Source: Phytoseiulus persimilis (taxonomy: Eukaryota > Arthropoda > Arachnida > Mesostigmata > Phytoseiidae). Taken from it: 64,000 bases of DNA. Where the stretch lies: assembly GCA_037576195.1 (NCBI GenBank), contig CM075102.1, positions 744,001 to 808,000 of the forward strand. The letters are read 5' to 3'. Below the pieces are notes generated by a model. The model made no database searches. It saw only the letters and a list, made by a program, of their open reading frames with translations, and was not told the DNA's origin. A program made the translations under genes and the position numbers. Below, one piece after another: positions 1 to 64,000 of this stretch. The stretch's first letter is position 1. Each line of letters begins with the position of its first letter.

Positions 1-2
1 GC

Positions 3-463
3 GTCTGGAAGAAGATTTAGCCCGATCTCAACGAGGAAAGTCGAACCGGAGAAGCATCGGTTGATGTAGACGAGCTCGTCCAGCTGGGAATGAAAACGGG
101 GCTTGATAACGTGAACGCAGAAGACATCGAGGAGCTTCTTACGACGGCCAGCGAGGGTATCTTGGCGGGGAGAGATATCTTGTCGAGATCGTAGAACTCT
201 CGAATCAGACCGAGAGGCCGACCATTCCCGAGGAAGAGGAAAAGGAGACCGGAATTCTGGAGCATAGTTTGATGAAGATCATAGAGGGCTTGAATAAACT
301 CGTTGAAGACGATCCAGATGGTGAAAGGAGTCTGAAGGCCAAACAGGGTGTCTTGGATGCCATCTCCTGCTATCGTACCCTCCTCGAGGAGCGTCAAAGA
401 CAGAAGAAGCAATCAACTTTGGATCGTTTCCTCACAAAGAACCGAGATCTACCCCACGGATAA
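3..463 (+). pseudogene. Tigger/pogo-like transposase, C-terminal remnant
   Basis: Reading positions 3-194 in one frame and about 185-463 in another gives a continuous match to the C-terminus of pogo/Tigger DDE transposases. It begins with a VWKK-like segment, continues through an acidic stretch (DVDELVQLGMKTG, then EDIEELLTTASEG) and ends with a helical tail finishing QKKQSTLDRFLTKN. That tail looks like a PCNA-interacting (PIP-box) motif, as reported for pogo transposases. There is an in-frame stop at about 18-20 and one frameshift near 170-190, so it is dead. The catalytic core would lie left of the window. Family assignment is from remembered pattern only. Confidence 0.55.
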
Positions 464-1900
464 CGATGTGATGTATAATGTACACCCACATCACCTGGTA
501 ATCTCATCCAACCTCAAATTTAATAAATGCTCGTTCTGAACCAACCTCATACCTCTATATAGATCGATCGATATCTTCATCTGATTTCAAAGCTGGTAGA
601 AGCTCTATAGAGACCATTTACACGCCTTCTAACCCCTATCCCTATCCCGGCCGTGTTAGAGCGACCCCGTTCAACGCGGTTCCGTTTAGCGCTCTGCGCT
701 CGGGAACGTATGCACCGCGTTAAACGGGGTCCTAGTGTACTTCCACTGTGCTTGGTTTCTTGATCTTACCGGATGCGAAGAGCACCCGTCTTGAAGATTG
801 AGTCCACCGCGTGCGGTGCTCCCTCATAAAGTCCTTGGACGGCTTGTTAATTGAAGCATCAAGAGCCTGCAGGTGTTGCATGAGATCTCCAGGTATGATT
901 GCTGGTCGAGTCCTCATTTCGGAAGCGTGTCCGAACTTCGTTCAACGGGAGCCATCACACGAGATGTCAGTGACACCATCTCACTAGTTCGGCGAGCGAA
1001 CCAAATATGCCGAGCGGAGTCGATCGTCTCATAGTTTCCGACCACTCAGCTTAAATATCATTAGATCACATTTACCCGGAACATTGTCTCTGCACATTCG
1101 CTGTACCGAGCTGAATGCTGAGAGCAACTTCAACGTCTGTCAGTTCATTTCTGTTCAATTCTAAGCGCCAAATTCGATACCTCAGTCCTCCCCCGTATGC
1201 TCATCAGATAATACGTTCCCCCAAAAATCATATGCGTATCAGATAAGACACATCCTTGATTTGAGTCCGCATTTTTGGAGGAGAAAATCGTCGAATACGC
1301 CGGAAACTTTCGGTTACCGCAAATTATTTGCGATTATGGCGGTCATTAACCGCGGTTAAATAACCGTTGCAAAGCCTCCAGAAGTCACGTACGCCGCGGC
1401 TCATCCCAAAACTCAAGGCCCTTCAAACGATGGTAACGAGAGATACGGGGAGCTTTTCGAGCACGCTGAATGCTCGATAGTCTGAAGGCTGAGTAAGTGG
1501 CGGAATTTCCGGCAAGCCGGATGTAGCGAGCTTTTCGTGATGCAATTAACGTAGTTTTCGAACTCGTGGAGATGTTTCTGGTGAGACTGGATCCGTGCGC
1601 TATACTTTCATCCATAAAAGTAGAATATAATCCACCTTTCCAGTATAATCGGGTCGGATCCGAAACTACCCGGAGTTCTGCTTCGAGGCTCTGTCGCATA
1701 ACTTCTGCAACAAGCTTTCCCGCATCCGTGTTCACGGAACTTGTTCAAACCACTTGTATGAAACAAGTGACTAATGCAGCGAAATTCGCAAGAGATGACA
1801 CGGCTAATCTAATGCTCAGATTGGTCTCGGAATCACCGTTGGAGTGGAGCCGTACACCCCCCTTGCCCCGGTACCCCCCCCCTCCCTGGGTACGCCTTTG
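464..1900. other. no recognisable gene
   Basis: No reading frame here resembles a known family. The longest frames (for example minus strand 1385-1735) have no recognisable motif. The stretch holds the inverted repeat at 663-731 and a C-rich tract around 1856-1890. Confidence 0.5.
663..731. repeat. inverted repeat (18-bp arms)
   Basis: Arm gaccccgttcaacgcggt (663-680) is matched inverted at 714-731 with one mismatch. The 33-bp loop includes tagcgctc. It could be a small palindromic element tip or a hairpin; no target duplication was seen. Confidence 0.6.
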
Positions 1901-2420
1901 GCTGCATGACAACGAGGAATGAACGCTGGTCAGAAGAGACAAGTTCATCACCTTGGAAGAGGCGCGTTCTGAGACAATGTCTCAGGGCTGTGGATAAATG
2001 CTCCTGGAGTCGTGATCGACGAGAGTGAGATACTCTGAGAGTGAAATACCATACAGTGACCGAAATCAGGATAGAGCCACCCTATTTTTCGAATAAAAAA
2101 GTAAGTAAATGGAGGCATATTTCGTTGAAGGGCTGCCGAGAGGCGGAACTGTGAGAGGTCAGCTGCATGACAACGAGGAATGAACGCTGATCAGAAGAGA
2201 CAAGTTCATCACCTTGGAAGAGGCGCGTTCTGAGACAATGTCTCAGGGCTGTGGATGAGTGCTACAGGATTCGTGATCGACGAGAGTGAGATACTCTGAG
2301 AGTGAAATACCACACAGTGACCGAAATCAGGATAGAGCCACCCTATTTTTCGAATGAAAAAGTAAGTAAATGGAGGCGTATTTTGTCGAAGGGCTGCCGA
2401 GAGGCGGAACTGTGAGAGGT
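1901..2420. repeat. 261-bp tandem duplication at left end of the Tc1-like element
   Basis: 1901-2159 is repeated almost identically at 2162-2420 (both begin gctgcatgacaacgagg and end gtgagaggt). Each unit contains the Tc1 terminal sequence accgaaatcaggatagagcc, at 2059 and 2320, so the transposon tip and its flank were duplicated in tandem. In unit 1 the tip is preceded by TA, as expected for Tc1/mariner. Confidence 0.85.
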
Positions 2421-3112
2421 GATGATCATGGATGACTACCAGAAGAACAAACTTGATCCACAGACAAGTGCGAATTGACCAGCAGATGTAAAGAAAAAAA
2501 AAGCAGAATTATCCGTTTTTGAGTGCGAAATTAGGATAGAGCAACCCATGGAACATCGTCGTTTTCACTGCGCGAGAGCACAGCAAACTTCTCGATCCGA
2601 CTTCTGACGGTCGAATCACCACGGTTGGTGTTCTGCTGCCGAAATGAATCCATTCAAGAACGGTAACGAAGTCGCGGAAGGAATCATCGCGCTCGCGCTA
2701 CGATGGGTAGATGAAAAAGTCTTTCAAGTGAGGAAAGAGCTCAAATCTCTGTCCTCAAGAGACAGGGGCTCTCTAATGGACTTTTTGCAAGGCTCGTCGG
2801 ACGTTCCAGAAGCGCTGTGGACCATTTCGTCGACCTGGGATCGTCCTACTCCGCGCAATGGGTGGGCGGAACGAACAAGAAGCTCTCCGAGGCACAAAAG
2901 CGGCTCGTTCTGCGTCACGCAAGGAGCGGCAAGGGAGTCGCGTCAACTCTACGCGATGATCTCAGGCTCCCTTTGACGGTTCGACGCGTGCAACAAATTC
3001 TCTCGAGTGATGAGCATCTCGCGTACAACAAGCGCCGCGCGAAACCCTCGTTTAAGCCTCACCACAAAACAGCCAGGTTGGACTTCGCTCGCCAGTTCAT
3101 GGGCTGGACTTG

Positions 3113-3999
3113 GGCATGATTTTCCGAGACTCGAAACTCGGAAAATAATTTCCGACTCGGAAATGATTTCCCAACTCTTCCCGTTTTGGCATCTTCGCGC
3201 TCACGAGGGCTACCGAGTTCTTGGAAGCCTGTCCCCGCTGTTCTTCCATGATTCGTAACCGACATACCCTCCAGTATTTTGTGTGAGTGCTGCTCTCGCC
3301 AGCTGCATATTAGGCCGTGAAGTGCATTCAAGCTTGTATTATCGAGCGAACAGGTCGCCGGTTCGACGGGTCGCAGCGGAAGCCATCGTGACTCTGCCGA
3401 TGTCAGAGCGAAAAGCACCAGTAAGCGCACGTGTGCTAGCTCAACCCGTAGTCGACAGCGTCGATTCCGAGGCAAGCATCATCATGGTCAGTCGAAACGT
3501 GCTGCTAAAGGTCTTCTTGTGAACAACACGGAAGGCGAATTGAAGTTGTTACGGGAGACAGAAGGGCCTCGGAGTTCCTGTTTTAGCGTGTGTCCATTGA
3601 GGTCCAGAAAGGCAACAGTGCGGCGGTCAGCGGCTCTTTACCTGAGGCTTCTAATCTAGTCGGTATCGGCTAAACTCCCGCAGTGCATACAACCATTATC
3701 ATCAAATAAACTTTCGCTACAACATCAAAAAAAAATCCCCAACTCAGAAATTAATATTTGACTCGGGAACGGAGATCCATCATCAACGGCAATTTCCAAC
3801 CCACCGAAATCATCAGAGAAGTAGTTTCCGTGAATAGATTCTCCGGCCAGCAACTGGCCTAGACACCTCGTTGGAAAAAAAAATCATCATATCCTCCCCT
3901 AGATGCCCCGTTTCTCATGCCCAAGTCGGAAACTATTTTTTGGATGATTTCCCGAGTCGGAAATTATTTTCCGAGTTCCGGGTCTCGGAAATTCATGCC
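3113..3999. mobile_element. inverted-repeat element nested in Tc1-A transposase
   Basis: It interrupts the transposase between the codons for MGWTW and RSEWQ. The left end (3113-3171) and right end (3945-3999) are inverted copies: ggcatga, then ttccgag, then ctcggaaaataatttccgac. A further inverted copy of the tip (catgcccaagtc) lies at 3916-3927. The roughly 890-bp interior has no credible coding frame, so it is a non-autonomous MITE-like element. The target duplication could not be resolved. Confidence 0.75.
3680..3710 (+). repeat. 31-bp tail motif ending in AATAAA, shared with 30.6 kb
   Basis: gcagtgcatacaaccatt followed by atcatcaaataaa is identical here and at 30625-30655. The latter is part of a short insertion flanked by target duplications. 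The motif looks like the 3' end of a retroposed sequence, and an A-rich run follows at 3727-3735. Confidence 0.55.
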
Positions 4000-4851
4000 T
4001 AGGCTGGAGGTCCGAATGGCAAAATGTGCTGTTCAGTGACGAGAAAAATTTCAATTTGGATGGTCCGGACGGCCTCCAATATTTTTGGCATGATCTGCGG
4101 CAAGAGAAGGACGTAAGAATGAGCCGCAACTTCGGCGGAGGCAGCGTAATGATCTGGGCGGCCTCTGGAAGTCGTGCCAAATCGCGGATAGCCTGGATTT
4201 CCACCAAGATGACGGCGACGAACTACGTGGACATCCTGGAAGACGAACTTGTTCGGCTGTACGAGGAGATAGATGACGAGAACCATGTGTTACAGCGAGA
4301 CAACGCATCGATTCATATGGTAAGTGGTTTCGCCGGAAAGAAATCAATGTACTGCCGTGGCCGGCGGTCAGTCCGGATTCGAGCCCCATCAAGAACCTCT
4401 GGGGCGTGATTGCGCGACGTGTTTACAAGGATGGTCGCCAATTCAGAAGCGTTCCGGAGCTCAAAGACGCCATCAGGGCAGCTTGGGCGTCTTCTTTTCT
4501 TTTTTTTGCGCAACCTCATCGAGAGTATGCCTCGGAGACTTTTTCGCCGTCATTCAGGCACCGGGAGGTTCGACGACATATTAGAAAGCGTAACATCCAC
4601 CTCAAGGAGCTTTTTCCGCGTCCCTTCATGTGAAATAAATCATTTCCATGGGTGGCTCTATTCTGATTCCGCACTCCAAAACCAATCATTTTGCTTTTTT
4701 CTGTTTACATCTGCTGGACAAGTCGCGCTTGTCTGTGGATCATGTTTGTTCTCCCGGCAGACATCCATGGCCATCACCTCTGAGAGTTCCGCCTCCGTTC
4801 ATTCACTTTATCATTCGAAAAATAGAGTGGCTCGATCCTAATTTCGGTGAG

Positions 4852-6100
4852 TAGAACTGGGGCGGAGCCGGGAAGAACATCCCCAATCATTCCCATGATT
4901 GGATGATTTTTCGGAAAGAAACTGGAGGAAATGCTTCGATGGAAGCGACTTTTAGAGCGGGGAATGAGTGGGTTCCGAATGAAAACACTATCGAGCGGGT
5001 TCCTTAGTGCAACACCGTAGAGCGCAGATGGGACCTGAAAAGCCTAAGCTGGAGAAAACTTCCCGATATCAACTCTTGGAAACGGCTCCTGATCTCTCAG
5101 TCCCCGTGCAGCTTCCATGCGATTGGGTCAACAGAGTTCCCAGTCTGAGCGGCGAGCCAAGGTTGGTAATGAATCTCATCCGGAGGAAAAGGATACTGGC
5201 CTTGGAGGGAAGGTGCCGGAGGTCCGGAATCACTTGATGATCGACGCACCGAGCTGACAAAAGGATTTCGCTAGCCGTGCCCGTATTCGAAGTATGGGTT
5301 TCTTGTTCGGGCTCGTATTGAGGGAAAGTTCTTCGCGAAGTGAGATGGAGGGAAGCACGGATTGGTGAGCCTACTCGATCGCTGATGTTGATCGTCGAGT
5401 GTTGTGCGAGACGTTTGTTTTCATCGGTTCGAATGCCCACTCTCCCTTTCGCTTTATGGTGAGTCATTTGACATGGAGTGTAGACCAGGGCTGTACCGCT
5501 AGTCACGGACTTACCGCCGCTTCGGCGCGCGGAGTCTGACAGCGGTCCGTCAGGCGCTGCGAACTCCTTGCAGCGCGCCGCTGCGCCGCCGCTGCATTGT
5601 TTTCATAGCGGTGCTTCATGGATTCGAGCCCGAATATCAGTGTTGCTCAGACGAATCACGGCAGGAGCGGAATTCACTGCCACGTGTATTTTCTCCTCTC
5701 CCACTCTTGATTTCATTGATACTACGGAGCGTGAACTCCGGCGTCGGGCACCAACTACAGAGATTCAGTTCTCAGTGATCGCTCAACGAACATCGAAGTG
5801 ATAGATATATCCATTATTTCGAAATGTCAGGCCTCAGCTGAAGGTTTGAACGATGTGTTCATGGAGACGGGGTCTCATGGACGATATTCGTGCGATGGTC
5901 GAGCAATACTGGAAGGGTTCTGTCTTCTGTCGTCCTCCCAGGCTCCTCGTTCTGTGCATGCTTTGATTGAAAGGACGTACCTCACAAACACTGCTAGCGG
6001 AATCGTTGCGCGGCTTCAGCGGAGGTCGATTCCAAAAATTCAGCCAATCCTCACCAGAATAAAGGAGTGCGCCACCTGGACTGGATACAGCGTCGAGTGA
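4852..6100. other. no recognisable gene; GC-rich patch near 5510-5600
   Basis: Open frames up to about 145 codons occur (for example minus 5069-5506 and plus 5798-6100), but none shows a known motif. The 5510-5600 stretch is rich in gcgc and ccgc words. Confidence 0.4.
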
Positions 6101-6398
6101 CTCCAGGTTCCGGCGGATCCCGTTTCGGGAAATACTCCTGTAGCCGCTGTCGATAACACCGTATTCGCCAGGACGCCCGCGCGAACTCATGTTCCAGAAC
6201 AGGAGAGGAGAACCGCGGTCTGCGTTTCCAGCCAGCCCATCCTATACACGGTGATAGCTGTAAGCTCAGCAGCGATCACTGTCGTCCTTCTTGTGGCCAT
6301 AACTCAGCCGATGGTCATCTTTCTTCTCGTCCTTCTTTCGTTCGGTGGCTCTCCGAGAGATGCATCTTTCCCGGTTATGTTTTCGAAATCCTGTTGAG
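6101..6398 (+). other. open frame with strong membrane segment, no ATG
   Basis: Between stops at about 6098 and 6396 there is an open frame of about 98 codons without an early ATG. It has a polar N-terminal half and then a long hydrophobic stretch (ILYTVIAVSSAAITVVLLVAI, followed by MVIFLLVLLSF), ending SPRDASFPVMFSKSC. This could be an exon or remnant of a type II membrane protein. The layout (polar N-terminus, then one membrane span) resembles the antisense membrane proteins inside the neighbouring copia element, but no sequence match was found. Confidence 0.3.
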
Positions 6399-6410
6399 AA
6401 TAGGTGATTT

Positions 6411-6560
6411 GAGAGCCTGTCGAAGTCTGTTTTCCTCTTTTTCGACCACCAACATCAACAGGCTCGTTAATCGTCTATTCTCAACGGATCGGCGATGTTC
6501 AGATTGGGTTCGATTCGTCTCTGATCCCTCTCTGAATACACCCATTAGAGCGCGGGTCCA
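6411..6560 (+). repeat. left arm of a diverged inverted repeat split by the copia insertion
   Basis: Sequence around 6441-6482 (cgaccaccaacatcaacagg, then ctcgttaat) is present inverted at 19461-19502. Weaker similarity extends from 6411 to 6560 against 19390-19545. Removing the copia element leaves the arms about 270 bp apart, so copia landed inside an older palindromic element. Confidence 0.65.
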
Positions 6561-6832
6561 GCGCGAACTCGGAGAACTCGACACAAAATTACAGCTGACC
6601 GATCATCATAGCGACGCACCCCATCAACGATCCGATGTTCATAGGTTCATCAAGCCGTCCGCTATTCGAGAACGTTCGATCGGTACACCGTCGATACGTT
6701 GAATAAAAACCACGATTTGCCGGATACTTTGCTCGAAGAGGAGCCTCACGTCTGCGGAAAGAATCTTCAAGATCGGTTTTCCCAAAGAGCCACGGGCGAT
6801 TTACTGGATTTTACTCGAATCGGCGCAGGTTT

Positions 6833-7157
6833 TGTTGTAATATTTCGCTCAGACGGCCAAGCATACAGCGTCATCGGCTGACGAGCCGATGGCCATGGTA
6901 CGGCGTCCCTGACGGAAGCGCGGAGTTACCCTCTCATGTAACCCTGATCCATAGGATATATAAGCAGCATACTTTACTTCAATAAACATCGTATTCTATC
7001 TATCGCTGTAGTCGTCGTAATCGTCGCGTACGCTACGCCGACGCTGTATCAGTTCTCAGTCCGCTTTCTGAAGAACGGTGCTTACGACTCTTCGAGTATT
7101 CGGAACCAGAGGCTCTCAACATTCAGATTAAGTTTAAAGTGCACGGAATCTTCGACA
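6833..7157 (+). repeat. 5' LTR
   Basis: Starts TGTTGTAATATTTCG and ends ATCTTCGACA. It matches 19061-19385 base for base except a T/G difference in catacagcg(t/g)catcgg. It contains a TATA box (6957-6964) and AATAAA (6981-6986). Confidence 0.97.
6957..6986 (+). promoter_or_regulatory. LTR promoter (TATATAAG) and AATAAA
   Basis: TATATAAG at 6957-6964 and AATAAA at 6981-6986 lie close together, as is usual for compact copia LTRs. They would set the start of genomic RNA and, in the 3' LTR (19185-19192 and 19209-19214), its polyadenylation. Confidence 0.75.
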
Positions 7158-7171
7158 CGTTATCAGCACGA
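7158..7171 (+). promoter_or_regulatory. primer binding site, matching the anticodon stem-loop of tRNA-Ile
   Basis: cgttatcagcacga directly follows the LTR. It is complementary to the anticodon arm of eukaryotic tRNA-Ile(AAU/IAU), with a C opposite wobble position 34, where inosine would pair. This implies half-tRNA priming, the mechanism known for Drosophila copia with initiator tRNA-Met. The tRNA comparison is from memory. Confidence 0.65.
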
Positions 7172-7190
7172 TACTCCAGAGTACCTGAGA

Positions 7191-7198
7191 GTAAGTAT
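7191..7198 (+). promoter_or_regulatory. consensus 5' splice site in leader
   Basis: GTAAGTAT after ctgaga lies between the primer site and the gag ATG. Such a donor could make a spliced subgenomic RNA for the downstream ORF at 11556. A candidate acceptor, ctgtcag, lies at about 11540-11546. Confidence 0.5.
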
Positions 7199-7254
7199 AA
7201 GTGCAATTACTTCCTTTTGACATCGGTCCCACTTGGAGTGACCTACCTAGGGCC

Positions 7255-10200
7255 ATGGCAGACGACGACTACCAGTACGATCTGGCTGCGCAGGAAGATG
7301 AACCTGCCGCGCTAAAGAAGGACGATTCAGAGCCCCGTCCATCCGACTCGAACTATACCAGGCTTGCCCCATGCCCAGTGACCCTAGGTCTGTTTGGACA
7401 AAACTATTTGAGTTGGAAATCCTTAAACCCCATCTTCCTACAACAAACCGTAGATGTTTGGGAAGTCGTGAAAGGAGACCTAGTTGAACCAATCCCAACC
7501 GAACCAGCTACCGAGCTTAATGATGATCAAAAGAAAGTCAAGGTTCGGTATGATAGAGCAAATCGAAAAGCAAGACTCCAATTGTTCTCTTCGATCAACG
7601 ACAAACTGATTGTCCAAATGTTTTACGGACAAACTCAGGATGTCAGAGCAGCGGATATCTGGTCCCAGATCGCAAGCAAGTTTGGAGTCCGAGCCGCTCT
7701 GCGGCAAGGTTCGGCCATCGCGAAATTGATGCAGTTCAAGTTCAATAAGAGCAAGACTGCTGACCAGAACCTGGATAGGTTCCGCGATCTTCAAGCCGAA
7801 CTCACGGATTCTGGAATTGAGATCGATCAGAAGGTTCAGGTTGAACAACTGCTCAATGCTCTGCCACATAGCTGGGAACCCCTTCGTATGGCTTTCTCAG
7901 CCAGACCAGAAGGCGATAGGGATGTCTCCAGTCTGATGGAAATTATCAAGAATGAAGCAATTCGCCAAAGACCATCCAAGGAATTGGATCAGGCGACTGC
8001 TATGCTTTCTCAGATGAGAGTTGGTCGCAGGTTTGCACCAAAACGTAGATTCCAAAATCGTTCTCATCGAAGAAATGCCCCCAGCCATCATTCACAAGGA
8101 TCCAGCAGCAGTGGCTATGGTCAACAGAACCGTTCACGCCACCAGAGTAATAGACCAAACAGAAGACAAGTAAAGTGTTACAACTGCGGTGCAACAGGAC
8201 ATTTCAAGTCCCAGTGTACCCGCCCTCGGCGAGATCAAGGTTATCAAGGAGGAAGCGGACAGCACAGATCGCATGCTCGAGCAAGCACTGCCGTCGCACT
8301 CCTAGCTCACGTCAAGTATGACACGAGCGAAACCGATGAGTTCCTCGTAGATTCCGGCGCTTCGCACCATTGCAGTAGTTCAAGAAAGTGGTTCACTAGC
8401 TTTGACCAACAAACCGACATGCGCGCCGTCACCTTAGCAAGCAACCAGAAACTGCGTGTCACCGCTTCTGGCACAGCCGAGCTGACTGTCGGAGAGTCTA
8501 AGCAGCGGGTGACTTCAGAGCTTAAAAATGTTTTACTTGTCCCCTCAGTTCGAAAGAATCTCCTCTCTGTGAGTCAATTGACAGATGATGATTTCGAAGT
8601 GACGTTCAAAAGGAATCACCTCATAATTTCGAGAAACGATATGAGGATCCGAGTACCCAAGATAGAAGGCCTCTACAGATTTAGAATGGACTCGGAGATC
8701 GGATTACAACAAGATCAGGCAAGCGATCAAGAATCCGTAGACCAAGACGCAGACAGCGATCTTGACGACATGAATCATGATATTCCGTCTGAAAGCCAAG
8801 TGATGAGCGCCATTGGCTCAGAAAAGACGATGAGTGCACAGACGCAGAGCCTTAGAAGCCTGCATGAAAAGTTCGCCCATGTTAATAGGCAGTACGTGAT
8901 TAAATATTTGAACCAGCAGGGTATCAAGTACATTGATGATCTAGACCAATGTGACGCCTGTCTGAAGGGGAAGCTCACCCGAATCACGTACAGGAGCCGC
9001 CCTGATCAGGCGAAAGCTCAGAAGCCGGGCATCATAACCGCAGACCTTTGTTCGCCTAATGTAGAGTCAATAGAAAAAGCAAAGCATTTCCTTCTATTCA
9101 CTGACGAAGCAACCAGCTATCGAAAGGTCGAATTTCTCCAGAAAAAGGGCGACACTTATCGATACGTTGCCTCCTACGTAAAATGGTTCAGAAACGTAGT
9201 TGGCGAAAACATTCAGAGGTTGCACAGTGACAACGGAACGGAGTTCAGAAACCAAAAGGTTAAGAAGATCCTGGAAAGGATCGGAGCAGAACAAACGTTC
9301 GCCCCTCCAGGACAACCCCGTTTGACAGGAAAAGCAGAGAGAGGAAACAGAACTCTCGTGAATCTAGCTCGATCAGTGTTGATCGGAGCAGGCCTCGAAA
9401 ATAAGAAGTTCCTTTGGGACCAGGCGATCCTTTTCTGTGTTCAAGTTTTGAACCAAGTACTGATAAATGAAAAGACTCTACAGTCGCCTTTCGAGATGAT
9501 ATACAGGCGAAAGCCATTCACCAGCAGAATGTACGCATTTGGCACACCGTGCTACGTACACAACAAGAACCCAAATGGGAAGCTGGATGACCGCGGAATC
9601 GCGGGGATATTCGTTGGGTATCTAGACTACGATCTTGGATTTCGTGTCTACATCCCAGAGAAACGAATTATCATGCGATCGAAGGACGTAACATTCGCGA
9701 AGATCGCTTCCACTAAAAGGCAAGGTTCTGGCAGAACCAAGGCAAGTGAAAAAACAAGTGCTTCGGAAAATACTGCGGAAGCAGCGCACATTGCGAAAGA
9801 AGCCAATCACGATACGGAGGTCACAGGTTCAAGAATAAAATCACCAAAGCCAGCAGCACCCATGTACGAAAGCGCCTCAAGTGATTACGAAAGCGACGAA
9901 GAAGGTTTCGTACGCATTAATCCCAAGGCGAACAAGAAACGTACGGAAAGACTGCAGATTGCGGCTGACCTCAACCATCTTAGTGGGATATCGAAAAAGG
10001 AAAGGGCAGCAACCGACACCGTTCAGCCGAAAAGCCAAACGCCAATGACTTATCAAGAAGCAATGGCAAGCCCCGATCGTGTCCACTGGACGAAGGCCGT
10101 TGGAGAAGAACTTCAGGCAATGGCTGACATGAAGGTGTGGACTCCCGCAACACTACCACCTGGACGTAAGGCCATTGGCTCCAAATGGGTATTCAAGTAC

Positions 10201-11568
10201 AAAGCTAACCCAGATGGCACAGGACGTTACAAGGCTCGAGTAGTTGCGAAGGGATATTCGCAGAAGAAAGAAATAGACTTCTTTGCAGACAAGATATACA
10301 GCCCCGTATCCCGAGCTGAAGGAATCAGAACGATCCTCAGTCTAGCAGCGCAGGAAAAACTTTTCCTAAATCAGTTTGATGTACGCGCAGCTTTTCTTCA
10401 AGCAGAACTCGAGGAAGACCTCTATCTTGAGGTGCCTGAGGGCGTAAGAGGAGTACAGGCCAACAAGGTATTGAAACTACTGAGAAGCATATATGGCCTC
10501 AAGCAGTCAAGCCGAAATTTCTTTGATAAGCTAACGAAGATCCTTCTGTCCAGAGGACTTCAACAGAGCAAAACTGACAGCTGTATCTTCTTCAAGAATG
10601 GAGAAAATCGCATGCTCTTGTGCATATGGGTCGATGATGCCATACTTGCAACGAAGACTGAAAGACAGGCGGAGGAATTCATAACTTCCCTCAGGAAAGA
10701 ATTCGAGATCACTACTTCTGGTCTTAGATACTTTCTAGGTCTTCAGATCGAAAGAGGCAGCGACTTCTCGGTCCACATTCATCAAAAGAAATTCGTGGAC
10801 GAGTTAGTACAGAGATTCGGTATGTCAGATTCGAAAGGAGCAGTCACCCCATGTGACAATTCGATATACTCTATCGAGACCAACGGTCCGTGCTCTAATA
10901 CCGAATATCGTTCTCTGATAGGAGCTCTCCTATATTTGGCTTGCGGCACGAGAGTTGACATTTCTTTTGTCACTTCCTACCTATCAAGATATATGGACAA
11001 ATCAACTCCTCAGCATTTCCAGGCTGGCTTGAGAGTTCTGAGATACTTGAAGACAACCTCAGATCTGGGCATCACGTACAGAAGTGATGACACCCAAGGT
11101 ACGCTGTACTTCAGCGATTCAGACTTCGCTGGATCCATTGAGGATCGCAAGTCTACTTCAGGATGTCTGATACTCAGACAGGGGGGCCCAATTATTTGGA
11201 GCTCCACAAAACAAGCGAACATTTCGCTTTCCTCCATGGAATCAGAATTCGTGGCATCTACAGAATGCATCAAGTCAGCGCTCTGGCTTCGCAACCTTCT
11301 GGGAGAATTGGGTATCCCAGAAAAGCCGATCATCCAGATAGATTCGATGTCAGCCATTCAATTGCTCAAGAATGCCAGACACTATCGTAGAGCTAAGCAT
11401 ATGGAACTCAGATTTCATTACATTCGACAGCTCTACTCGAATCAAGAAATTGGGATCGAGCACGTTGGAAGCGCCAATCAAAGAGCGGACTACTTAACCA
11501 AGCCCTGTGTAAAGTCAGTATTCCTCAATCAGAGAGAACTGTCAGGACTTGAGAGATGGCGTCAGTAA
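7255..11568 (+). CDS. Ty1/copia Gag-Pol polyprotein, intact (1437 aa)
   Basis: The ATG at 7255 sits in a strong context (gccATGg); the frame is open from 7201 without an earlier ATG. Domain order: a copia Gag domain; a zinc knuckle CYNCGATGHFKSQC at residues 308-321; an aspartic protease with DSGA at 366; a pre-integrase HHCC zinc region (LHEKFAH, then CDAC) near 540-580; a DD35E integrase with Asp597 (TADL), Asp659 (HSDNG) and Glu695 (GKAERGN); a reverse transcriptase with WVDD, catalytic Asp1127-Asp1128; and an RNase H with DSDFAG (1288), Glu1329 and Asp1412. The order PR-IN-RT-RH is diagnostic of Ty1/copia. There are no stops, frameshifts or lost catalytic residues. Gag and Pol are in one frame, so regulation of their ratio must come from elsewhere, for example splicing. 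Confidence 0.97.
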   Translation: MADDDYQYDLAAQEDEPAALKKDDSEPRPSDSNYTRLAPCPVTLGLFGQNYLSWKSLNPIFLQQTVDVWEVVKGDLVEPIPTEPATELNDDQKKVKVRYDRANRKARLQLFSSINDKLIVQMFYGQTQDVRAADIWSQIASKFGVRAALRQGSAIAKLMQFKFNKSKTADQNLDRFRDLQAELTDSGIEIDQKVQVEQLLNALPHSWEPLRMAFSARPEGDRDVSSLMEIIKNEAIRQRPSKELDQATAMLSQMRVGRRFAPKRRFQNRSHRRNAPSHHSQGSSSSGYGQQNRSRHQSNRPNRRQVKCYNCGATGHFKSQCTRPRRDQGYQGGSGQHRSHARASTAVALLAHVKYDTSETDEFLVDSGASHHCSSSRKWFTSFDQQTDMRAVTLASNQKLRVTASGTAELTVGESKQRVTSELKNVLLVPSVRKNLLSVSQLTDDDFEVTFKRNHLIISRNDMRIRVPKIEGLYRFRMDSEIGLQQDQASDQESVDQDADSDLDDMNHDIPSESQVMSAIGSEKTMSAQTQSLRSLHEKFAHVNRQYVIKYLNQQGIKYIDDLDQCDACLKGKLTRITYRSRPDQAKAQKPGIITADLCSPNVESIEKAKHFLLFTDEATSYRKVEFLQKKGDTYRYVASYVKWFRNVVGENIQRLHSDNGTEFRNQKVKKILERIGAEQTFAPPGQPRLTGKAERGNRTLVNLARSVLIGAGLENKKFLWDQAILFCVQVLNQVLINEKTLQSPFEMIYRRKPFTSRMYAFGTPCYVHNKNPNGKLDDRGIAGIFVGYLDYDLGFRVYIPEKRIIMRSKDVTFAKIASTKRQGSGRTKASEKTSASENTAEAAHIAKEANHDTEVTGSRIKSPKPAAPMYESASSDYESDEEGFVRINPKANKKRTERLQIAADLNHLSGISKKERAATDTVQPKSQTPMTYQEAMASPDRVHWTKAVGEELQAMADMKVWTPATLPPGRKAIGSKWVFKYKANPDGTGRYKARVVAKGYSQKKEIDFFADKIYSPVSRAEGIRTILSLAAQEKLFLNQFDVRAAFLQAELEEDLYLEVPEGVRGVQANKVLKLLRSIYGLKQSSRNFFDKLTKILLSRGLQQSKTDSCIFFKNGENRMLLCIWVDDAILATKTERQAEEFITSLRKEFEITTSGLRYFLGLQIERGSDFSVHIHQKKFVDELVQRFGMSDSKGAVTPCDNSIYSIETNGPCSNTEYRSLIGALLYLACGTRVDISFVTSYLSRYMDKSTPQHFQAGLRVLRYLKTTSDLGITYRSDDTQGTLYFSDSDFAGSIEDRKSTSGCLILRQGGPIIWSSTKQANISLSSMESEFVASTECIKSALWLRNLLGELGIPEKPIIQIDSMSAIQLLKNARHYRRAKHMELRFHYIRQLYSNQEIGIEHVGSANQRADYLTKPCVKSVFLNQRELSGLERWRQ

Positions 11569-12107
11569 TGCAGCAGGTATTCGTAGCAGTAACAATATTC
11601 ATAATCCCCTCTAATCAATACTTTAGCTACTCAGACTGCGACGCCAAATGCATAACACGAAACTCTCCATGTATGTTAGTTAAACTGGATTCTGGTAGAT
11701 TCTCATCATTTTGTACACCACTAGCATTGTGTGAACTACACACCACCGAATACGCTCCCTGTATCAAAGAGTCTTCTCCAACCTCTGGAGGACTCAGACT
11801 GTGGCCCGAGTATCGCAATCGAACTCTGCCACCAAAGCCGACTGTTAAGCCATGTCCACCAATTCCACAAACACCGAACTGCAATTTCTGGAAGTACCTA
11901 TCCGCCATTCAAGGGGTAGTGTCACTCAGTACGCTTTCGGGAATTGTGATGCTCAAACTACTAAAGTTTAGAGCTCGTTTGTCTTACGAGCCAGTGGACA
12001 CTTCTATAGTAGACGATCCGACCATGCCGTACAGAACAACCGTCCAAAGCATAGACGAAGCCTCCGGCAGCGGGGTCGAGCGACAGCAGTCTCCCCCTTC
12101 AGAATAA
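11556..12107 (+). CDS. envelope-like type I membrane protein ORF of the copia element
   Basis: It overlaps the end of gag-pol: the first ATG is at 11556, and a second in-frame ATG (11568) overlaps the pol stop as TAATG. This suits termination-reinitiation or a spliced RNA. The 183-aa product has a hydrophobic N-terminus like a signal peptide (residues 1-24), then a Cys-rich region (about 8 Cys within residues 28-68), an NRT glycosylation site, a Pro-rich stretch, one membrane span (about 113-135) and a 45-residue tail. Architecture and position after pol resemble env-like ORFs of some LTR elements. No sequence family was recognised, so a fusion function is not claimed. Confidence 0.75.
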   Translation: MASVMQQVFVAVTIFIIPSNQYFSYSDCDAKCITRNSPCMLVKLDSGRFSSFCTPLALCELHTTEYAPCIKESSPTSGGLRLWPEYRNRTLPPKPTVKPCPPIPQTPNCNFWKYLSAIQGVVSLSTLSGIVMLKLLKFRARLSYEPVDTSIVDDPTMPYRTTVQSIDEASGSGVERQQSPPSE

Positions 12108-12163
12108 GTTTTGAAGGCGAGAAAAGACTGACTAGTCAGCAAAGTAAATAGTCAGGCTCACGT

Positions 12164-12187
12164 AAAAAAAAAAAAAAAAAAAAAAAA
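12164..12187 (+). repeat. A24 tract between sense and antisense gene blocks
   Basis: Twenty-four consecutive A lie between the end of the sense ORF (12107) and the 3' end of the first antisense gene (12268). It may mark where foreign sequence was joined to the copia element, for example a cDNA tail. A shorter A run lies at 12910-12923. Confidence 0.6.
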
Positions 12188-12263
12188 GGAGAAACATGAG
12201 ATGAGAAAGTAACATACCTGCCAGACTAACTCAGAGAAGAATCACATGAGATACATATAGCAA

Positions 12264-12269
12264 TTTATT
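12264..12269 (-). terminator. AATAAA for antisense gene 1
   Basis: On the minus strand AATAAA overlaps the TAA stop of the 12268-12870 gene by two bases. This supports a minus-strand transcription unit ending inside the copia element. Confidence 0.6.
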
Positions 12270-12870
12270 AACAAGGAGGAATGATAAGATCACAGCCGGA
12301 GTTGAACCAGCTCGTGAAGGCATTGTCCGTGAGGCCTCTCGGCCAGAGATCCGGATGGGCGTGGAGGTAGGTGCGAATCTTCTTCACCTCCTCCACGATG
12401 ACGCGATTCGCCGCCAGATCTTCCAGGCGACCCCGGTATTCTGGGGTCCTCGCCTCCCACTCGGCGACGATCAACGAGGCTGGGATTCGGCGCTCGTGGT
12501 CGCCGAAGGTGTCACGGATCAGACTGTTGAACTCGTCGAATCCGCGCCTCGACGGAGCTGGAAAGCGATCCAGATGGAGATGGACCTTGGCGCTTTCCAC
12601 GGCCGAGCGAACGCTGCTCGGCATCTGCATACTATCGAGGAACCGCAGTCCCTCGAAATCTCGGCCCAGGTGGTTGAACCTGAGCAACGAGTGCTGGTGT
12701 TTACACCAGCAATCTGCAACCGAACAGTAGCAGATTCGTGGCAGCGATTTCCACGAGGCCATGTCACAGCTGGGATCGTCGACATCATCCCAGGTGACCG
12801 TTTGTCTGGTCACTGGGGACGGGCCTTTGTACCCGCAACACGGGCATGCATCGGGCCGGATCGCGGACAT
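12268..12870 (-). CDS. antisense cargo gene 1: Cys-rich protein, unknown
   Basis: A 200-aa frame from a true ATG at 12870. The N-terminus has CPCCGYKG, followed by a second Cys/His cluster (CYCSVADCWCKHQH) at about residues 47-60, suggesting zinc binding. The remainder is charged and helical, without a membrane span, ending FNSGCDLIIPPC. Upstream on the minus strand is a weak TATA-like TTAAAA near 12953-12960. It is antisense to the retrotransposon. I do not recognise the family; a nucleic-acid-binding or regulatory role is only a guess. Confidence 0.6.
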   Translation of the reverse strand: MSAIRPDACPCCGYKGPSPVTRQTVTWDDVDDPSCDMASWKSLPRICYCSVADCWCKHQHSLLRFNHLGRDFEGLRFLDSMQMPSSVRSAVESAKVHLHLDRFPAPSRRGFDEFNSLIRDTFGDHERRIPASLIVAEWEARTPEYRGRLEDLAANRVIVEEVKKIRTYLHAHPDLWPRGLTDNAFTSWFNSGCDLIIPPC

Positions 12871-13216
12871 GTTTGCAGATGAGCTTGAGAGTCACTGAGA
12901 TGGTACACACAAAAAAAAAAAAAACGTTGTGAACTCCGAAACGTCGGAAACATCTTTTAAGGCGATGACCCGAACCATAGAGCGAGGGGAAGCATCCGAG
13001 AGAGGGAAAGCTACGAAACAGGGATAGCTTGACCCCAGATGCTCACTAAAGAATGTTTAGCCGAAGAAATCAATCACTAACAAGCAACTCGAGAACCACT
13101 TAGGAATCCGAATGGCTGTATCGCTTCAAAGCTCCAAAATAACTGCAGCATCATCCGAGCATCGGATGGCATCTAGAGCTTGAGTACACAAACGAGAAAA
13201 TCGACGACACGTTCTC

Positions 13217-13783
13217 TCAGGATTGACTTATGAGTTTTCGTTTATTTTCACACACATCAGTTACCAGGACTGTGTGGGCGAACACGTCCATGTCAATGGT
13301 GAATTGATGAGCACTGATGATTTTGAGAGTAGATTTTGAATTTGGTCGCACCACACATACATTCTGATAACCATCCACACAAATTTCGAATTTTGAATAT
13401 GAGCGACAAATGAAATATGAAGTATGAATATCAATAGAGCGTCCTTCGGTTGTAATGAGATGAAAAATGTCGATGAGTGATGATGTCCCCACACCCGTCG
13501 TCACCACCGGACCCTTGATGGTGTGCAGGGCCGGTGGGAGAGGACGGGTGACTTTAATATGTACAGGATCCGCAAACGGGTCGGCGCGCTGCGCGACCTC
13601 AAATGCAACGCCCGGGATCGTCACATACAACAACGTACAGAGAGCTGCGATGGCAGCGAACCGAAGGCGACCGAGGCTTCTCAACCTCCGAGTGCCACCG
13701 CAATTTTGCAGCGTTCGGTACGTGGGGTCGTCGGCAATCGACGACAGCGAACTCTCGAGGACGTTATGATCTCCGGAATGCAT
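13217..13783 (-). CDS. antisense cargo gene 2: single-span type II membrane protein
   Basis: The first ATG is at 13783; the frame is open further upstream to 13855 but without ATG. The 188-aa product has a polar, Arg-rich N-terminus (RRLRSLGRLR), one membrane span (about residues 43-63, FAAIAALCTLLYVTIPGVAF) and a C-terminal outer domain. The pattern FIC-x8-C-x7-C-VVRP near residues 130-155 also occurs in antisense gene 3. A minus-strand TATA box (13962-13969) lies about 180 bp upstream. AATAAA (13241-13246) lies within the last codons. The sequence acacacag just before the ATG could be a splice acceptor for an upstream exon. Function unknown. Confidence 0.65.
   Translation of the reverse strand: MHSGDHNVLESSLSSIADDPTYRTLQNCGGTRRLRSLGRLRFAAIAALCTLLYVTIPGVAFEVAQRADPFADPVHIKVTRPLPPALHTIKGPVVTTGVGTSSLIDIFHLITTEGRSIDIHTSYFICRSYSKFEICVDGYQNVCVVRPNSKSTLKIISAHQFTIDMDVFAHTVLVTDVCENKRKLISQS
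13241..13246 (-). terminator. AATAAA near the end of antisense gene 2
   Basis: The hexamer sits 22 bases before the stop codon on the minus strand, so cleavage would fall at or just after the stop. It is close-packed, as for the neighbouring antisense genes. Confidence 0.45.
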
Positions 13784-13961
13784 CTGTGTGTGTAAAGGGA
13801 CCAATTCAGAACCGAGAACTTGCCCATATGACAAAGAGAAAAACAGGTCGGACAAAACCTACATTCAACTTTCGGATGAGAGTTTCCTTTTCTCTTCGCT
13901 TGACGAACTTCTGTATTTGGCTGAGAGACGACTCGGCACACCAATGGAGAAGAGTCAGGCC

Positions 13962-13969
13962 ATTTTATA
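13962..13969 (-). promoter_or_regulatory. TATA box for antisense gene 2
   Basis: TATAAAAT on the minus strand in the context ccctataaaatgg. A start about 30 bases downstream would give a leader of about 150 nt before the ATG at 13783. Confidence 0.5.
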
Positions 13970-14081
13970 GGGACAAGAAATCACAATTTCTTAAAGCATA
14001 CGGAGCATAAAATTTATGCAGAAACACAGGACGATATACCACGATAGAAGAGAGGATGCATGATAAGTACAATTGAAGTGA

Positions 14082-14087
14082 TTTATT
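14082..14087 (-). terminator. AATAAA for antisense gene 3
   Basis: The hexamer is 9 bases beyond the TGA stop at 14097-14099 on the minus strand. It is the third antisense frame in this element with a correctly placed signal. Confidence 0.6.
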
Positions 14088-14699
14088 CAGAATCAATCAG
14101 AGAAATATTCCAATGTACCAAGAAAAATTTCTGCATCTCGGTATCGTCCCGTACAGCTTCTCAAAAGACGCTCGATCTGACTCAGATAGCTTTGCTACTT
14201 TCAGCGACTCAGAGACCCTAAGAGGATTGGGTCGACCGCTGGAGTCATATCGAGTAGGCTGTATCAGGCAGATAAAGTCTGCAGTAGAAACACATACGGA
14301 GAGATTATGAGATCTATGCCAGCACACAAATTTGTTTGGTCTATAGTAGTATTTGTGCGGACGATTCTTCAGATCTTTCATCAGCTCTTTGATCTTGAGC
14401 ATAGTCGAAACAATCATGGGTCTCTCCGATTGTGCAGCAGTAACTTCTTGTGTTGAAGAACGATGCGGGTGGATGACGTCGGCGATTATTGTTGAAATCT
14501 CCGACTCCGGTCGAATTGTAGTCGAGCGAGTGTTGTCAATTAGCGAATCCTCAAGACGACGCTCAACAGAATTGCCTGCCTGATTCACGACGATTGGAAC
14601 CTCGATCGATCTATTAGAAGCAGGCACTGCGATGGGAACAACACGATCACTAGCCGAATTCAAAGCTGGATCGGCCGACTGCGGAACCGTTACAGACTG

Positions 14700-14707
14700 C
14701 TCTACAA
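14700..14707. repeat. 8-bp target duplication of MULE-1 (left copy)
   Basis: ctctacaa at 14700-14707 is repeated at 18080-18087, bracketing the MULE. Eight to ten bases is normal for the Mutator superfamily. Confidence 0.8.
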
Positions 14708-17700
14708 GGGAGGCGGCAACAAGGCCCCAATGTTTACAGTCTGTTCAGGTGGATGGATGCATTCGCTCACGCTCTCCGTGAGCGGGCGGTGCTATATGCC
14801 TGCGAAATCAGTGGGAGGAGCCCGCCATCTCAGCGGAGCGTTCGATCGGCTGCCAGCTGGCGTGCGGCAGCCCCTCAAGCGCGATCATGGAATTGAATCA
14901 AGCATTGAATTGAGTCATCCGAAGAACACATTCTCCTGCGGCATTCGAAACGGCTAGACTAATACTTGGAGACATAATAAACCCGGGAATTTATGATTCC
15001 CCTCAGGTCAGGAGAGGGAAGATCAGGTTTCACGGAATGCTCGAGTCTCAATAATTGGGGCTGTATGCATCCAGCAGTGACAATGAGCCATCTGGAGATA
15101 GGGTGTTCCATGGCGCTCTACCGAACGGGAATCGCAGGTTAACCAAGAAAAGCAGAGGAGCGGTCGGAGCCAGACACCGATCGTTGGACTTCGGTCTGAC
15201 CTGGCTGTGGAGATTCGTGGAGATGGTGTTTGGTAACTTTTAAGGCGAATTCGGGGATGTCAGCTGGTTTGGGGAAACTCTTCAATCAACGATTGACCCA
15301 AATTTTGTCGTTTCGCACTTTTTCCTTGTCCGCTGACGATCCCTCATGCACTGAGGGCACAGTTTGATCGGAAGCCGATCCGCACCTATAGGGGAAACCA
15401 CCTGCGACGCGGATCGAGCTTCGATTGATAAGAAGAACAGTCTGAAGGGAACTCTGGAGAATGGAACGGCGTGTAAACACGCATTTGAACGTTCCACGAC
15501 GTCGGTGTCTCCGAAGTGTGTGAATAAACGTCAGTTCGAAACCTCTGAGGGAACTTATATCGCACATTTCGCAAGGGAGGGTCGACCGGGAAAAACCATG
15601 TCATAGCGAATCAGCGTTGTGCAAGGTCTCACTGTAGTTTATCGCGAAGATCGCCGAATTCCAAATCAGAGGCTTAGTTTCCCGTTTGCGCTCACGCTTG
15701 GCTCCATCCATCGAAGATCTTTGCTCGACATGGCCAACGCAAACAGCTTCAAAAAGGTCCCGAGTCTCCGTTTCGGACTCGGCGACTCCTGGTGCCACGA
15801 AGCAGGTCTCTATAACGTCGATGGCCAGCATGGTACGTCTGCTTTCTTCTTCCACCTGAAGCGACGGGACGCTGATGGACGGTTCAATGATCTGAGGTGT
15901 AAATCTTACAAAGACTCAACAGTCAAATGTCGAGTGATAGCGAGGATCACACCGACTGGCGAGATCCTCAAGGTTTCGGGCATTCACAATCATTTGCCGG
16001 ACGCCGAAGGCTATGGAGTAGAGTTCCGGGAGGCGAGGAGAGACATGATCACGGATATCAGAGAAAATCCCCGCAAACGTCCCGCGAAGGTCATACTCGA
16101 ACACCGCCGAAAACTCCCAATCGATCCTGCTTCACAAATTGTACCCGTGAAGCAGGCTCGAACCCTCCGTCTTCACGCGAGCAAGATGCGACCGAGCATG
16201 GTGAAGTCTCTGCGTGAGTTGCACGTCAAAATTTCCTCAGATGACATCCCCGGTTTCACTTCGACCAGTGACCACCAGCGTATCCTGAGCTTCTATAGCC
16301 CCGAGTTCGAAACTGTTGTTCTGACAACAGTGACCCTACTCAGGCTCTCCAACGAAGCAGCTGTGATTCACGCAGACGCCACCTATAAAACCGCACCCCG
16401 GAAGATCTGTAAGCAACTGTTCACCATTCATGGGAACTGGAACCAGTATGTGGGCATGGTCGCCTGCGCTTTCATGAATAAGGCGAACTTCGAAGCTTAT
16501 CAGTGGGTCTTCCAGTGCTTGAAGCAGAACTCGCCAGGGCCATTCAACATTCCAGCCTACATGGGAGACTGGGATGACGCAATGCGCAAGGCTGTCCGCC
16601 GCGAATTCCCCGAAGCGAGACTCTATGGATGCTTGTTCCATTATTCTCAAAGTCTGGTGCGAAAAGCCAGCAGCCCTGCAGTGGGCTTGGCGAACGATAT
16701 CCGCCGTCCAGGGGAAATTCTCTCTACCTTCCTTGCCTTCGCTGCACTGCCTCTGCTGCCCGCACCCTTGATTCAAGGTGCGTTCCACTACTTCGCGAAT
16801 CAAGCTCAGGATTTGAACGTCGGCTTCACTCCATTCCTCAATTACGTTTCCTCGTATTGGCTCCATCAAATCGGCCCAGAGGATCTTTCTGTATATAGGA
16901 TGCGTAAGCGAACGAATAACGACGTCGAATCTAACAATGCGAATCTTCTACGCGAAGCTGGTGTCCATGGCCCTTGCTGGGACCTCGTCTCGGTCCTCGT
17001 GAACGCCGCTCAGGATGTTCCCGTTAATCATGCGATCCACCAGCGCGGGGAACCGCACATTCTCTCCCGACCGAGCAAAGTCACGAGAGCCAACGACGAC
17101 AGAATCCAAGCGTCTTGGAATCTCTCAGACGAAGGAGAAATCGACGACATTCAATTCATTAACCGAGTCAAATATAGAGTGGGCAAGAAGAATATCTTGC
17201 CGAATCTCACTGGCCCTGATCCGAGAGATCCAGGCTTGCTGGCGTGGCTAAGTGATGCGGCGTCCCAGAACGCGCACACCTCGGACTCGACAGAGTCGGA
17301 ATCAGTCAGGAGCCCAGTTTTCCTTAGGAGACTCCTGGACGACGACTCCGACTCGGAAACCTGACTCTCGCTTCCCGAAGAAAGCCCGGACTCGTAGGAG
17401 CTGATTTGTGCTAGACTGACCGATTAGTTCGATTGGTCTTGAAATCTGACAGAGCTTCATTGTGCCATGGTTCATATCATAGTTTATACCATATATTCTC
17501 GTAGACTGCTATCACATAATATAAACGCGTTAACTCTGATGACATCATAAACACTCGTAAACGGAATGAGACCGGCCCGACCGAATGTCGAGCATGATTC
17601 CGATCCGATTCCCATTCCGATTCGAGAGGTTTTCTTTCCTGGCTGTTTTCTCGTGGGACTCGTTGTTCTCGCACGCAGGAACATTGCTATCCTCTCACTG

Positions 17701-18079
17701 CATTGTCCGTTCCAGGATATGCAAAAAGCATTGCCTTCGACGGGTTCACGTCCAGGTTGAAAACACTGACCAGTCGACATCACTTGAGCGCCAAGATTCG
17801 CAATACCTAGGCTCGGCAACTTCCCTTGTGGCTGCCGTCCGTCTAGCTCTCTCGAATCCTGTAGAAAAGGCGCTTTCCTCGGATGATTTCATTCTACGCG
17901 TGATTCAATCCCAACATCGCGCAGCACCGGCTGTTAGCTCATCGAAAGCTCCGCTAAGGCGACGGGCTCCTTCCCCATATCTCGCCGGCACCTAGGAGCG
18001 CCCGCTCACGGAGAGCATGAACGAATGCATCCATCCGCCTGAACGGACTGTAAACATTGGGGCCCTATTACCTACACCC
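14708..18079 (+). mobile_element. MULE-1 (Mutator-like DNA transposon), nested and recent
   Basis: Terminal inverted repeats of about 165 bp (14708-14880 and 17915-18079) share ggccccaatgtttacagt and ggatggatgcattcg. They are flanked by a perfect 8-bp duplication. The 3372-bp element holds one intact transposase and splits the antisense membrane-protein gene of the host copia. The tip motif (GTTTAC, then GGATG, then GCATT) resembles that of MULE-2 at 20.1 kb. Confidence 0.9.
15730..17364 (+). CDS. MULE transposase with FLYWCH-like N-terminus (544 aa), intact
   Basis: The first ATG is at 15730 (gacATGg); the frame is open from 15619 without ATG. The N-terminal third looks like a FLYWCH/WRKY-type zinc domain (FFFHLKRRDADGRFNDLRCKS, with Cys near 62 and 73 and IHNHLP near 90). 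The MULE DDE core follows: IHADATYK (Asp216), YMGDWDDAM (Asp280), YGCLFHYSQ (the C2H signature) and NNDVESNNANL (Glu400). The C-terminus is acidic and Ser-rich. No intron is needed, unlike the relative at 22.2-24.1 kb. It catalyses cut-and-paste transposition in the nucleus; it probably still encodes full-length protein. Confidence 0.9.
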   Translation: MANANSFKKVPSLRFGLGDSWCHEAGLYNVDGQHGTSAFFFHLKRRDADGRFNDLRCKSYKDSTVKCRVIARITPTGEILKVSGIHNHLPDAEGYGVEFREARRDMITDIRENPRKRPAKVILEHRRKLPIDPASQIVPVKQARTLRLHASKMRPSMVKSLRELHVKISSDDIPGFTSTSDHQRILSFYSPEFETVVLTTVTLLRLSNEAAVIHADATYKTAPRKICKQLFTIHGNWNQYVGMVACAFMNKANFEAYQWVFQCLKQNSPGPFNIPAYMGDWDDAMRKAVRREFPEARLYGCLFHYSQSLVRKASSPAVGLANDIRRPGEILSTFLAFAALPLLPAPLIQGAFHYFANQAQDLNVGFTPFLNYVSSYWLHQIGPEDLSVYRMRKRTNNDVESNNANLLREAGVHGPCWDLVSVLVNAAQDVPVNHAIHQRGEPHILSRPSKVTRANDDRIQASWNLSDEGEIDDIQFINRVKYRVGKKNILPNLTGPDPRDPGLLAWLSDAASQNAHTSDSTESESVRSPVFLRRLLDDDSDSET

Positions 18080-19045
18080 CTCTACAACACGTGTTCCGCC
18101 ACCGACGGGGAGAGAGTGATCCGAAGCAGACGTCCACGCGCCATCATCATTCAACAAAACCGGCGAAGGAGAGGAAGTCGTTTCCGTAACATCAACAGAA
18201 GCGTTCGTTTGTGCGGGGATGTATTCTGGAGTGGTTTCCCCAGAAGCATCCAGTTCAATTGCCCCGGACGCCGACAATCCAATCGAGACATTCCTCGAAA
18301 TGGGGGGCCGTGTGATGTTCTCTACAGCCCTGCCATAAACATCAACGCTCGCCGCCAACGAACACAAACAAGATCCATCCGGAAAAAGCAAAACGGACAG
18401 ATTCGTTGGAGCAGACCCGAGTTCCTTCAACAGATGAGCTGACGAAACGCCATCACCATGAGGATAAGTAGGATCTGCAAATATGGTCGATATATCGAAC
18501 ATCAGAAAGGCATGAAATTATATGCATCAAAATATCGACGATACTAACGCTCAGTGATCCAGGCCAACATTGCCACATTCCCAACCAATGACAATAGGCA
18601 AAGGACGAGCAACAGAAGGAACGGACGTGTACAACAGGAAACAGGATCGGAACCAATCACGTCCGGAACATAACGAGGCTCCAGATCACCGTCAAGATTG
18701 ACCTCACTCATTTCGTATTGCTCAGCTTGAGCAACACCGTAGGAACCACGAAACCGTCGAAATCGAGTGAGACGCGCAATCAACGAAGACATCGTCAGAG
18801 CTCGAGACAATATGAAACTCGACAGACTCAACATCGAACCAAGGGAGTCTGGTGACATAAGCGAGGAGATCGATCAACAGGAACCAACATTCAAGGAATC
18901 TCCCGAATCAGCCTCACGCTCTGGAATGTGAACATATGATACGTATGACTAGAATCATAGTATAGAATTCTAGGCGACATATTTTTGGATAAGGTTCATT
19001 TTGATTATTACGAATTACGCCTATATGCATTCTTGCCCGCCTGCT

Positions 19046-19057
19046 TGAAATGGGGGG
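19046..19057 (+). promoter_or_regulatory. polypurine tract before 3' LTR
   Basis: gaaatgggggg (followed by ctt) immediately precedes the 3' LTR start at 19061 and would prime plus-strand DNA synthesis. Confidence 0.7.
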
Positions 19058-19060
19058 CTT

Positions 19061-19385
19061 TGTTGTAATATTTCGCTCAGACGGCCAAGCATACAGCGGC
19101 ATCGGCTGACGAGCCGATGGCCATGGTACGGCGTCCCTGACGGAAGCGCGGAGTTACCCTCTCATGTAACCCTGATCCATAGGATATATAAGCAGCATAC
19201 TTTACTTCAATAAACATCGTATTCTATCTATCGCTGTAGTCGTCGTAATCGTCGCGTACGCTACGCCGACGCTGTATCAGTTCTCAGTCCGCTTTCTGAA
19301 GAACGGTGCTTACGACTCTTCGAGTATTCGGAACCAGAGGCTCTCAACATTCAGATTAAGTTTAAAGTGCACGGAATCTTCGACA
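19061..19385 (+). repeat. 3' LTR
   Basis: 325 bp, identical to 6833-7157 but for one base. It is followed directly by the ggttt target duplication (19386-19390). Confidence 0.97.
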
Positions 19386-19389
19386 GGTT

Positions 19390-19545
19390 TCGCGCGCTAT
19401 CTGGCGCATACTGGAGATGGATCAAAGACGAGTGGAACCCATTCTGATAATCGCAGATACGTTGAGAATTGAACATTAACGAGCCCGTTGATGTTGGCGG
19501 TCGAACGGAAGTGCCAAGACGACTTCGGCACGGGGCACAGATGCG
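19390..19545 (-). repeat. right arm of the older inverted repeat
   Basis: Inverted, diverged copy of 6411-6560 (best match 19461-19502). Together they are the arms of an older palindromic element into which copia inserted. Confidence 0.6.
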
Positions 19546-20107
19546 TGCTTTGGAGACCTATCGAGCGAAAAAAGAGAACAGATCCGGAAAATATCCTCCA
19601 GCGGCTGAGTTATAGTCGAAAGGAGGGATCCCATCATCCTGGCTCAGCTATCATCCTGTAAATCCGTTCGCATTGACCGAACCGCTGCTGAAGAATCGTC
19701 AATTGAATGCATGAGGATCGCAGAGTTAATCTGCAGACATCGCGACTGACAGCATATTTGAAACTAATGGAAGCCTCTGTCTGAAGAGCTTCTTGAGCTC
19801 AAGCATTCCGTCGCTGCATCATTAGCCAATGACCCCACCAATGACTGTCGGGCCTGAACACAATCAGGGAGGGAGTCTCTCACGGTCGGAATCGATCTCT
19901 CGCATCGAGCGTTGGCGATTTCTTCTAGTTCCGTGAGTTCGGTCGGTCCTCTCTGAGGGTTGGCGCATCGGACGTTTGAGTCGAGATGATTACCCTGGTC
20001 AATGATCTCGCTCTTCTTCAAATCCATTGTCCGGGCAACCTGGAGAAAGCATGAACGCATTCGTGGAGAACATTCCTGAGGAAGAGGACGAAGCGTAGGG
20101 CGCTAGA
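19546..20107. other. no recognisable gene
   Basis: A 98-codon minus-strand frame (19764-20060) has no known motif. Nothing else is seen. Confidence 0.4.
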
Positions 20108-20345
20108 GGGTATAGGAACTTTGCCCGCAGTGTTTACTACATGGACGCATTTTCGGAGAGAGCGGTCTCCGCCAGCTTGACGGTGTGCTACGGGCACGGT
20201 GAGAGCTGTTGCTGGGAGACCGCGACGACAGCGGGGAGCCTAGCGGAGCTACCGAGCATTTCAAGTAAGATCCAGGCGCGGAACAGCGAGGAGAGCTGGG
20301 ATGGTTTGCCGGGGAATGATGAAATTTTCAAAGATTCCATGGTTT
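20108..20345 (+). repeat. MULE-2 left terminal inverted repeat
   Basis: Matches 25540-25781 inverted. The mirrored open frames here (plus 20141-20353, minus 25539-25748) are translations of the repeat, not genes. Confidence 0.85.
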
Positions 20346-22161
20346 ACACATGATCCATCGACAACAATGTCAGTTCAGATGACGAAGAGTCGATACGCAA
20401 GGTGAACGGCAGAACATTGAGCCAGGCTCAATACAAGGAGATGAAGTGCACAGCGAGACGCATTGAGTGATTGTCATCTCGGACAGGACACAGTGGGATG
20501 AAACTCAACGGAACCTCTGGTCTTCGGCGGTTTAAGACCGAAGAACTCCGTGGCCGTGAGGCCTCCTCGTCACTGAAGCGGATGTGCCATGTGCAGAGTA
20601 GTGACTCAGTCGGTTTTTCGCGTCTCCCTCGGAAACATTCGCTTCCTGGACGGACAGTCTCTTGGATGAACTCTCCCGGAATTCGAAAATGCGTGTCATA
20701 CACTCCCTACCGACCCCTGATCATCTTCTTCCTCTGAAACCTAGAGCCGAACCTCCTTATTATCAACCACCCGACCCTCCGCCGACCGGAGATGGCCTCG
20801 CTCCCGCTGTTGGACTGCGGTTTCTGTCATGGAGGCAGAGAGTCGGCATCATTTCTGAAATATCTTCGTATTCGGCCAATCGGTATTTATTGTTACTCTT
20901 CTTCATTAACTTTCGCCCGTTATTGAGCAAAATTTGACATCGAATCGCTTCGTCGTGCGCGTCAGGGACTCGTTCTGTGGTTCGAGTTTCAGCTCCTAGA
21001 AATCGGCGTCGATTTGTTCCTTTCGGATGTTTCTGGAGCTCCGTGGAGCCCAGAAAGTATGGTCGAATCGACCTCGGAATAACCTCCATTGACGTCGGAA
21101 AGTATGGTTAGATCGATCCCGGGAACACCTCCTTAGACTCTTATAGTACGGTCAGATGGATCCCAAAATCAGCCCCTCAGACTCCGAGAAATATGGTCAG
21201 ACGGATCCCAAAATCAGCCCCTCAGACTCCGAGAAATATGGTCAGACGGATCCCAAAATCAGCTCCTCAGGCTCCGAGAAATATGGTCAGATCGATCCCG
21301 GGACCACCTCCATAGTCCCCAAGAAGAGTGTTCGGATCGTTTCTGGAATTACCCCCGTGGACCACGAAGAGTGTGTTCAGATGGATCCCGCAACCACGTC
21401 TATAGTCCATTAGGGAAGCCGGAGAGAAAGAATGATAAATTCGCAAACTGATGGACGAAGCGGATGATGTATAGTGAGGACAAGGGTGGTGAGGCCTTCG
21501 GGCATTCCTCAATGATGGGGAGACCGAGGCATAAACTCTCTGGAACTGTCCTCCCAATTTCGTCCTTCCAGAGGAATTTAAGCCGGATAATCCTGCATTC
21601 CTCCATTGGAGTTGATGAGAGAGAGCGACGCTCGATGATTCTCCCCTCCATGCAACCATCATGACACAGACTCGTCAGCTCATGTAGATGAATGTTTATT
21701 CTTGAAGTACTCTGATTATGATATGTTCATTCGTCAATCGAACACTCAAGATGGTTCTGTGGAGATTTCAAAAGGGAGAAGAGACTTGAAAGTTTCCTCT
21801 CGTATTGCGGGACGAATTCGACAGTGTATATCATTTCCAGCAATCTAATCAGTTCATCTAATCCAATCGGGGCTGATAGCTTGAACTTCGCCTTGCATCG
21901 GCAGATAACTGCGATCATGGGTCGGGTTAAAAATGCCCTCCCTTGGCCTGAGAAGTCGGAAAAGTCAAAAAAAGAAAGAAAAAATGGGAAGTCATCCAAT
22001 ACTTCGTCTCCAAGGGACTCTTTATTCACGTGATTGACCAGCTAGAAATTGATGGATCTCATTGAGTTGAATGGCCCTTAAAAGGGCCGTTTCGACTTGA
22101 TGAAAGAACGTTAGTGATGAGAGCTGACCATTTCGAATCATGAAGTCACGTCAATGAGTAC
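20346..22161. other. MULE-2 interior without recognised gene
   Basis: Contains the 45-bp tandem array (21040-21412). Around 20735-21040 and 21412-21490 it also has sequence related to 62650-63300. A short palindrome, ggcccttaaaagggcc, lies at 22073-22088. No credible coding sequence is seen. Confidence 0.5.
21040..21412 (+). repeat. 45-bp minisatellite, about 8 units
   Basis: Units follow tatggtcagacggatccc, then aaaatcagcccctcagactc, then cgaga. The three central units (about 21150-21290) are nearly identical and the outer ones diverged. The same family appears at 54466-54597 and 63115-63260. The period is divisible by three, so it translates as repeats without being a gene. Confidence 0.85.
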
Positions 22162-24124
22162 TTACGGCGCCAATAGCGGATGGAGACCATAGATATGATC
22201 TCCTCCGTGCTCATCGTGATCTTCATCATCGCTGTCGTCGGCGTCGTCGAGGACGACAGCGGCTCCTTCATCATCGTCTTCAGGAAGGGCCCCGTTGGCT
22301 GAGGGAATGAGATCTGAGAGTTGGAGTCCCTTGCTGACGTTTTTAGAGCTCGGCGGAGAATGTGAGAGAAAAATCAAATTACCTGCCCCAGTTCTATACT
22401 TGAGTCTCCGAACGAGCGTGATGCCGTCGATCAGCCCCGCGTCGAGTAGGTCCCAGGACTCAGTGATGCGTGCATCGTTCTCAGTTGTGGTTCGCGAGGG
22501 AGCAGACAAGATGTTAGTTTGCTGCAGTTGCGAATGACTACGATAGTTGACATACGTGTCTTGGTTGACCCCAACAATCACCTCTGAAGAACAATGAGCA
22601 TAATGAATATTTGATCTCGTTAGGGTCAAGGCATCGAGGAATTTCAAATCTAGTTCCGAAGCTTTGAACAACCACCAACCAATGAGATCCCAGACGCAAG
22701 GATGATGTTTGCCGTTCACCCTTCGCAAGAGCTTCGCATTATGCGACTCAACGGCATTGTTGGTCCTCGTTCCACATGGTGCCCTGTAAATAGAAGAACC
22801 CTCTGGTCGGACTTTGTCCAACCAGTAGGACCTCATGTAAGTAAGCAAACCAGCGAAGCGCGTGTCGGACTCCATCGCTCGGTTACGAAAGAAGTGGAAG
22901 GCTGGCTCGATTCCTCCCGGAGGGAGGAGCGGAAGTGCTGTCAACGATAGAAACAGTTTCCGCACGGGAGATCCGCGTCGCCGTATGTCACCAGCCAGAC
23001 CTACCTTGCCCGCACGCTTTACCAAGCATTGGGCGTAGTGGAAGAAACACCAGTAGACACGCACGCCGGGGAACTCTGACACCACGGCGGACCGCATCGC
23101 TTCGTCAAAGTCCCCCATGTAGGAGGCGACGTTCCAGTGGGGCACAGTCTCCTTGAGGCGCTGGAATACCTCCCGGTATGCCTCGGTGCTCCTGGCCTTC
23201 ATGAGCGCGCAGGCGACCATGCCAATCTGCGAAGAAAGAGTAGCGGATCAGCTGAGGCATGTATTTGAGGATTGAGATTAGCTAGCTACGCGATCTAAGC
23301 ATCCTTACGTAGCCGTCCCAGTTGGCATGAATTGTGAATAGCTGGTTGCACAGGTTGAGCTGAACCACTTTGTACGTGGCGTCGGCCTGGATCAGCGTTG
23401 CCTGGGGAAGCACAGCGAGCAGTCTTCTCGTGGTAAGTATCACGCTGTCATGCTCCGCGCAGCGAATACTCATCAGCCGCTCTCCGTCCTCGGTCTGGGT
23501 GTACTTCGCCACAAGATTTCCGGTGACGAAGTTGTGGAGTTCCTGCAGAGAGGAAACCGCCTTAGGTTTAACAGCCGCTGCGTGCTTGCGTAAGGTACGT
23601 ACGTTATGGTGGGGAGGCAAGTACATGGCGACCTCAGCCGGGACTTTTCGCCGCGCCGCCAGCAGCTGGTCGGTGGGGTTGGAAGTCGGCTGGTCTCGCA
23701 TGGCACCCTTGACGTTCTCCAGAACGTTTCGCGCGGCACGCCCGTGGCCCCCGAGCTCCGGCAGGTGGCTGTGGACACCAGGAGGCCGGATGATGCGTCC
23801 GTCTTGAGCAATCTTCGCGGTGACCAGGCACCTGAACGGGCTGGAAAGATATCCATGGGAGGGAGACTCTTCGGTGAGCAGCTCGGAAAAACGAGACAAC
23901 CTAACATCGCCAGATCTCGGCAGGAAACGAGGTCCTTACGCTTTGCGTTTCTTGCATGCCAAAGTGATCATTGTTCCGCAGGGCGAGTCTCTTTCCTTGT
24001 GGAAGACGAAATTGCCTGTTCCTGTGGCATGTTGGGTCACGTAGCTCCCCTGCAAATCATACCAAACGGGTCGACCGTATTTGCTTCCCGCCCCAGCGAC
24101 GAAATACTCGTTGATCCGATCCAT
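22162..24124 (-). CDS. MULE-2 transposase, three exons (593 aa), apparently intact
   Basis: Exon 1 24124-23940 (ATG), intron 23841-23939 (GTAAGG to TTCCAG), exon 2 23840-23309, intron 23227-23308 (GTAAGG to TTCGCAG), exon 3 23226-22162. Lengths 185+532+1065 keep the frame. The N-terminus is FLYWCH-like (FVFHKERDSPCGTMITLACKK, then VHSHLPELGG). The MULE core has IQADATYK, YMGDFDEAM, YWCFFHYAQ and NNAVESHNAKL, supplying the DDE and C2H motifs. The C-terminus is very acidic. Alignment with MULE-1 transposase (NWNQYVGMVACAFM against NWDGY/IGMVACALM) supports the splice joins. A further intron near 22520-22585 is possible but not required. Confidence 0.85.
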
Positions 24125-25539
24125 CTCTATATTTCTTCAATATCAATGAAAAAACGGAGGAACACTCGATATCGAAATGAGACCACTACGAGTTTCCACG
24201 CGGATATATATAATATGAGTCTCGATATTGAATATGATATATATTAAAATCTTTATTGTGACTGAGGATTATATCAGTCTATCTACTATATTCGCAACAA
24301 TCCCTCGCTATAAATAGGGAGAAGGATACAAAGCCGTAACGGTAGGAAATTCGGGGAGCAGGCTTGAAAAAGTCTCTGTCTTCCACGAACACTTCGCACT
24401 CAGTTCGAGGCACTTGTCAACGAAGCACAGCACCAAAAAACACAGGGGAAAAGCTCAGAAAAGTCGATTTTTTTCACACACAAATCGCACTCGACGTTGG
24501 CTTGACGCAGATCAGAACACGCAAAGCGCTTCTCCTAACGGTTGTTCCCCCGTCTCTTCAACACCCTCGCTCTTTAAAATTTGAAAGCCGTTGGAATTAG
24601 CTCGAGATTGATCGCACTGCCATCTTCCGATAAATATCGCACGTAGGACTCATGCTCAATTCTACGTGCAGTGATTGAAGTCCCTCGGCATATCGGGAAC
24701 TTCCCCGTGACGCTTTCCATCCTCAGATCATGTAATTCCGGGCTCGTCAAGTCGATTTTCGCGGTTCACTTCTATCCATCTATCATTTCTTCCGCCGTTC
24801 TCACCTACTGCCTCGCTGTGGACAGTTCGAAGATGGGGGAGGTTCGTTCCCTTGCCAAGTGGCAAAGACGCAGGATCAAGGGGCTCCAAACTTTTTGTGT
24901 CCCTCGAGTCCTCACTCACGGGAACCCCTAGACTCCGTGCTTTCGAACTGAGCCAGGGGAGCTCGAGATCCAGGGCCATAAAATTTTCGGTCCGGTTAGG
25001 CTCGGGTCGATTCTTCCTCTCAAGAAAAGACTCCACGCCGTCTATGATCAGGAAGAGAAGCTTCCAGATACTACAAAGCCCTCACAACGTAACTATTCCC
25101 CGCGAGAGGCAGCTCACGAGTGTTCTCTCCTTGCTCCACTGTATCAGGACATGGAGCTAAGCCATCGGGGCCGATTGTCATCTCTCGAGTACGAACGAGG
25201 AGGTCTGACAAAATCTCAATCTCTCCGAGAAGGAAGAATACGGCCATGGGGAAGAAACTGCGCATCTTTATTCATCAACTATTGCAACGCGGCCTGTATG
25301 CTACACCGTACATCTTCGCTTGGCTCCGTAAGTTCAGCCAGCCAGAGTCCACTTGGAGTCTTCCATGATGAGACACTGACATTTATCCATCTCAACTCGG
25401 TGATCCTTGAAGGGTGTGGCTCAGTCCGGCGCGACTCTCGGGAGGAGGTCATACCCTTGCAATTTCCTGAATGAAAATTTACCACAGCAGCTATCGCATC
25501 AAGTTACAGTCATCGAAGTTGACGTCCTCGGCAATTCAT
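24125..25539. other. MULE-2 interior, no gene seen
   Basis: AT-rich stretch near 24190-24260 (gatatatattaaaatc). Open frames here lack recognisable motifs. This side would hold the transposase promoter. Confidence 0.45.
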
Positions 25540-25781
25540 CATATCTTGATCATGGGATTCTTGAGGATTCCCTCATCCCCTGTGAAAGTAAACGGATTCT
25601 CAATGTTTCGCGCCTGAATCGTGCTTGAAATGCTCGGTAGCTCCGCTAGGCTCCCCGCTGGCGTCGCGGTCTCCCAGCAACAGCTCTCACCGTGCCACCA
25701 GCAGACCGCCAAGCTGGCGGAGACCGCTCTCTCTGAAAATGCGTCCATGTAGTAAACACTGCGGGCAAAGTTCCTATACCC
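25540..25781 (-). repeat. MULE-2 right terminal inverted repeat
   Basis: Inverted copy of 20108-20345, ending at ccc (25779-25781). Confidence 0.85.
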
Positions 25782-26415
25782 CGACGGACACGGAAGGCCA
25801 AAAAAGTCGGTGTAGCTTCTTTATCCCTCCAGGAGCAACGCGCCCTGTGCTGGAGCCGGTTGTTACCAATCGGACACAGTAGGTAGAGAAAAGATGCCAA
25901 TAAAGCCTCCGGCGGACGTCGCGACGTCTCCTTTCCTCCTCACACCAGAACCCGCGTCGAGTGCGCTGCTAAGCGCGCTCGACCGGGAAAACAACACAGT
26001 CGTCGTCACCTCCGTCTGCAGCGGTTAGTTCCGGCACGGAGCCGACAAGAGGAGAAGAGGAACGGACCACCGAAGCCGAGATTACTCTCGAACCCCCCCC
26101 TTTTGTCTTCCATTATTCGACCGTCCCTCATACGGGAGGTTATCCGTAATACCGGTTGTCTGCAATGAAGAAGTCCTCACAGACGATTGTTTCACGAACA
26201 CCCCACGTGGGGCGTTCGGTGGGATCGAACGGGTAGGCTACGATGCCGATATTCGCGGTTCGAAGAACAACCCTGTTGAGGATCCCTCTCCAGTGCCAGT
26301 GTTAGAATCAGAGCTGCAGTTTTAGCTCTGACTTCGGGCGTGTATCCCGGTGGCTTCGTGATCTCTAGCCGGATCGCGTGAATCCTGACGCGACATCAGC
26401 TTCAAGAAGATCGCA
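25782..26415. other. intergenic, upstream of F-box pseudogene
   Basis: No gene recognised. A C-run lies at about 26094-26101. It presumably includes the promoter of the 26416 locus. Confidence 0.4.
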
Positions 26416-28151
26416 ATGAGTCTGATCGATTTGCCGGAAGAAATGCTCCACCGCATCGCAGAGTACCTCGACGTCGCAGCGCTCGCCGCCATGGCCTGCG
26501 CACACCCTCGGCTCCATTGCGTCGGTGAGTACTATCCTCTGGAGCTCATCGATCGCAAGAGCATCCACGAACCTCTGATCACGTTTCTGTCTATCAGCGG
26601 CGCGAGAGTACGATGCTTGAACTTGTCGGATTGCTGGACAAGCTCGGTGACCATGAGAATGCTCATCGAGCAATGTTCCAACCTGATGGAGCTCGACGTG
26701 CTCAACTCTTCGTTAACGGACGAGGACCTCCTCGATGCGCTGGAGAACCTGAAGCACCTGAAGAGCCTCAGCGCCACGATCGCCGAGGTCAGCGCGGACT
26801 GCGTCTTCGGTTTCTACCCTAGCATCCGGAGAGTTTACATCGAATTCCCTCCCGATCACGAAGCCACGAACTGGGTCGCGCGCTTCCTGGACGTGTGTCC
26901 CAGCGTCAAGAACCTGCACGTCAACGTGGTTGGGATCGCGAAACCAGGATCTCGGATCGGACGCTCGACATCAGTGCGGCGCGGCTCAACGGCTTCGAGA
27001 AGATGGTGTTCTCGAGGGATCCGCAGAGCTCGAGGTCGTGTTAGCTCTGTCACGTGTTCAACAGGGACGTATCTCTCCCCCACTACGAGTTGCTCCAGCG
27101 CTTCTCGGAGGACATCTACTGGTTCGAGCGGCGGCCGCAGTTCGAGGCCGCCTCGGATGAAGGCGGCGAATGGCCCGCCCTGCACCCGCCGTCCTACGAG
27201 CGGGTCGATTTGGATGACGTCGAGGATCTCGGGGAGTTTCCGTGGGAGTTCGGCGAAGGTCAGGTCGGGGCCAGGGTCACCGGGTCCTCGATCCCGTTCG
27301 CGGTGCCTAGCATGGCCGGCCTCTCACCGTTGCTGGAGCTCGATTTCACTGGCTGCCACTACCTGTACTCATCTGCCTCGTGGTGGACGCTGGTCAGGGC
27401 GTCGCCCACAGTGGAGGCTCTGGCAGTGCCGGCGTGCTCGCTGTTCACGCACGAGCCCGACTACCTTCCGACGATGAACGAGGGCACCGTGAAAGCGCTG
27501 CGGAACCTGAACCTGAGAGCGCTCCACGTCGAGTCGGTGAGGGAGGGCTGCACCAAGTGCTGGGCCGAGTTTTCGGGCGTCTTCTCCAAGTACCTCAACG
27601 ACTTCTCCCGACTGCGGGAGCTCACGATGCGTAGCGTCCAGATGAGCGGCGACTTCTTCAGCTCGCTCGAAGCACCCTGCACGCTGGAAACCCTGAAGCT
27701 GAAGCTGCGCTACGTGAAGGATTTGAAGGGGCTGAAACGCTTCTTCCGCCACTGCAGCCGCTTACGTGTGTTCACCTTGGAAACGCCGGGTCTGTCCCTC
27801 GACTCAATCCAGCTCTGGGATGCGCTGGGCGGGATCAGACTCAAGCAGCTCTGCCTCGCTTCAAACAGCGAAGAGAGAATCCGCATCCAGACGCTGGCTC
27901 CGAGGCTTCCTGATCTCCTCAGGGACCTCGATGTCCTGCATTTGCACAGCAAGCACGTGGCGAATGTAGAAGAGCTCCGCGCGCTGGTTGAGAACGAGGT
28001 ACGGAGAGCTGACGCCGTGAGGATAAACAATCCCGTGAGATACCTCGACGTCAGGCTTTCCATCAGCGACATGAGGCACGCCGCGGTGCCCAAGTTCCCT
28101 GGGCGGAACCTGTGCTGCCTGGAACGCTCCTTCGCGAGACCGACCGCCTAG
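26416..28151 (+). pseudogene. diverged F-box/LRR gene, broken by a frameshift and a stop
   Basis: Starts at an ATG (26416) with an F-box (LIDLPEEMLHRIAEYLDVAALAAMACAHPRL). Leucine-rich segments follow, aligned along the whole length with the 594-aa genes at 31.3, 51.3 and 57.6 kb (for example LNLSDCWTSS against LDLSDCWSGS, and a common C-terminus KFPGRN.C.L). The frame shifts near 26955-26965, and a TAG lies in the resumed frame at 27042-27044. From there it is open to 28151. AATAAA is at 28288-28293. It would be an SCF substrate-adaptor. The lesions suggest a young pseudogene, or an assembly error. An intron cannot easily explain both lesions. Confidence 0.8.
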
Positions 28152-28760
28152 TCTTCCTATCCGCGCTTGATTCCGTCTTCATCCCGGCTCTCCCGGGGCT
28201 CCACATAATAGGGAGCCCAGCTCTCGGGGAGCCACACTGTCTGTGAGAAGTTTTAATACATTCGGGTATTGATAGAAAGCTCGTTGAAATAAATGCTTAC
28301 TACTAACTACTCCTGTCTGGTGTGGGTAATCGGTCGACGTTCCTCACTCCGAGCAACGATTTGGTGATCTACACGCCCCCGAAAGTATCAGGCAACTTCT
28401 TCAACTCCTGTCTTATTGCTCCAAGGAGGTGAGAAAACGCGCTGATTTTTCTTCGAGCTGAGATTTTTTTGTTTTCCCAGTGCCGATCCCTCGTGGCACT
28501 CCCTTTAGGCCTCCCTTCAGTATGATGCGCACGATAGATTCCGAGATCTCGGGTCCTTCGGCGAGTTCTCTGCCAAGTTTAGCGTGAAGTTCTTTCATTG
28601 TTTTTCTTTTCGTGAGAGCGCCAGGCCCCAGTCTGTCGCCCTCACACTGTTCGCGTTCATTACCGCCCAATTCGTTTCGCTCGGGACACTTGAGGAGGGG
28701 TTGCCCATCAGCAACAGAAAATCTATTTTCTGTTTTCTGTTCAACGGGAAACCAACTCTA
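28152..28760. other. 3' flank and spacer, no gene
   Basis: Contains the polyadenylation signal of the preceding locus (28288-28293). The breakpoint of segmental duplication A is at about 28760. Confidence 0.45.
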
Positions 28761-28794
28761 GACGCAGCACGTTGCTCCGAGTCGAGGCTTCCAT
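28761..28794 (-). pseudogene. mesd 5' stump (codons 1-11)
   Basis: Exact copy of the start of the mesd gene (49116 downward), ATG at 28794, cut off at the duplication breakpoint 28760/28761. The upstream mesd flank continues to the right. It shows that unit A was copied from the mesd-linked locus. Confidence 0.85.
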
Positions 28795-30613
28795 CTGCGA
28801 AATTCAAACTGGAAGAGAACTGGAAGAGATCGAGACCTCAGCTTCATCCCATCGGAAAGCTGAGGAAAAATGCTGCAAAATGGATGAAAATTATCATCAA
28901 AAGGTCCGAGGGATAACAAATGACGAATCTTTATCCCGTACCCCTCCGACGGTTATCTTGCCTACGGCGCAACAGCCAATAAGCTCGAGCTCAGCAATAA
29001 GGAATCCCCACATACTTCGCATCGCCGGAATCCAGAAAGCAACAAACGAAATTTGTTTCGACGTGTCGCATTCTAAGAGAAGCGTCTTGAGAGCGACCCA
29101 GCGGCGACCAGTTGTACTGGAGAGGGAAGTCAGCAGAGAGAAAGAGGAGAATCCCGCGAGAATAAGGGAGATTAATGAATAGAGAGTGTGAATGAGTGTG
29201 TGATTAAGGATACTACGAAGAGAGTAAAGAGGGGACGGAGTACACCCGTAACACCGAGTATCTACCCGAATACCGTGCAGTCGTTCCGTGAGCAGGGGAG
29301 CCTCACAGACGACAACGCGGCTATCGGCGGGAAGATTCAACAGCGTACTCAAGACCGAAATCTCAACGGTAGGAATTGAAAAATTACATCCCTTAACCTT
29401 GGAAAAGTGACCAAGTAATTGGCGGCGAACAAATGCAATGCAACGCTTCACGCTCCACGAAACCGACATGGCTGCATGCTCGTCCCGCTGACGAGGATGA
29501 AGTTCGCCAACGATTGGTATCAGAAACACAACAAACCTGTTAGAGCGTAAAATCGTCTTCAGCGGCACACTAGCTAGAAGGCTCCGTGCACAGGCAGTTT
29601 CACCTCGTGGACACTGATACGGCAGCAATGAGAAGTTCGCACGGCGTATAGATGAACAGTAGTTTATTGTGGTGTGCACGGTGGTTATACGGGGTTTGAG
29701 TAGGAGAGTGAGAGTTATGGTTACCTACGAGATCGAATATTTGGAGAGTACTGCGAGGGTGTTAGTCATCACGGCACTGAGCCGGGGATGTAGGTGAACT
29801 TGGGTTCACTGATGAAGGAATTGATTGTTGAAGCGCTTTAATTGGCGTTTGTTCTGCTGAACATCTTTAATCGCGTCATGCTTGTAACCCACCGAAAGCA
29901 TCTGGAGGGGCCTCACCCATCGCGACGCATGTGTTTCACACATACGAATTGCTATCTTGTCTATCTGTCTGTCTGTCTATCTGTCGTCGTAGAAGCGATT
30001 ATATTTGTCGACGTAGAATATCATTCCTGAATTCCGATAAATAACTGCATCCTCATTTCCTAGACCTCAGGCACACGCTCGCTGCAATTTCTTTCGTTTT
30101 ATTCTCATAATGATCATGTGTGACGGTATGGCGCTCCTGCTCATGCTGAAGGCCTTTCCGAGCTTCATACGTAACCGCAGGCGAAACAATCCAAGACAGG
30201 CCCACCTGCCGAAAACTCATGTGTTTTGTTTCATGCTTCGGGACCCTCTATCGATGCCACACAGAGTTTTCCAAATCCTCGTCGGACAGTTCTGGTAGCT
30301 CCCTTGTCAGTAAAACATCGAGTGTTGTCAGAAATCATTGGGTGACTGATTTCGAGAATTGGATGGTACGTATTGAAAATTTTGTTTTTCAAGAGTTTAT
30401 GAGAATTAAATCTCATAGATCAAATATTGTAGGAAAATAAGCTATATACTCTTACATACTGTAACGGTGGAGCTATCGAACTGTCGATGGCGTGAACAAC
30501 GAGAGCGATTGATGCGTTTGTTGATTCCCATGTTCTGAAGTCCGTTGCTTCTGAATGCGGGCGGCGTGCTCTGATGTTCTCTGTGAGTAGATCGATGTAC
30601 CGGTTGAGAAACA

Positions 30614-30689
30614 ATTTCGAATTCGCAGTGCATACAACCATTATCATCAAATAAATTGTCTCGATTCTCAAAATTATCATTTCGAATTC
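30614..30689 (+). mobile_element. 54-bp insertion with 11-bp target duplication
   Basis: Unit A has gcagtgcatacaaccatt and onward, ending aaaattatc (30625-30678), between two copies of atttcgaattc (30614-30624 and 30679-30689). Unit C at 56484-56505 has a single, uninterrupted copy of that site. The insert begins with the 31-bp AATAAA-containing motif also found at 3680-3710. It looks like a very short retroposed 3' tail. Confidence 0.8.
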
Positions 30690-31237
30690 ATGAACTTCAT
30701 TTCACCACTGCTGTCGATTTCAGACTCCAACAATGCGGTGGGTCAATCGTTCAATCGAGCCGCGCTCCCCATTCTTCAGCATGCCCAAAAGTCGAATCCC
30801 TCTAGGAGCTCCGAACAAAACCCGAGCTTATCTTTCAGATGCAATGAATCGCTTCCACGGAAAACGCTGACTGTAATGGACTTCCGAGCGATTGTATTGT
30901 CTCTACTGGGAATTGTCCGCACAAATTGCTGAAGATGCTCTCCATATTCCATGTAGTTCCGTTTTGCTTATTCATACGAACGCTGAGGCCTCCTCAATCG
31001 GAAATCAGATGTATCCAACAGATGGGAAAGTAGTTTCGACGGTCTCATCCCCAGAGTCAACCTCGGGAGAGCTCCCGCCAACCCGAGATCGGTGGGGCTT
31101 CCGGGGTTCCGGATACGGCGCCTCACGAACCTTGAAGCGGGGGTTGGCTGCCGCTGCGACCACCAACCGTGTCTTATTCCTCGAGAGGGCGCTCACGGTC
31201 CGAGCTGAGGGAGCCCGAATACGGAGAGGGTTATCGA

Positions 31238-31273
31238 GATAAAACCACCGGCTCCAGCGGCATAGATCACATT
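31238..31273 (+). promoter_or_regulatory. putative core promoter of F-box/LRR A
   Basis: GATAAAA (31238-31244) lies about 30 bases before an arthropod initiator-like TCACATT (31267-31273), 60 bases upstream of the ATG. The same block precedes copies B and C. Confidence 0.4.
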
Positions 31274-31332
31274 AGTGCGTAGTGTGCTTGCTCGTGCATC
31301 GTTCGCGGCTCCGTAGTTACGCTTCTACTGCA

Positions 31333-33117
31333 ATGGCGTCCAGGTCGTTCACGCAGCTGATGGATCTCCCCAACGAGATGCTGGATCATCTCTCGAAGTT
31401 CCTCGGACAAGGGTCGTTGTGTTCATTCGCCGCCGCCCATCCCCGCCTCCAGGCGGTCTGCCAGAGCTTGTCCTCCTTGGAGCGCATAAGGAGTAACAGC
31501 ATCACCGGATCGTTGTTGCAATTCGTTTCCCCCAGAGCATCGGAAGTGCGTTCTCTGGATCTCTCCGACTGCTGGTCCGGGTCGGAGAGCATGAAAACGC
31601 TCATCGGAAACTGCCGCAACGTCTCTGAGTTGAATGTTGTGAACTCCTCGCTGACGCTACAGGATCTACTTGAAGTTGTCCCGGAGCTGAAGCAGTTGAA
31701 GGACCTGAGTGTTACCATCAGTGAAAATTCCGGAAACAGCTGTCTCGGACTCTATCCCAGCATCCGGAAACTCTACGTTGAGTTCGCCCCCAGTGATGAT
31801 GTCATGGACAGCGTGGTGGGACTCTTGGAAGCTTGCCCCGGGGTCACCTATCTCCACCTCAATCCCATCGGGTACAGTCGAGAGCCGGCGTCGACTGAGA
31901 GTGTGAGCCTGAGCGCTGAACGATTGAGCGGGTACAGGACTCTGATCTTATCCACAGAGCTGCTGAGTCGCTCACAGCAGCTACGCTCCAGAGTCTTCTC
32001 CCGGATTCTCAAGAACGACACTTTCCTCAATCACTTCCTCCAGTTCAACGTGGCCGTAAACCATTGCTGTTGGTTCGAGCGGGAAAACTTCGACGAAGAG
32101 GGCGTGGAGCTGGGAACCATGCCGGGAACACTCAGCCACTCGTACCCGGTGCACTACATTTACGGTGACGAGTTCGAGTTCCCGGATTCGTTCTCCGAGG
32201 GTCAGATCGGGCTACGCGTCTATTCCCATCGGAGAGGGCTCAGGATGCCGAGCTTGAAGACGCTTTCAGCTTTGACGGAGCTCGATTTCTCGAAACTTCA
32301 TTTCGAGTTCTCGCCAGAATCATGGCAATCGCTCGTGGAGACATCCCCGGCTGTCTGCGCCTTGGCCCTACCCAACTGCTCCCTCTTCGCGACCACAGAA
32401 GGCAATCCAGTCGTGAACGAAGGCATCCTCGAGGCGCTCAGCAAGCTCGAGCTGAAGACGCTCTGCATCGAAGCGAGAGACCCGGAATGCGATGACTGCC
32501 TTGACAGGAAGCTCTCGGGTCTTTTCGTGAAGTTTCTCAGCTCCTTCAAAAGCCTCGAGGAGCTTACTCTCAACGGGGTTGAGGTGGAGGAGGACTTGTT
32601 TGAACTTGTCGAAGAACCTTGCTCCCTGAAGTCGGTCAAGCTCAGTTTGTACAACGAACCGAGCTTGAGGCGACTTGGAGATTTCCTCTCTTTGTGCAAG
32701 GATCTGAAGAAGTTCAAACTAGAATCGTTCGATCTTTCCGTCGATTCTCCTTCACTTTGGGAGGCCTTGAGCGCGGTTCAGCTGAAGCAGCTCTGCCTCT
32801 CATCTAGCGGAGCCAGGCCGATTGATGTCGACATGCTCGAGGCGAACCTCCCTAAACTTTTCAGCAGTCTCGACGTTTTTCACCTCCACGCGATACGCAT
32901 CCCAAACGCCGAGGAGGTTCGTTGTGCGCTGGAACATGGAGCTCGAGAAGCGAATCTTCATCGAGGAATCAACCCCGTTATATTCGTCGGACCGGAAGAG
33001 CCATCGGTCAGCAACATCAAAGGACTGTCCATGGCTCGGTTCCCGGGACGGAGTTTCTGCAGTTTGAGGAACTTCGCCGGTAGAGTGAAGCCGATCAGCT
33101 GGGTAACGAGCGACTAA
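31333..33117 (+). CDS. F-box/LRR protein A (594 aa)
   Basis: ATG at 31333 (caATGg); the upstream open frame to 31282 has no ATG. An F-box lies at residues about 6-45 (LMDLPNEMLDHLSKFLGQGS, then FAAAHPRL), which would bind Skp1. Irregular leucine-rich repeats follow to the end (VRSLDLSDCW, LKDLSVTIS, LTELDFSKLHF, LEELTLNGVEV, LKQLCLSSSG), presumably binding a substrate for ubiquitination. The gene has one exon. AATAAA is at 33184-33189. It differs from copies B and C at roughly 17 and 12 residues by eye. The substrate cannot be told from sequence. Confidence 0.85.
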   Translation: MASRSFTQLMDLPNEMLDHLSKFLGQGSLCSFAAAHPRLQAVCQSLSSLERIRSNSITGSLLQFVSPRASEVRSLDLSDCWSGSESMKTLIGNCRNVSELNVVNSSLTLQDLLEVVPELKQLKDLSVTISENSGNSCLGLYPSIRKLYVEFAPSDDVMDSVVGLLEACPGVTYLHLNPIGYSREPASTESVSLSAERLSGYRTLILSTELLSRSQQLRSRVFSRILKNDTFLNHFLQFNVAVNHCCWFERENFDEEGVELGTMPGTLSHSYPVHYIYGDEFEFPDSFSEGQIGLRVYSHRRGLRMPSLKTLSALTELDFSKLHFEFSPESWQSLVETSPAVCALALPNCSLFATTEGNPVVNEGILEALSKLELKTLCIEARDPECDDCLDRKLSGLFVKFLSSFKSLEELTLNGVEVEEDLFELVEEPCSLKSVKLSLYNEPSLRRLGDFLSLCKDLKKFKLESFDLSVDSPSLWEALSAVQLKQLCLSSSGARPIDVDMLEANLPKLFSSLDVFHLHAIRIPNAEEVRCALEHGAREANLHRGINPVIFVGPEEPSVSNIKGLSMARFPGRSFCSLRNFAGRVKPISWVTSD

Positions 33118-34101
33118 CTCAGCCGGCGGAAGGAGCATTCGTTCCCTTGATCAAACAGTGCTGTCAAGATCTATTTCTGTTGGAATAAACTCTTCCGAAG
33201 TCCGAAATTTACGTTCCCTCCTTTCCTCAGTTCGCGCCGAAATATGGCTGTATGAGGAGTGAAGCTCTCTGAAAGTCGTCGAAATATGTCCCGATGTTAA
33301 AGCGATAACTCCAAAGCGAGCCCCAATTCAAAAAGAGGATCCATCTTTTGTCAGAATTCTGACACAGGAGTACAGAAAAGCGTCGAATGTATCAAGTATG
33401 GATGTCGAAATGCTTCGATAAGATCAAGGTTCAGACATAATCGAGACTGTCGGAAAATATTCTTGCGGATGAGTCTGAGCGAAGCTGCCTTCTTAGTCGG
33501 CTCGTCGCTCGGAGCACTCGTTTGTGTGTTCGTGTAAGCCCTTGGAGCCTTACGTTTGAGCTGTCCAGCATAGATGTTCTCGGTTTCCAGGCTTCGCCCA
33601 GTATGGGATCTGTCTCTTCTTCGAAGAGGGCGACATTCAACGTGCTGGATATCATCGAGGTTGAGCTTCGAATTTCTACACAGTCTGCGATTGATCTAAT
33701 CGAAATTTCATACAATAGAGGTTGATATAAACGGAAATCGATTCATTGGACGTTGCTATGATGTCGAGAACCCACTCAGCCACTTTGGTCTTCGTTCCAC
33801 GGAAGGGGGTGACGAATTTCGGACTAATTTCCCCATGGACGTGATGGCCGTTTAATCCAGCATCTTACACATGCGGACGTCCAGCGCCGTGATATTGGAA
33901 TTCTTCGAGATAGCAAGTCGAGAGAGCGTTTCTGCAATCCTTTTGCTCGATCTTGGATCCTCCGAGTCCGCGCCCCCATTTTCGGGAAAGAGTATCAGCT
34001 TTGTACGGATGTCATCAGCCACAGCATTCATCGAGTTTTGACCATATCCATCTCGGCTGGTCTCGACAAGTAACTGCGTACAGCCAGTGGCGCACCAGGG
34101 A
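33118..34101. other. 3' flank of unit A, then no recognised gene
   Basis: 33118-33480 matches the flank of unit C (59352-59745). 33480-34101 shows no recognisable coding motif; a minus frame at 33852-34109 is unassigned. Confidence 0.45.
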
Positions 34102-35677
34102 TCATTCAAACGGGATTGACGGGAATATTTTCGAGATAGACGAGAGTGCCGTCGAGACCGGCCAGGGCTTGATCCATTGCGCTCTGAAAAATTGCTGGAG
34201 CCGTTTTGAGACCAAAGACGAGACGATTGTATTGGAAAAGACGTTCGTCGATTGTCGTGAGTGGGCGTCTAGCAGAATCTGATTCCAGCTACAGGTACGC
34301 ATCGGAAAGATATAATTGCGTGAAAACCTTGCTACCAGAGTACTCAGTCATGATTTCTTCCATATTCGGGATCAGGTGCGAGACATCCTGCATAGCATCG
34401 TTCAGACCTGTGGAATAGTCAGCACAGACTCTGATTTTGCCGTTTGCCTTCCGGGCCACGACGATCGGGTAAGCCCAAGCAGAAGAATCCAACGGAGAGA
34501 GAACTCCATTTCCAAGCAGCCGATCCAACTTCATGTTGACGGTAACCCGGAATGGTTCTACGAGTGGTCGGGCGCGAAGATGTACCGGAGAAGACTGCTC
34601 CTTGAGGTCCAACTTGACCTGGATCTTCGTGCACCGACCTGAGCCCTCTTTGAAGACATCCGGGTAACGTTCATCCAATGCTTCCGCTGTGCGGGAGGCT
34701 TCAGATAGCGAGAAGAACTTGATGCCAGGACCAGGAACGAGAAGTCCAAGACTGAAGTTTGACGACACCCAAGCAGAGCCTTTCGTGATTGCAGAGAACG
34801 ATAACTTTCTTCCGGAAGCACACACCTGGGTTTGACATTGAAGCGATGTCTGCCATGAGAAAGACTTTCAGAGCTTCACCGTTGATTGCGGTGCAAGCTG
34901 AGTCCAACTGATGAAGTTGGGGAGAACCAAGACGCGCCCAAACGGTTCTGCCTATGGTGATCAGATCAGTGCCAGTATCACCACGGAAGCTCACTGCTAC
35001 GCCGTTCACCGACACAGGTTCGAAAGCGCGCTTGCGAGACGCGGAAGAATTTCTCACATTCGAACAGGAGACACCCTTCCGTGTGAGCCGCCGCAACTAG
35101 CGCAAGCACCGATTTGTCCGAATTCCGTTCGACCTACGGACTGCCTCTTGCTTGGGACCTGGCGCTTGCAACGTGAACTCGGGTTGCCCTTTGATGACGG
35201 AGACCGATTTTGCTGCATGGAGTTCACGTTGCATGAGTCTGCGCCGACACCGGTTGAATCGATGGCTGAGTCTTGAGTTCGAGTGGCGTAGTTGGTCAGA
35301 ATCTCCCGAAGACCAGTGATAGTAAGTTTGGGCTTATCTTTCACTGCTTTGAGCATCACGTTACGGAGGTTCTTGAACGCTGGACCGGAGGCGTGATCGA
35401 TTGCCAAATTGATTTTGACCTGTTCGCTGGTCAGAGACTTCCACTCGAGTTGATCTCCTTTGAGATTCGCCCAATCCGCGATTCCTTGAAGATTGGTGAG
35501 AGCGGACAGCGGCGCACCCTGACTGAGGATGTTATGTCGCCGACGAGAGATCGATTCCGTGAGGCCGAAGATTTTCTCCAGAATATCGATGATTTCATCG
35601 TACCCTCGTGATTCCGGAGTGTCTGGCGACATACGACTCCGGAGCCTTGCATTCCTGTTTGGCCCTGGTGCTTTCAA
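34102..35677 (-). pseudogene. Ty3/gypsy retrotransposon fragment (Gag end, protease, RT start)
   Basis: Reading right to left: a Gag-like helical region (35677-35150), a zinc-knuckle remnant (CASCGGSHGR, about 35085), a protease DTGTDLITIGR near 35000, then reverse transcriptase (VKLDLKEQSSPVHLRARPL; VVARKANGKIRVCADYS; FGLKTAPAIFQSAMDQALAGL). There are several frame changes. A stop replaces Gln after DAYL (about 34285), and the polymerase motif reads YLENI where YLDDI is expected. The element stops soon after, at about 34110. No LTRs were identified. Dead. Confidence 0.8.
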
Positions 35678-37958
35678 GATCAGTTGGACTCATACTTCTC
35701 CACCGGAGTGGACTCCTCGAGAATCGCCTTGTTCCGAACAAACCCGTTTCTGGAGGTAAAGTCTCCGTCCGGCTTGTGCAGCAACGAGCCGGGAAGTTTT
35801 GAAGCGTTTTGCATGGCTGAAGATGCGACTGATGACGCCTTCTTTTTTTTACACGGTTCTGTCGTGCCGGCGAGTTCGTGACGTGGTGCACTGCCCTGCT
35901 TGGAATAGGATGTGCCGCGCAAGCTTACACGAGGCATCGAGCCGGAGGTCTGCTCCGGGCATCATCGAAGGTCGCTACGCTCCTGGATGGACGAGGAGAG
36001 ATTTGCGAACGGATAAGTGAGCGCGGAAGCGCCAAGTTCAGCGATGTCGTGTGGGATTTCAGGGCCCATATATTCTTCTCACCTTGAGAACTCGATGCGC
36101 GGAATGAACCAAAATCCTTCGAGCCTTAGGATTCTCGGCGCCTCGACTTCGCTATAATGCTTCACTTGGTTCGACCCCGTAACGCACAGTGCGTCCAATC
36201 TACAGTCCATCCCCCACCCTTTTCGAACGACATTCATATGGAAAGGTGATCCATGGAATCGAGCCACCCTCAGCGATTGCAGCTTTTCTTCAACCATCGG
36301 AAACTCTTCTGAAAATGCTCCGAATGTCAATTATAAAAAGTTTGTGTTGAAGCGCGTTGTATTTTGAGAAATCGAAGCAGGATGTAGAGGTTTGTGAATG
36401 GGGGAAGAGCGCTCCGAAGAGCGTAACAGCGTTGAATAAAAACATCTCAGCGGAGAAAATGGACTTCGAAGTTTGCCATCTTCAAATTTTCCTGCATCGA
36501 TTCCGAACCCCGATGTGTGAGAACGACCGTCGCTACGCGCACCCATGAATAGATCGTCTCATGGCTCAAGAACAGAGATTTCGTTTAAACCTTTATTTTC
36601 TGGAATCGGATCTCTACGTCGAAGCTACGGATGACAATACATGGCTCGAGTATCGGTCAAAAGATAGAGGCACCCAAAATTGATGCGAGGAACGCTCCGA
36701 GGGCGTAGGCCTGGTCTGCCTTCAACATCCGAGCTAGGAACTGATGTACAGGAAATACAGTAATTAGATTACGGAGCGCTCCGAGGAAATGATGAATACT
36801 TCGAGCCAACAAGTTCAATGCCTCGACCTGTGTTACAAACTCGCACATTTGCGTATTGTGCACAATGAGCGTCACTTTTCGCCAGACACAATTCGCAAAT
36901 GAACCCAACCATTTCATTCTCAGAATTGATTCTTGTTGTCTTTCACGCCTCGTATGAGTCATATCGTGTTCGTCACATACGCGGGGGCGAATACACTCAG
37001 CTCGTTTGGATTGTTAGTCGTTGATCTTGCAGGTGCGTGGGATGAATTCTGGTTGTACCCCATGAGTGGGATTAACGGTGAGATTCCACAACCGTTGTTT
37101 CTCCATCGAGCCCTCTCGGAAGTCGATACGCGTTCGAGTCCCTAGGAAAACCGTGATGCCTGTGCAAGCTAGCCGAATGCGCCGATGGAATCTTAGACGA
37201 AGACGGAGTTGCAAGGCTTCGCGAAAAAATTTTGGAAGTGAGGTGCTGCCCTCTGGCGGCCCAGTAGTGATACGTAGAACTTCAGAACGAGGAATTTCGT
37301 CCGACAAGGAATTCTCAGTGTCGCAGCACGAGACCCCGACGAATTCGCCGTCCAGTGCGGGGCTTTCAAGTATCAATATAGAGCATCTTCTTGACGCGAG
37401 CGGCGTTCAGGCCGCTCGCGTCGTTCCGAAAACCACGTGCACCGCGGCAGCTGCTGCTGCGGGGGCGAGCGAAAAAGAGTAACACCGCTCCCACCAGAGG
37501 GAAGTAACAGCGATAGAGTGTTTCTGCATTCTCGGCGTGGCTCGTCACGCAGGCTTCCTATGCACGGTTCCACCCGGTAACCCCCCCCCCTCGCGAGTTG
37601 CCAGTTCTCCGTCTGGTGCGTGACATCTTGGTTTCAGCATCAATTCAACATCAGAAGTTTTGACGAACCGGCACGTTCTTGAAAATATGCGTCCTGCAGC
37701 ACACGGTGAGGTCCCGGTGAGCGAGGATGTCGAACCCGGGAAGCACTCACCCTTAGCGGCGCCCAGACCCTCAAATGCATCGGCCTCAAGTTGCAACGAA
37801 GAAGATCCGTTCCCGACGAATATCCCTTCGATTCGAGGTCCCCCGTCCAAAGAAGGCAAACTCATCGCACTTCAGGACCAGAAGAAGTTTGAGCGTCGCA
37901 CCGTTCTGACAAACTGATCACGGTTAAGAACATAGGCGTCAGCATCGATGCGTCAGAT
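35678..37958. other. no recognisable gene
   Basis: The stretch next to the gypsy Gag (35680-35937, minus) may be its 5' part but has no clear motif. A perfect hairpin lies at 37393-37422. Several short frames lack support. Confidence 0.4.
37393..37422. repeat. perfect 12-bp-stem hairpin
   Basis: gacgcgagcggc, a 6-base loop gttcag, then gccgctcgcgtc. Too short to assign to an element. Confidence 0.7.
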
Positions 37959-39062
37959 TTGACTCCTGAGCAGGTCGGCACGAAAATCGCAGCCATCGCT
38001 CGCAGGTTCGACCCGCTGGAGGCGGAACGGGTGTCACTGTCGAGTGAAATCGACAGATTAATCGTCCACCTGAGGCGTCAAGACATCGAAGACAGTTCCA
38101 GGACGGAACAAGATCATTACGTGATTGAGGAGGCGAAAGTCTACCTGAATCAGTTCAGAGATTGGGTGACTTCCGACCCCCTCCAGGGTAGTTCCCCGGG
38201 CCGCATACGCGGACGAACCTCAAGAGTGCGCGCAGCGCCCGTCGACGGGCAGACTCGAGAACACACCGCTGAACCCGCCACACCAAGCCTCCGATGATTG
38301 GGGCCCGGTTCCAGTACAGCTTCATGGATGTCGCCAGTTTAGCTCGAGACGGACTAGAACAATGAATCCACGCCGCCCCTTCCTCAGCCAGAGCAGCAGA
38401 CACCCCAGCAACTGGCGGAGCGCTCATCTCGTCAATCGGCGGAGCGACCGCCCCAGCAGCTTTCGCAGAAGACCTCACAGGGACAGCCATTTCCGACGGC
38501 TCCGCAGAGGGCGCTCCCCATGAGCAAAGTCTACTATCCTCCGACGGACCCAAATCAGCGCATGCCGACACGGCACTCCATTGCCTTCTCCGGCGTTACC
38601 AGCGACGTAGCTGTTCCACTCCCTCCGCGAGCCGCTCCGTGGCCGAGTCAACTGAAGACCGCGTTCTCGGAGCCTTGGCGCCAACCGCAGGGCTCGCGCT
38701 CTTCGGAACTTCGGACATTGTCTCCTTAGGCAGGGAGGCCAGGCAGGCTCTTCAGGATTTTCGTACACGAGACTTCCGCTCCGCCGATAGAGAAATTCAA
38801 TGTGTTGCGGAACTCGTTGACGGGGAATTCTAGAGAGGCGGTCGCTGACCTGCACTGGGAAGAAAGTCATTACCAGCTTGCTAAGGATATCCTGAGAAGG
38901 AAGTTCGGGGATGATAAGTTAGCCCAGAAGACGCACATGAGGGAGCTCGACGCGTTACTCGATCGCGGGCAAGTCACCAATAGCCCATGCCATACTAAGC
39001 CAGTCTTCGATTTAACTTCATGGAAAACGTGTGCGAGAACAAGTTGGATTTTTTTTCTTTGA
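37959..39062 (+). pseudogene. Bel/Pao-like Gag fragment
   Basis: An N-terminal helical segment (RFDPLEAERVSLSSEIDRLI) is followed, after frame changes, by PPIEKFNVLRNSLTGNSREA and YQLAKDILRRKFGDDKLAQ at about 38780-38930. This is the pattern of Bel/Pao Gag, where a folded domain ends with an ERFG-like motif. There are multiple shifts and no pol, so it is a truncated relic. Confidence 0.6.
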
Positions 39063-39235
39063 TAACCAAAAAAACTTCTTGATTTATTTTCAGTATTATG
39101 GCTTGCCTCGAGAGGCTCTATTTGAAACCCGGGGGTATGGGAAATGGCGCGAACATTATCCGTAAGGGATAGTTCCTGTCCAGCGGAATCCCAGCGTTTG
39201 CTTCTGTCTTATATACACAACACAGTGTCCCACAG

Positions 39236-41353
39236 TCAGAAAAACCGCAGTCTAACATTCGTGTCCTCCGCCAGGAGTGACTTGAGCTTTCTCTTGAATA
39301 ATTTTCTAGAGTTGATCTTCCGTATTTCTTCAGGTAAAGAGTTCTAGAGGTTGGCTGCCCTCACGTAGTAGGAATCTATACCCAGTTTCGTGATTCTTCT
39401 TTCGAGTTTGATCAGTCTCGAACCCTCTGCCCTTGTATTCCTCCCAGTCCCCAGCAGCTTTAGATCCGAAACCACAGGTCCCTGCTTGGTTATCTGTTCG
39501 TGCAGGAAGTTGCACACATTGAAGGTCAAGGCCGACGGCAGGGGGAGGACGTTCAGATCTTTGAATGCGTGAATTCTTCTTTCTTGGCGTGATATCGCTC
39601 TGAGAGCTCTTCTTTGGAGTGTGAATAGTTTCTTGAGCTTGGCTTTCGGTGCCATACACCAGAAACCCGCGCAGTAGTTGAGATGCGAGTGGAAGTAAGC
39701 GTTGTAAACAAGTTTAGCTGGATCGTATCCAGCTTGTTCACAGAGGTTTTAACAAAGGAAAGTCGCTTTTTGGAGCTTTTTGCTTAGCTCCTCGACGTGC
39801 GCCGACAACAACAGTCTCGAATCCACTATGCAGCCTAAGAACTTTGTATGAGTAACTTTGTCTATACACCTACCATCAACCACTACGTTTAATTCGGGAG
39901 GTTCATCTTTTCGCCTGGAGAACAACATGTATTGAGTTTTACTGGCGTCTAGTTTGAGATGATTCGCCGAACATCATTTGTCTATGCTCGTGAGATCATT
40001 TTGCATAATTTTCTCCAGTTCGGAGTAGTTGTTCGCTTCGTATATTACACTGGTATCGTCCGCAAATATGTTTACATTACCGCAGCATACAGACGGCAGA
40101 TCATTAATTACCACCAAGAATCCCACTGGGCCGAAGATACTCCCTTGAGGCAGACCTAGTTTGACGTTGAGAGGTGGAGTTGAGACTCCCTCTAGTTCCA
40201 TGTATTGTTTTCGGTCTGTGAGGTAGGAGTCCATCAGACTTAACGCTTGGCGGTTGACGCCATACGCGCCCAGTTTCGCCAATAGGATCTCCTTTTTCAC
40301 TGAGTCAGAAGCTTTTGTCATATCAATCAGAAGAGCTCCAGATACCTTACCCCTTTCGAGTCCGCTTCTGATGTGCTCGACTGTCTTGACGACAGCGTGC
40401 ACTGTGCTCCGATTTCTTCGATAGCCGAACTGATTTTCATGAATAATATTGTTGGTCTCCAGAAAGTCTGTGAGCTGCGTGACCAATACTTTCTCGACCA
40501 CTTTGTTCATGGTCGGGAGCACCGAGATTGGTCTGAAGTCACATGGGGACTTTGGGGTTTTGACTTTTAGAATTGGGACTGCTCTGGCAACCTTGAGGGC
40601 CTCTGAGTACACGGAGGAGTCTATAACGGTATTGACTATTCTGGTGAGCGCGGGCAGTATCCCTTTGGAGATACACTTCAGGACGTGAGCAGATGTTCCG
40701 TCTTGTCCAGCAGCTGGGTTGCCGAAGCCGCTAATGATCGCCTCGATCACCTCCTGACTGGTTCTTTGGAAGCCGAATTCAGCATGCGTTCCTCTCGGTA
40801 TGCACTTAACCTCTTTATTCACATTCGGTACCTTCTTCGGGTAGAAGTCCGCGCACTCAGTGAAGTATTCGTTCAGGACCATCGCTCGATCTCTCCCGGT
40901 TACTCGCACCGAATTCACCTCTAGCGCCGCTGGAAGTGTGACAGCATCTGTTTGATTCAGTCTCTTGAGAAACTTCCTGGTGACTTTGTTGAAATGATTG
41001 ATCCATCCGAGACTTTCTAGCACCCTCTTCACACCGTCTGCTGCAGCCGAGAACCAGTCCACATTGATGTCCCCAATCACCAGACCTCAGCTAACGCCGT
41101 TTAGCTGGTCGAACAGATTTTCCTCGAAGGCACTGAGGTCTTTCTCGGGTGGTCTGTAGACGGCGGATACGAGCATCCTCATACTCGAATTTTTAATTCT
41201 GAATACCATGTTTTCCGCCGCTCCTTCATCCATCGCTGATGAGGACAAATACACTACAGCCAAAAAGTTTGGGTACACCCCACTTTTGATCGGGAACTGG
41301 ACATTAAAGACCACACGAGTTGCCCGAAGTAGTCCGATCAGGAAGAGCAACAC
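39236..41353 (-). pseudogene. LINE (jockey/CR1-like) endonuclease end and reverse transcriptase
   Basis: Minus strand. An endonuclease tail (MLVSAVYRPPE, stop, VIGDINVDWF) is followed by reverse transcriptase (PISVLPTMNKVVEKVL; ENQFGYRRNRSTVHAV; GLPQGSIFGPVGFLV; IFADDTSVIYEANN). The C-terminal thumb follows (HLKLDASKTQYMLF; HTKFLGCIVDSRLL; LNYCAGFWCMAPKAKLKKL; NSLPEEIRKINSRKLFKRKL), ending at TGA 39236. There are at least three in-frame stops, and the active-site DxxKAFD is DMTKASD. Its 5' side is cut by the Tc1-B insertion at 41252, so it is dead and older than that insertion. A TATATAAG-like word and an A-rich end lie beyond the stop. Confidence 0.85.
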
Positions 41354-43092
41354 ACACTGACTGACTTCGTTGATGGAACTTCGTTGTCATCATCATCGCG
41401 ATGGGTAATTTTCTCAATCATCTGTCGTGCTAAGTAGAGGAGTTTCAAGAAGGATCGCAGGAAAACAAAATTCTCGGAATTTATTCCTAACAAATAGACT
41501 AAGTTCGGTACCGAATCCCAGCTCCCCAACTCCATCGAGTCCAACAAAAATGCGTCGGAAGCCCAGTGGCCGGTTTTCCCGAAATGAATGGATTGAGCAC
41601 GGCGGCGCGATTCAGGTCCGCTCAGACCTTGCTCTCTTCGAAGAAATTGCCTTTGGCGCGGATCACGGCCGCGCAAACACGTGTCATCCTGCTCGTCAAC
41701 TTCTCCAGGACTTCCTGCCCGATTCCTGCCCACCTCTCTTCCAAGACATGCCACAACATATTTGAATTTGTGATCGGGGTATCCCGAAAGGCTCGATCCA
41801 GATGATCCCAAAGCAGCTCAATGGGATTCAAGTCGGGGCTTTGCGGAGGCCAAGTCATAATCTTTAGATGTTGTCTGGACTGCTTGGATCGGAGATAGTT
41901 TTGGCATCTATGGGAAGTATGCTTCGGGTCGTTATCTTGCTGGAAAGTGAAGCCTCGCCCGATCAGACGGATTCCAGAGGGCACGGCGTGCCTCACCAAT
42001 ACTCGGTGATAGTAACTTGAATCCATCCGCCCGTCGATTCTGATGGGCTCACCGACTTGGTCACCTCCGAACGCTCCCCAAACCATGACGGATCCTCCAC
42101 CATGCTTCACGGTGGGTACAATGCAAGCAGGGAGCATGCGCTCACCACGTTTGCGGCGAACGTACCTGCGTCTTCCCGTGCTGAAGATCTCGAACTTCGA
42201 TTCGTCGATGAAGAGGACCTTTTTTCACTCAGAATGCGTCCAGTTCTTGTGTTCCTTAGTCCAAGCAAGCCTTTTCAGCCGATTACCGGGCCGGAGCAGC
42301 GGTTTTCGGGAAGCGATCCGACCCATCAACCCAACTTCGTTAAGGCGGTACTTGATTGTGCTCAGAGAAATACTTCCTCCCCGACTTGCCATTAGTTCAC
42401 AACGTATTTCGCGAGCCGACTTGAATCTATCCCTCTTGCAGAACGTGGTGATAAACAGGTCCTCCCGCCTTGTGGTTTTCCGAGGCGCACCTGCTCTTGG
42501 CCGATCATGTTAACCGCCAGTCTCATCGTATCGCTGGAGAGTAAGCTGGACGCCATGAACGGATACCCCTTCGAGGCCGGCTATGGCTCGCAAACTGTGT
42601 CCAGCCTTTCTCAGAGCCACTATGGCGGCACGCTTCTCGGCCGAAAACTGATTCCTCGGAGCCATTCTTTAGTGACTGCGGGGCACGACGACTTGACATC
42701 ATTATCAACTTCATTTTCCAACGGGATGAAAGTACGTCATTAGATCACTCTACCTCAATATTCTATTTCATAGAGCAAAACGAAGCGGATTTCCCCCGTT
42801 TTTTCTCCGGATCAACAGACAGATGGGGAGCTGGATTTCGACCCTGAGCTCAGTCTCTCAGTCATGAAGAAATCAGGAAAACTCGGTGATTCTCCGACGG
42901 CCCGCTCCGGTGCTGCTCTTTACACCAATTTGCCTGACTGAGCAGAACATGCACAGCGGTGATGATGACAACGTAGTTCATCATCCTAAGCAGTCAGTGT
43001 CTGTCCAACTTCTTCAACGGACAACTCATGTGGTCTATTTAGTTCGGTTTCCGATCAAAGGTGGGGTGTACCCAAACTTTTTGGCGGTAGTG
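41252..43092 (-). mobile_element. Tc1/mariner-like element B, inserted at TA
   Basis: Inverted termini of about 45 bp (41252 onward: cactacagccaaaaagtttg, ggtacacccc; inverse at 43092) are flanked by TA at 41250-41251 and 43093-43094. The 1841-bp element carries a near-complete transposase on the minus strand with two stops. It sits in the endonuclease part of the LINE. Confidence 0.9.
41622..42665 (-). pseudogene. Tc1-like transposase (347 codons, two stops), DD38E spacing
   Basis: ATG at 42665, an N-terminal paired-like helix-turn-helix (FSAEKRAAIVALRKAGHSLR), a basic linker, then the catalytic core: FIDESKFEIF, GGGSVMVWGAFGG, FQQDNDPKHTS, WPPQSPDLNPIELLW. By my count 38 residues separate the second Asp from the Glu (classic Tc1 has 34). 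Premature stops are TAA at about 42508 and TGA (for a Trp codon) at about 42226; otherwise it is unbroken. This is a recently inactivated copy. Confidence 0.85.
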
Positions 43093-43094
43093 TA

Positions 43095-44520
43095 TATCTG
43101 GATCTCCGTGGATGGAACGACGAACGTCGAGGGACGCTCCGTGGCACACGCCGTGGTGGGAGCTCTAGGAATAATGGGGAGCCAGAGCTCTCCCCTCAAT
43201 GCAGAAAGTTTGGAGGAAACGAACGGCTAAACCATACCGCAGTTCTTCAAGAACGCCCTGACGCTCCTCTGGCCCGATTGAGTTGAGTACGATGAAGCGT
43301 TGTGATTCGTTTCCGTCGACACAGCCTACATGATAGAGGATGGGCCAGTTCTGAAGTTTATGGTTACCATCGTGCAGGATTTTTCCTTCGGATGGCAGAA
43401 GTGATCCGATTCATGTTTCTGCTCTGGGACACCCTCGTCTCGTGCGAAATGAAGATCTTCCGAGAATCAGCTTCGCGTGTCACCTTGTTCCGTGGAATGG
43501 CGTCGGACACCACTGCTGCCTCAGAATAGTTCAACCGGACGGGGAACTTGAGTGGAAGCGGCTGTATATTGCGCGAAACGTCTTCTCGTCGGTCGTTCAT
43601 TCTCTCGACTGAGAGGACGCTCCAGGACTTTGAGTGACTCAACGCTCACTGGAGGATATATTCCTTCAACGCGAGTCGGCGTTGAGGGACGCCATCTTCC
43701 GATGTCTCCCCGATTGAATTCGGCACCTGGAGGAGGAGAATTTTTTTCTGACCGGTTCCGCGAAAGGTTCCGAAACGGTCCTTCGCGAGACAATGGTGGA
43801 GTCCCGGCTCCGCATTCTTCATTCTGAGTCGCAGTCCTGATCACGATCGTCTAGAAGCAATAGCAGAGCTTCTACCCGGCCCCCCTCATGCATGCCATGG
43901 CGGGCTGCTAACTCCGACTGAATGATCCAGGTTCAGGTTTGAGCCTCTGACGTCCACAGACGTGGAACTGAGCTTCTTGATAATGAACGACCGCTGGCAC
44001 CGTTTGACATCCAAAAATCTTGAAAAGGCCCTTGTGGTACATTGCATCAGATAGTGATATTCGCCCTGGCTCTGAATCCGCGATGGACCGTTCACGCGAA
44101 GTTCTAGTTTGATTTGGGGGTTTCCTCCTTTTTGGATGCATATTTACCTTTTTTTCAATGTCTGACCATTCGAACTCTAGTGTTGGGTGCGTGCAAAAGT
44201 TCTGAGTGCTAAACTTCGATTAATATTAGAAATCGAAAATTCCGCGTATTTTGAGTGTTTCAAAGCCTTTCTGCGACTTCTGGGAGCGGAGTTATGAGCT
44301 GTCAAAGTTCAGCACCCAACAGTTCCAATGAATAGAAACGGTGGTGCGTAGTTGGTTCCCCCTCGGGCCGGGCGAAACAGAGGCGGATGCCTTCGTGCTG
44401 ATGAGTCGAGCTTGGAAGTACAGGCTATCACTATTTAAGACCTCCAATCCATCCATATGAGTAGATGGATAGATGAGTCTCTGATGGCTGAGTTCATCCG
44501 TTTACATGGCAATAATCCAT
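43095..44520 (-). other. unassigned; minus-strand frame fragments at 43160-43660
   Basis: On the minus strand there are open stretches (FPVRLNYSEAAVVSDAIPR; WPILYHVGCVDGNESQRF; FIVLNSIGPEERQGVLEEL) joined only by frame changes. They read like decayed protein but match nothing I recognise. The remainder has no gene. Confidence 0.3.
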
Positions 44521-44523
44521 GAT

Positions 44524-44569
44524 TCATCAATCCATCAGGGCATTAACTCATAGATCGATGGATTGATGA
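44524..44569. repeat. 13-bp-stem hairpin in a tgga/atga-rich patch
   Basis: tcatcaatccatc (44524-44536) pairs with gatggattgatga (44557-44569). The surrounding 44440-44580 is a degenerate simple repeat of ATCCATC and GATGGAT words. Confidence 0.7.
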
Positions 44570-44808
44570 GTTATCCGATCCTAGATGGTAACTGGCTAGA
44601 CAGGGTGAGAGACGGCGCACACTTGGACCAGTGGTGGGACGAAGTGAAGAATATTCATTTCCACACCTAAATATATACTGTCTGGATGACGAAGACGGAT
44701 CCTGAGCAGTTTTTGCTGCGTCAGCTCAACACCCTCCCTTGCCGTGATCCGCTGCTGTCTTAGGAGAGACCGAGTTCTTCCCTGCACTTCAACAGCACTT
44801 TGACTGAT

Positions 44809-47800
44809 TTATTTATCTCTGAATAGGTAACCTCTCGAAACCATCTCCCGGATGTAGTGATGCCGCAGATCTATGTGTTCCGTTCTTTTGTGCTGGACAT
44901 CATTGTCGCTGAGTAGTACGGCACTTTGATTATCGCAATACAAGATTATTGGACGGTCGACAGTCACGCAGGGCAGCTCATAGAAATTCGACAACCATTT
45001 TATCTCCTGACAGGCCGCCGAGCAAGCCATAGACTCAACTTCCGTCGCTGACAGCGCTACCTTCGGCTGCTTCTTGCTGTTCCAAGAGGTGCTTGCCCCC
45101 GCCGCGATGAGAACGCAACCCGTGGTCGACTTCCTGCAATTAACGCGATCGCCCCAGCCTCCGTCAAAGAACCCTTCCATAGGTTCCTTCTTGTTCCCGT
45201 CGAACTTCGGTTCTAGATTCACGGTTTCTTCCAAATAACGCATGATACGCTTCACCGCCGCCCAGTGGGCCTCACTTGGATCGGCGTAGAACTGACTGTC
45301 GGGATGCGTTACTTGGAAAATGTGTATGAATTTTCCACGGCCCCGCGGTAGGGAGCGTCAGTTCGCGGTTCTTGTTCACCTCTCCTGGCAAGCTTTGCGC
45401 CTTCCTCCGAAGGCGTTGACGTGGGTTTCTCATCAGAAAGCCCGAATCTCTCCAAAACTCAGAGAATGTTTTCCTTTTGATCCAGGAGAATGGTTCTGAT
45501 CTCAGGAAGCCTTGTGATTTGGATGCCGAGGCAGTACTGAGCTGGCCCGAGATCTTTAATCGGGAATACTTTTTGAAGACGATCCATCGGCTTAGTCTTC
45601 GAATCTCTGTCATTAGTGAAAATCAGAAAATCATCGACATAGATTTTCAAAACCGATACAGTACTGCCCTGTGTCAAGCAGGAACAACACCTTTCGGACT
45701 TCAGCTCAGTCTGAGCGAGCGGTTTCAGACTTGTGTTCAGCGTATCGAACCAGACACGACCCGTGCTTCAAGCCGTATAGAGATCTTTTCAGGAGGTAGA
45801 CCTTCTCTTCCACTTTGAACAGCTTGGGCTGCTCCATGAGAATGTCCTCAGATACTAGCTTCCCGTGGAGGTGGGCAGTTTCAACATCTAGCTGATAAAC
45901 TGACCAACCTTTCTGCGCCGCGGTGGCGAATAGGAATCGAAGCGTCGTGATCTTGACCACTGGGGAATACGTTCCGTCATACTCCACTCCCTTCGTCTGG
46001 GAACAACCACGGCCTACCAATCTCGCTGTGTACTTCGTTACACCTCCGTGTTTGTCCAGTTTTAGCTGGAATACCCATTTCGAAGTTATTACCCTCCTCC
46101 CAGGAGGTCGATCTACGAGAACCCACGTCTCGTTTTTCGCGTGCGCACTCATCTCCGACTCAATGGCTGATTTACATTGTTCTGAATCCGATCTGGACAT
46201 CGCTTTTGCAACAGTCAATGGACAGTCCAGGTCTGTCGTGGAACTCGGCTCGCGCACACATGCAAAGTCCTCCATCCAGGCCGGTTTGCGCGGCTCACGC
46301 TCGGGGTATCGTTTCTCCGCTGCGGCCCGCACATCACTTCGTTCCTCTCCGGTTTCGGAGCTCACGGAGATCCCACTTCGCTCCGGGCCTGTGTCTGCCT
46401 GAGTTGCGGTGCCAGACGAACCTGCCTCAAAGAAACCAATCTCCTCTCCGTCACAGCTTTCCGGCTTCTCGATCCGTTCCGACGCTCTCGCATGTTTGTC
46501 GAACGTAACGTCTCGGCTTCGAACCATCTTTGTCATATCCTCGAACGGAACCAAACGGTAGGCTTTCGAAGTGTCGTAATAACCAAAGAAGATACTCTTT
46601 GGCTTCGTAATCCCACTTCCCGCCGTTGCTGTTCCGGGACCTGGGCGTATGCTAAGCATCCTAAAACACGTAAAAACTCAAATCCGGCTTTCTTGCCGTC
46701 CATGCCTCTTCTGGGGTCTGGTCTTGCAATCTTGAGGTTGGACTGAGGTTCTTCAGCCTACAAGCTGTCGTGACCGCTTCAGCCAAAAAATCTGAGTTGA
46801 GTATCGAGTTCGCCAACGTCGCTCTCGCTTTTTCCGTGAGTGTACGCTGTGCTCGTTTTGCCACCCCATTCTGAGCTGGCGAATACGGAGCACTCGTCTC
46901 GGGTCGAATGCCTCTATCTCGCCAGTACGTCGCCATATGACCGCTCACCTACTCGGTGCCGTTGTCACTTCGAATCGTTCTCAGTTTGTTACCTGATTTG
47001 CGCTCAGCAAACATGAAGTTCTTGGAAAGTTCGGAAATCTTACTCTTGGCCTTCATGAAGTACACAAAAGTCACCTTTGTTTCATCATCAACAAAAGTCA
47101 GGAAGTAGCGGCAACCACCAACGCTCGGCACATTCATCGGTCCGCACACATCGCTGAGCACCAGCTCTAGCTTCTCTTTGGACTGCGACTCTGAGCGATG
47201 GAGTGGTTTTCGACTCTTCTTCCCTTCTGCGCAAGCACCGCACAAGGGCAGTGTCTTCGGAACCTGGAACGATGCTCCTTTGACGAGACCTTGCGGGCGT
47301 TTCTTCATACTTTCATGATTGAGATGACCTGATCTCTTGTGCCAGAGTTCAAATTTCGCTTGAACCGACGGAATCGCCAGGGCGCTCACAAAACAACTTT
47401 CCAGTCTGTACAACCCATTGACATCGCTTGCCTCCAAACACAGCTGACCTTTCCGGTCTCGAATCTCGCATCTTCCATTGTAGAAAACAGTCGTGTGACC
47501 CTTCCACAGAAACAAGGCTGACACTCAAATCGGGAACGAAAATTACATCTGTCAAGCGGGTGAGGTACCACTTGCCTTGGACGCAAAATTTCAGCAGAAC
47601 ATCGCCGACACCTTTCGTTTCGAGAACCTCACCATTGACTGTAGCGACTGACTTATTCGGACCTGCGGTGATGAAGTTGACAGAGAGTTCCTTGTTTGTT
47701 CCCATAAGGACGCTTGCTCCGGAGTCCACGAACCAATCTTCTGACTCACCACCGAAACAAGACAGCATCCTTTCGATGTTCTGGCTCCTCACCTCGGCGA

Positions 47801-48254
47801 CATTCCCGCGCTCTCCACCTTGCTCTCCTCTCACTTGACAATCTTTCGCCATATGTCCAAATCTCTGGCACCGTCTGCACGTAACTCGGAACCTCTGACC
47901 GAATTCACCACGATTTCCGCTACCGTTCCTGTACTTGGACTGATAGTGAGTCACTTCGGCACGGTTCTTGTGCGTTTGGCTCCCTCTTTTAAAATCACAG
48001 CCGGCTAACCCGCCAGCCGACAGCCAACGATGGCTGACGCGGCGGCTGGAACGCCGCTTCCAAAAGCGCGATATTCGAACTGCCTGAGGAAACTCCGACC
48101 CGTTTCTTAACTTCGTCTCCTTCCTCCGTCTCCTTTCTCCCTGTACCGCCGGCTGACGGGCTGAGAACTCGCCATTTAGGCTGTTTTTCGCGCCGCTCTC
48201 GAAGAGGGGGCCAAACGCACAAGTACCCTCCACGATTGGAGGATTAGCTTCCAA
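44809..48254 (-). pseudogene. second Ty1/copia element, decayed internal region
   Basis: Minus strand, in copia order: Gag zinc knuckle CRRCQRFGHMAKDC (about 47840); protease DSGASVLMG; pre-integrase LWHKRSGHLN and CGACAEGKKSRKP; integrase with RSDNGTE (stop after it at 46949) and NGVAKRAQRTL, where Lys replaces the catalytic Glu; reverse transcriptase (SKWVFQLKLDKHGGVTKYTA; YQLDVETAHLHGKL; IYVDDFLI); RNase H (KSTTGCVLIAAG; ALSATEVESMACSAA; RTEHIDLRHHYIRE). Frames change at about 46660, 45700 and 45260. Paired LTRs were not found. It is a different lineage from the 6.8-kb element. Confidence 0.9.
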
Positions 48255-48256
48255 CC

Positions 48257-48281
48257 CCTATAAATAGCAATGTCCAATAAA
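48257..48281 (+). promoter_or_regulatory. LTR-like TATA/AATAAA pair near the 5' end of copia-2
   Basis: ctataaatag, then 18 bases later AATAAA, in plus orientation (opposite to copia-2). An inverted 23-bp match (about 47966-47988 and 48205-48227) lies next to it. This may be a solo LTR or a small insertion in the Gag region. Weak evidence. Confidence 0.3.
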
Positions 48282-48433
48282 CAACGATAACCACTTGGAA
48301 TCCTATCTCTGCGTCGTTGTTTCGAGTATCTCTGCCCCTGCAACTTCTTCAGATACGAAAGACTTTTCAAGATTTTCTCGACCACAGAAATGAACCATTC
48401 AATGGTAGAGGGATAGCTTTGTGAATTTCGTTA

Positions 48434-48439
48434 TTTATT
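48434..48439 (-). terminator. AATAAA of mesd
   Basis: On the minus strand, 37 bases beyond the mesd stop codon. Confidence 0.6.
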
Positions 48440-48475
48440 TTCTTTCATGTATAACTCTGCATGCCCGACAACTCC

Positions 48476-49116
48476 TCATAACTCGTCCTTGGGAGTGACC
48501 GTCGAGTATCTTCCGAGATAGGGCTTGCTCTCTATCGTCATCTTCTGGAAGCCTCCTTGGTGGACGAGGAAATCCTTTGCCTCCCAAGCTTGAGAGCCGT
48601 CCATGAACATGAAGATGAACCGCTCGTCGGATACGAGGTATCGCTCAACCTGGATGTGGTTATTGTGGAGAGCGGTCTGCCATAGTGACGATAGTTCCTC
48701 TGTGCGTTCTTTCGTCGTCGGTAGAGTAACAGAGCAGAATGCCATGAGGGTCCGACCTGCTCGAAGAAGAAGGTTTCATTCTTAAGAACTGAGTTCATCG
48801 ACGGAAATCACGAATCCCCGCCGGAATACAAACCTTTTTTGCTCGATTGTAGCATTACGTCGGGGTTCTCAGTGTCGAATACACCCATGTTGATCACCGG
48901 CGGTGGCCTCTTGTGGTCCGGGAGTTCGTCGACAGGCACCTCGTCATCCTCGTCCCACTGCTCTAGGAGTTTCTCGACGTCGGCGTCCGTGAAGTAATTG
49001 GGGTCTTTTTTAGCCCAATCTGGTTTCTCAGCCGCTGTCTTGCATCGTATGACTCCGACTGTAACCGTGAGCAACAGCAAGAGACGCAGCACGTTGCTCC
49101 GAGTCGAGGCTTCCAT
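48476..49116 (-). CDS. mesd: MESD/Boca, endoplasmic reticulum chaperone for LDL-receptor-family proteins
   Basis: Two exons: 49116-48834 and 48756-48476, with a 77-bp intron (48757-48833, GTTTGT to GAGCAG). The lengths total 564 nt (187 aa). A signal peptide (residues 1-24, LRLLLLLTVTVGV) is followed by the MESD core: FTDADVEKLLEQWDEDDEV, LPDHKRPPPVI, the KKGRTLMAFCSV segment that spans the splice, and MFMDGSQAWEAKDFLV. The protein ends in KDEL, an ER-retrieval signal; other MESD proteins end in similar tetrapeptides. MESD helps fold the beta-propeller/EGF modules of LRP receptors (Wnt and lipoprotein pathways). It is head-to-head with F-box/LRR B, about 2.2 kb apart. It is the only clear conserved single-copy host gene here. 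Confidence 0.92.
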
Positions 49117-52100
49117 CTGCGAAATTCAAACTGGAAGAGAACTGGAAGAGATAGAGACATCAGCTTCATCCCTAAGAAAATCTGAGGAAAAATGCTGCAA
49201 AATGGCCTCCTTTCGGAGTTGATGGATGAAAATTATCATGTCAGGTGAGCCCGGGACCCACCCATTATGCATGCAAATATCGCCCCAATCGAAAAGGTCC
49301 GAGGAATAACAACTGACGAGTCTTTATCCCGGACCCCTCCGACGGTTATCTGGCCTACGGCGCAACAGCCAATAAGCTCGAGCTCAGCAATTAGGAATCC
49401 CCACATACTTCGCATCGCCGGAATCCAGAAAGCAACAAACGAAATTTGTTTCGACGACAACGCGGCTATCGGCGGGAAGATTCAACAGCGCACTCAAGAC
49501 CGAAATCTCAACGGTAGGAATTGAAAAATTACATCCCTTAACCTTGGAAAGGTGACCAAGTAATTGGCGGCGAACAAATGCAATGCAACGCTTCACGCTC
49601 CACGAAACCGGCATGGCTGCATGCTCGTCCCGCTGACGAGGATGAAGTTCGCCAACGATTGGTATCAGAAACACAACAAACCTGTTTGAGCGTAAAATCG
49701 TCTTCAGCGGCACACTAGCTAGAGGGCTCCGTTCACAGGCAGTTTCACCTCGTGGACACTGATACGGCAGCAATGAGAAGTTCGCACGGCGTATAGATGA
49801 ACAGTAGTTTATTGTGGTGTGCACGGTGGTTATATGGGGTTTGAGTAGGAGAGTGAGAGTTATGGTTACCTACGAGATCGAATATTCGGAGAGTACTGCG
49901 AGGGTGTTAGTCATCACGGCACTGAGCCGGGGATGTAGGTGAACTTGGGTTCACTGATGAAGGAATTGATTGTTGAAGCGCTTTAATTGGCGTTTGTTCT
50001 GCTGAACATCTTTAATCGCGTCATGCTTGTAACCTACCGAAAGCATCTGGAGGGGCCTCACCCATCGCGACGCATGTGTTTCACACATACGAATTGCTAT
50101 CTTGTCTATCTGTCTGTCTTTCTATCTGTCGTCGTAGAAGCGATTATATTTGTCGACGTAGAATATTATTCCTGCATTCCTGAATTCCGATAATAAACTG
50201 CATCCTTATTTCCTAGACCCCAGGCACACGCTCGCTGCAATTTCTTTCGTTTTATTTTCATAATGATCATGTGTGACGGTATGGCGCTACTGCTCATGCT
50301 GAAGGCCTTTCCGAGCTTCATACGTAACCGCAGGCGAAACAATCCAAGACAGGCCCACCTGCCGAAAACTCGTGTGTTTTGTTTCATGCTTCGGAACCCT
50401 CTATCGATGCCACACAGAGTTTTCCGAATCCCTGTCGGACAGTTCTGGTCAGTAAAAGATCAAGTGTTGCCCTCATCACCAGCATGTTTCCAAGCTCGAA
50501 ATCAGGACTAAACCAGCTCACGAAGATTGTGTGTACGAACACTGAGATTCTGTCACCGCGCGTAGACTTCGCTTGGTAAGGCCGTACGTAGAACGAGAAT
50601 GAAGCTGTAAGCTCCGCGCTGGAAGAATTTCAGATCTATTGACACCACTCACCTCTGAATCAGGGTCGCATGAAATTGAACTGTACACACTAAATGAATA
50701 TCGATGGTCACCGTTGACAATCGAGCAGAGGTTCCAATGGTATCGATCTTGGATCAGAGCTCAACTCGTATCCGAGTCTCGCCACTGAATTCATAGCCAT
50801 TTCGGAGTCAAATCCAGATGGGCTGATCTCACGGGCTCGGTCATGAAGAGGAAATCATCTGCACAAATGGCTGAACATGCTCTCCATCTTCCATGTAGTT
50901 CCGTTTCGCTTATTCATACGAGCGCTGAGGCCTCCTCAATCGGAAATCAGAAGTATCCAACAGTACTTCGGCCATTCTTCGACGTGGGAAAGTAGTTTCG
51001 ACGGTCTCATCCCCAGAGTCAACCTCGGGAGAGCTTCCGCCAACTCGAGATCGATGGGGCTTCCGGGGTTCCAAATACGGCGCCTCACGAACCTTGAAGC
51101 GGGGGTTGGCTGCCGCTGCGACCACCAACCGTGTCTTATTCCTCGAGAGGGCGCTCACGGTCCGAGCTGAGGGAGCCCGAATACGGAGAGGGTTATCGAG
51201 ATAAAACCACCGGCTCCAGCGGCATAGATCACATTAGTGCGTAGTGTGCTTGCTCGTGCATCGTTCGCGGCTCCGTAGTTACGCTTCTACTGCAATGGCG
51301 TCCAGGTCGTTCACGCAGCTGATGGATCTCCCCAACGAGATGCTGGATCATCTCTCGAAGTTCCTCGGACAAGGGTCGTTGTGTTCATTCGCCGCCGCCC
51401 ATCCCCGCCTCCAGGCGGTCTGCCAGAGCTTGTCCTCCTTGGAGCGCATAAGGAGTAACAACATCACCGGATCGTTGTTGCAATTTGTTTCCGCCAGAGC
51501 ATCGGAAGTGCGTTCTCTGGATCTCTCCGACTGCTGGTCCGGGTCGGAGAGCATGAAAACGCTCATCGGAAGCTGCCGCAACGTCTCTGAGTTGAATGTT
51601 GTGAACTCCTCGCTGACGCTGCAGGATCTACTTGAAGTTGTCCCGGAGCTGAAGGAGTTGAAGGACCTGAGTGTTACCATCAGTGAAAATTCCGGAAACA
51701 GCTGTCTCGGACTCTATCCCAGCATCCGGAAACTCTACGTTGAGTTCGCCCCCAGTGATGATGTCATGGACAGCGTGGTGAGACTCTTGGAAGCTTGCCC
51801 CGGGGTCACCTATCTCCACCTCAATCCCATCGGGTACAGTCGAGAGCCGGCGTCGACTGAGAGTGTGAGCCTGAGCGCTGAACGGTTGAGCGGGTACAGG
51901 ACTCTGATCTTATCGACAGACCTGCTGAGTCGCTCACAGCAGCTACGCTCCAGAGTCTTCTCCCGGATTCTCAAGAACGACACTTTCCTCGATCACTTCC
52001 TCCAGTTCAACGTGGCCGTGAACCATTGCTGTTGGTTCGAGCGGGAGAACTTCGACGAAGAGGGCGTGGAGCTGGGAACCATGCCGGGAACGCTCAGCCA

Positions 52101-53330
52101 CTCGTACCCGGTGCACTACATTTACGGTGACGAGTTCGAGTTCCCGGATTCGTTCTCCGAGGGTCAGATCGGGCTACGCGTCTATTCCCATCGGAGAGGG
52201 CTCAGGATGCCGAGCTTGAAGACTCTTTCAGCTTTGACGGAGCTCGATTTCTCGAAACTTCATTTCGAGTTCTCACCAGAATCATGGCAATCGCTCGTGG
52301 AGACATCCCCGGCTGTCTGCGCCTTGGCCCTACCCAACTGCTCCCTCTTCGCGACCACAGAAGGCAATCCAGTCTTGAGCGAAGGCATCCTCGAGGCACT
52401 CAGCAAGCTCGAGCTGAAGACGCTCTGCATCGAAGCGAGAGACCCGGAATGCGATGACTGCCTTGACAGGAAGCTCTCGGGTCTTTTCGTGAAGTTCCTC
52501 AGCTCCTTCAAAAGCCTCGAGGAGCTTACTCTCAACGGGGTTGAGGTGGAGGAGGACTTGTTTGAGCTTGTCGAAGAACCTTGCCACCTGAAGTCGGTCA
52601 AGCTCAGTTTGTACAACGAACCGAGCTTGAGGCGACTTGGAGATTTTCTCTCTTTGTGCAAGGATCTGAAGAAGTTCAAACTAGAATCGTTCGATCTTTC
52701 CGTCGATTCTCCTTCACTTTGGGAGGCATTGAGCGCGGTTCAGCTGAAGCAGCTCTGCCTCTCCTCTAGCGGAGCCAGGCCGATCGATATCGACATGCTC
52801 GGGGCGAACCTCCCTAAACTTTTCAGCAGTCTCGACGTTTTCCACCTCCACGCGATACGCATCCCAAACGCCAAGGAGGTTCGTTGTGCGCTGGAAAATG
52901 GAGCTCGAGAAGCGAATCTTCATCGAGGGATCCATCCCGTTAGATTCGTAGGACTGGAAGAGCCATCGGTCAGCAACATCAAAGGACTGTCCATGGCTCG
53001 GTTCCCGGGACGGAGTTTCTGCAGTTTGAGGAACTTCGCCGGCCGAGTGAAGCCGATCAGCTGGGTAACGAGCGACTAGCTCAGCCGGCGGAAGGAGCAT
53101 TCGTCCCCTTGATCAAACAGTGCTGTCAAGAACCATTTCTGTTGGAATAAACTCTCTCGAAACCAGATATCCATGTCCCCTCCTTTCTCCAGTTCGCGTC
53201 GAAGTATGGACGTCGGAATGTTTTGAAAAAATTGAGATTTTGATACAACCGAGGCTATCGGAAAAGATTCTTTAGAATAGGTGTGGCAGCTGTACAGGAT
53301 ATTTGAAGATGATTTTGTCTCGTTAACAGA
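49083..53330 (+). repeat. segmental duplication unit B (mesd 5' end to F-box/LRR B)
   Basis: Repeats unit A from the mesd start onward. Relative to unit C it lacks about 540 bp at about 50467 (between caagtgtt and gccctcatcacc). Relative to A it lacks the 251-bp block at 29059-29309. It carries intact mesd on its left, so it is the likely parental copy. Confidence 0.88.
51295..53079 (+). CDS. F-box/LRR protein B (594 aa)
   Basis: Same structure as copy A: ATG at 51295, N-terminal F-box, leucine-rich repeats, end VKPISWVTSD, AATAAA at 53146-53151. It is the most divergent of the three near-identical copies, with about 17 residue differences from A by eye. Several are charge changes clustered in the C-terminal 80 residues (for example NAKEV for NAEEV, and HPVRFVGLE for NPVIFVGPE). 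No lesion is seen. The mesd promoter region lies upstream in opposite orientation. Confidence 0.85.
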   Translation: MASRSFTQLMDLPNEMLDHLSKFLGQGSLCSFAAAHPRLQAVCQSLSSLERIRSNNITGSLLQFVSARASEVRSLDLSDCWSGSESMKTLIGSCRNVSELNVVNSSLTLQDLLEVVPELKELKDLSVTISENSGNSCLGLYPSIRKLYVEFAPSDDVMDSVVRLLEACPGVTYLHLNPIGYSREPASTESVSLSAERLSGYRTLILSTDLLSRSQQLRSRVFSRILKNDTFLDHFLQFNVAVNHCCWFERENFDEEGVELGTMPGTLSHSYPVHYIYGDEFEFPDSFSEGQIGLRVYSHRRGLRMPSLKTLSALTELDFSKLHFEFSPESWQSLVETSPAVCALALPNCSLFATTEGNPVLSEGILEALSKLELKTLCIEARDPECDDCLDRKLSGLFVKFLSSFKSLEELTLNGVEVEEDLFELVEEPCHLKSVKLSLYNEPSLRRLGDFLSLCKDLKKFKLESFDLSVDSPSLWEALSAVQLKQLCLSSSGARPIDIDMLGANLPKLFSSLDVFHLHAIRIPNAKEVRCALENGAREANLHRGIHPVRFVGLEEPSVSNIKGLSMARFPGRSFCSLRNFAGRVKPISWVTSD

Positions 53331-53339
53331 AGTCGAGAT

Positions 53340-53465
53340 CAATAAACTCATACCCATACAAGCCCATACAATTTTTTTGGAAGGGCTTCTAGGGAGAGTC
53401 TCAGATGACTGGGAGAAATTTTCGTCAGTGTAACGGCAGGCCGAGATTGATTGAACAAGATCGAC
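53340..53465 (+). repeat. short repeat also at 60325-60445
   Basis: catacaa, then gggcttc, then gagaaattttcgt, then gtaacggca and gattgattgaac are shared. This is the continuation of the duplicated flank downstream of units B and C. After it, B has an R1-like LINE fragment and C has anonymous sequence. Confidence 0.7.
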
Positions 53466-54328
53466 CAACTGCACGTGGAGATCGAGGATCTGGGGGCGCC
53501 ATCGGGGAGCCAATATGATTTCAGGAGGGGTCTATCGACGGTCGAGACAGTGAGATGGGTTATCAGCCGGGCGATGGAGTAGAGAGTGAAGTGCTCAAAG
53601 ACTACGAGTTTCGTCTTGTTGGTCTTGCTCGATGTCAAGAACGCGTTCAACTCGCTGGAGTGAGGAAAAATTTCGCGGGCCATGGGGGACAGGAGCTTCT
53701 CGGAGAACTTGATGCGGGTCGTTTCGTCGTATCTGAGCGAGAGGGGAATCGTTCTCGAAGGGGGAGATTTCAAAATCGAGATGGGGGTCCCACGGGGTTC
53801 CATCTCGGGCCCAACATTGTGGAGCCTTGCGTATGACGGGGTACTGAGGGTTGGCATGCCGAGGGAGAAGACCATGGAGGCATGGCAGCGTGAATGGGAG
53901 GCGGGCTTATAGGGGAGTCGAAGGGGAAATGGATGAGGCATCTCCTAAGAAACTTGAAAAAGTGGGTGGACTGCGAGCACGGGGAGCTCAACTACGGGAC
54001 AACCCATACTCTCACGGGGCATGGTCAGCTTCAGACCTTCGTGGTCAAAATAGGGGAGTCAGACGTATGGGCTCAGGGGGTGGGAAGGATGGGATCATGT
54101 TCCGGGGCATTTCGAGAGAATCATGTTGGGCAAAACGGCGAGGGAGGGAGGGAGGTCGGAGGGCGCGTCTCGTCGCAAACTCCGAAATACGTCGGACGGC
54201 TGAAGCGGGAGAAGGGGCCCGACAGCGGCTCTGGACGGACTCTCATGGACCAGATGCGGGGGGCTTCTAGGTCCGAGCAGCGGAAACTTAGCTCAACACA
54301 TACAACGGTACACGTTCGCCACTGACCA
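53466..54328 (+). pseudogene. R1-like non-LTR retrotransposon fragment
   Basis: Reverse transcriptase pieces: YDFRRGLSTVETVRWVISRA, then (other frame) DVKNAFNSLEW, then MGVPRGSISGPTLWSLAYDG. These match the R1-clade pattern DVKNAFNS and GVPQGS.LGPTLWN. After a deletion near 53870 the characteristic C-terminal region follows (KWMRHLLRNLKKWVDCEHGE, then THTLTGHGQLQTFV). It is 5'-truncated and internally deleted. Confidence 0.7.
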
Positions 54329-54465
54329 CGGCACACCCACCGGCACTCTTCTCATCATACACAACGGAACACCACCAAGAAGATGGCTCGCGAGGATACG
54401 ATGTAGGATAAGGAGACAAGAATGATGACTCCCGCTCCCATTGCTTCCAAGTATTGCCTAAGAAG

Positions 54466-54597
54466 TATGGTCGCATCGAATCCGGGATCACCTCCATGGA
54501 TATCCCGGAAGATGGTCAGATCGACCTGGGAATCACCTCTTTGGGCCCCGAAGAGTATTGTCGAATCGACCTCGGAATCACCTCAGTGGATCCCCGG
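54466..54597 (+). repeat. 45-bp minisatellite, about 3 units
   Basis: Same family as 21040-21412: units run tatggtcgcatcgaatccgg, then gatcacctcc, then a variable part. More diverged here. Confidence 0.75.
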
Positions 54598-54600
54598 GGC

Positions 54601-55075
54601 AAATGTTTCGTTTGAGCCGTGCAGAATTCGTGACGATGTAGATCACGGAGCCGTCCCAGACTCAGTTCATTCCATCTCATGTTTCTTCGACTCGCCCACG
54701 GAACGCAGCAGCTACACATTCCAGAAATCGCGTAACGAGCAGCGAGGAAACAAGGTATCGAAGCCCTGGTTGCGACAAGAGCTCCTTGTGGCAGCCTTCC
54801 GAGCTGACAAACCCTTTCGGAGCCTTCCCAGGATAACAGGGAATCCCGTTCAGGAGGAGTCGAATCGTGCAAGCGCAAACTCCGAGAAGGGACTGAAGAG
54901 GTATGGGAACATCGGCCGAGTCCGTCTTTCGCTTGCTCCACGGATTGGAACTTATCCGATTTCATCGTTCGGCTCCCGGCCTCCAGTTCTGGGTGCTACA
55001 GATTTCAACTTCCAAATAAGATCAATCGGCCCGAGATCGCCTCCAGTCAAAAAGACTCACAAGGGACCTACCAGA
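54601..55075 (+). repeat. dispersed repeat, copy 1
   Basis: Strong match to 63548-64000 (shared gttgcgacaagagctccttg, cagccttccgag, ttggaacttatccgatttca). Both lie after a 45-bp minisatellite, so they form one repeat family. Confidence 0.85.
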
Positions 55076-55182
55076 ACTGTCGGCCGAGCGAGATCCGGAG
55101 CGGCAGAAGGACGTCTGAGAATCCTACATGGGAATTTCCACTGGGACCGCTCACGCACAGCTACACGATCTAACCCTTGTTG

Positions 55183-55800
55183 AACATGAGCGGGTGTTTG
55201 GCTTGTAAGTTGTACAAAAATCTGCAAGAGGTCAACGACGAGTTCGGCCCGCGCGTTGCTCCTACCTCACTGGGGTTCCCAAATCTGTACATCACTTGTT
55301 CGAGATCCGGAATGTCAGCAAAGCATTTGGTGGAACAGTGGAGTTCTAACGTTTTTCGTGAGGTCGTTTGTCGGCTGCACGACGGCAAATGCGTACTCTA
55401 TGTAGACTCCTAGAGTGGACACAAGGATGAGGAGTGGTATCAGATCGAAGACGGCAGATGTGGAGATATTCCCCAAAAGCTCCACTCACCTCGTGCACCC
55501 GTCGGATCTTTTCTGTTCCCGACAATGGAAGGATTCCGCGAAACGGCTCACAGAGCACTGTCTGCTCCTGAACATTCGCGTCGACCAGAGGAAAGACGTG
55601 GTCCGCATGCAGAGTCTCATCTATGACCAGTTGCAGCATCCAGCCTTCCGGCCCCTGTGGCTTTGTGGTTGGCGATTAGCTGGTTTTGGAGTACCTGAGG
55701 TCAAGTTGCCAACTCTCGATGAGCTCTTGGTCAAGTTCAAAGCAGCTTGCTCATCACCAAATTGCAACCTGCTGCCTTTCATACTTTGGCTGCATTACAC
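55183..55800 (+). pseudogene. DDE-endonuclease (pogo/Tigger-like) fragment
   Basis: TCSRSGMSAKHLVEQWSSNV, then CVLYVDS with a stop where a Trp of DSWSGH is expected (about 55411), then SGHKDEEWYQ. In another frame, about 55490-55680, it reads RQWKDSAKRLTEHCLLLNIR and QSLIYDQLQHPAFRPLWLCG. This resembles the DDE domain and C-terminal part of transposon endonucleases common in ticks and nematodes (SWxGH, then RxWKxF, then LQSLxHNQxxSPRF). One stop and a frameshift; dead. Family call from memory. Confidence 0.55.
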
Positions 55801-55807
55801 CAAAGTC

Positions 55808-58800
55808 CCATGTGTTTCACTCATAGGAATTGCTATCTTGTCTATCTGTCTGTCTTTCTATCTGTCGTCGTAGAAGCCATTATATTTGTCTACGAGGAAT
55901 ATCATTCCTGCATTCCTGAATTCCGATAATAAACTGCATCCTTATTTCCTAGACCCCGGGCACACGCTCGCTGCAATTTCTTTCGCTTTATTTTCGTAAT
56001 GATCATGTGTGACGGTATGGCGCTCCTGCTGATGCTGAAGGCCTTTCCGAGCTTCATACGTAACCGCAGGCGAAACAATCCAAGACAGGCCCACCTGCCG
56101 AAAACTCGTGTGTTTTGTTTCATGCTTCGGGACCCTCTATCGATGCCACACAGAGTTTTCCGAATCCCCGTCGGACAGTTCTGGTCAGTAAAAGATCAAG
56201 TGTTGTCAGAAATCACTGGGTGACAGATTTCGAGAATTGAATAGTACGTATTGAAAATTTAGTTTTCAAGATTTTATGAGAATTAAATTTCATACATCAA
56301 ATATTGTAGGAAAATAAGCTATATTCTCTTACATTCTGTAACGGTGGAGCTATCGAACTGTCGATGGCGTAAACAACGAGAGCGATCGATGCGTTTGTTG
56401 GTTCCCATGTTCTGGAGTCCGTTGCTTCTGAACGCGGGCGGGGTGCTCTGATGTTCTCTGTGAGTACATCGATGTACCGGTTGAGAAACAATTTCGAATT
56501 CATGAACTTCATTTCACCACCGCTGTCGATTTCCGACCCCAACAATGCGGTGGGTCAATCGTGCAATCGAGCCGCGCTTCTCATTCTTCAGCATGCCCAA
56601 AAGTGGAATCCCTCTAGGAGCTCCGAACAAAACCCGAGCTTATCTTCCAAATGCAATGAATCGCTTCCACGAAAAACGCTGACTGTAGTGGACTTCCGAG
56701 CGATTGAAGCGGAGTGGTGGCTTCGAATAACCCCACCCCAGAGTATCCGACGAGTTGATTGCCCTCATCACCAGCATGTTTCCCAGCTCGAAATCAGGAT
56801 TAAACCAGCTCACGAAGATTGTGTGTACGAACACTGTGATTCTGTCACCGCGCGTAGACTTCGCTTGGTAAGGCCGTACGTAGAACGAGAATGAAGCTGT
56901 AAGCTCCGCGCTGGGAGAATTTCAGATCTATTGACACCACTCGCCTCTGAATAGGGGTCGCATGAAATTGAACGGTACACACTGAATGAATATCGATGGT
57001 CACCATTGACAATCGAGCAGAGGTTCCAATGGTATCGATCTTGGATCAGAGCTCAACTCGTATCCGAGTCTCGCCACTGAATTCATAGCCATTTCGGAGT
57101 CAAATCCAGATGGGCTGATCCCACGGGCTCGGTCATGAACCGGAAATCATCTGCACAAATTGCTTAAGATGCTCTCCGTCTTCCATGTAGTTCCGTTTTG
57201 CTTATTCATACGAACGCTGAGGCCTCCTCAATCGGAAATCAGATGTATCCAACAGATGGGAAAGTAGTTTCGACGGTCTCATCCCCAGAGTCAACCTCGG
57301 GAGAGCTCCCGCCAACCCGAGATCGGTGGGGCTTCCGGGGTTCCGGATACGGCGCCTCACGAACCTTGAAGCGGGGGTTGGCTGCCGCTGCGACCACCAA
57401 CCGTGTCTTAATCCTCGAGAGGGCGCTCACGGTCCGAGCTGAGGGAGCCCGAATACGGAGAGGGTTATCGAGATAAAACCACCGGCTCCAGCGGCATAGA
57501 TCACATTAGTGCGTAGTGTGCTTGCTCGTGCATCGTTCGCGGCTCCGTAGTTACGCTTCTACTGCAATGGCGTCCAGGTCGTTCACGCAGCTGATGGATC
57601 TCCCCAACGAGATGCTGGATCATCTCTCGAAGTTCCTCGGACAAGGGTCGTTGTGTTCATTCGCCGCCGCCCATCCCCGCCTCCAGGCGGTCTGCCAGAG
57701 CTTGTCCTCCTTGGAGCGCATAAGGAGTAACAACATCACCGGATCGTTGTTGCAATTCGTTTCCCCCAGAGCATCGGAAGTGCGTTCTCTGGATCTCTCC
57801 GACTGCTGGTCCGGGTCGGAGAGCATGAAAACGCTCATCGGAAACTGCCGCAACGTCTCTGAGTTGAATGTTGTGAACTCCTCGCTGACGCTACAGGATC
57901 TACTTGAAGTTGTCCCGGAGCTGAAGCAGTTGAAGGACCTGAGTGTTACCATCAGTGAAAATTCCGGAAACAGCTGTCTCGGACTCTATCCCAGCATCCG
58001 GAAACTCTACGTTGAGTTCGCCCCCAGTGATGATGTCATGGACAGCGTGGTGGGACTCTTGGAAGCTTGCCCCGGGGTCACCTATCTCCACCTCAATCCC
58101 ATCGGGTACAGTCGAGAGCCGGCGTCGACTGAGAGTGTGAGCCTGAGCGCTGAACGATTGAGCGGATACAGGACTCTGATCTTATCCACAGACCTGCTGA
58201 GTCGCTCACAGCAGCTACGCTCCAGAGTCTTCTCCCGGATTCTCAAGAACGACACTTTCCTCAATCACTTCCTCCAGTTCAACGTGGCCGTGAACCATTG
58301 CTGTTGGTTCGAGCGGGAGAACTTCGACGAAGAGGGCGTGGAGCTGGGAACCATGCCGGGAACGCTCAGCCACTCGTACCCGGTGCACTACATTTACGGT
58401 GACGAGTTCGAGTTCCCGGATTCGTTCTCCGAGGGTCAGATCGGGCTACGCGTCTATTCCCATCGGAGAGGGCTCAGGATGCCGAGCTTGAAGACTCTTT
58501 CAGCTTTGACGGAGCTCGATTTCTCGAAACTTCATTTCGAGTTCTCACCAGAATCATGGCAATCGCTCGTGGAGACATCCCCGGCTGTCTGCGCCTTGGC
58601 CCTACCCAACTGCTCCCTCTTCGCGACCATAGAAGGCAATCCAGTCGTGAGCGAAGGCATCCTCGAGGCACTCAGCAAGCTCGAGCTGAAGACGCTCTGC
58701 ATCGAAGCGAGAGACCCGGAATGCGATGACTGCCTTGACAGGAAGCTCTCGGGTCTTTTCGTGAAGTTTCTCAGCTCCTTCAGAAACCTTGAGGAGCTTA

Positions 58801-59745
58801 CTCTCAACGGGGTTGAGGTGGAGGAGGACTTGTTTGAACTTGTCGAAGAACCTTGCTCCCTGAAGTCGGTCAAGCTCAGTTTGTACACCGAACCAAGCTT
58901 GAGGCGACTTGGAGATTTCCTCTCTTTGTGCAAGGATCTGAAAAAGTTCAAACTGGAATCGTTCGATCTTTCCGTCGATTCTCCTTCACTTTGGGAGGCC
59001 TTGAGCGCGGTTCAGTTGAAGCAGCTCTGCCTCTCCTCTAACGGAGCCAGGCCGATTGATGTCGACATGCTCGGGGCGAACCTCCCTAAACTTTTCAGCA
59101 GTCTCGACGTTTTTCATCTCCACGCGATACGCATCCCAAACGCCGAGGAGGTTCGTTGTGCGCTGGAACATGGAGCCCGAGAAGCGAATCTTCATCGAGG
59201 AATCCACCCCGTTAGATTCGTAGGACCGGAAGAGCCATCGGTCAGCAACATCAAAGGACTGTCCATGGCTCGGTTCCCGGGACGGAGTTTCTGCAGTTTG
59301 AGGAACTTCGCCGGTAGAGTGAAGCCGATCAGCTGGGTAACGAGCCACTAACTCAGCCGGCGGAAGGAGCATTCGTTCCCTTGATCAAACAGTGCTGTCA
59401 AGATCTATTTCTGTTGGAATAAACTCTTCCGAAGTCCGAAATTTACGTTCCCTCCTTTCCTCAGTTCGCGCCGAAATATGGCTGTAGGAGGAGTGAAGCT
59501 CTCTGAAAATCGTCGAAATATGTCGCGTGTTGAAGCGATAACTCCAGAGCGAGCCCCAATTTAGAAAGAGAATCCATCTTTCGTCAGATCCCCGACACCG
59601 GAGTACAGTAAAACGTCGAATGTATCAAGTATGGATGTCGAAAGGTTTTGATAAGATCAAGGTTTCGACATAATTGAGGCTGTCGGAAAAATACACTTGC
59701 GGATGGGTCTGGCAGGTGTTCAGTATATTAGGAGATGATTTCGAC
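55808..59745 (+). repeat. segmental duplication unit C
   Basis: Begins at about 55808 (catgtgtttcac), just right of the DDE relic, and runs through the microsatellite, upstream region and F-box/LRR C to the 3' flank. It lacks the mesd stump. It has the empty target site (56484-56505) for the 54-bp insertion of unit A and retains about 450 bp missing in A. Confidence 0.88.
57567..59351 (+). CDS. F-box/LRR protein C (594 aa)
   Basis: Same structure as copy A: ATG at 57567, F-box, leucine-rich repeats, end WVTSH, AATAAA at 59418-59423. About 12 residue differences from A by eye (for example FRNLEEL for FKSLEEL, and YTEPS for YNEPS). Intact. Core promoter block (gataaaacc, then tcacatt) at about 57472-57507. 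The nearly identical copies suggest very recent duplication or gene conversion. Confidence 0.85.
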   Translation: MASRSFTQLMDLPNEMLDHLSKFLGQGSLCSFAAAHPRLQAVCQSLSSLERIRSNNITGSLLQFVSPRASEVRSLDLSDCWSGSESMKTLIGNCRNVSELNVVNSSLTLQDLLEVVPELKQLKDLSVTISENSGNSCLGLYPSIRKLYVEFAPSDDVMDSVVGLLEACPGVTYLHLNPIGYSREPASTESVSLSAERLSGYRTLILSTDLLSRSQQLRSRVFSRILKNDTFLNHFLQFNVAVNHCCWFERENFDEEGVELGTMPGTLSHSYPVHYIYGDEFEFPDSFSEGQIGLRVYSHRRGLRMPSLKTLSALTELDFSKLHFEFSPESWQSLVETSPAVCALALPNCSLFATIEGNPVVSEGILEALSKLELKTLCIEARDPECDDCLDRKLSGLFVKFLSSFRNLEELTLNGVEVEEDLFELVEEPCSLKSVKLSLYTEPSLRRLGDFLSLCKDLKKFKLESFDLSVDSPSLWEALSAVQLKQLCLSSNGARPIDVDMLGANLPKLFSSLDVFHLHAIRIPNAEEVRCALEHGAREANLHRGIHPVRFVGPEEPSVSNIKGLSMARFPGRSFCSLRNFAGRVKPISWVTSH

Positions 59746-59777
59746 TTGTTAAGTCAAGACAAATGAACCCATGGTGT

Positions 59778-60330
59778 CTTCCCGATGTCCCGAAAGTTAT
59801 TACACCGAAAACCAGGAGGGCCGAAAAACGATCCCGTAGGGCCGAAAAACAATCCCGTAGAGCCGAAAACCCTTCCTCTTTTTTCTATGGTAAGGCCAAT
59901 CGAGCTAAGGTTCTATTCACGGGTGTGACACTGCCCTCGTGTGATTCTGAAGTCAGGGTATTCAGGCAAATGATGTCAAGTGAGGTTGAGCCTGCTGGCG
60001 CTTCGCGAAAATTCCCTATGTTAGGAAGTTTCTCGACGCAAATGGCTTTCTTCACAAACCCGGTATGTCATTTATCAGTACCCCGCCCTACCCAGCTCGG
60101 CTCGCGATCAAGTCCGGCCTCGTTTTGGATGTACTGTTCCGTGGCTTATCATGATTTACCTGGTCTCTTCTTGCCCATCGAAGTGCAGTCTCTCAGACCC
60201 TGTGCTGTGCATAGAAGCTTAGCTGGATCCGCTTGACCCCCGAAACGAGAGGAGGGGTTTTCGGCGCTAAATAATTTTTTTCGGCCCCACGGGTTTTCGT
60301 TGCAATCGGTTTCGGCACATCGGGTATGAG
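59778..60330. mobile_element. ~550-bp inverted-repeat (MITE-like) element
   Basis: The left end (cccgatgtcccgaaagtt, then gggccgaaaaac repeated about every 21 bp at 59818-59870) is mirrored at the right end (gccgaaaacccctcctc on the minus strand at 60240-60260, tip cccgatgtgccgaaac near 60330). It separates two stretches that are contiguous in unit B's flank. No intact protein. Confidence 0.65.
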
Positions 60331-60445
60331 CCCATACTCCATACAATTATTTTGTGAGGGCTTCGAACAAGAGCTCTCACATGGCTGCGAGAAATTTTCG
60401 TGAATGTAACGGCATGCCGGGATTGATTGAACGAGATCGCAAAGA

Positions 60446-62870
60446 AGCCTCCAAGTGTTTTATCAAGTTATTCCGCGAGTCTGATAATTCCTTGGATGAG
60501 ATTTCGCAATGGGCCCGGTTCCGTGCATTCATGGTGGGATCGGCTCGAACTTTCTTCGAGACAATCTCACAGCATCGCCGGAACTGACTTTCTCGAAGGG
60601 TTGATGGATGCCATTCTCGATGATGTTTCCGACTCGGTGGGACGGGGGGGACCCATTTTCGTCCACCGTCCGGGCATCAGGGATCCTTGTTCCGCCACTG
60701 CGTGCACCTCATCAAAGATATCTGAAACGTTAGCGAGCACACATCGTTGTGTGTTGCGAAATCTACGCCGAGTTAACCAGGGAGACTCCAGGGATTGTGT
60801 TATTGCCGCCCGAAGAATTCCCGGCTCAGACGCAGAGTTGTTCAACTGCAATCGAGAACCACTCGATGACCGTGTTTCCGACACGGGAGTTGCGATGTAA
60901 TTGACTTGGCGCTGCCGGCCATGCAGCGAAGCCCGAGAACCATACGCCAGAACCCCAGGCTCTCCCAACACTGTTTATTGAGTATCCATGATCATCCGTA
61001 CCAGTCGGACAACCTTGATTTATTGTGCATATTACAATATCATCATATATCATTGTGAACCCTGGGATTCCATCGAGGAATCTCCCGTTCTTGGCTAACA
61101 CTACATCAGTTCCACCTGGCGGCCTCCCCTGACGAGGGCCTCGGCGGGAGGAAGATGGGGGTTTCGAACCAGAGTCAGTGGTGAGCGATTCCAATGGGGG
61201 CTACCAACGGGGGTCTCATTGCAAGTGCGGATTCCGGGCCAAGATCGCAGAGTCCTTCACCTATGTTTCTGAATGAATTCCCTAACAGGAGTCAGCGAAG
61301 TGTGATCGATCAGGCGAACGGAAGTCTCTCGAGGAAGCGTGGGTTCGAAAATGCTTGTCGAGGACTCAGCTTTCCGATGAAGAAGGGATATCTCCAGGCA
61401 AATGAAGCAGGAGTAAACGCGAGCCTCCGTGGTAAGGTCTGAAAACTACGCTCTGGTGACCACTCCAGCGTTCGGCGAGTTTCACTCCCATCAAGGTGAC
61501 TCTGGGTGCGACTGTAGGTGTGACTCTAGATCTTAGATGCTCGTCGAAAAGCTACCTCCCTGATTGAGGGAACAGTTCGAGGACAAAATGGCGGGAGAGA
61601 GAATGTTAGCCTATTCAGGGTGGTCTCGATACCATGGTCTGATCATTCACCCGGAAATCGTCGACCCACATGCTCATGGGGAGATCCTCGATATACCTTG
61701 GAGTCCAGCCATCTTGCTTGTAAGACCCGCCAAAGAGTGGCGTTCCCGATGAAGAATTTATTGCGTCGAATCGCGGCAAATTCCATACGAATCATTTGTT
61801 AATATGCGAGGAAGCCGACGAGCTCGAAGCTTGTGAGAAAGTTCTCGGGAAAGTATGGGGAAAAAACGCATTTGACCGCTGTGGATCTGGTAAATACTCT
61901 TCATGATCTGCTTTTGCCGACCGGATGCAGCTCGGGACATGATTTACATAGTTACGAGGTTGTCGGCACAAATCGTGTCCACGTCGAGCTGGCCCAAAGA
62001 AAAACAGGCGGTGAAGCGTTGATCGGTTGGCTTTGGATCTCCCTGGAGTCTCTCTGGGAATATGTGGATAAACGGTAACAAAGGCATCATTTTGGTGAGA
62101 ACCAGCCCGTGAGCTGGCTGAACTTCCGGTGCAACATTGAATCCAGGAGGACGGTTACCTTCCTGATGTCCTCTGCTAGGGAATTGGAACGGGAGAGGAA
62201 AGGCCGTTTCGAGATCGTGACAGCTTACCGACCATATCTCGGACGAGTTCTTCGCTTCGGTATTCGATGCTGGTTCGAGAAAATAGCTAAAGGGTTTTCT
62301 TTTCAAGCACTTGAAAGCAGTGGCGTAGCCGGGATTTCCCTTCGGAGGGACTGGATTTTTTTTCCTGTCCGCCTGCCTTCCACGCGTTGTATAAACCTCG
62401 AAGAAACCTTTCATTTATTTTCTGCCGAACCAGTGACAGAGAATCCATGACATCGGTCCATCTATGGAGTCCTATGAGGACGGTAGTATCGCATTGTCAA
62501 CAACAACAGGAGAACTTACGTTCGACTTGGAAGCTCAGGAGCGAGACGTTGAGGTTTTCGTTCCTCATGACATTCAAGACCGATGGTCTTCATTGATAGC
62601 CTCTACTATACTACTCGATCCAGCCGACATCCGGACCGCGGTCGGACTCCGGTTCCTGACATAGAGCCACTTTTCTCCCTCTACATTGGGTTGGCATCAT
62701 TTTTGAAACCATCTTCTGCTTATTTGTACATGTTGTCAATTTTCTGTGTAGCAGTTAGCAATATACTAATCAGGGATTTAGACTGAAATCGAGGAATATA
62801 GTCGCAGATTGCGGAATGTCTTCGGCTGTCTCTGGAGTTTCTCTCGTTAGCGCTGCTCTATCTACATGGA
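60446..62870. other. no recognisable gene
   Basis: Frames up to 157 codons occur on both strands (for example plus 60427-60900 and minus 61944-62414) but none shows a known motif or splice-joined protein. 62650-62870 resembles 20735-20935 weakly. Confidence 0.4.
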
Positions 62871-63300
62871 CATGACATTGAAGCGCTTTATCGTGCTTGT
62901 GAGGCGCTCGTCTTGTCTTCGCCCTTCAGCTCCTCGAAATCGACGTTGAATCCTTCCGTCGGATGTTTTTGAAGGCGTTCTCCTGGATTTCGTCTCGGCT
63001 CCTCGAATTTGACTCTGAACTGCTCCATTCCTCGCAGACGGTCGCCCACGTTTTTGTAGACACTCGAAAACGCTCTTGTGGATTCTCGAAGACGGTCTCG
63101 TTAACACTCGTATGCGTCAAATCACCTCCTTGGACCCAGAGAAATATGGTCAGATAAACCCTATAATCACATCTATGGATTCCAAAAAGTATGGTCAGAT
63201 CGATGCCGGAATCACCTCCTCGGACACAGAAAAGTATCGACGGATCGACGCCGGACAAACTGACAGACAAAGTGGATCATATATAGAAGGGTTCGATGCA
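62870..63300 (+). repeat. dispersed repeat with 45-bp minisatellite
   Basis: 62875-63000 matches 20935-21040 (cagctcct, gaaatcg, then cggatgttt). 63115-63260 is the 45-bp array (aaatatggtcagataaaccc, then tcagatcgatgccggaatca), about 3 units. 63255-63300 matches the sequence just after the array at 21.41 kb. Confidence 0.75.
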
Positions 63301-63547
63301 GCTCGGTTTCGAAAGGCGAGAGATCCAATATTCGTTTCGGAAGCTCGACCAAGATGGTATGAGCTCAGAAGCTCGAGGGGGCTAAAGCCTGCTCGTCTCC
63401 CCGCGAATTTCGTGGTGAGCCTGAACCCTCAACGGAATAATGACGTCAGGGGCGTACTGTCAACAAGTCGTCAGTTGGAGACCGTGCATTCAAAACGAGC
63501 TCGCCTTGTTGGCACTGTCGGTGTGTCGGATGAAAGTTTTCGGTTCG

Positions 63548-64000
63548 AGTGTTTCGTTTCAGCCGTGCAGAATTCGCACGAGATCGGTGGATCTCGGAGC
63601 CGTCCTAGACTAAGTTTATTCCATCTTATCTCTTATCGCACCAGCTACGCATTCCAGAAATCGCGTAACGAGCAGAGAGGAAACGAGGTATCGAAGCCCT
63701 GGTTGCGACAAGAGCTCCTTGTGGCAGCCTTCCGAGTTGACAAACCCTTCCGGAGCCTTCCCAAGATAACAGGGAATCCCATTCAGGAGGAGTCGAATCG
63801 CGCAAGCGCAAACTCCGAGAAGGGACTGAGGAGGTATGGGAACATCGGCCGAGTCCGTCTTTCGCTTGCTCCACGGATTGGAACTTATCCGATTTTATCG
63901 TTCGGCTCCCTGCCTCCAGTTCTGAGTGCTACAGATTTCAATTTCCAAATAGAATCAATCGGCTTGAGATCGCCTCCCGCCAAGAAGATTCACAAGAGAC
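63548..64000 (+). repeat. dispersed repeat, copy 2, running off the window
   Basis: Near-identical to 54601-55075. It continues beyond the right edge. Confidence 0.85.

Follow-up and report, generated by a model that had tools for sequence, protein, structure and literature searches.

Antisense open reading frames between pol and the 3' LTR have been described in the Retand/Tat Ty3-gypsy elements of plants, where they carry TRP28 and other DNA-related domains (PMC11963269). According to the portions of that paper considered here, no putative transmembrane regions were found in the sense ORFs of these elements, and the word 'intron' is absent from its main text (PMC11963269). Short membrane proteins other than classical Env, denoted sORF2/FAST-like and serving soma-to-oocyte transfer, are described for insect MDG1-group Ty3/gypsy elements; in the excerpts of that study they have 63–107 amino acids and an ectodomain of about 30 residues, many have a myristoylation motif, and all candidates have forward orientation (PMC11952523). 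LTR elements of bdelloid rotifers carry extra ORF3s with membrane segments and Cys residues, and the relevant passages of that paper contain no match for 'intron' and a lone 'antisense' concerning small RNAs (PMC5408684); antisense or extra ORFs gave no match in the passages of a paper on annelid LTR elements (PMC8556966). Judged on titles and abstract openings, no comparable copia case in animals was found in the open-licence literature. Here we analyse a Ty1/copia element located in a window (the whole stretch of DNA studied, 64,000 nucleotides). The genome carrying it gave 112 matches to Chitin_bind_4, a family whose spread points to an arthropod host, against none in 14 control genomes; an animal host is thereby supported no further than the level of arthropods. 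The explanation that we favour as a whole, with a probability of roughly 0.7, is that of an ambisense Ty1/copia lineage whose antisense genes are its own equipment, moved with the element and kept by selection.

Organization of the element in the window

The features of the element are as follows.

6833–19385, plus strand: young, intact Ty1/copia element with LTR pair, TSD and gag-pol
6828–6832: left TSD, GGTTT, identical to the right TSD
6833–7157, plus strand: 5' LTR, 325 bp, TG..CA
7201–11568, plus strand: gag-pol in a single frame, ATG at 7255, 1437 aa
11556–12107, plus strand: ORF3, type I membrane protein, its start overlapping the end of pol
12268–12870, minus strand: gene A, 200 aa, N-terminus Cys-rich, no membrane segment
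13217–13783, minus strand: gene B, 188 aa, type II membrane protein whose Cys domain is C-terminal; a swapped, hypervariable cassette
13963–13969, minus strand: TATAAAA, 186 nt upstream of the gene B start codon (ATG)
14097–14699, minus strand: gene C exon 2, 3' part, bearing the C-terminal Cys domain
14700–14707: left TSD of nested MULE, CTCTACAA
14708–18079, plus strand: nested MULE DNA transposon, transposase frame 15619–17364 (PF10551)
18080–18087: right TSD of nested MULE
18088–18474, minus strand: gene C exon 2, 5' part
18475–18548, minus strand: gene C intron, 74 bp, GTTAGT..TTTGCAG
18549–18858, minus strand: gene C exon 1, bearing the membrane segment; the frame of copy L009 starts at an ATG that is internal here
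19047–19060, plus strand: purine-rich tract (GAAATGGGGGGCTT) preceding the 3' LTR, found by eye
19061–19385, plus strand: 3' LTR, 325 bp
19386–19390: right TSD, GGTTT

In agreement with a preliminary description of this DNA, the LTRs are near-identical (1 mismatch in 325 bp) and flanked by a perfect 5-bp TSD, GGTTT on both sides, and Pol is intact, with an unbroken gag-pol frame at 7201–11568 that holds the copia domains Retrotran_gag_2, CCHC, Pol_BBD, rve, SH3 and RVT_2 (Pfam). The order is that of Ty1/copia, with rve (608–706 of the frame) ahead of RVT_2 (978–1218), and TG..CA ends with 5-bp TSDs were found in all nine copies of the element having two recognised LTRs.

The length of 12.5 kb originally given had to be revised to about 9.2 kb, the remainder being the nested MULE at 14708–18079. 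This transposon has TIRs of 163 nt at 79%, an 8-bp TSD and a PF10551 match at E 1.4e-13, and its empty site could be read straight across in 15 other copies; the length of MULE TSDs is about 8–11 bp. Since the MULE lies inside gene C, this gene is broken in the window copy, and both the element length and the gene C span are inflated. Three minus-strand frames had been reported and are indeed present, but the 4.8 kb ascribed to gene C reflects the MULE insertion. As a side observation, copy L025 departs from the shared sequence at the site of that insertion.

Two other points needed amendment. An AATAAA motif, thought to mark the end of each gene, does so for A (12264–12269) and C (14082–14087), but that of B (13241–13246) falls inside the frame, roughly 22 nt upstream of its stop. 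Likewise, the term membrane-protein genes suits B and C, as type II membrane proteins, but not gene A, in which a membrane segment is lacking (mean hydropathy over 19 residues reaches at best 0.41).

ORF3 and the antisense Cys domain in related copia families

The sense frame at 11556–12107, which we denote ORF3 and which had been absent from the preliminary description, encodes a hydrophobic N-terminus, a Cys-rich ectodomain, one further membrane segment and a tail. It was present in 12 of 12 loci from copia families with RT identities as low as 37%, with sizes of 136–187 aa. Homology extended over nine family groups, at E 1.8e-22 to 7.2e-43 where decoys reached 0.019 at best, and a leave-one-family-out search gave E 1.7e-32. 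ORF3 does not qualify as a retroviral Env, having about 95 residues between its hydrophobic start and the membrane segment and no Pfam envelope match, while a cleavage site and a fusion peptide were assessed by visual inspection; nor is it sORF2/FAST-like, a type with a short ectodomain and an N-terminal MGxxxS/T, for none of the 11 ORF3 sequences listed begins with MG and the ectodomain is much longer. Stop read-through in the ORF3 matches of the 43% family was considered and dropped; L038, the only one inspected, has a TAG inside the tail and a natural end.

An antisense protein with the Cys domain, mostly preceded by a membrane segment, was clear in 10 of the 12 loci, which again come from families sharing as little as 37% RT identity. 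With the own group left out, the domain was recovered in nine groups at E 6.8e-3 to 2.3e-16, decoys being no better than 0.11. The starting set for the profile was chosen by eye, and two unchosen loci, L034 and L038, matched it; further matches were L043 (4.7e-8) and, weakly, L032 (0.0023), the match of L039 was weak (0.0068), L033 reached only 0.12, and those of L041 and L042 prop each other, with 1.2e-6 and 9.8e-4 when both were left out. B/C-type proteins of several families also have a Ser/Thr-rich stretch. Direct comparison of the B and C profiles was weak (E 0.091), and their relationship is drawn from this wider family set; profile comparison of B with ORF3 found no relation.

The resulting layout is Retand-like in having conserved antisense ORFs after pol, with the 3' LTR not located in the distant families, and retention of the antisense genes spans families at 37–57% RT identity. 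A second, decayed copia in the window (23–30% pol identity) gave neither ORF3 nor the antisense domain, and the trait is thus not general to all copia. Searches of Pfam and PDB with the ORF3 and Cys-domain profiles recognised no envelope fold, with nothing below E 0.036 and only chance matches. Pfam at 0.1, used on the sense and antisense frames of the window, gave no homologue for ORF3 or the antisense proteins, and the antisense protein A4 had in Pfam only one chance match, at 0.16; in PDB, B had no match and A one chance match at 0.43, C being compared only within the Cys-domain profile.

In the explanation that we favour, a sense RNA from the 5' LTR would give Gag-Pol, plus ORF3 by way of the start overlapping the pol stop. 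Separate antisense mRNAs, starting within the element (a TATA precedes gene B) and spliced if they contain an intron, would give B and C, which are related type II membrane proteins, and, in some families, also protein A. The plan of B and C would comprise a membrane segment, in several families the Ser/Thr-rich stretch, and the C-terminal Cys domain. Together with ORF3 they may dock particles, or particle-bearing cells, onto other cells, for example from soma to germ line; B would determine specificity, with template switching exchanging it between elements, and its diversity may be maintained through frequency-dependent selection, of which receptor interference is one example. Docking, interference and antisense transcription are those parts of the explanation that we infer. 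A role of the antisense proteins in surface recognition or in transfer from cell to cell has slightly less than an even chance. More tentatively still, a copia lineage may have evolved, independently of retroviruses, a surface system of several proteins with attachment-like glycoproteins from antisense spliced mRNAs, in which B diversified into recombining serotype-like variants and ambisense coding allows introns to stay in a retroelement's own genes.

The antisense membrane proteins could instead shield the element, being displayed in the producing cell and preventing related elements from entering or being active there (superinfection exclusion), with antisense RNA perhaps dampening sense RNA and the variety of B defining which rivals are blocked. 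Diversity of the B cassette beside near-identical gag-pol would suit exclusion groups as well as receptor groups, and the antisense position permits transcript interference. However, the sense ORF3 is at least as widely conserved and better fits a joint particle or cell-surface role, and exclusion alone does not require the Ser/Thr-rich stretches of several families, so that we consider shielding rather unlikely.

Selection, intron retention and exchange among the antisense genes

In their stop-free minus-strand frames, dN/dS was 0.26 for A, 0.29 for B and 0.31 for C exon 2, in each case the lowest of the six frames, and third codon positions held 52–57% of the differences. In a control piece of gag-pol, a minus-strand frame with 18 stops gave 0.44 vs 0.46 for the true frame, and the ratio by itself can therefore not settle the strand, the rest being supplied by the stop-free frames. 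Taken together, dN/dS and the absence of stops bore out the predicted minus-strand coding of A, B and C. The value of about 0.29 for B carries no direct sign of positive selection.

These values also bear on whether the genes stem from a single capture of host genes by an ancestral copia, after which they were carried along passively and retained by hitch-hiking. Introns in the antisense genes resemble a nuclear gene origin, and homologues of gene A occur at C3:37.32–37.33 Mb, apart from the RT matches listed. Against passive carriage stand the dN/dS of 0.26–0.31 in stop-free frames, the retention across families and the finding that A is often disrupted but B and C much less, which together make it improbable. 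Gene A was broken in most copies and intact in only five, and its disruption in three copies having two identical LTRs indicates that it is not needed in cis.

For gene C, an in-frame 74-bp intron had been proposed, and GT..AG ends and internal stops bear this out, except that 74 is not a multiple of 3 and only the exon join is in frame. The intron, of 73, 74 or 76 bp, was found in 16 of the 18 loci examined, which fits the suggestion that an antisense intron outlives passage via sense RNA; being antisense, such introns would never be spliced from the genomic RNA and would hence persist. An intron after the membrane segment was seen in gene C and also in antisense genes of L035 and L037. TATAAAA ahead of gene B was present in 6 of 7 copies examined, against a chance density of 0.07 per 350 bp; searched for before A, C and eight distant genes with assumed starts, a TATA was not found, leaving it to gene B only.

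Between two copies whose gag-pol differs by 0.05, dS of gene B was 0.57, and on account of this difference gene B is, on the evidence of its sequence, a cassette swapped between elements. Divergence per 100 bp was 11.5–22.9% over gene B vs 0.2–6.3% in most other windows. A local mutation hot spot, instead of exchange of old alleles, would be compatible with the narrow divergence peak, which has its centre at B and the sequence immediately upstream of it, but appears very unlikely in view of the sharp mosaic borders in L021 vs L013, with 0–4% divergence outside and 13–28% in four windows over the B ectodomain, and of L028, whose allele is nearer within B to L031, of a diverged subfamily, than to L009, whereas outside B it is nearer to L009. 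The clearest of the mosaics, L021, has decayed and contains many frameshifts. Segments common to otherwise unlike elements were seen in a few copies.

A search for other full copies, as the preliminary description had proposed, found the same genes with independent TSDs and with frames under purifying selection. Including the window copy, 15 matches spanned the whole 2591-base query from the antisense-gene region, and 19 further copies read carried the gene set in whole or part. The TSDs of the nine two-LTR copies were perfect and mutually different, and seven of these copies had only 0–2 LTR mismatches. The genes, first viewed as cargo, are hence recurrent and mobilised with the element, but they belong to a whole copia lineage instead of being captured by one element. 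The possibility of a one-off chimera or an assembly artefact, for which nothing was found in favour, is rejected as practically nil by the whole-query matches, the independent insertions with different TSDs and the presence in several families.

Implications and comparison with known systems

Retroelements are thought to lose introns through RNA passage. Genes on the opposite strand escape this loss, and the present lineage seems to exploit the escape for two related membrane proteins under selection. Should B and C serve transfer between cells, they would constitute an envelope-like invention in the copia branch. Because gene B is swapped, recognition or exclusion among related elements of a single genome becomes open to direct testing.

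Whereas the Retand/Tat elements are Ty3/gypsy elements of plants, the present element is Ty1/copia; its copia pol, and the lack of a Pfam TRP28 match in the window's antisense proteins or A4, set it apart from Retand proper. The bdelloid rotifer elements with extra ORF3s are, in the passages concerned, of gypsy- and retrovirus-like lineages, unlike the copia here (PMC5408684). The sORF2-like proteins, as far as the excerpts describe them, may provide a model for the possible work of ORF3, which nevertheless differs in its 136–187 aa, its signal-like start and an ectodomain rich in Cys; B and C, for their part, are antisense and type II. A further likeness is to HTLV-1 HBZ and HIV-1 ASP, which are antisense-coded proteins, ASP being hydrophobic according to the portions of the literature considered. 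HTLV-1 HBZ is spliced. Unlike HBZ and ASP, the antisense genes described here lie without overlap of sense genes, number two or three per element, include two with a common Cys domain and belong to Ty1/copia.

Layout and mobility of the element

The Ty1/copia element at 6833-19385 (the window copy) encodes Gag-Pol as one long frame and is flanked by the 5-bp duplication GGTTT, which, together with the single mismatch between its LTRs, agrees with the preliminary description. Three minus-strand genes, A, B and C, were also found between pol and the 3' LTR where that description had placed them, but gene C is not the uninterrupted span it had been taken for, having a MULE transposon nested within it.

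Features of the window copy
6833-7157 and 19061-19385: LTRs, 325 bp each, 1 mismatch
12268-12870, minus strand: gene A
13217-13783, minus strand: gene B
14097-18858, minus strand: gene C, interrupted by the nested MULE
14708-18079: MULE transposon inside gene C, TIRs of 163 nt, 8-bp duplication CTCTACAA

The MULE has a transposase frame of 581 aa. Using an exact anchor adjoining its site, which matched 16 of the fetched genome stretches (L-numbers) and left the others unmatched, we found the site empty, with continuous sequence across it, in 15 of these 16, while L025 departs from the shared sequence there. The 12.5 kb initially ascribed to the element holds for the LTR-to-LTR span but not for its own length, which is 9173 bp without the MULE and one duplication, similar to the 9163-9189 bp of the complete copies L009, L010, L013, L014 and L015. 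Near the copia element another MULE-domain frame was seen (22168-23247, minus strand), and a run of 24 A residues lies at 12164-12187, between the sense gene ORF3 and gene A, in a region 16 bases longer than in L009. Elsewhere in the window, three plus-strand frames of equal length, 613 aa (31276-33114, 51238-53076 and 57510-59348), look like a repeated gene; the F-box/LRR matches of the one tested are weak and fall short of the curated cut-off.

A genome search with a 2591-base piece of the antisense-gene region gave at least 74 matches, 15 of them full-length at 89-100% identity (window copy counted), thereby providing the other full copies with the same cargo that had been proposed as a check. 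The 20 stretches fetched represent 19 further copies, L025 and L026 being two halves of one. Both LTRs were recognised by script in nine copies, including the window copy and the internally deleted L027, and in all nine the 5-bp duplications were perfect, all different and hence independent, with LTR mismatches of 0, 0, 0, 1, 1, 1, 2, 6 and 16. The remaining stretches, with an LTR absent, cut or outside the strict pattern, were unrated for LTRs and duplications. The different perfect duplications and few LTR mismatches therefore mean that the cargo moves as part of the element, and has done so recently. Frameshifts are numerous in L012 and L021 (in gag-pol, 11 and 27, respectively) despite about 98% identity to the window copy there, reflecting either decay or assembly errors.

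Minus-strand coding, introns and diversity of gene B

When dN/dS was computed in all six frames of gene A (15 copies), gene B (15 copies) and gene C exon 2 (13 copies), the lowest ratio was each time that of the stop-free minus-strand frame (0.26, 0.29 and 0.31, respectively), in which third positions hold 52-57% of the differences. The opposite-strand phase sharing the wobble position gave 0.28-0.37, but with 3-9 stops. A control piece from gag-pol scored 0.46 in its true frame versus 0.44 in a minus-strand frame with 18 stops, so that the ratio alone is no proof of strand; for ORF3 the true frame was lowest of the six (0.26). Using strictly intact copies only, the ratios were 0.22 for gag-pol (n = 7), 0.26 for ORF3 (n = 13), 0.24 for A (n = 5), 0.29 for B (n = 15) and 0.32 for C exon 2 (n = 5). 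With ratio and absence of stops taken together, the minus strand is the coding strand of all three genes. Gene B was intact by strict frame in 15 of 20 copies. Gene A was intact in only five and broken in each of L013, L014 and L015, all with identical paired LTRs, which speaks against a vital role in cis.

The 74-bp intron of the preliminary description lies in gene C, shortly after the membrane segment, and its borders GTTAGT..TTTGCAG were kept in 16 of 18 loci examined, 14 of them with the 74-bp length, L011 with 73 bp and L012 with 76 bp; as for the exceptions, L022 has an altered donor and L021 was unanchored. Such length changes can be tolerated only where splicing removes the stretch. 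In the window family, gene B lacks an intron. Among more distant copia families, the best-scoring splice pair of L035 and L037 (one family, RT identity 44-45%) spans 88 bp at a like place, and L034 has a 61-bp candidate intron in gene B, best among 13, and a 69-bp GTGAGC..TTTTAG stretch in gene C, spotted by eye. L038 has its membrane segments in frames of their own, upstream and on the same strand, and these would need an intron too.

Gene B is of constant length (186-188 aa). Comparing the window copy with L019, dS was 0.052 in gag-pol versus 0.57 in gene B, and with L013, L014 and L015 it was 0.03 versus 0.29; of all 15 intact B frames, the one farthest from that of the window copy, at 1.6, is L028, whose gag-pol lies outside the fetched stretch. 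A windowed divergence scan of the ORF3-to-LTR part in 11 aligned copies gave mean differences of 11.5-22.9% in gene B, 8-15% just upstream of it, 12% in one A window, 9% just past A and 0.2-6.3% in the other windows. L021, a decayed copy with many frameshifts, differs from L013 by 13-28% in four B-ectodomain windows and by 0-4% elsewhere. Between L028 and L009 the difference is 2-7% in the windows flanking B most closely and rises to 22-60% over B and the part upstream of it, a region in which L028 is closer to L031, of another subfamily (10-30%). We read this diversity as that of old alleles, each kept by purifying selection and exchanged through template switching. An A::B fusion, its frame open from mid-A with a stop upstream in the A part, forms an inverted pair of tandem arrays of period 1389 bp (G000 C2:5594302-5600138, plus, and 5663986-5678496, minus; L044).

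The gene set in further copia families

ORF3 of the window copy is a sense frame of 183 aa whose N-terminus is hydrophobic and which has one more membrane segment; it overlaps pol, its ATG lying ten bases upstream of the pol stop, and had 140 matches genome-wide. Among the matches listed in an RT search (96, with 89 of 602 candidates scored), identities above about 91% mark the window family, and other copia families follow at 57, 51, 45, 44, 43, 41, 39, 38 and 37%. The region downstream of pol was read in 12 loci belonging to such families (L032-L043), and ORF3 was present in every one, with E no higher than 1e-45 under a model that includes most of these families. When HMMs were built with one of nine family groups withheld at a time, they still recovered ORF3 of the withheld group (E 1.8e-22 to 7.2e-43), while minus-strand and unrelated window frames, used as decoys, scored 0.019 at best. 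In ten loci measured, the position of the ORF3 ATG relative to the pol stop ranged from 65 bases upstream to 5 bases downstream.

An antisense Cys domain (F-x-C..C..C, often with a final C before an aromatic end) was clear in ten of the 12 loci, L034 to L043, again with a model containing most of these families, weak in L032 (0.0023) and unconvincing in L033 (0.12). Left-out E values were 3.2e-4 for B, 4e-5 for C, 1.4e-6 for L034, 1.6e-6 for L035, 5.8e-7 for L038, 6.8e-3 for L039, 9.7e-7 for L040, 2.3e-16 for L041 and 1e-11 for L042 (1.2e-6 and 9.8e-4 with L041 and L042 both left out), with a best decoy of 0.11. The starting set was picked by eye, a weakness of this test; the search recovered two genes outside that set (L034 1364-1663, 9e-4; L038 2085-2297, 3.3e-6). 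In B, L034, L039, L040, L041 and L042 the domain is preceded on its N-terminal side by an in-frame membrane segment; that of C, L035, L036, L037 and L038 sits in an adjoining frame upstream.

Relatives of gene A occur in L029, L030, L032 and L033, that of L032 being recovered at 3.7e-12 by an HMM built without it. Homologues of 41% identity at two places near C3:37.32 Mb (L045 169-918, minus; G000 C3:37332047-37332526), with no RT match nearby among the matches listed, could be a host gene or part of another element. These results place the gene set in a lineage of several copia families and not in a single one.

Some loci hold further features. An extra sense frame of about 330 aa, with a coiled-coil look by eye, follows ORF3 in the 39% RT family (L040 850-1854 and L043 2995-3987, both plus), and short tandem repeats, visible as repeated peptides, lie downstream of the antisense genes in L036 (3255-4370) and L037 (3224-3832). 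The second copia of the window, at about 44836-47981 (minus), is decayed and belongs to a different clade, with 23-30% identity in pol; neither ORF3 nor an antisense domain was detected in it.

Proposed working and known parallels

The sequence shows the order and strands of the genes, the intron signals, the selection on them, their movement together with the element and the exchange of B. The sense RNA would give Gag-Pol and ORF3, and antisense mRNAs would give A, B and C; a recognisable TATA on the own strand was seen for gene B only, in six of seven copies examined (chance 0.07 per stretch). The predicted pairing of a type I protein with type II proteins, of which some carry Ser/Thr-rich stretches and one is hypervariable, suggests cell-surface recognition. 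We give a role in recognition or transfer a probability of about 45%; exclusion of rivals by these proteins seems rather unlikely, and other roles take the remaining share.

In the literature covered, titles and abstract starts mostly from journals without subscription and including work on retroviral antisense genes, we found no copia element with antisense membrane-protein genes, nor any match in work on mite genomes within the same scope. With regards to recognition or transfer, the nearest tested parallel is sORF2, a short membrane protein of insect MDG1-group Ty3/gypsy elements that delivers their capsids to the oocyte from the follicle cells (PMC11952523). Antisense ORFs between pol and the 3' LTR are established for the plant Ty3/gypsy Retand elements (PMC11963269); their products look DNA-binding.
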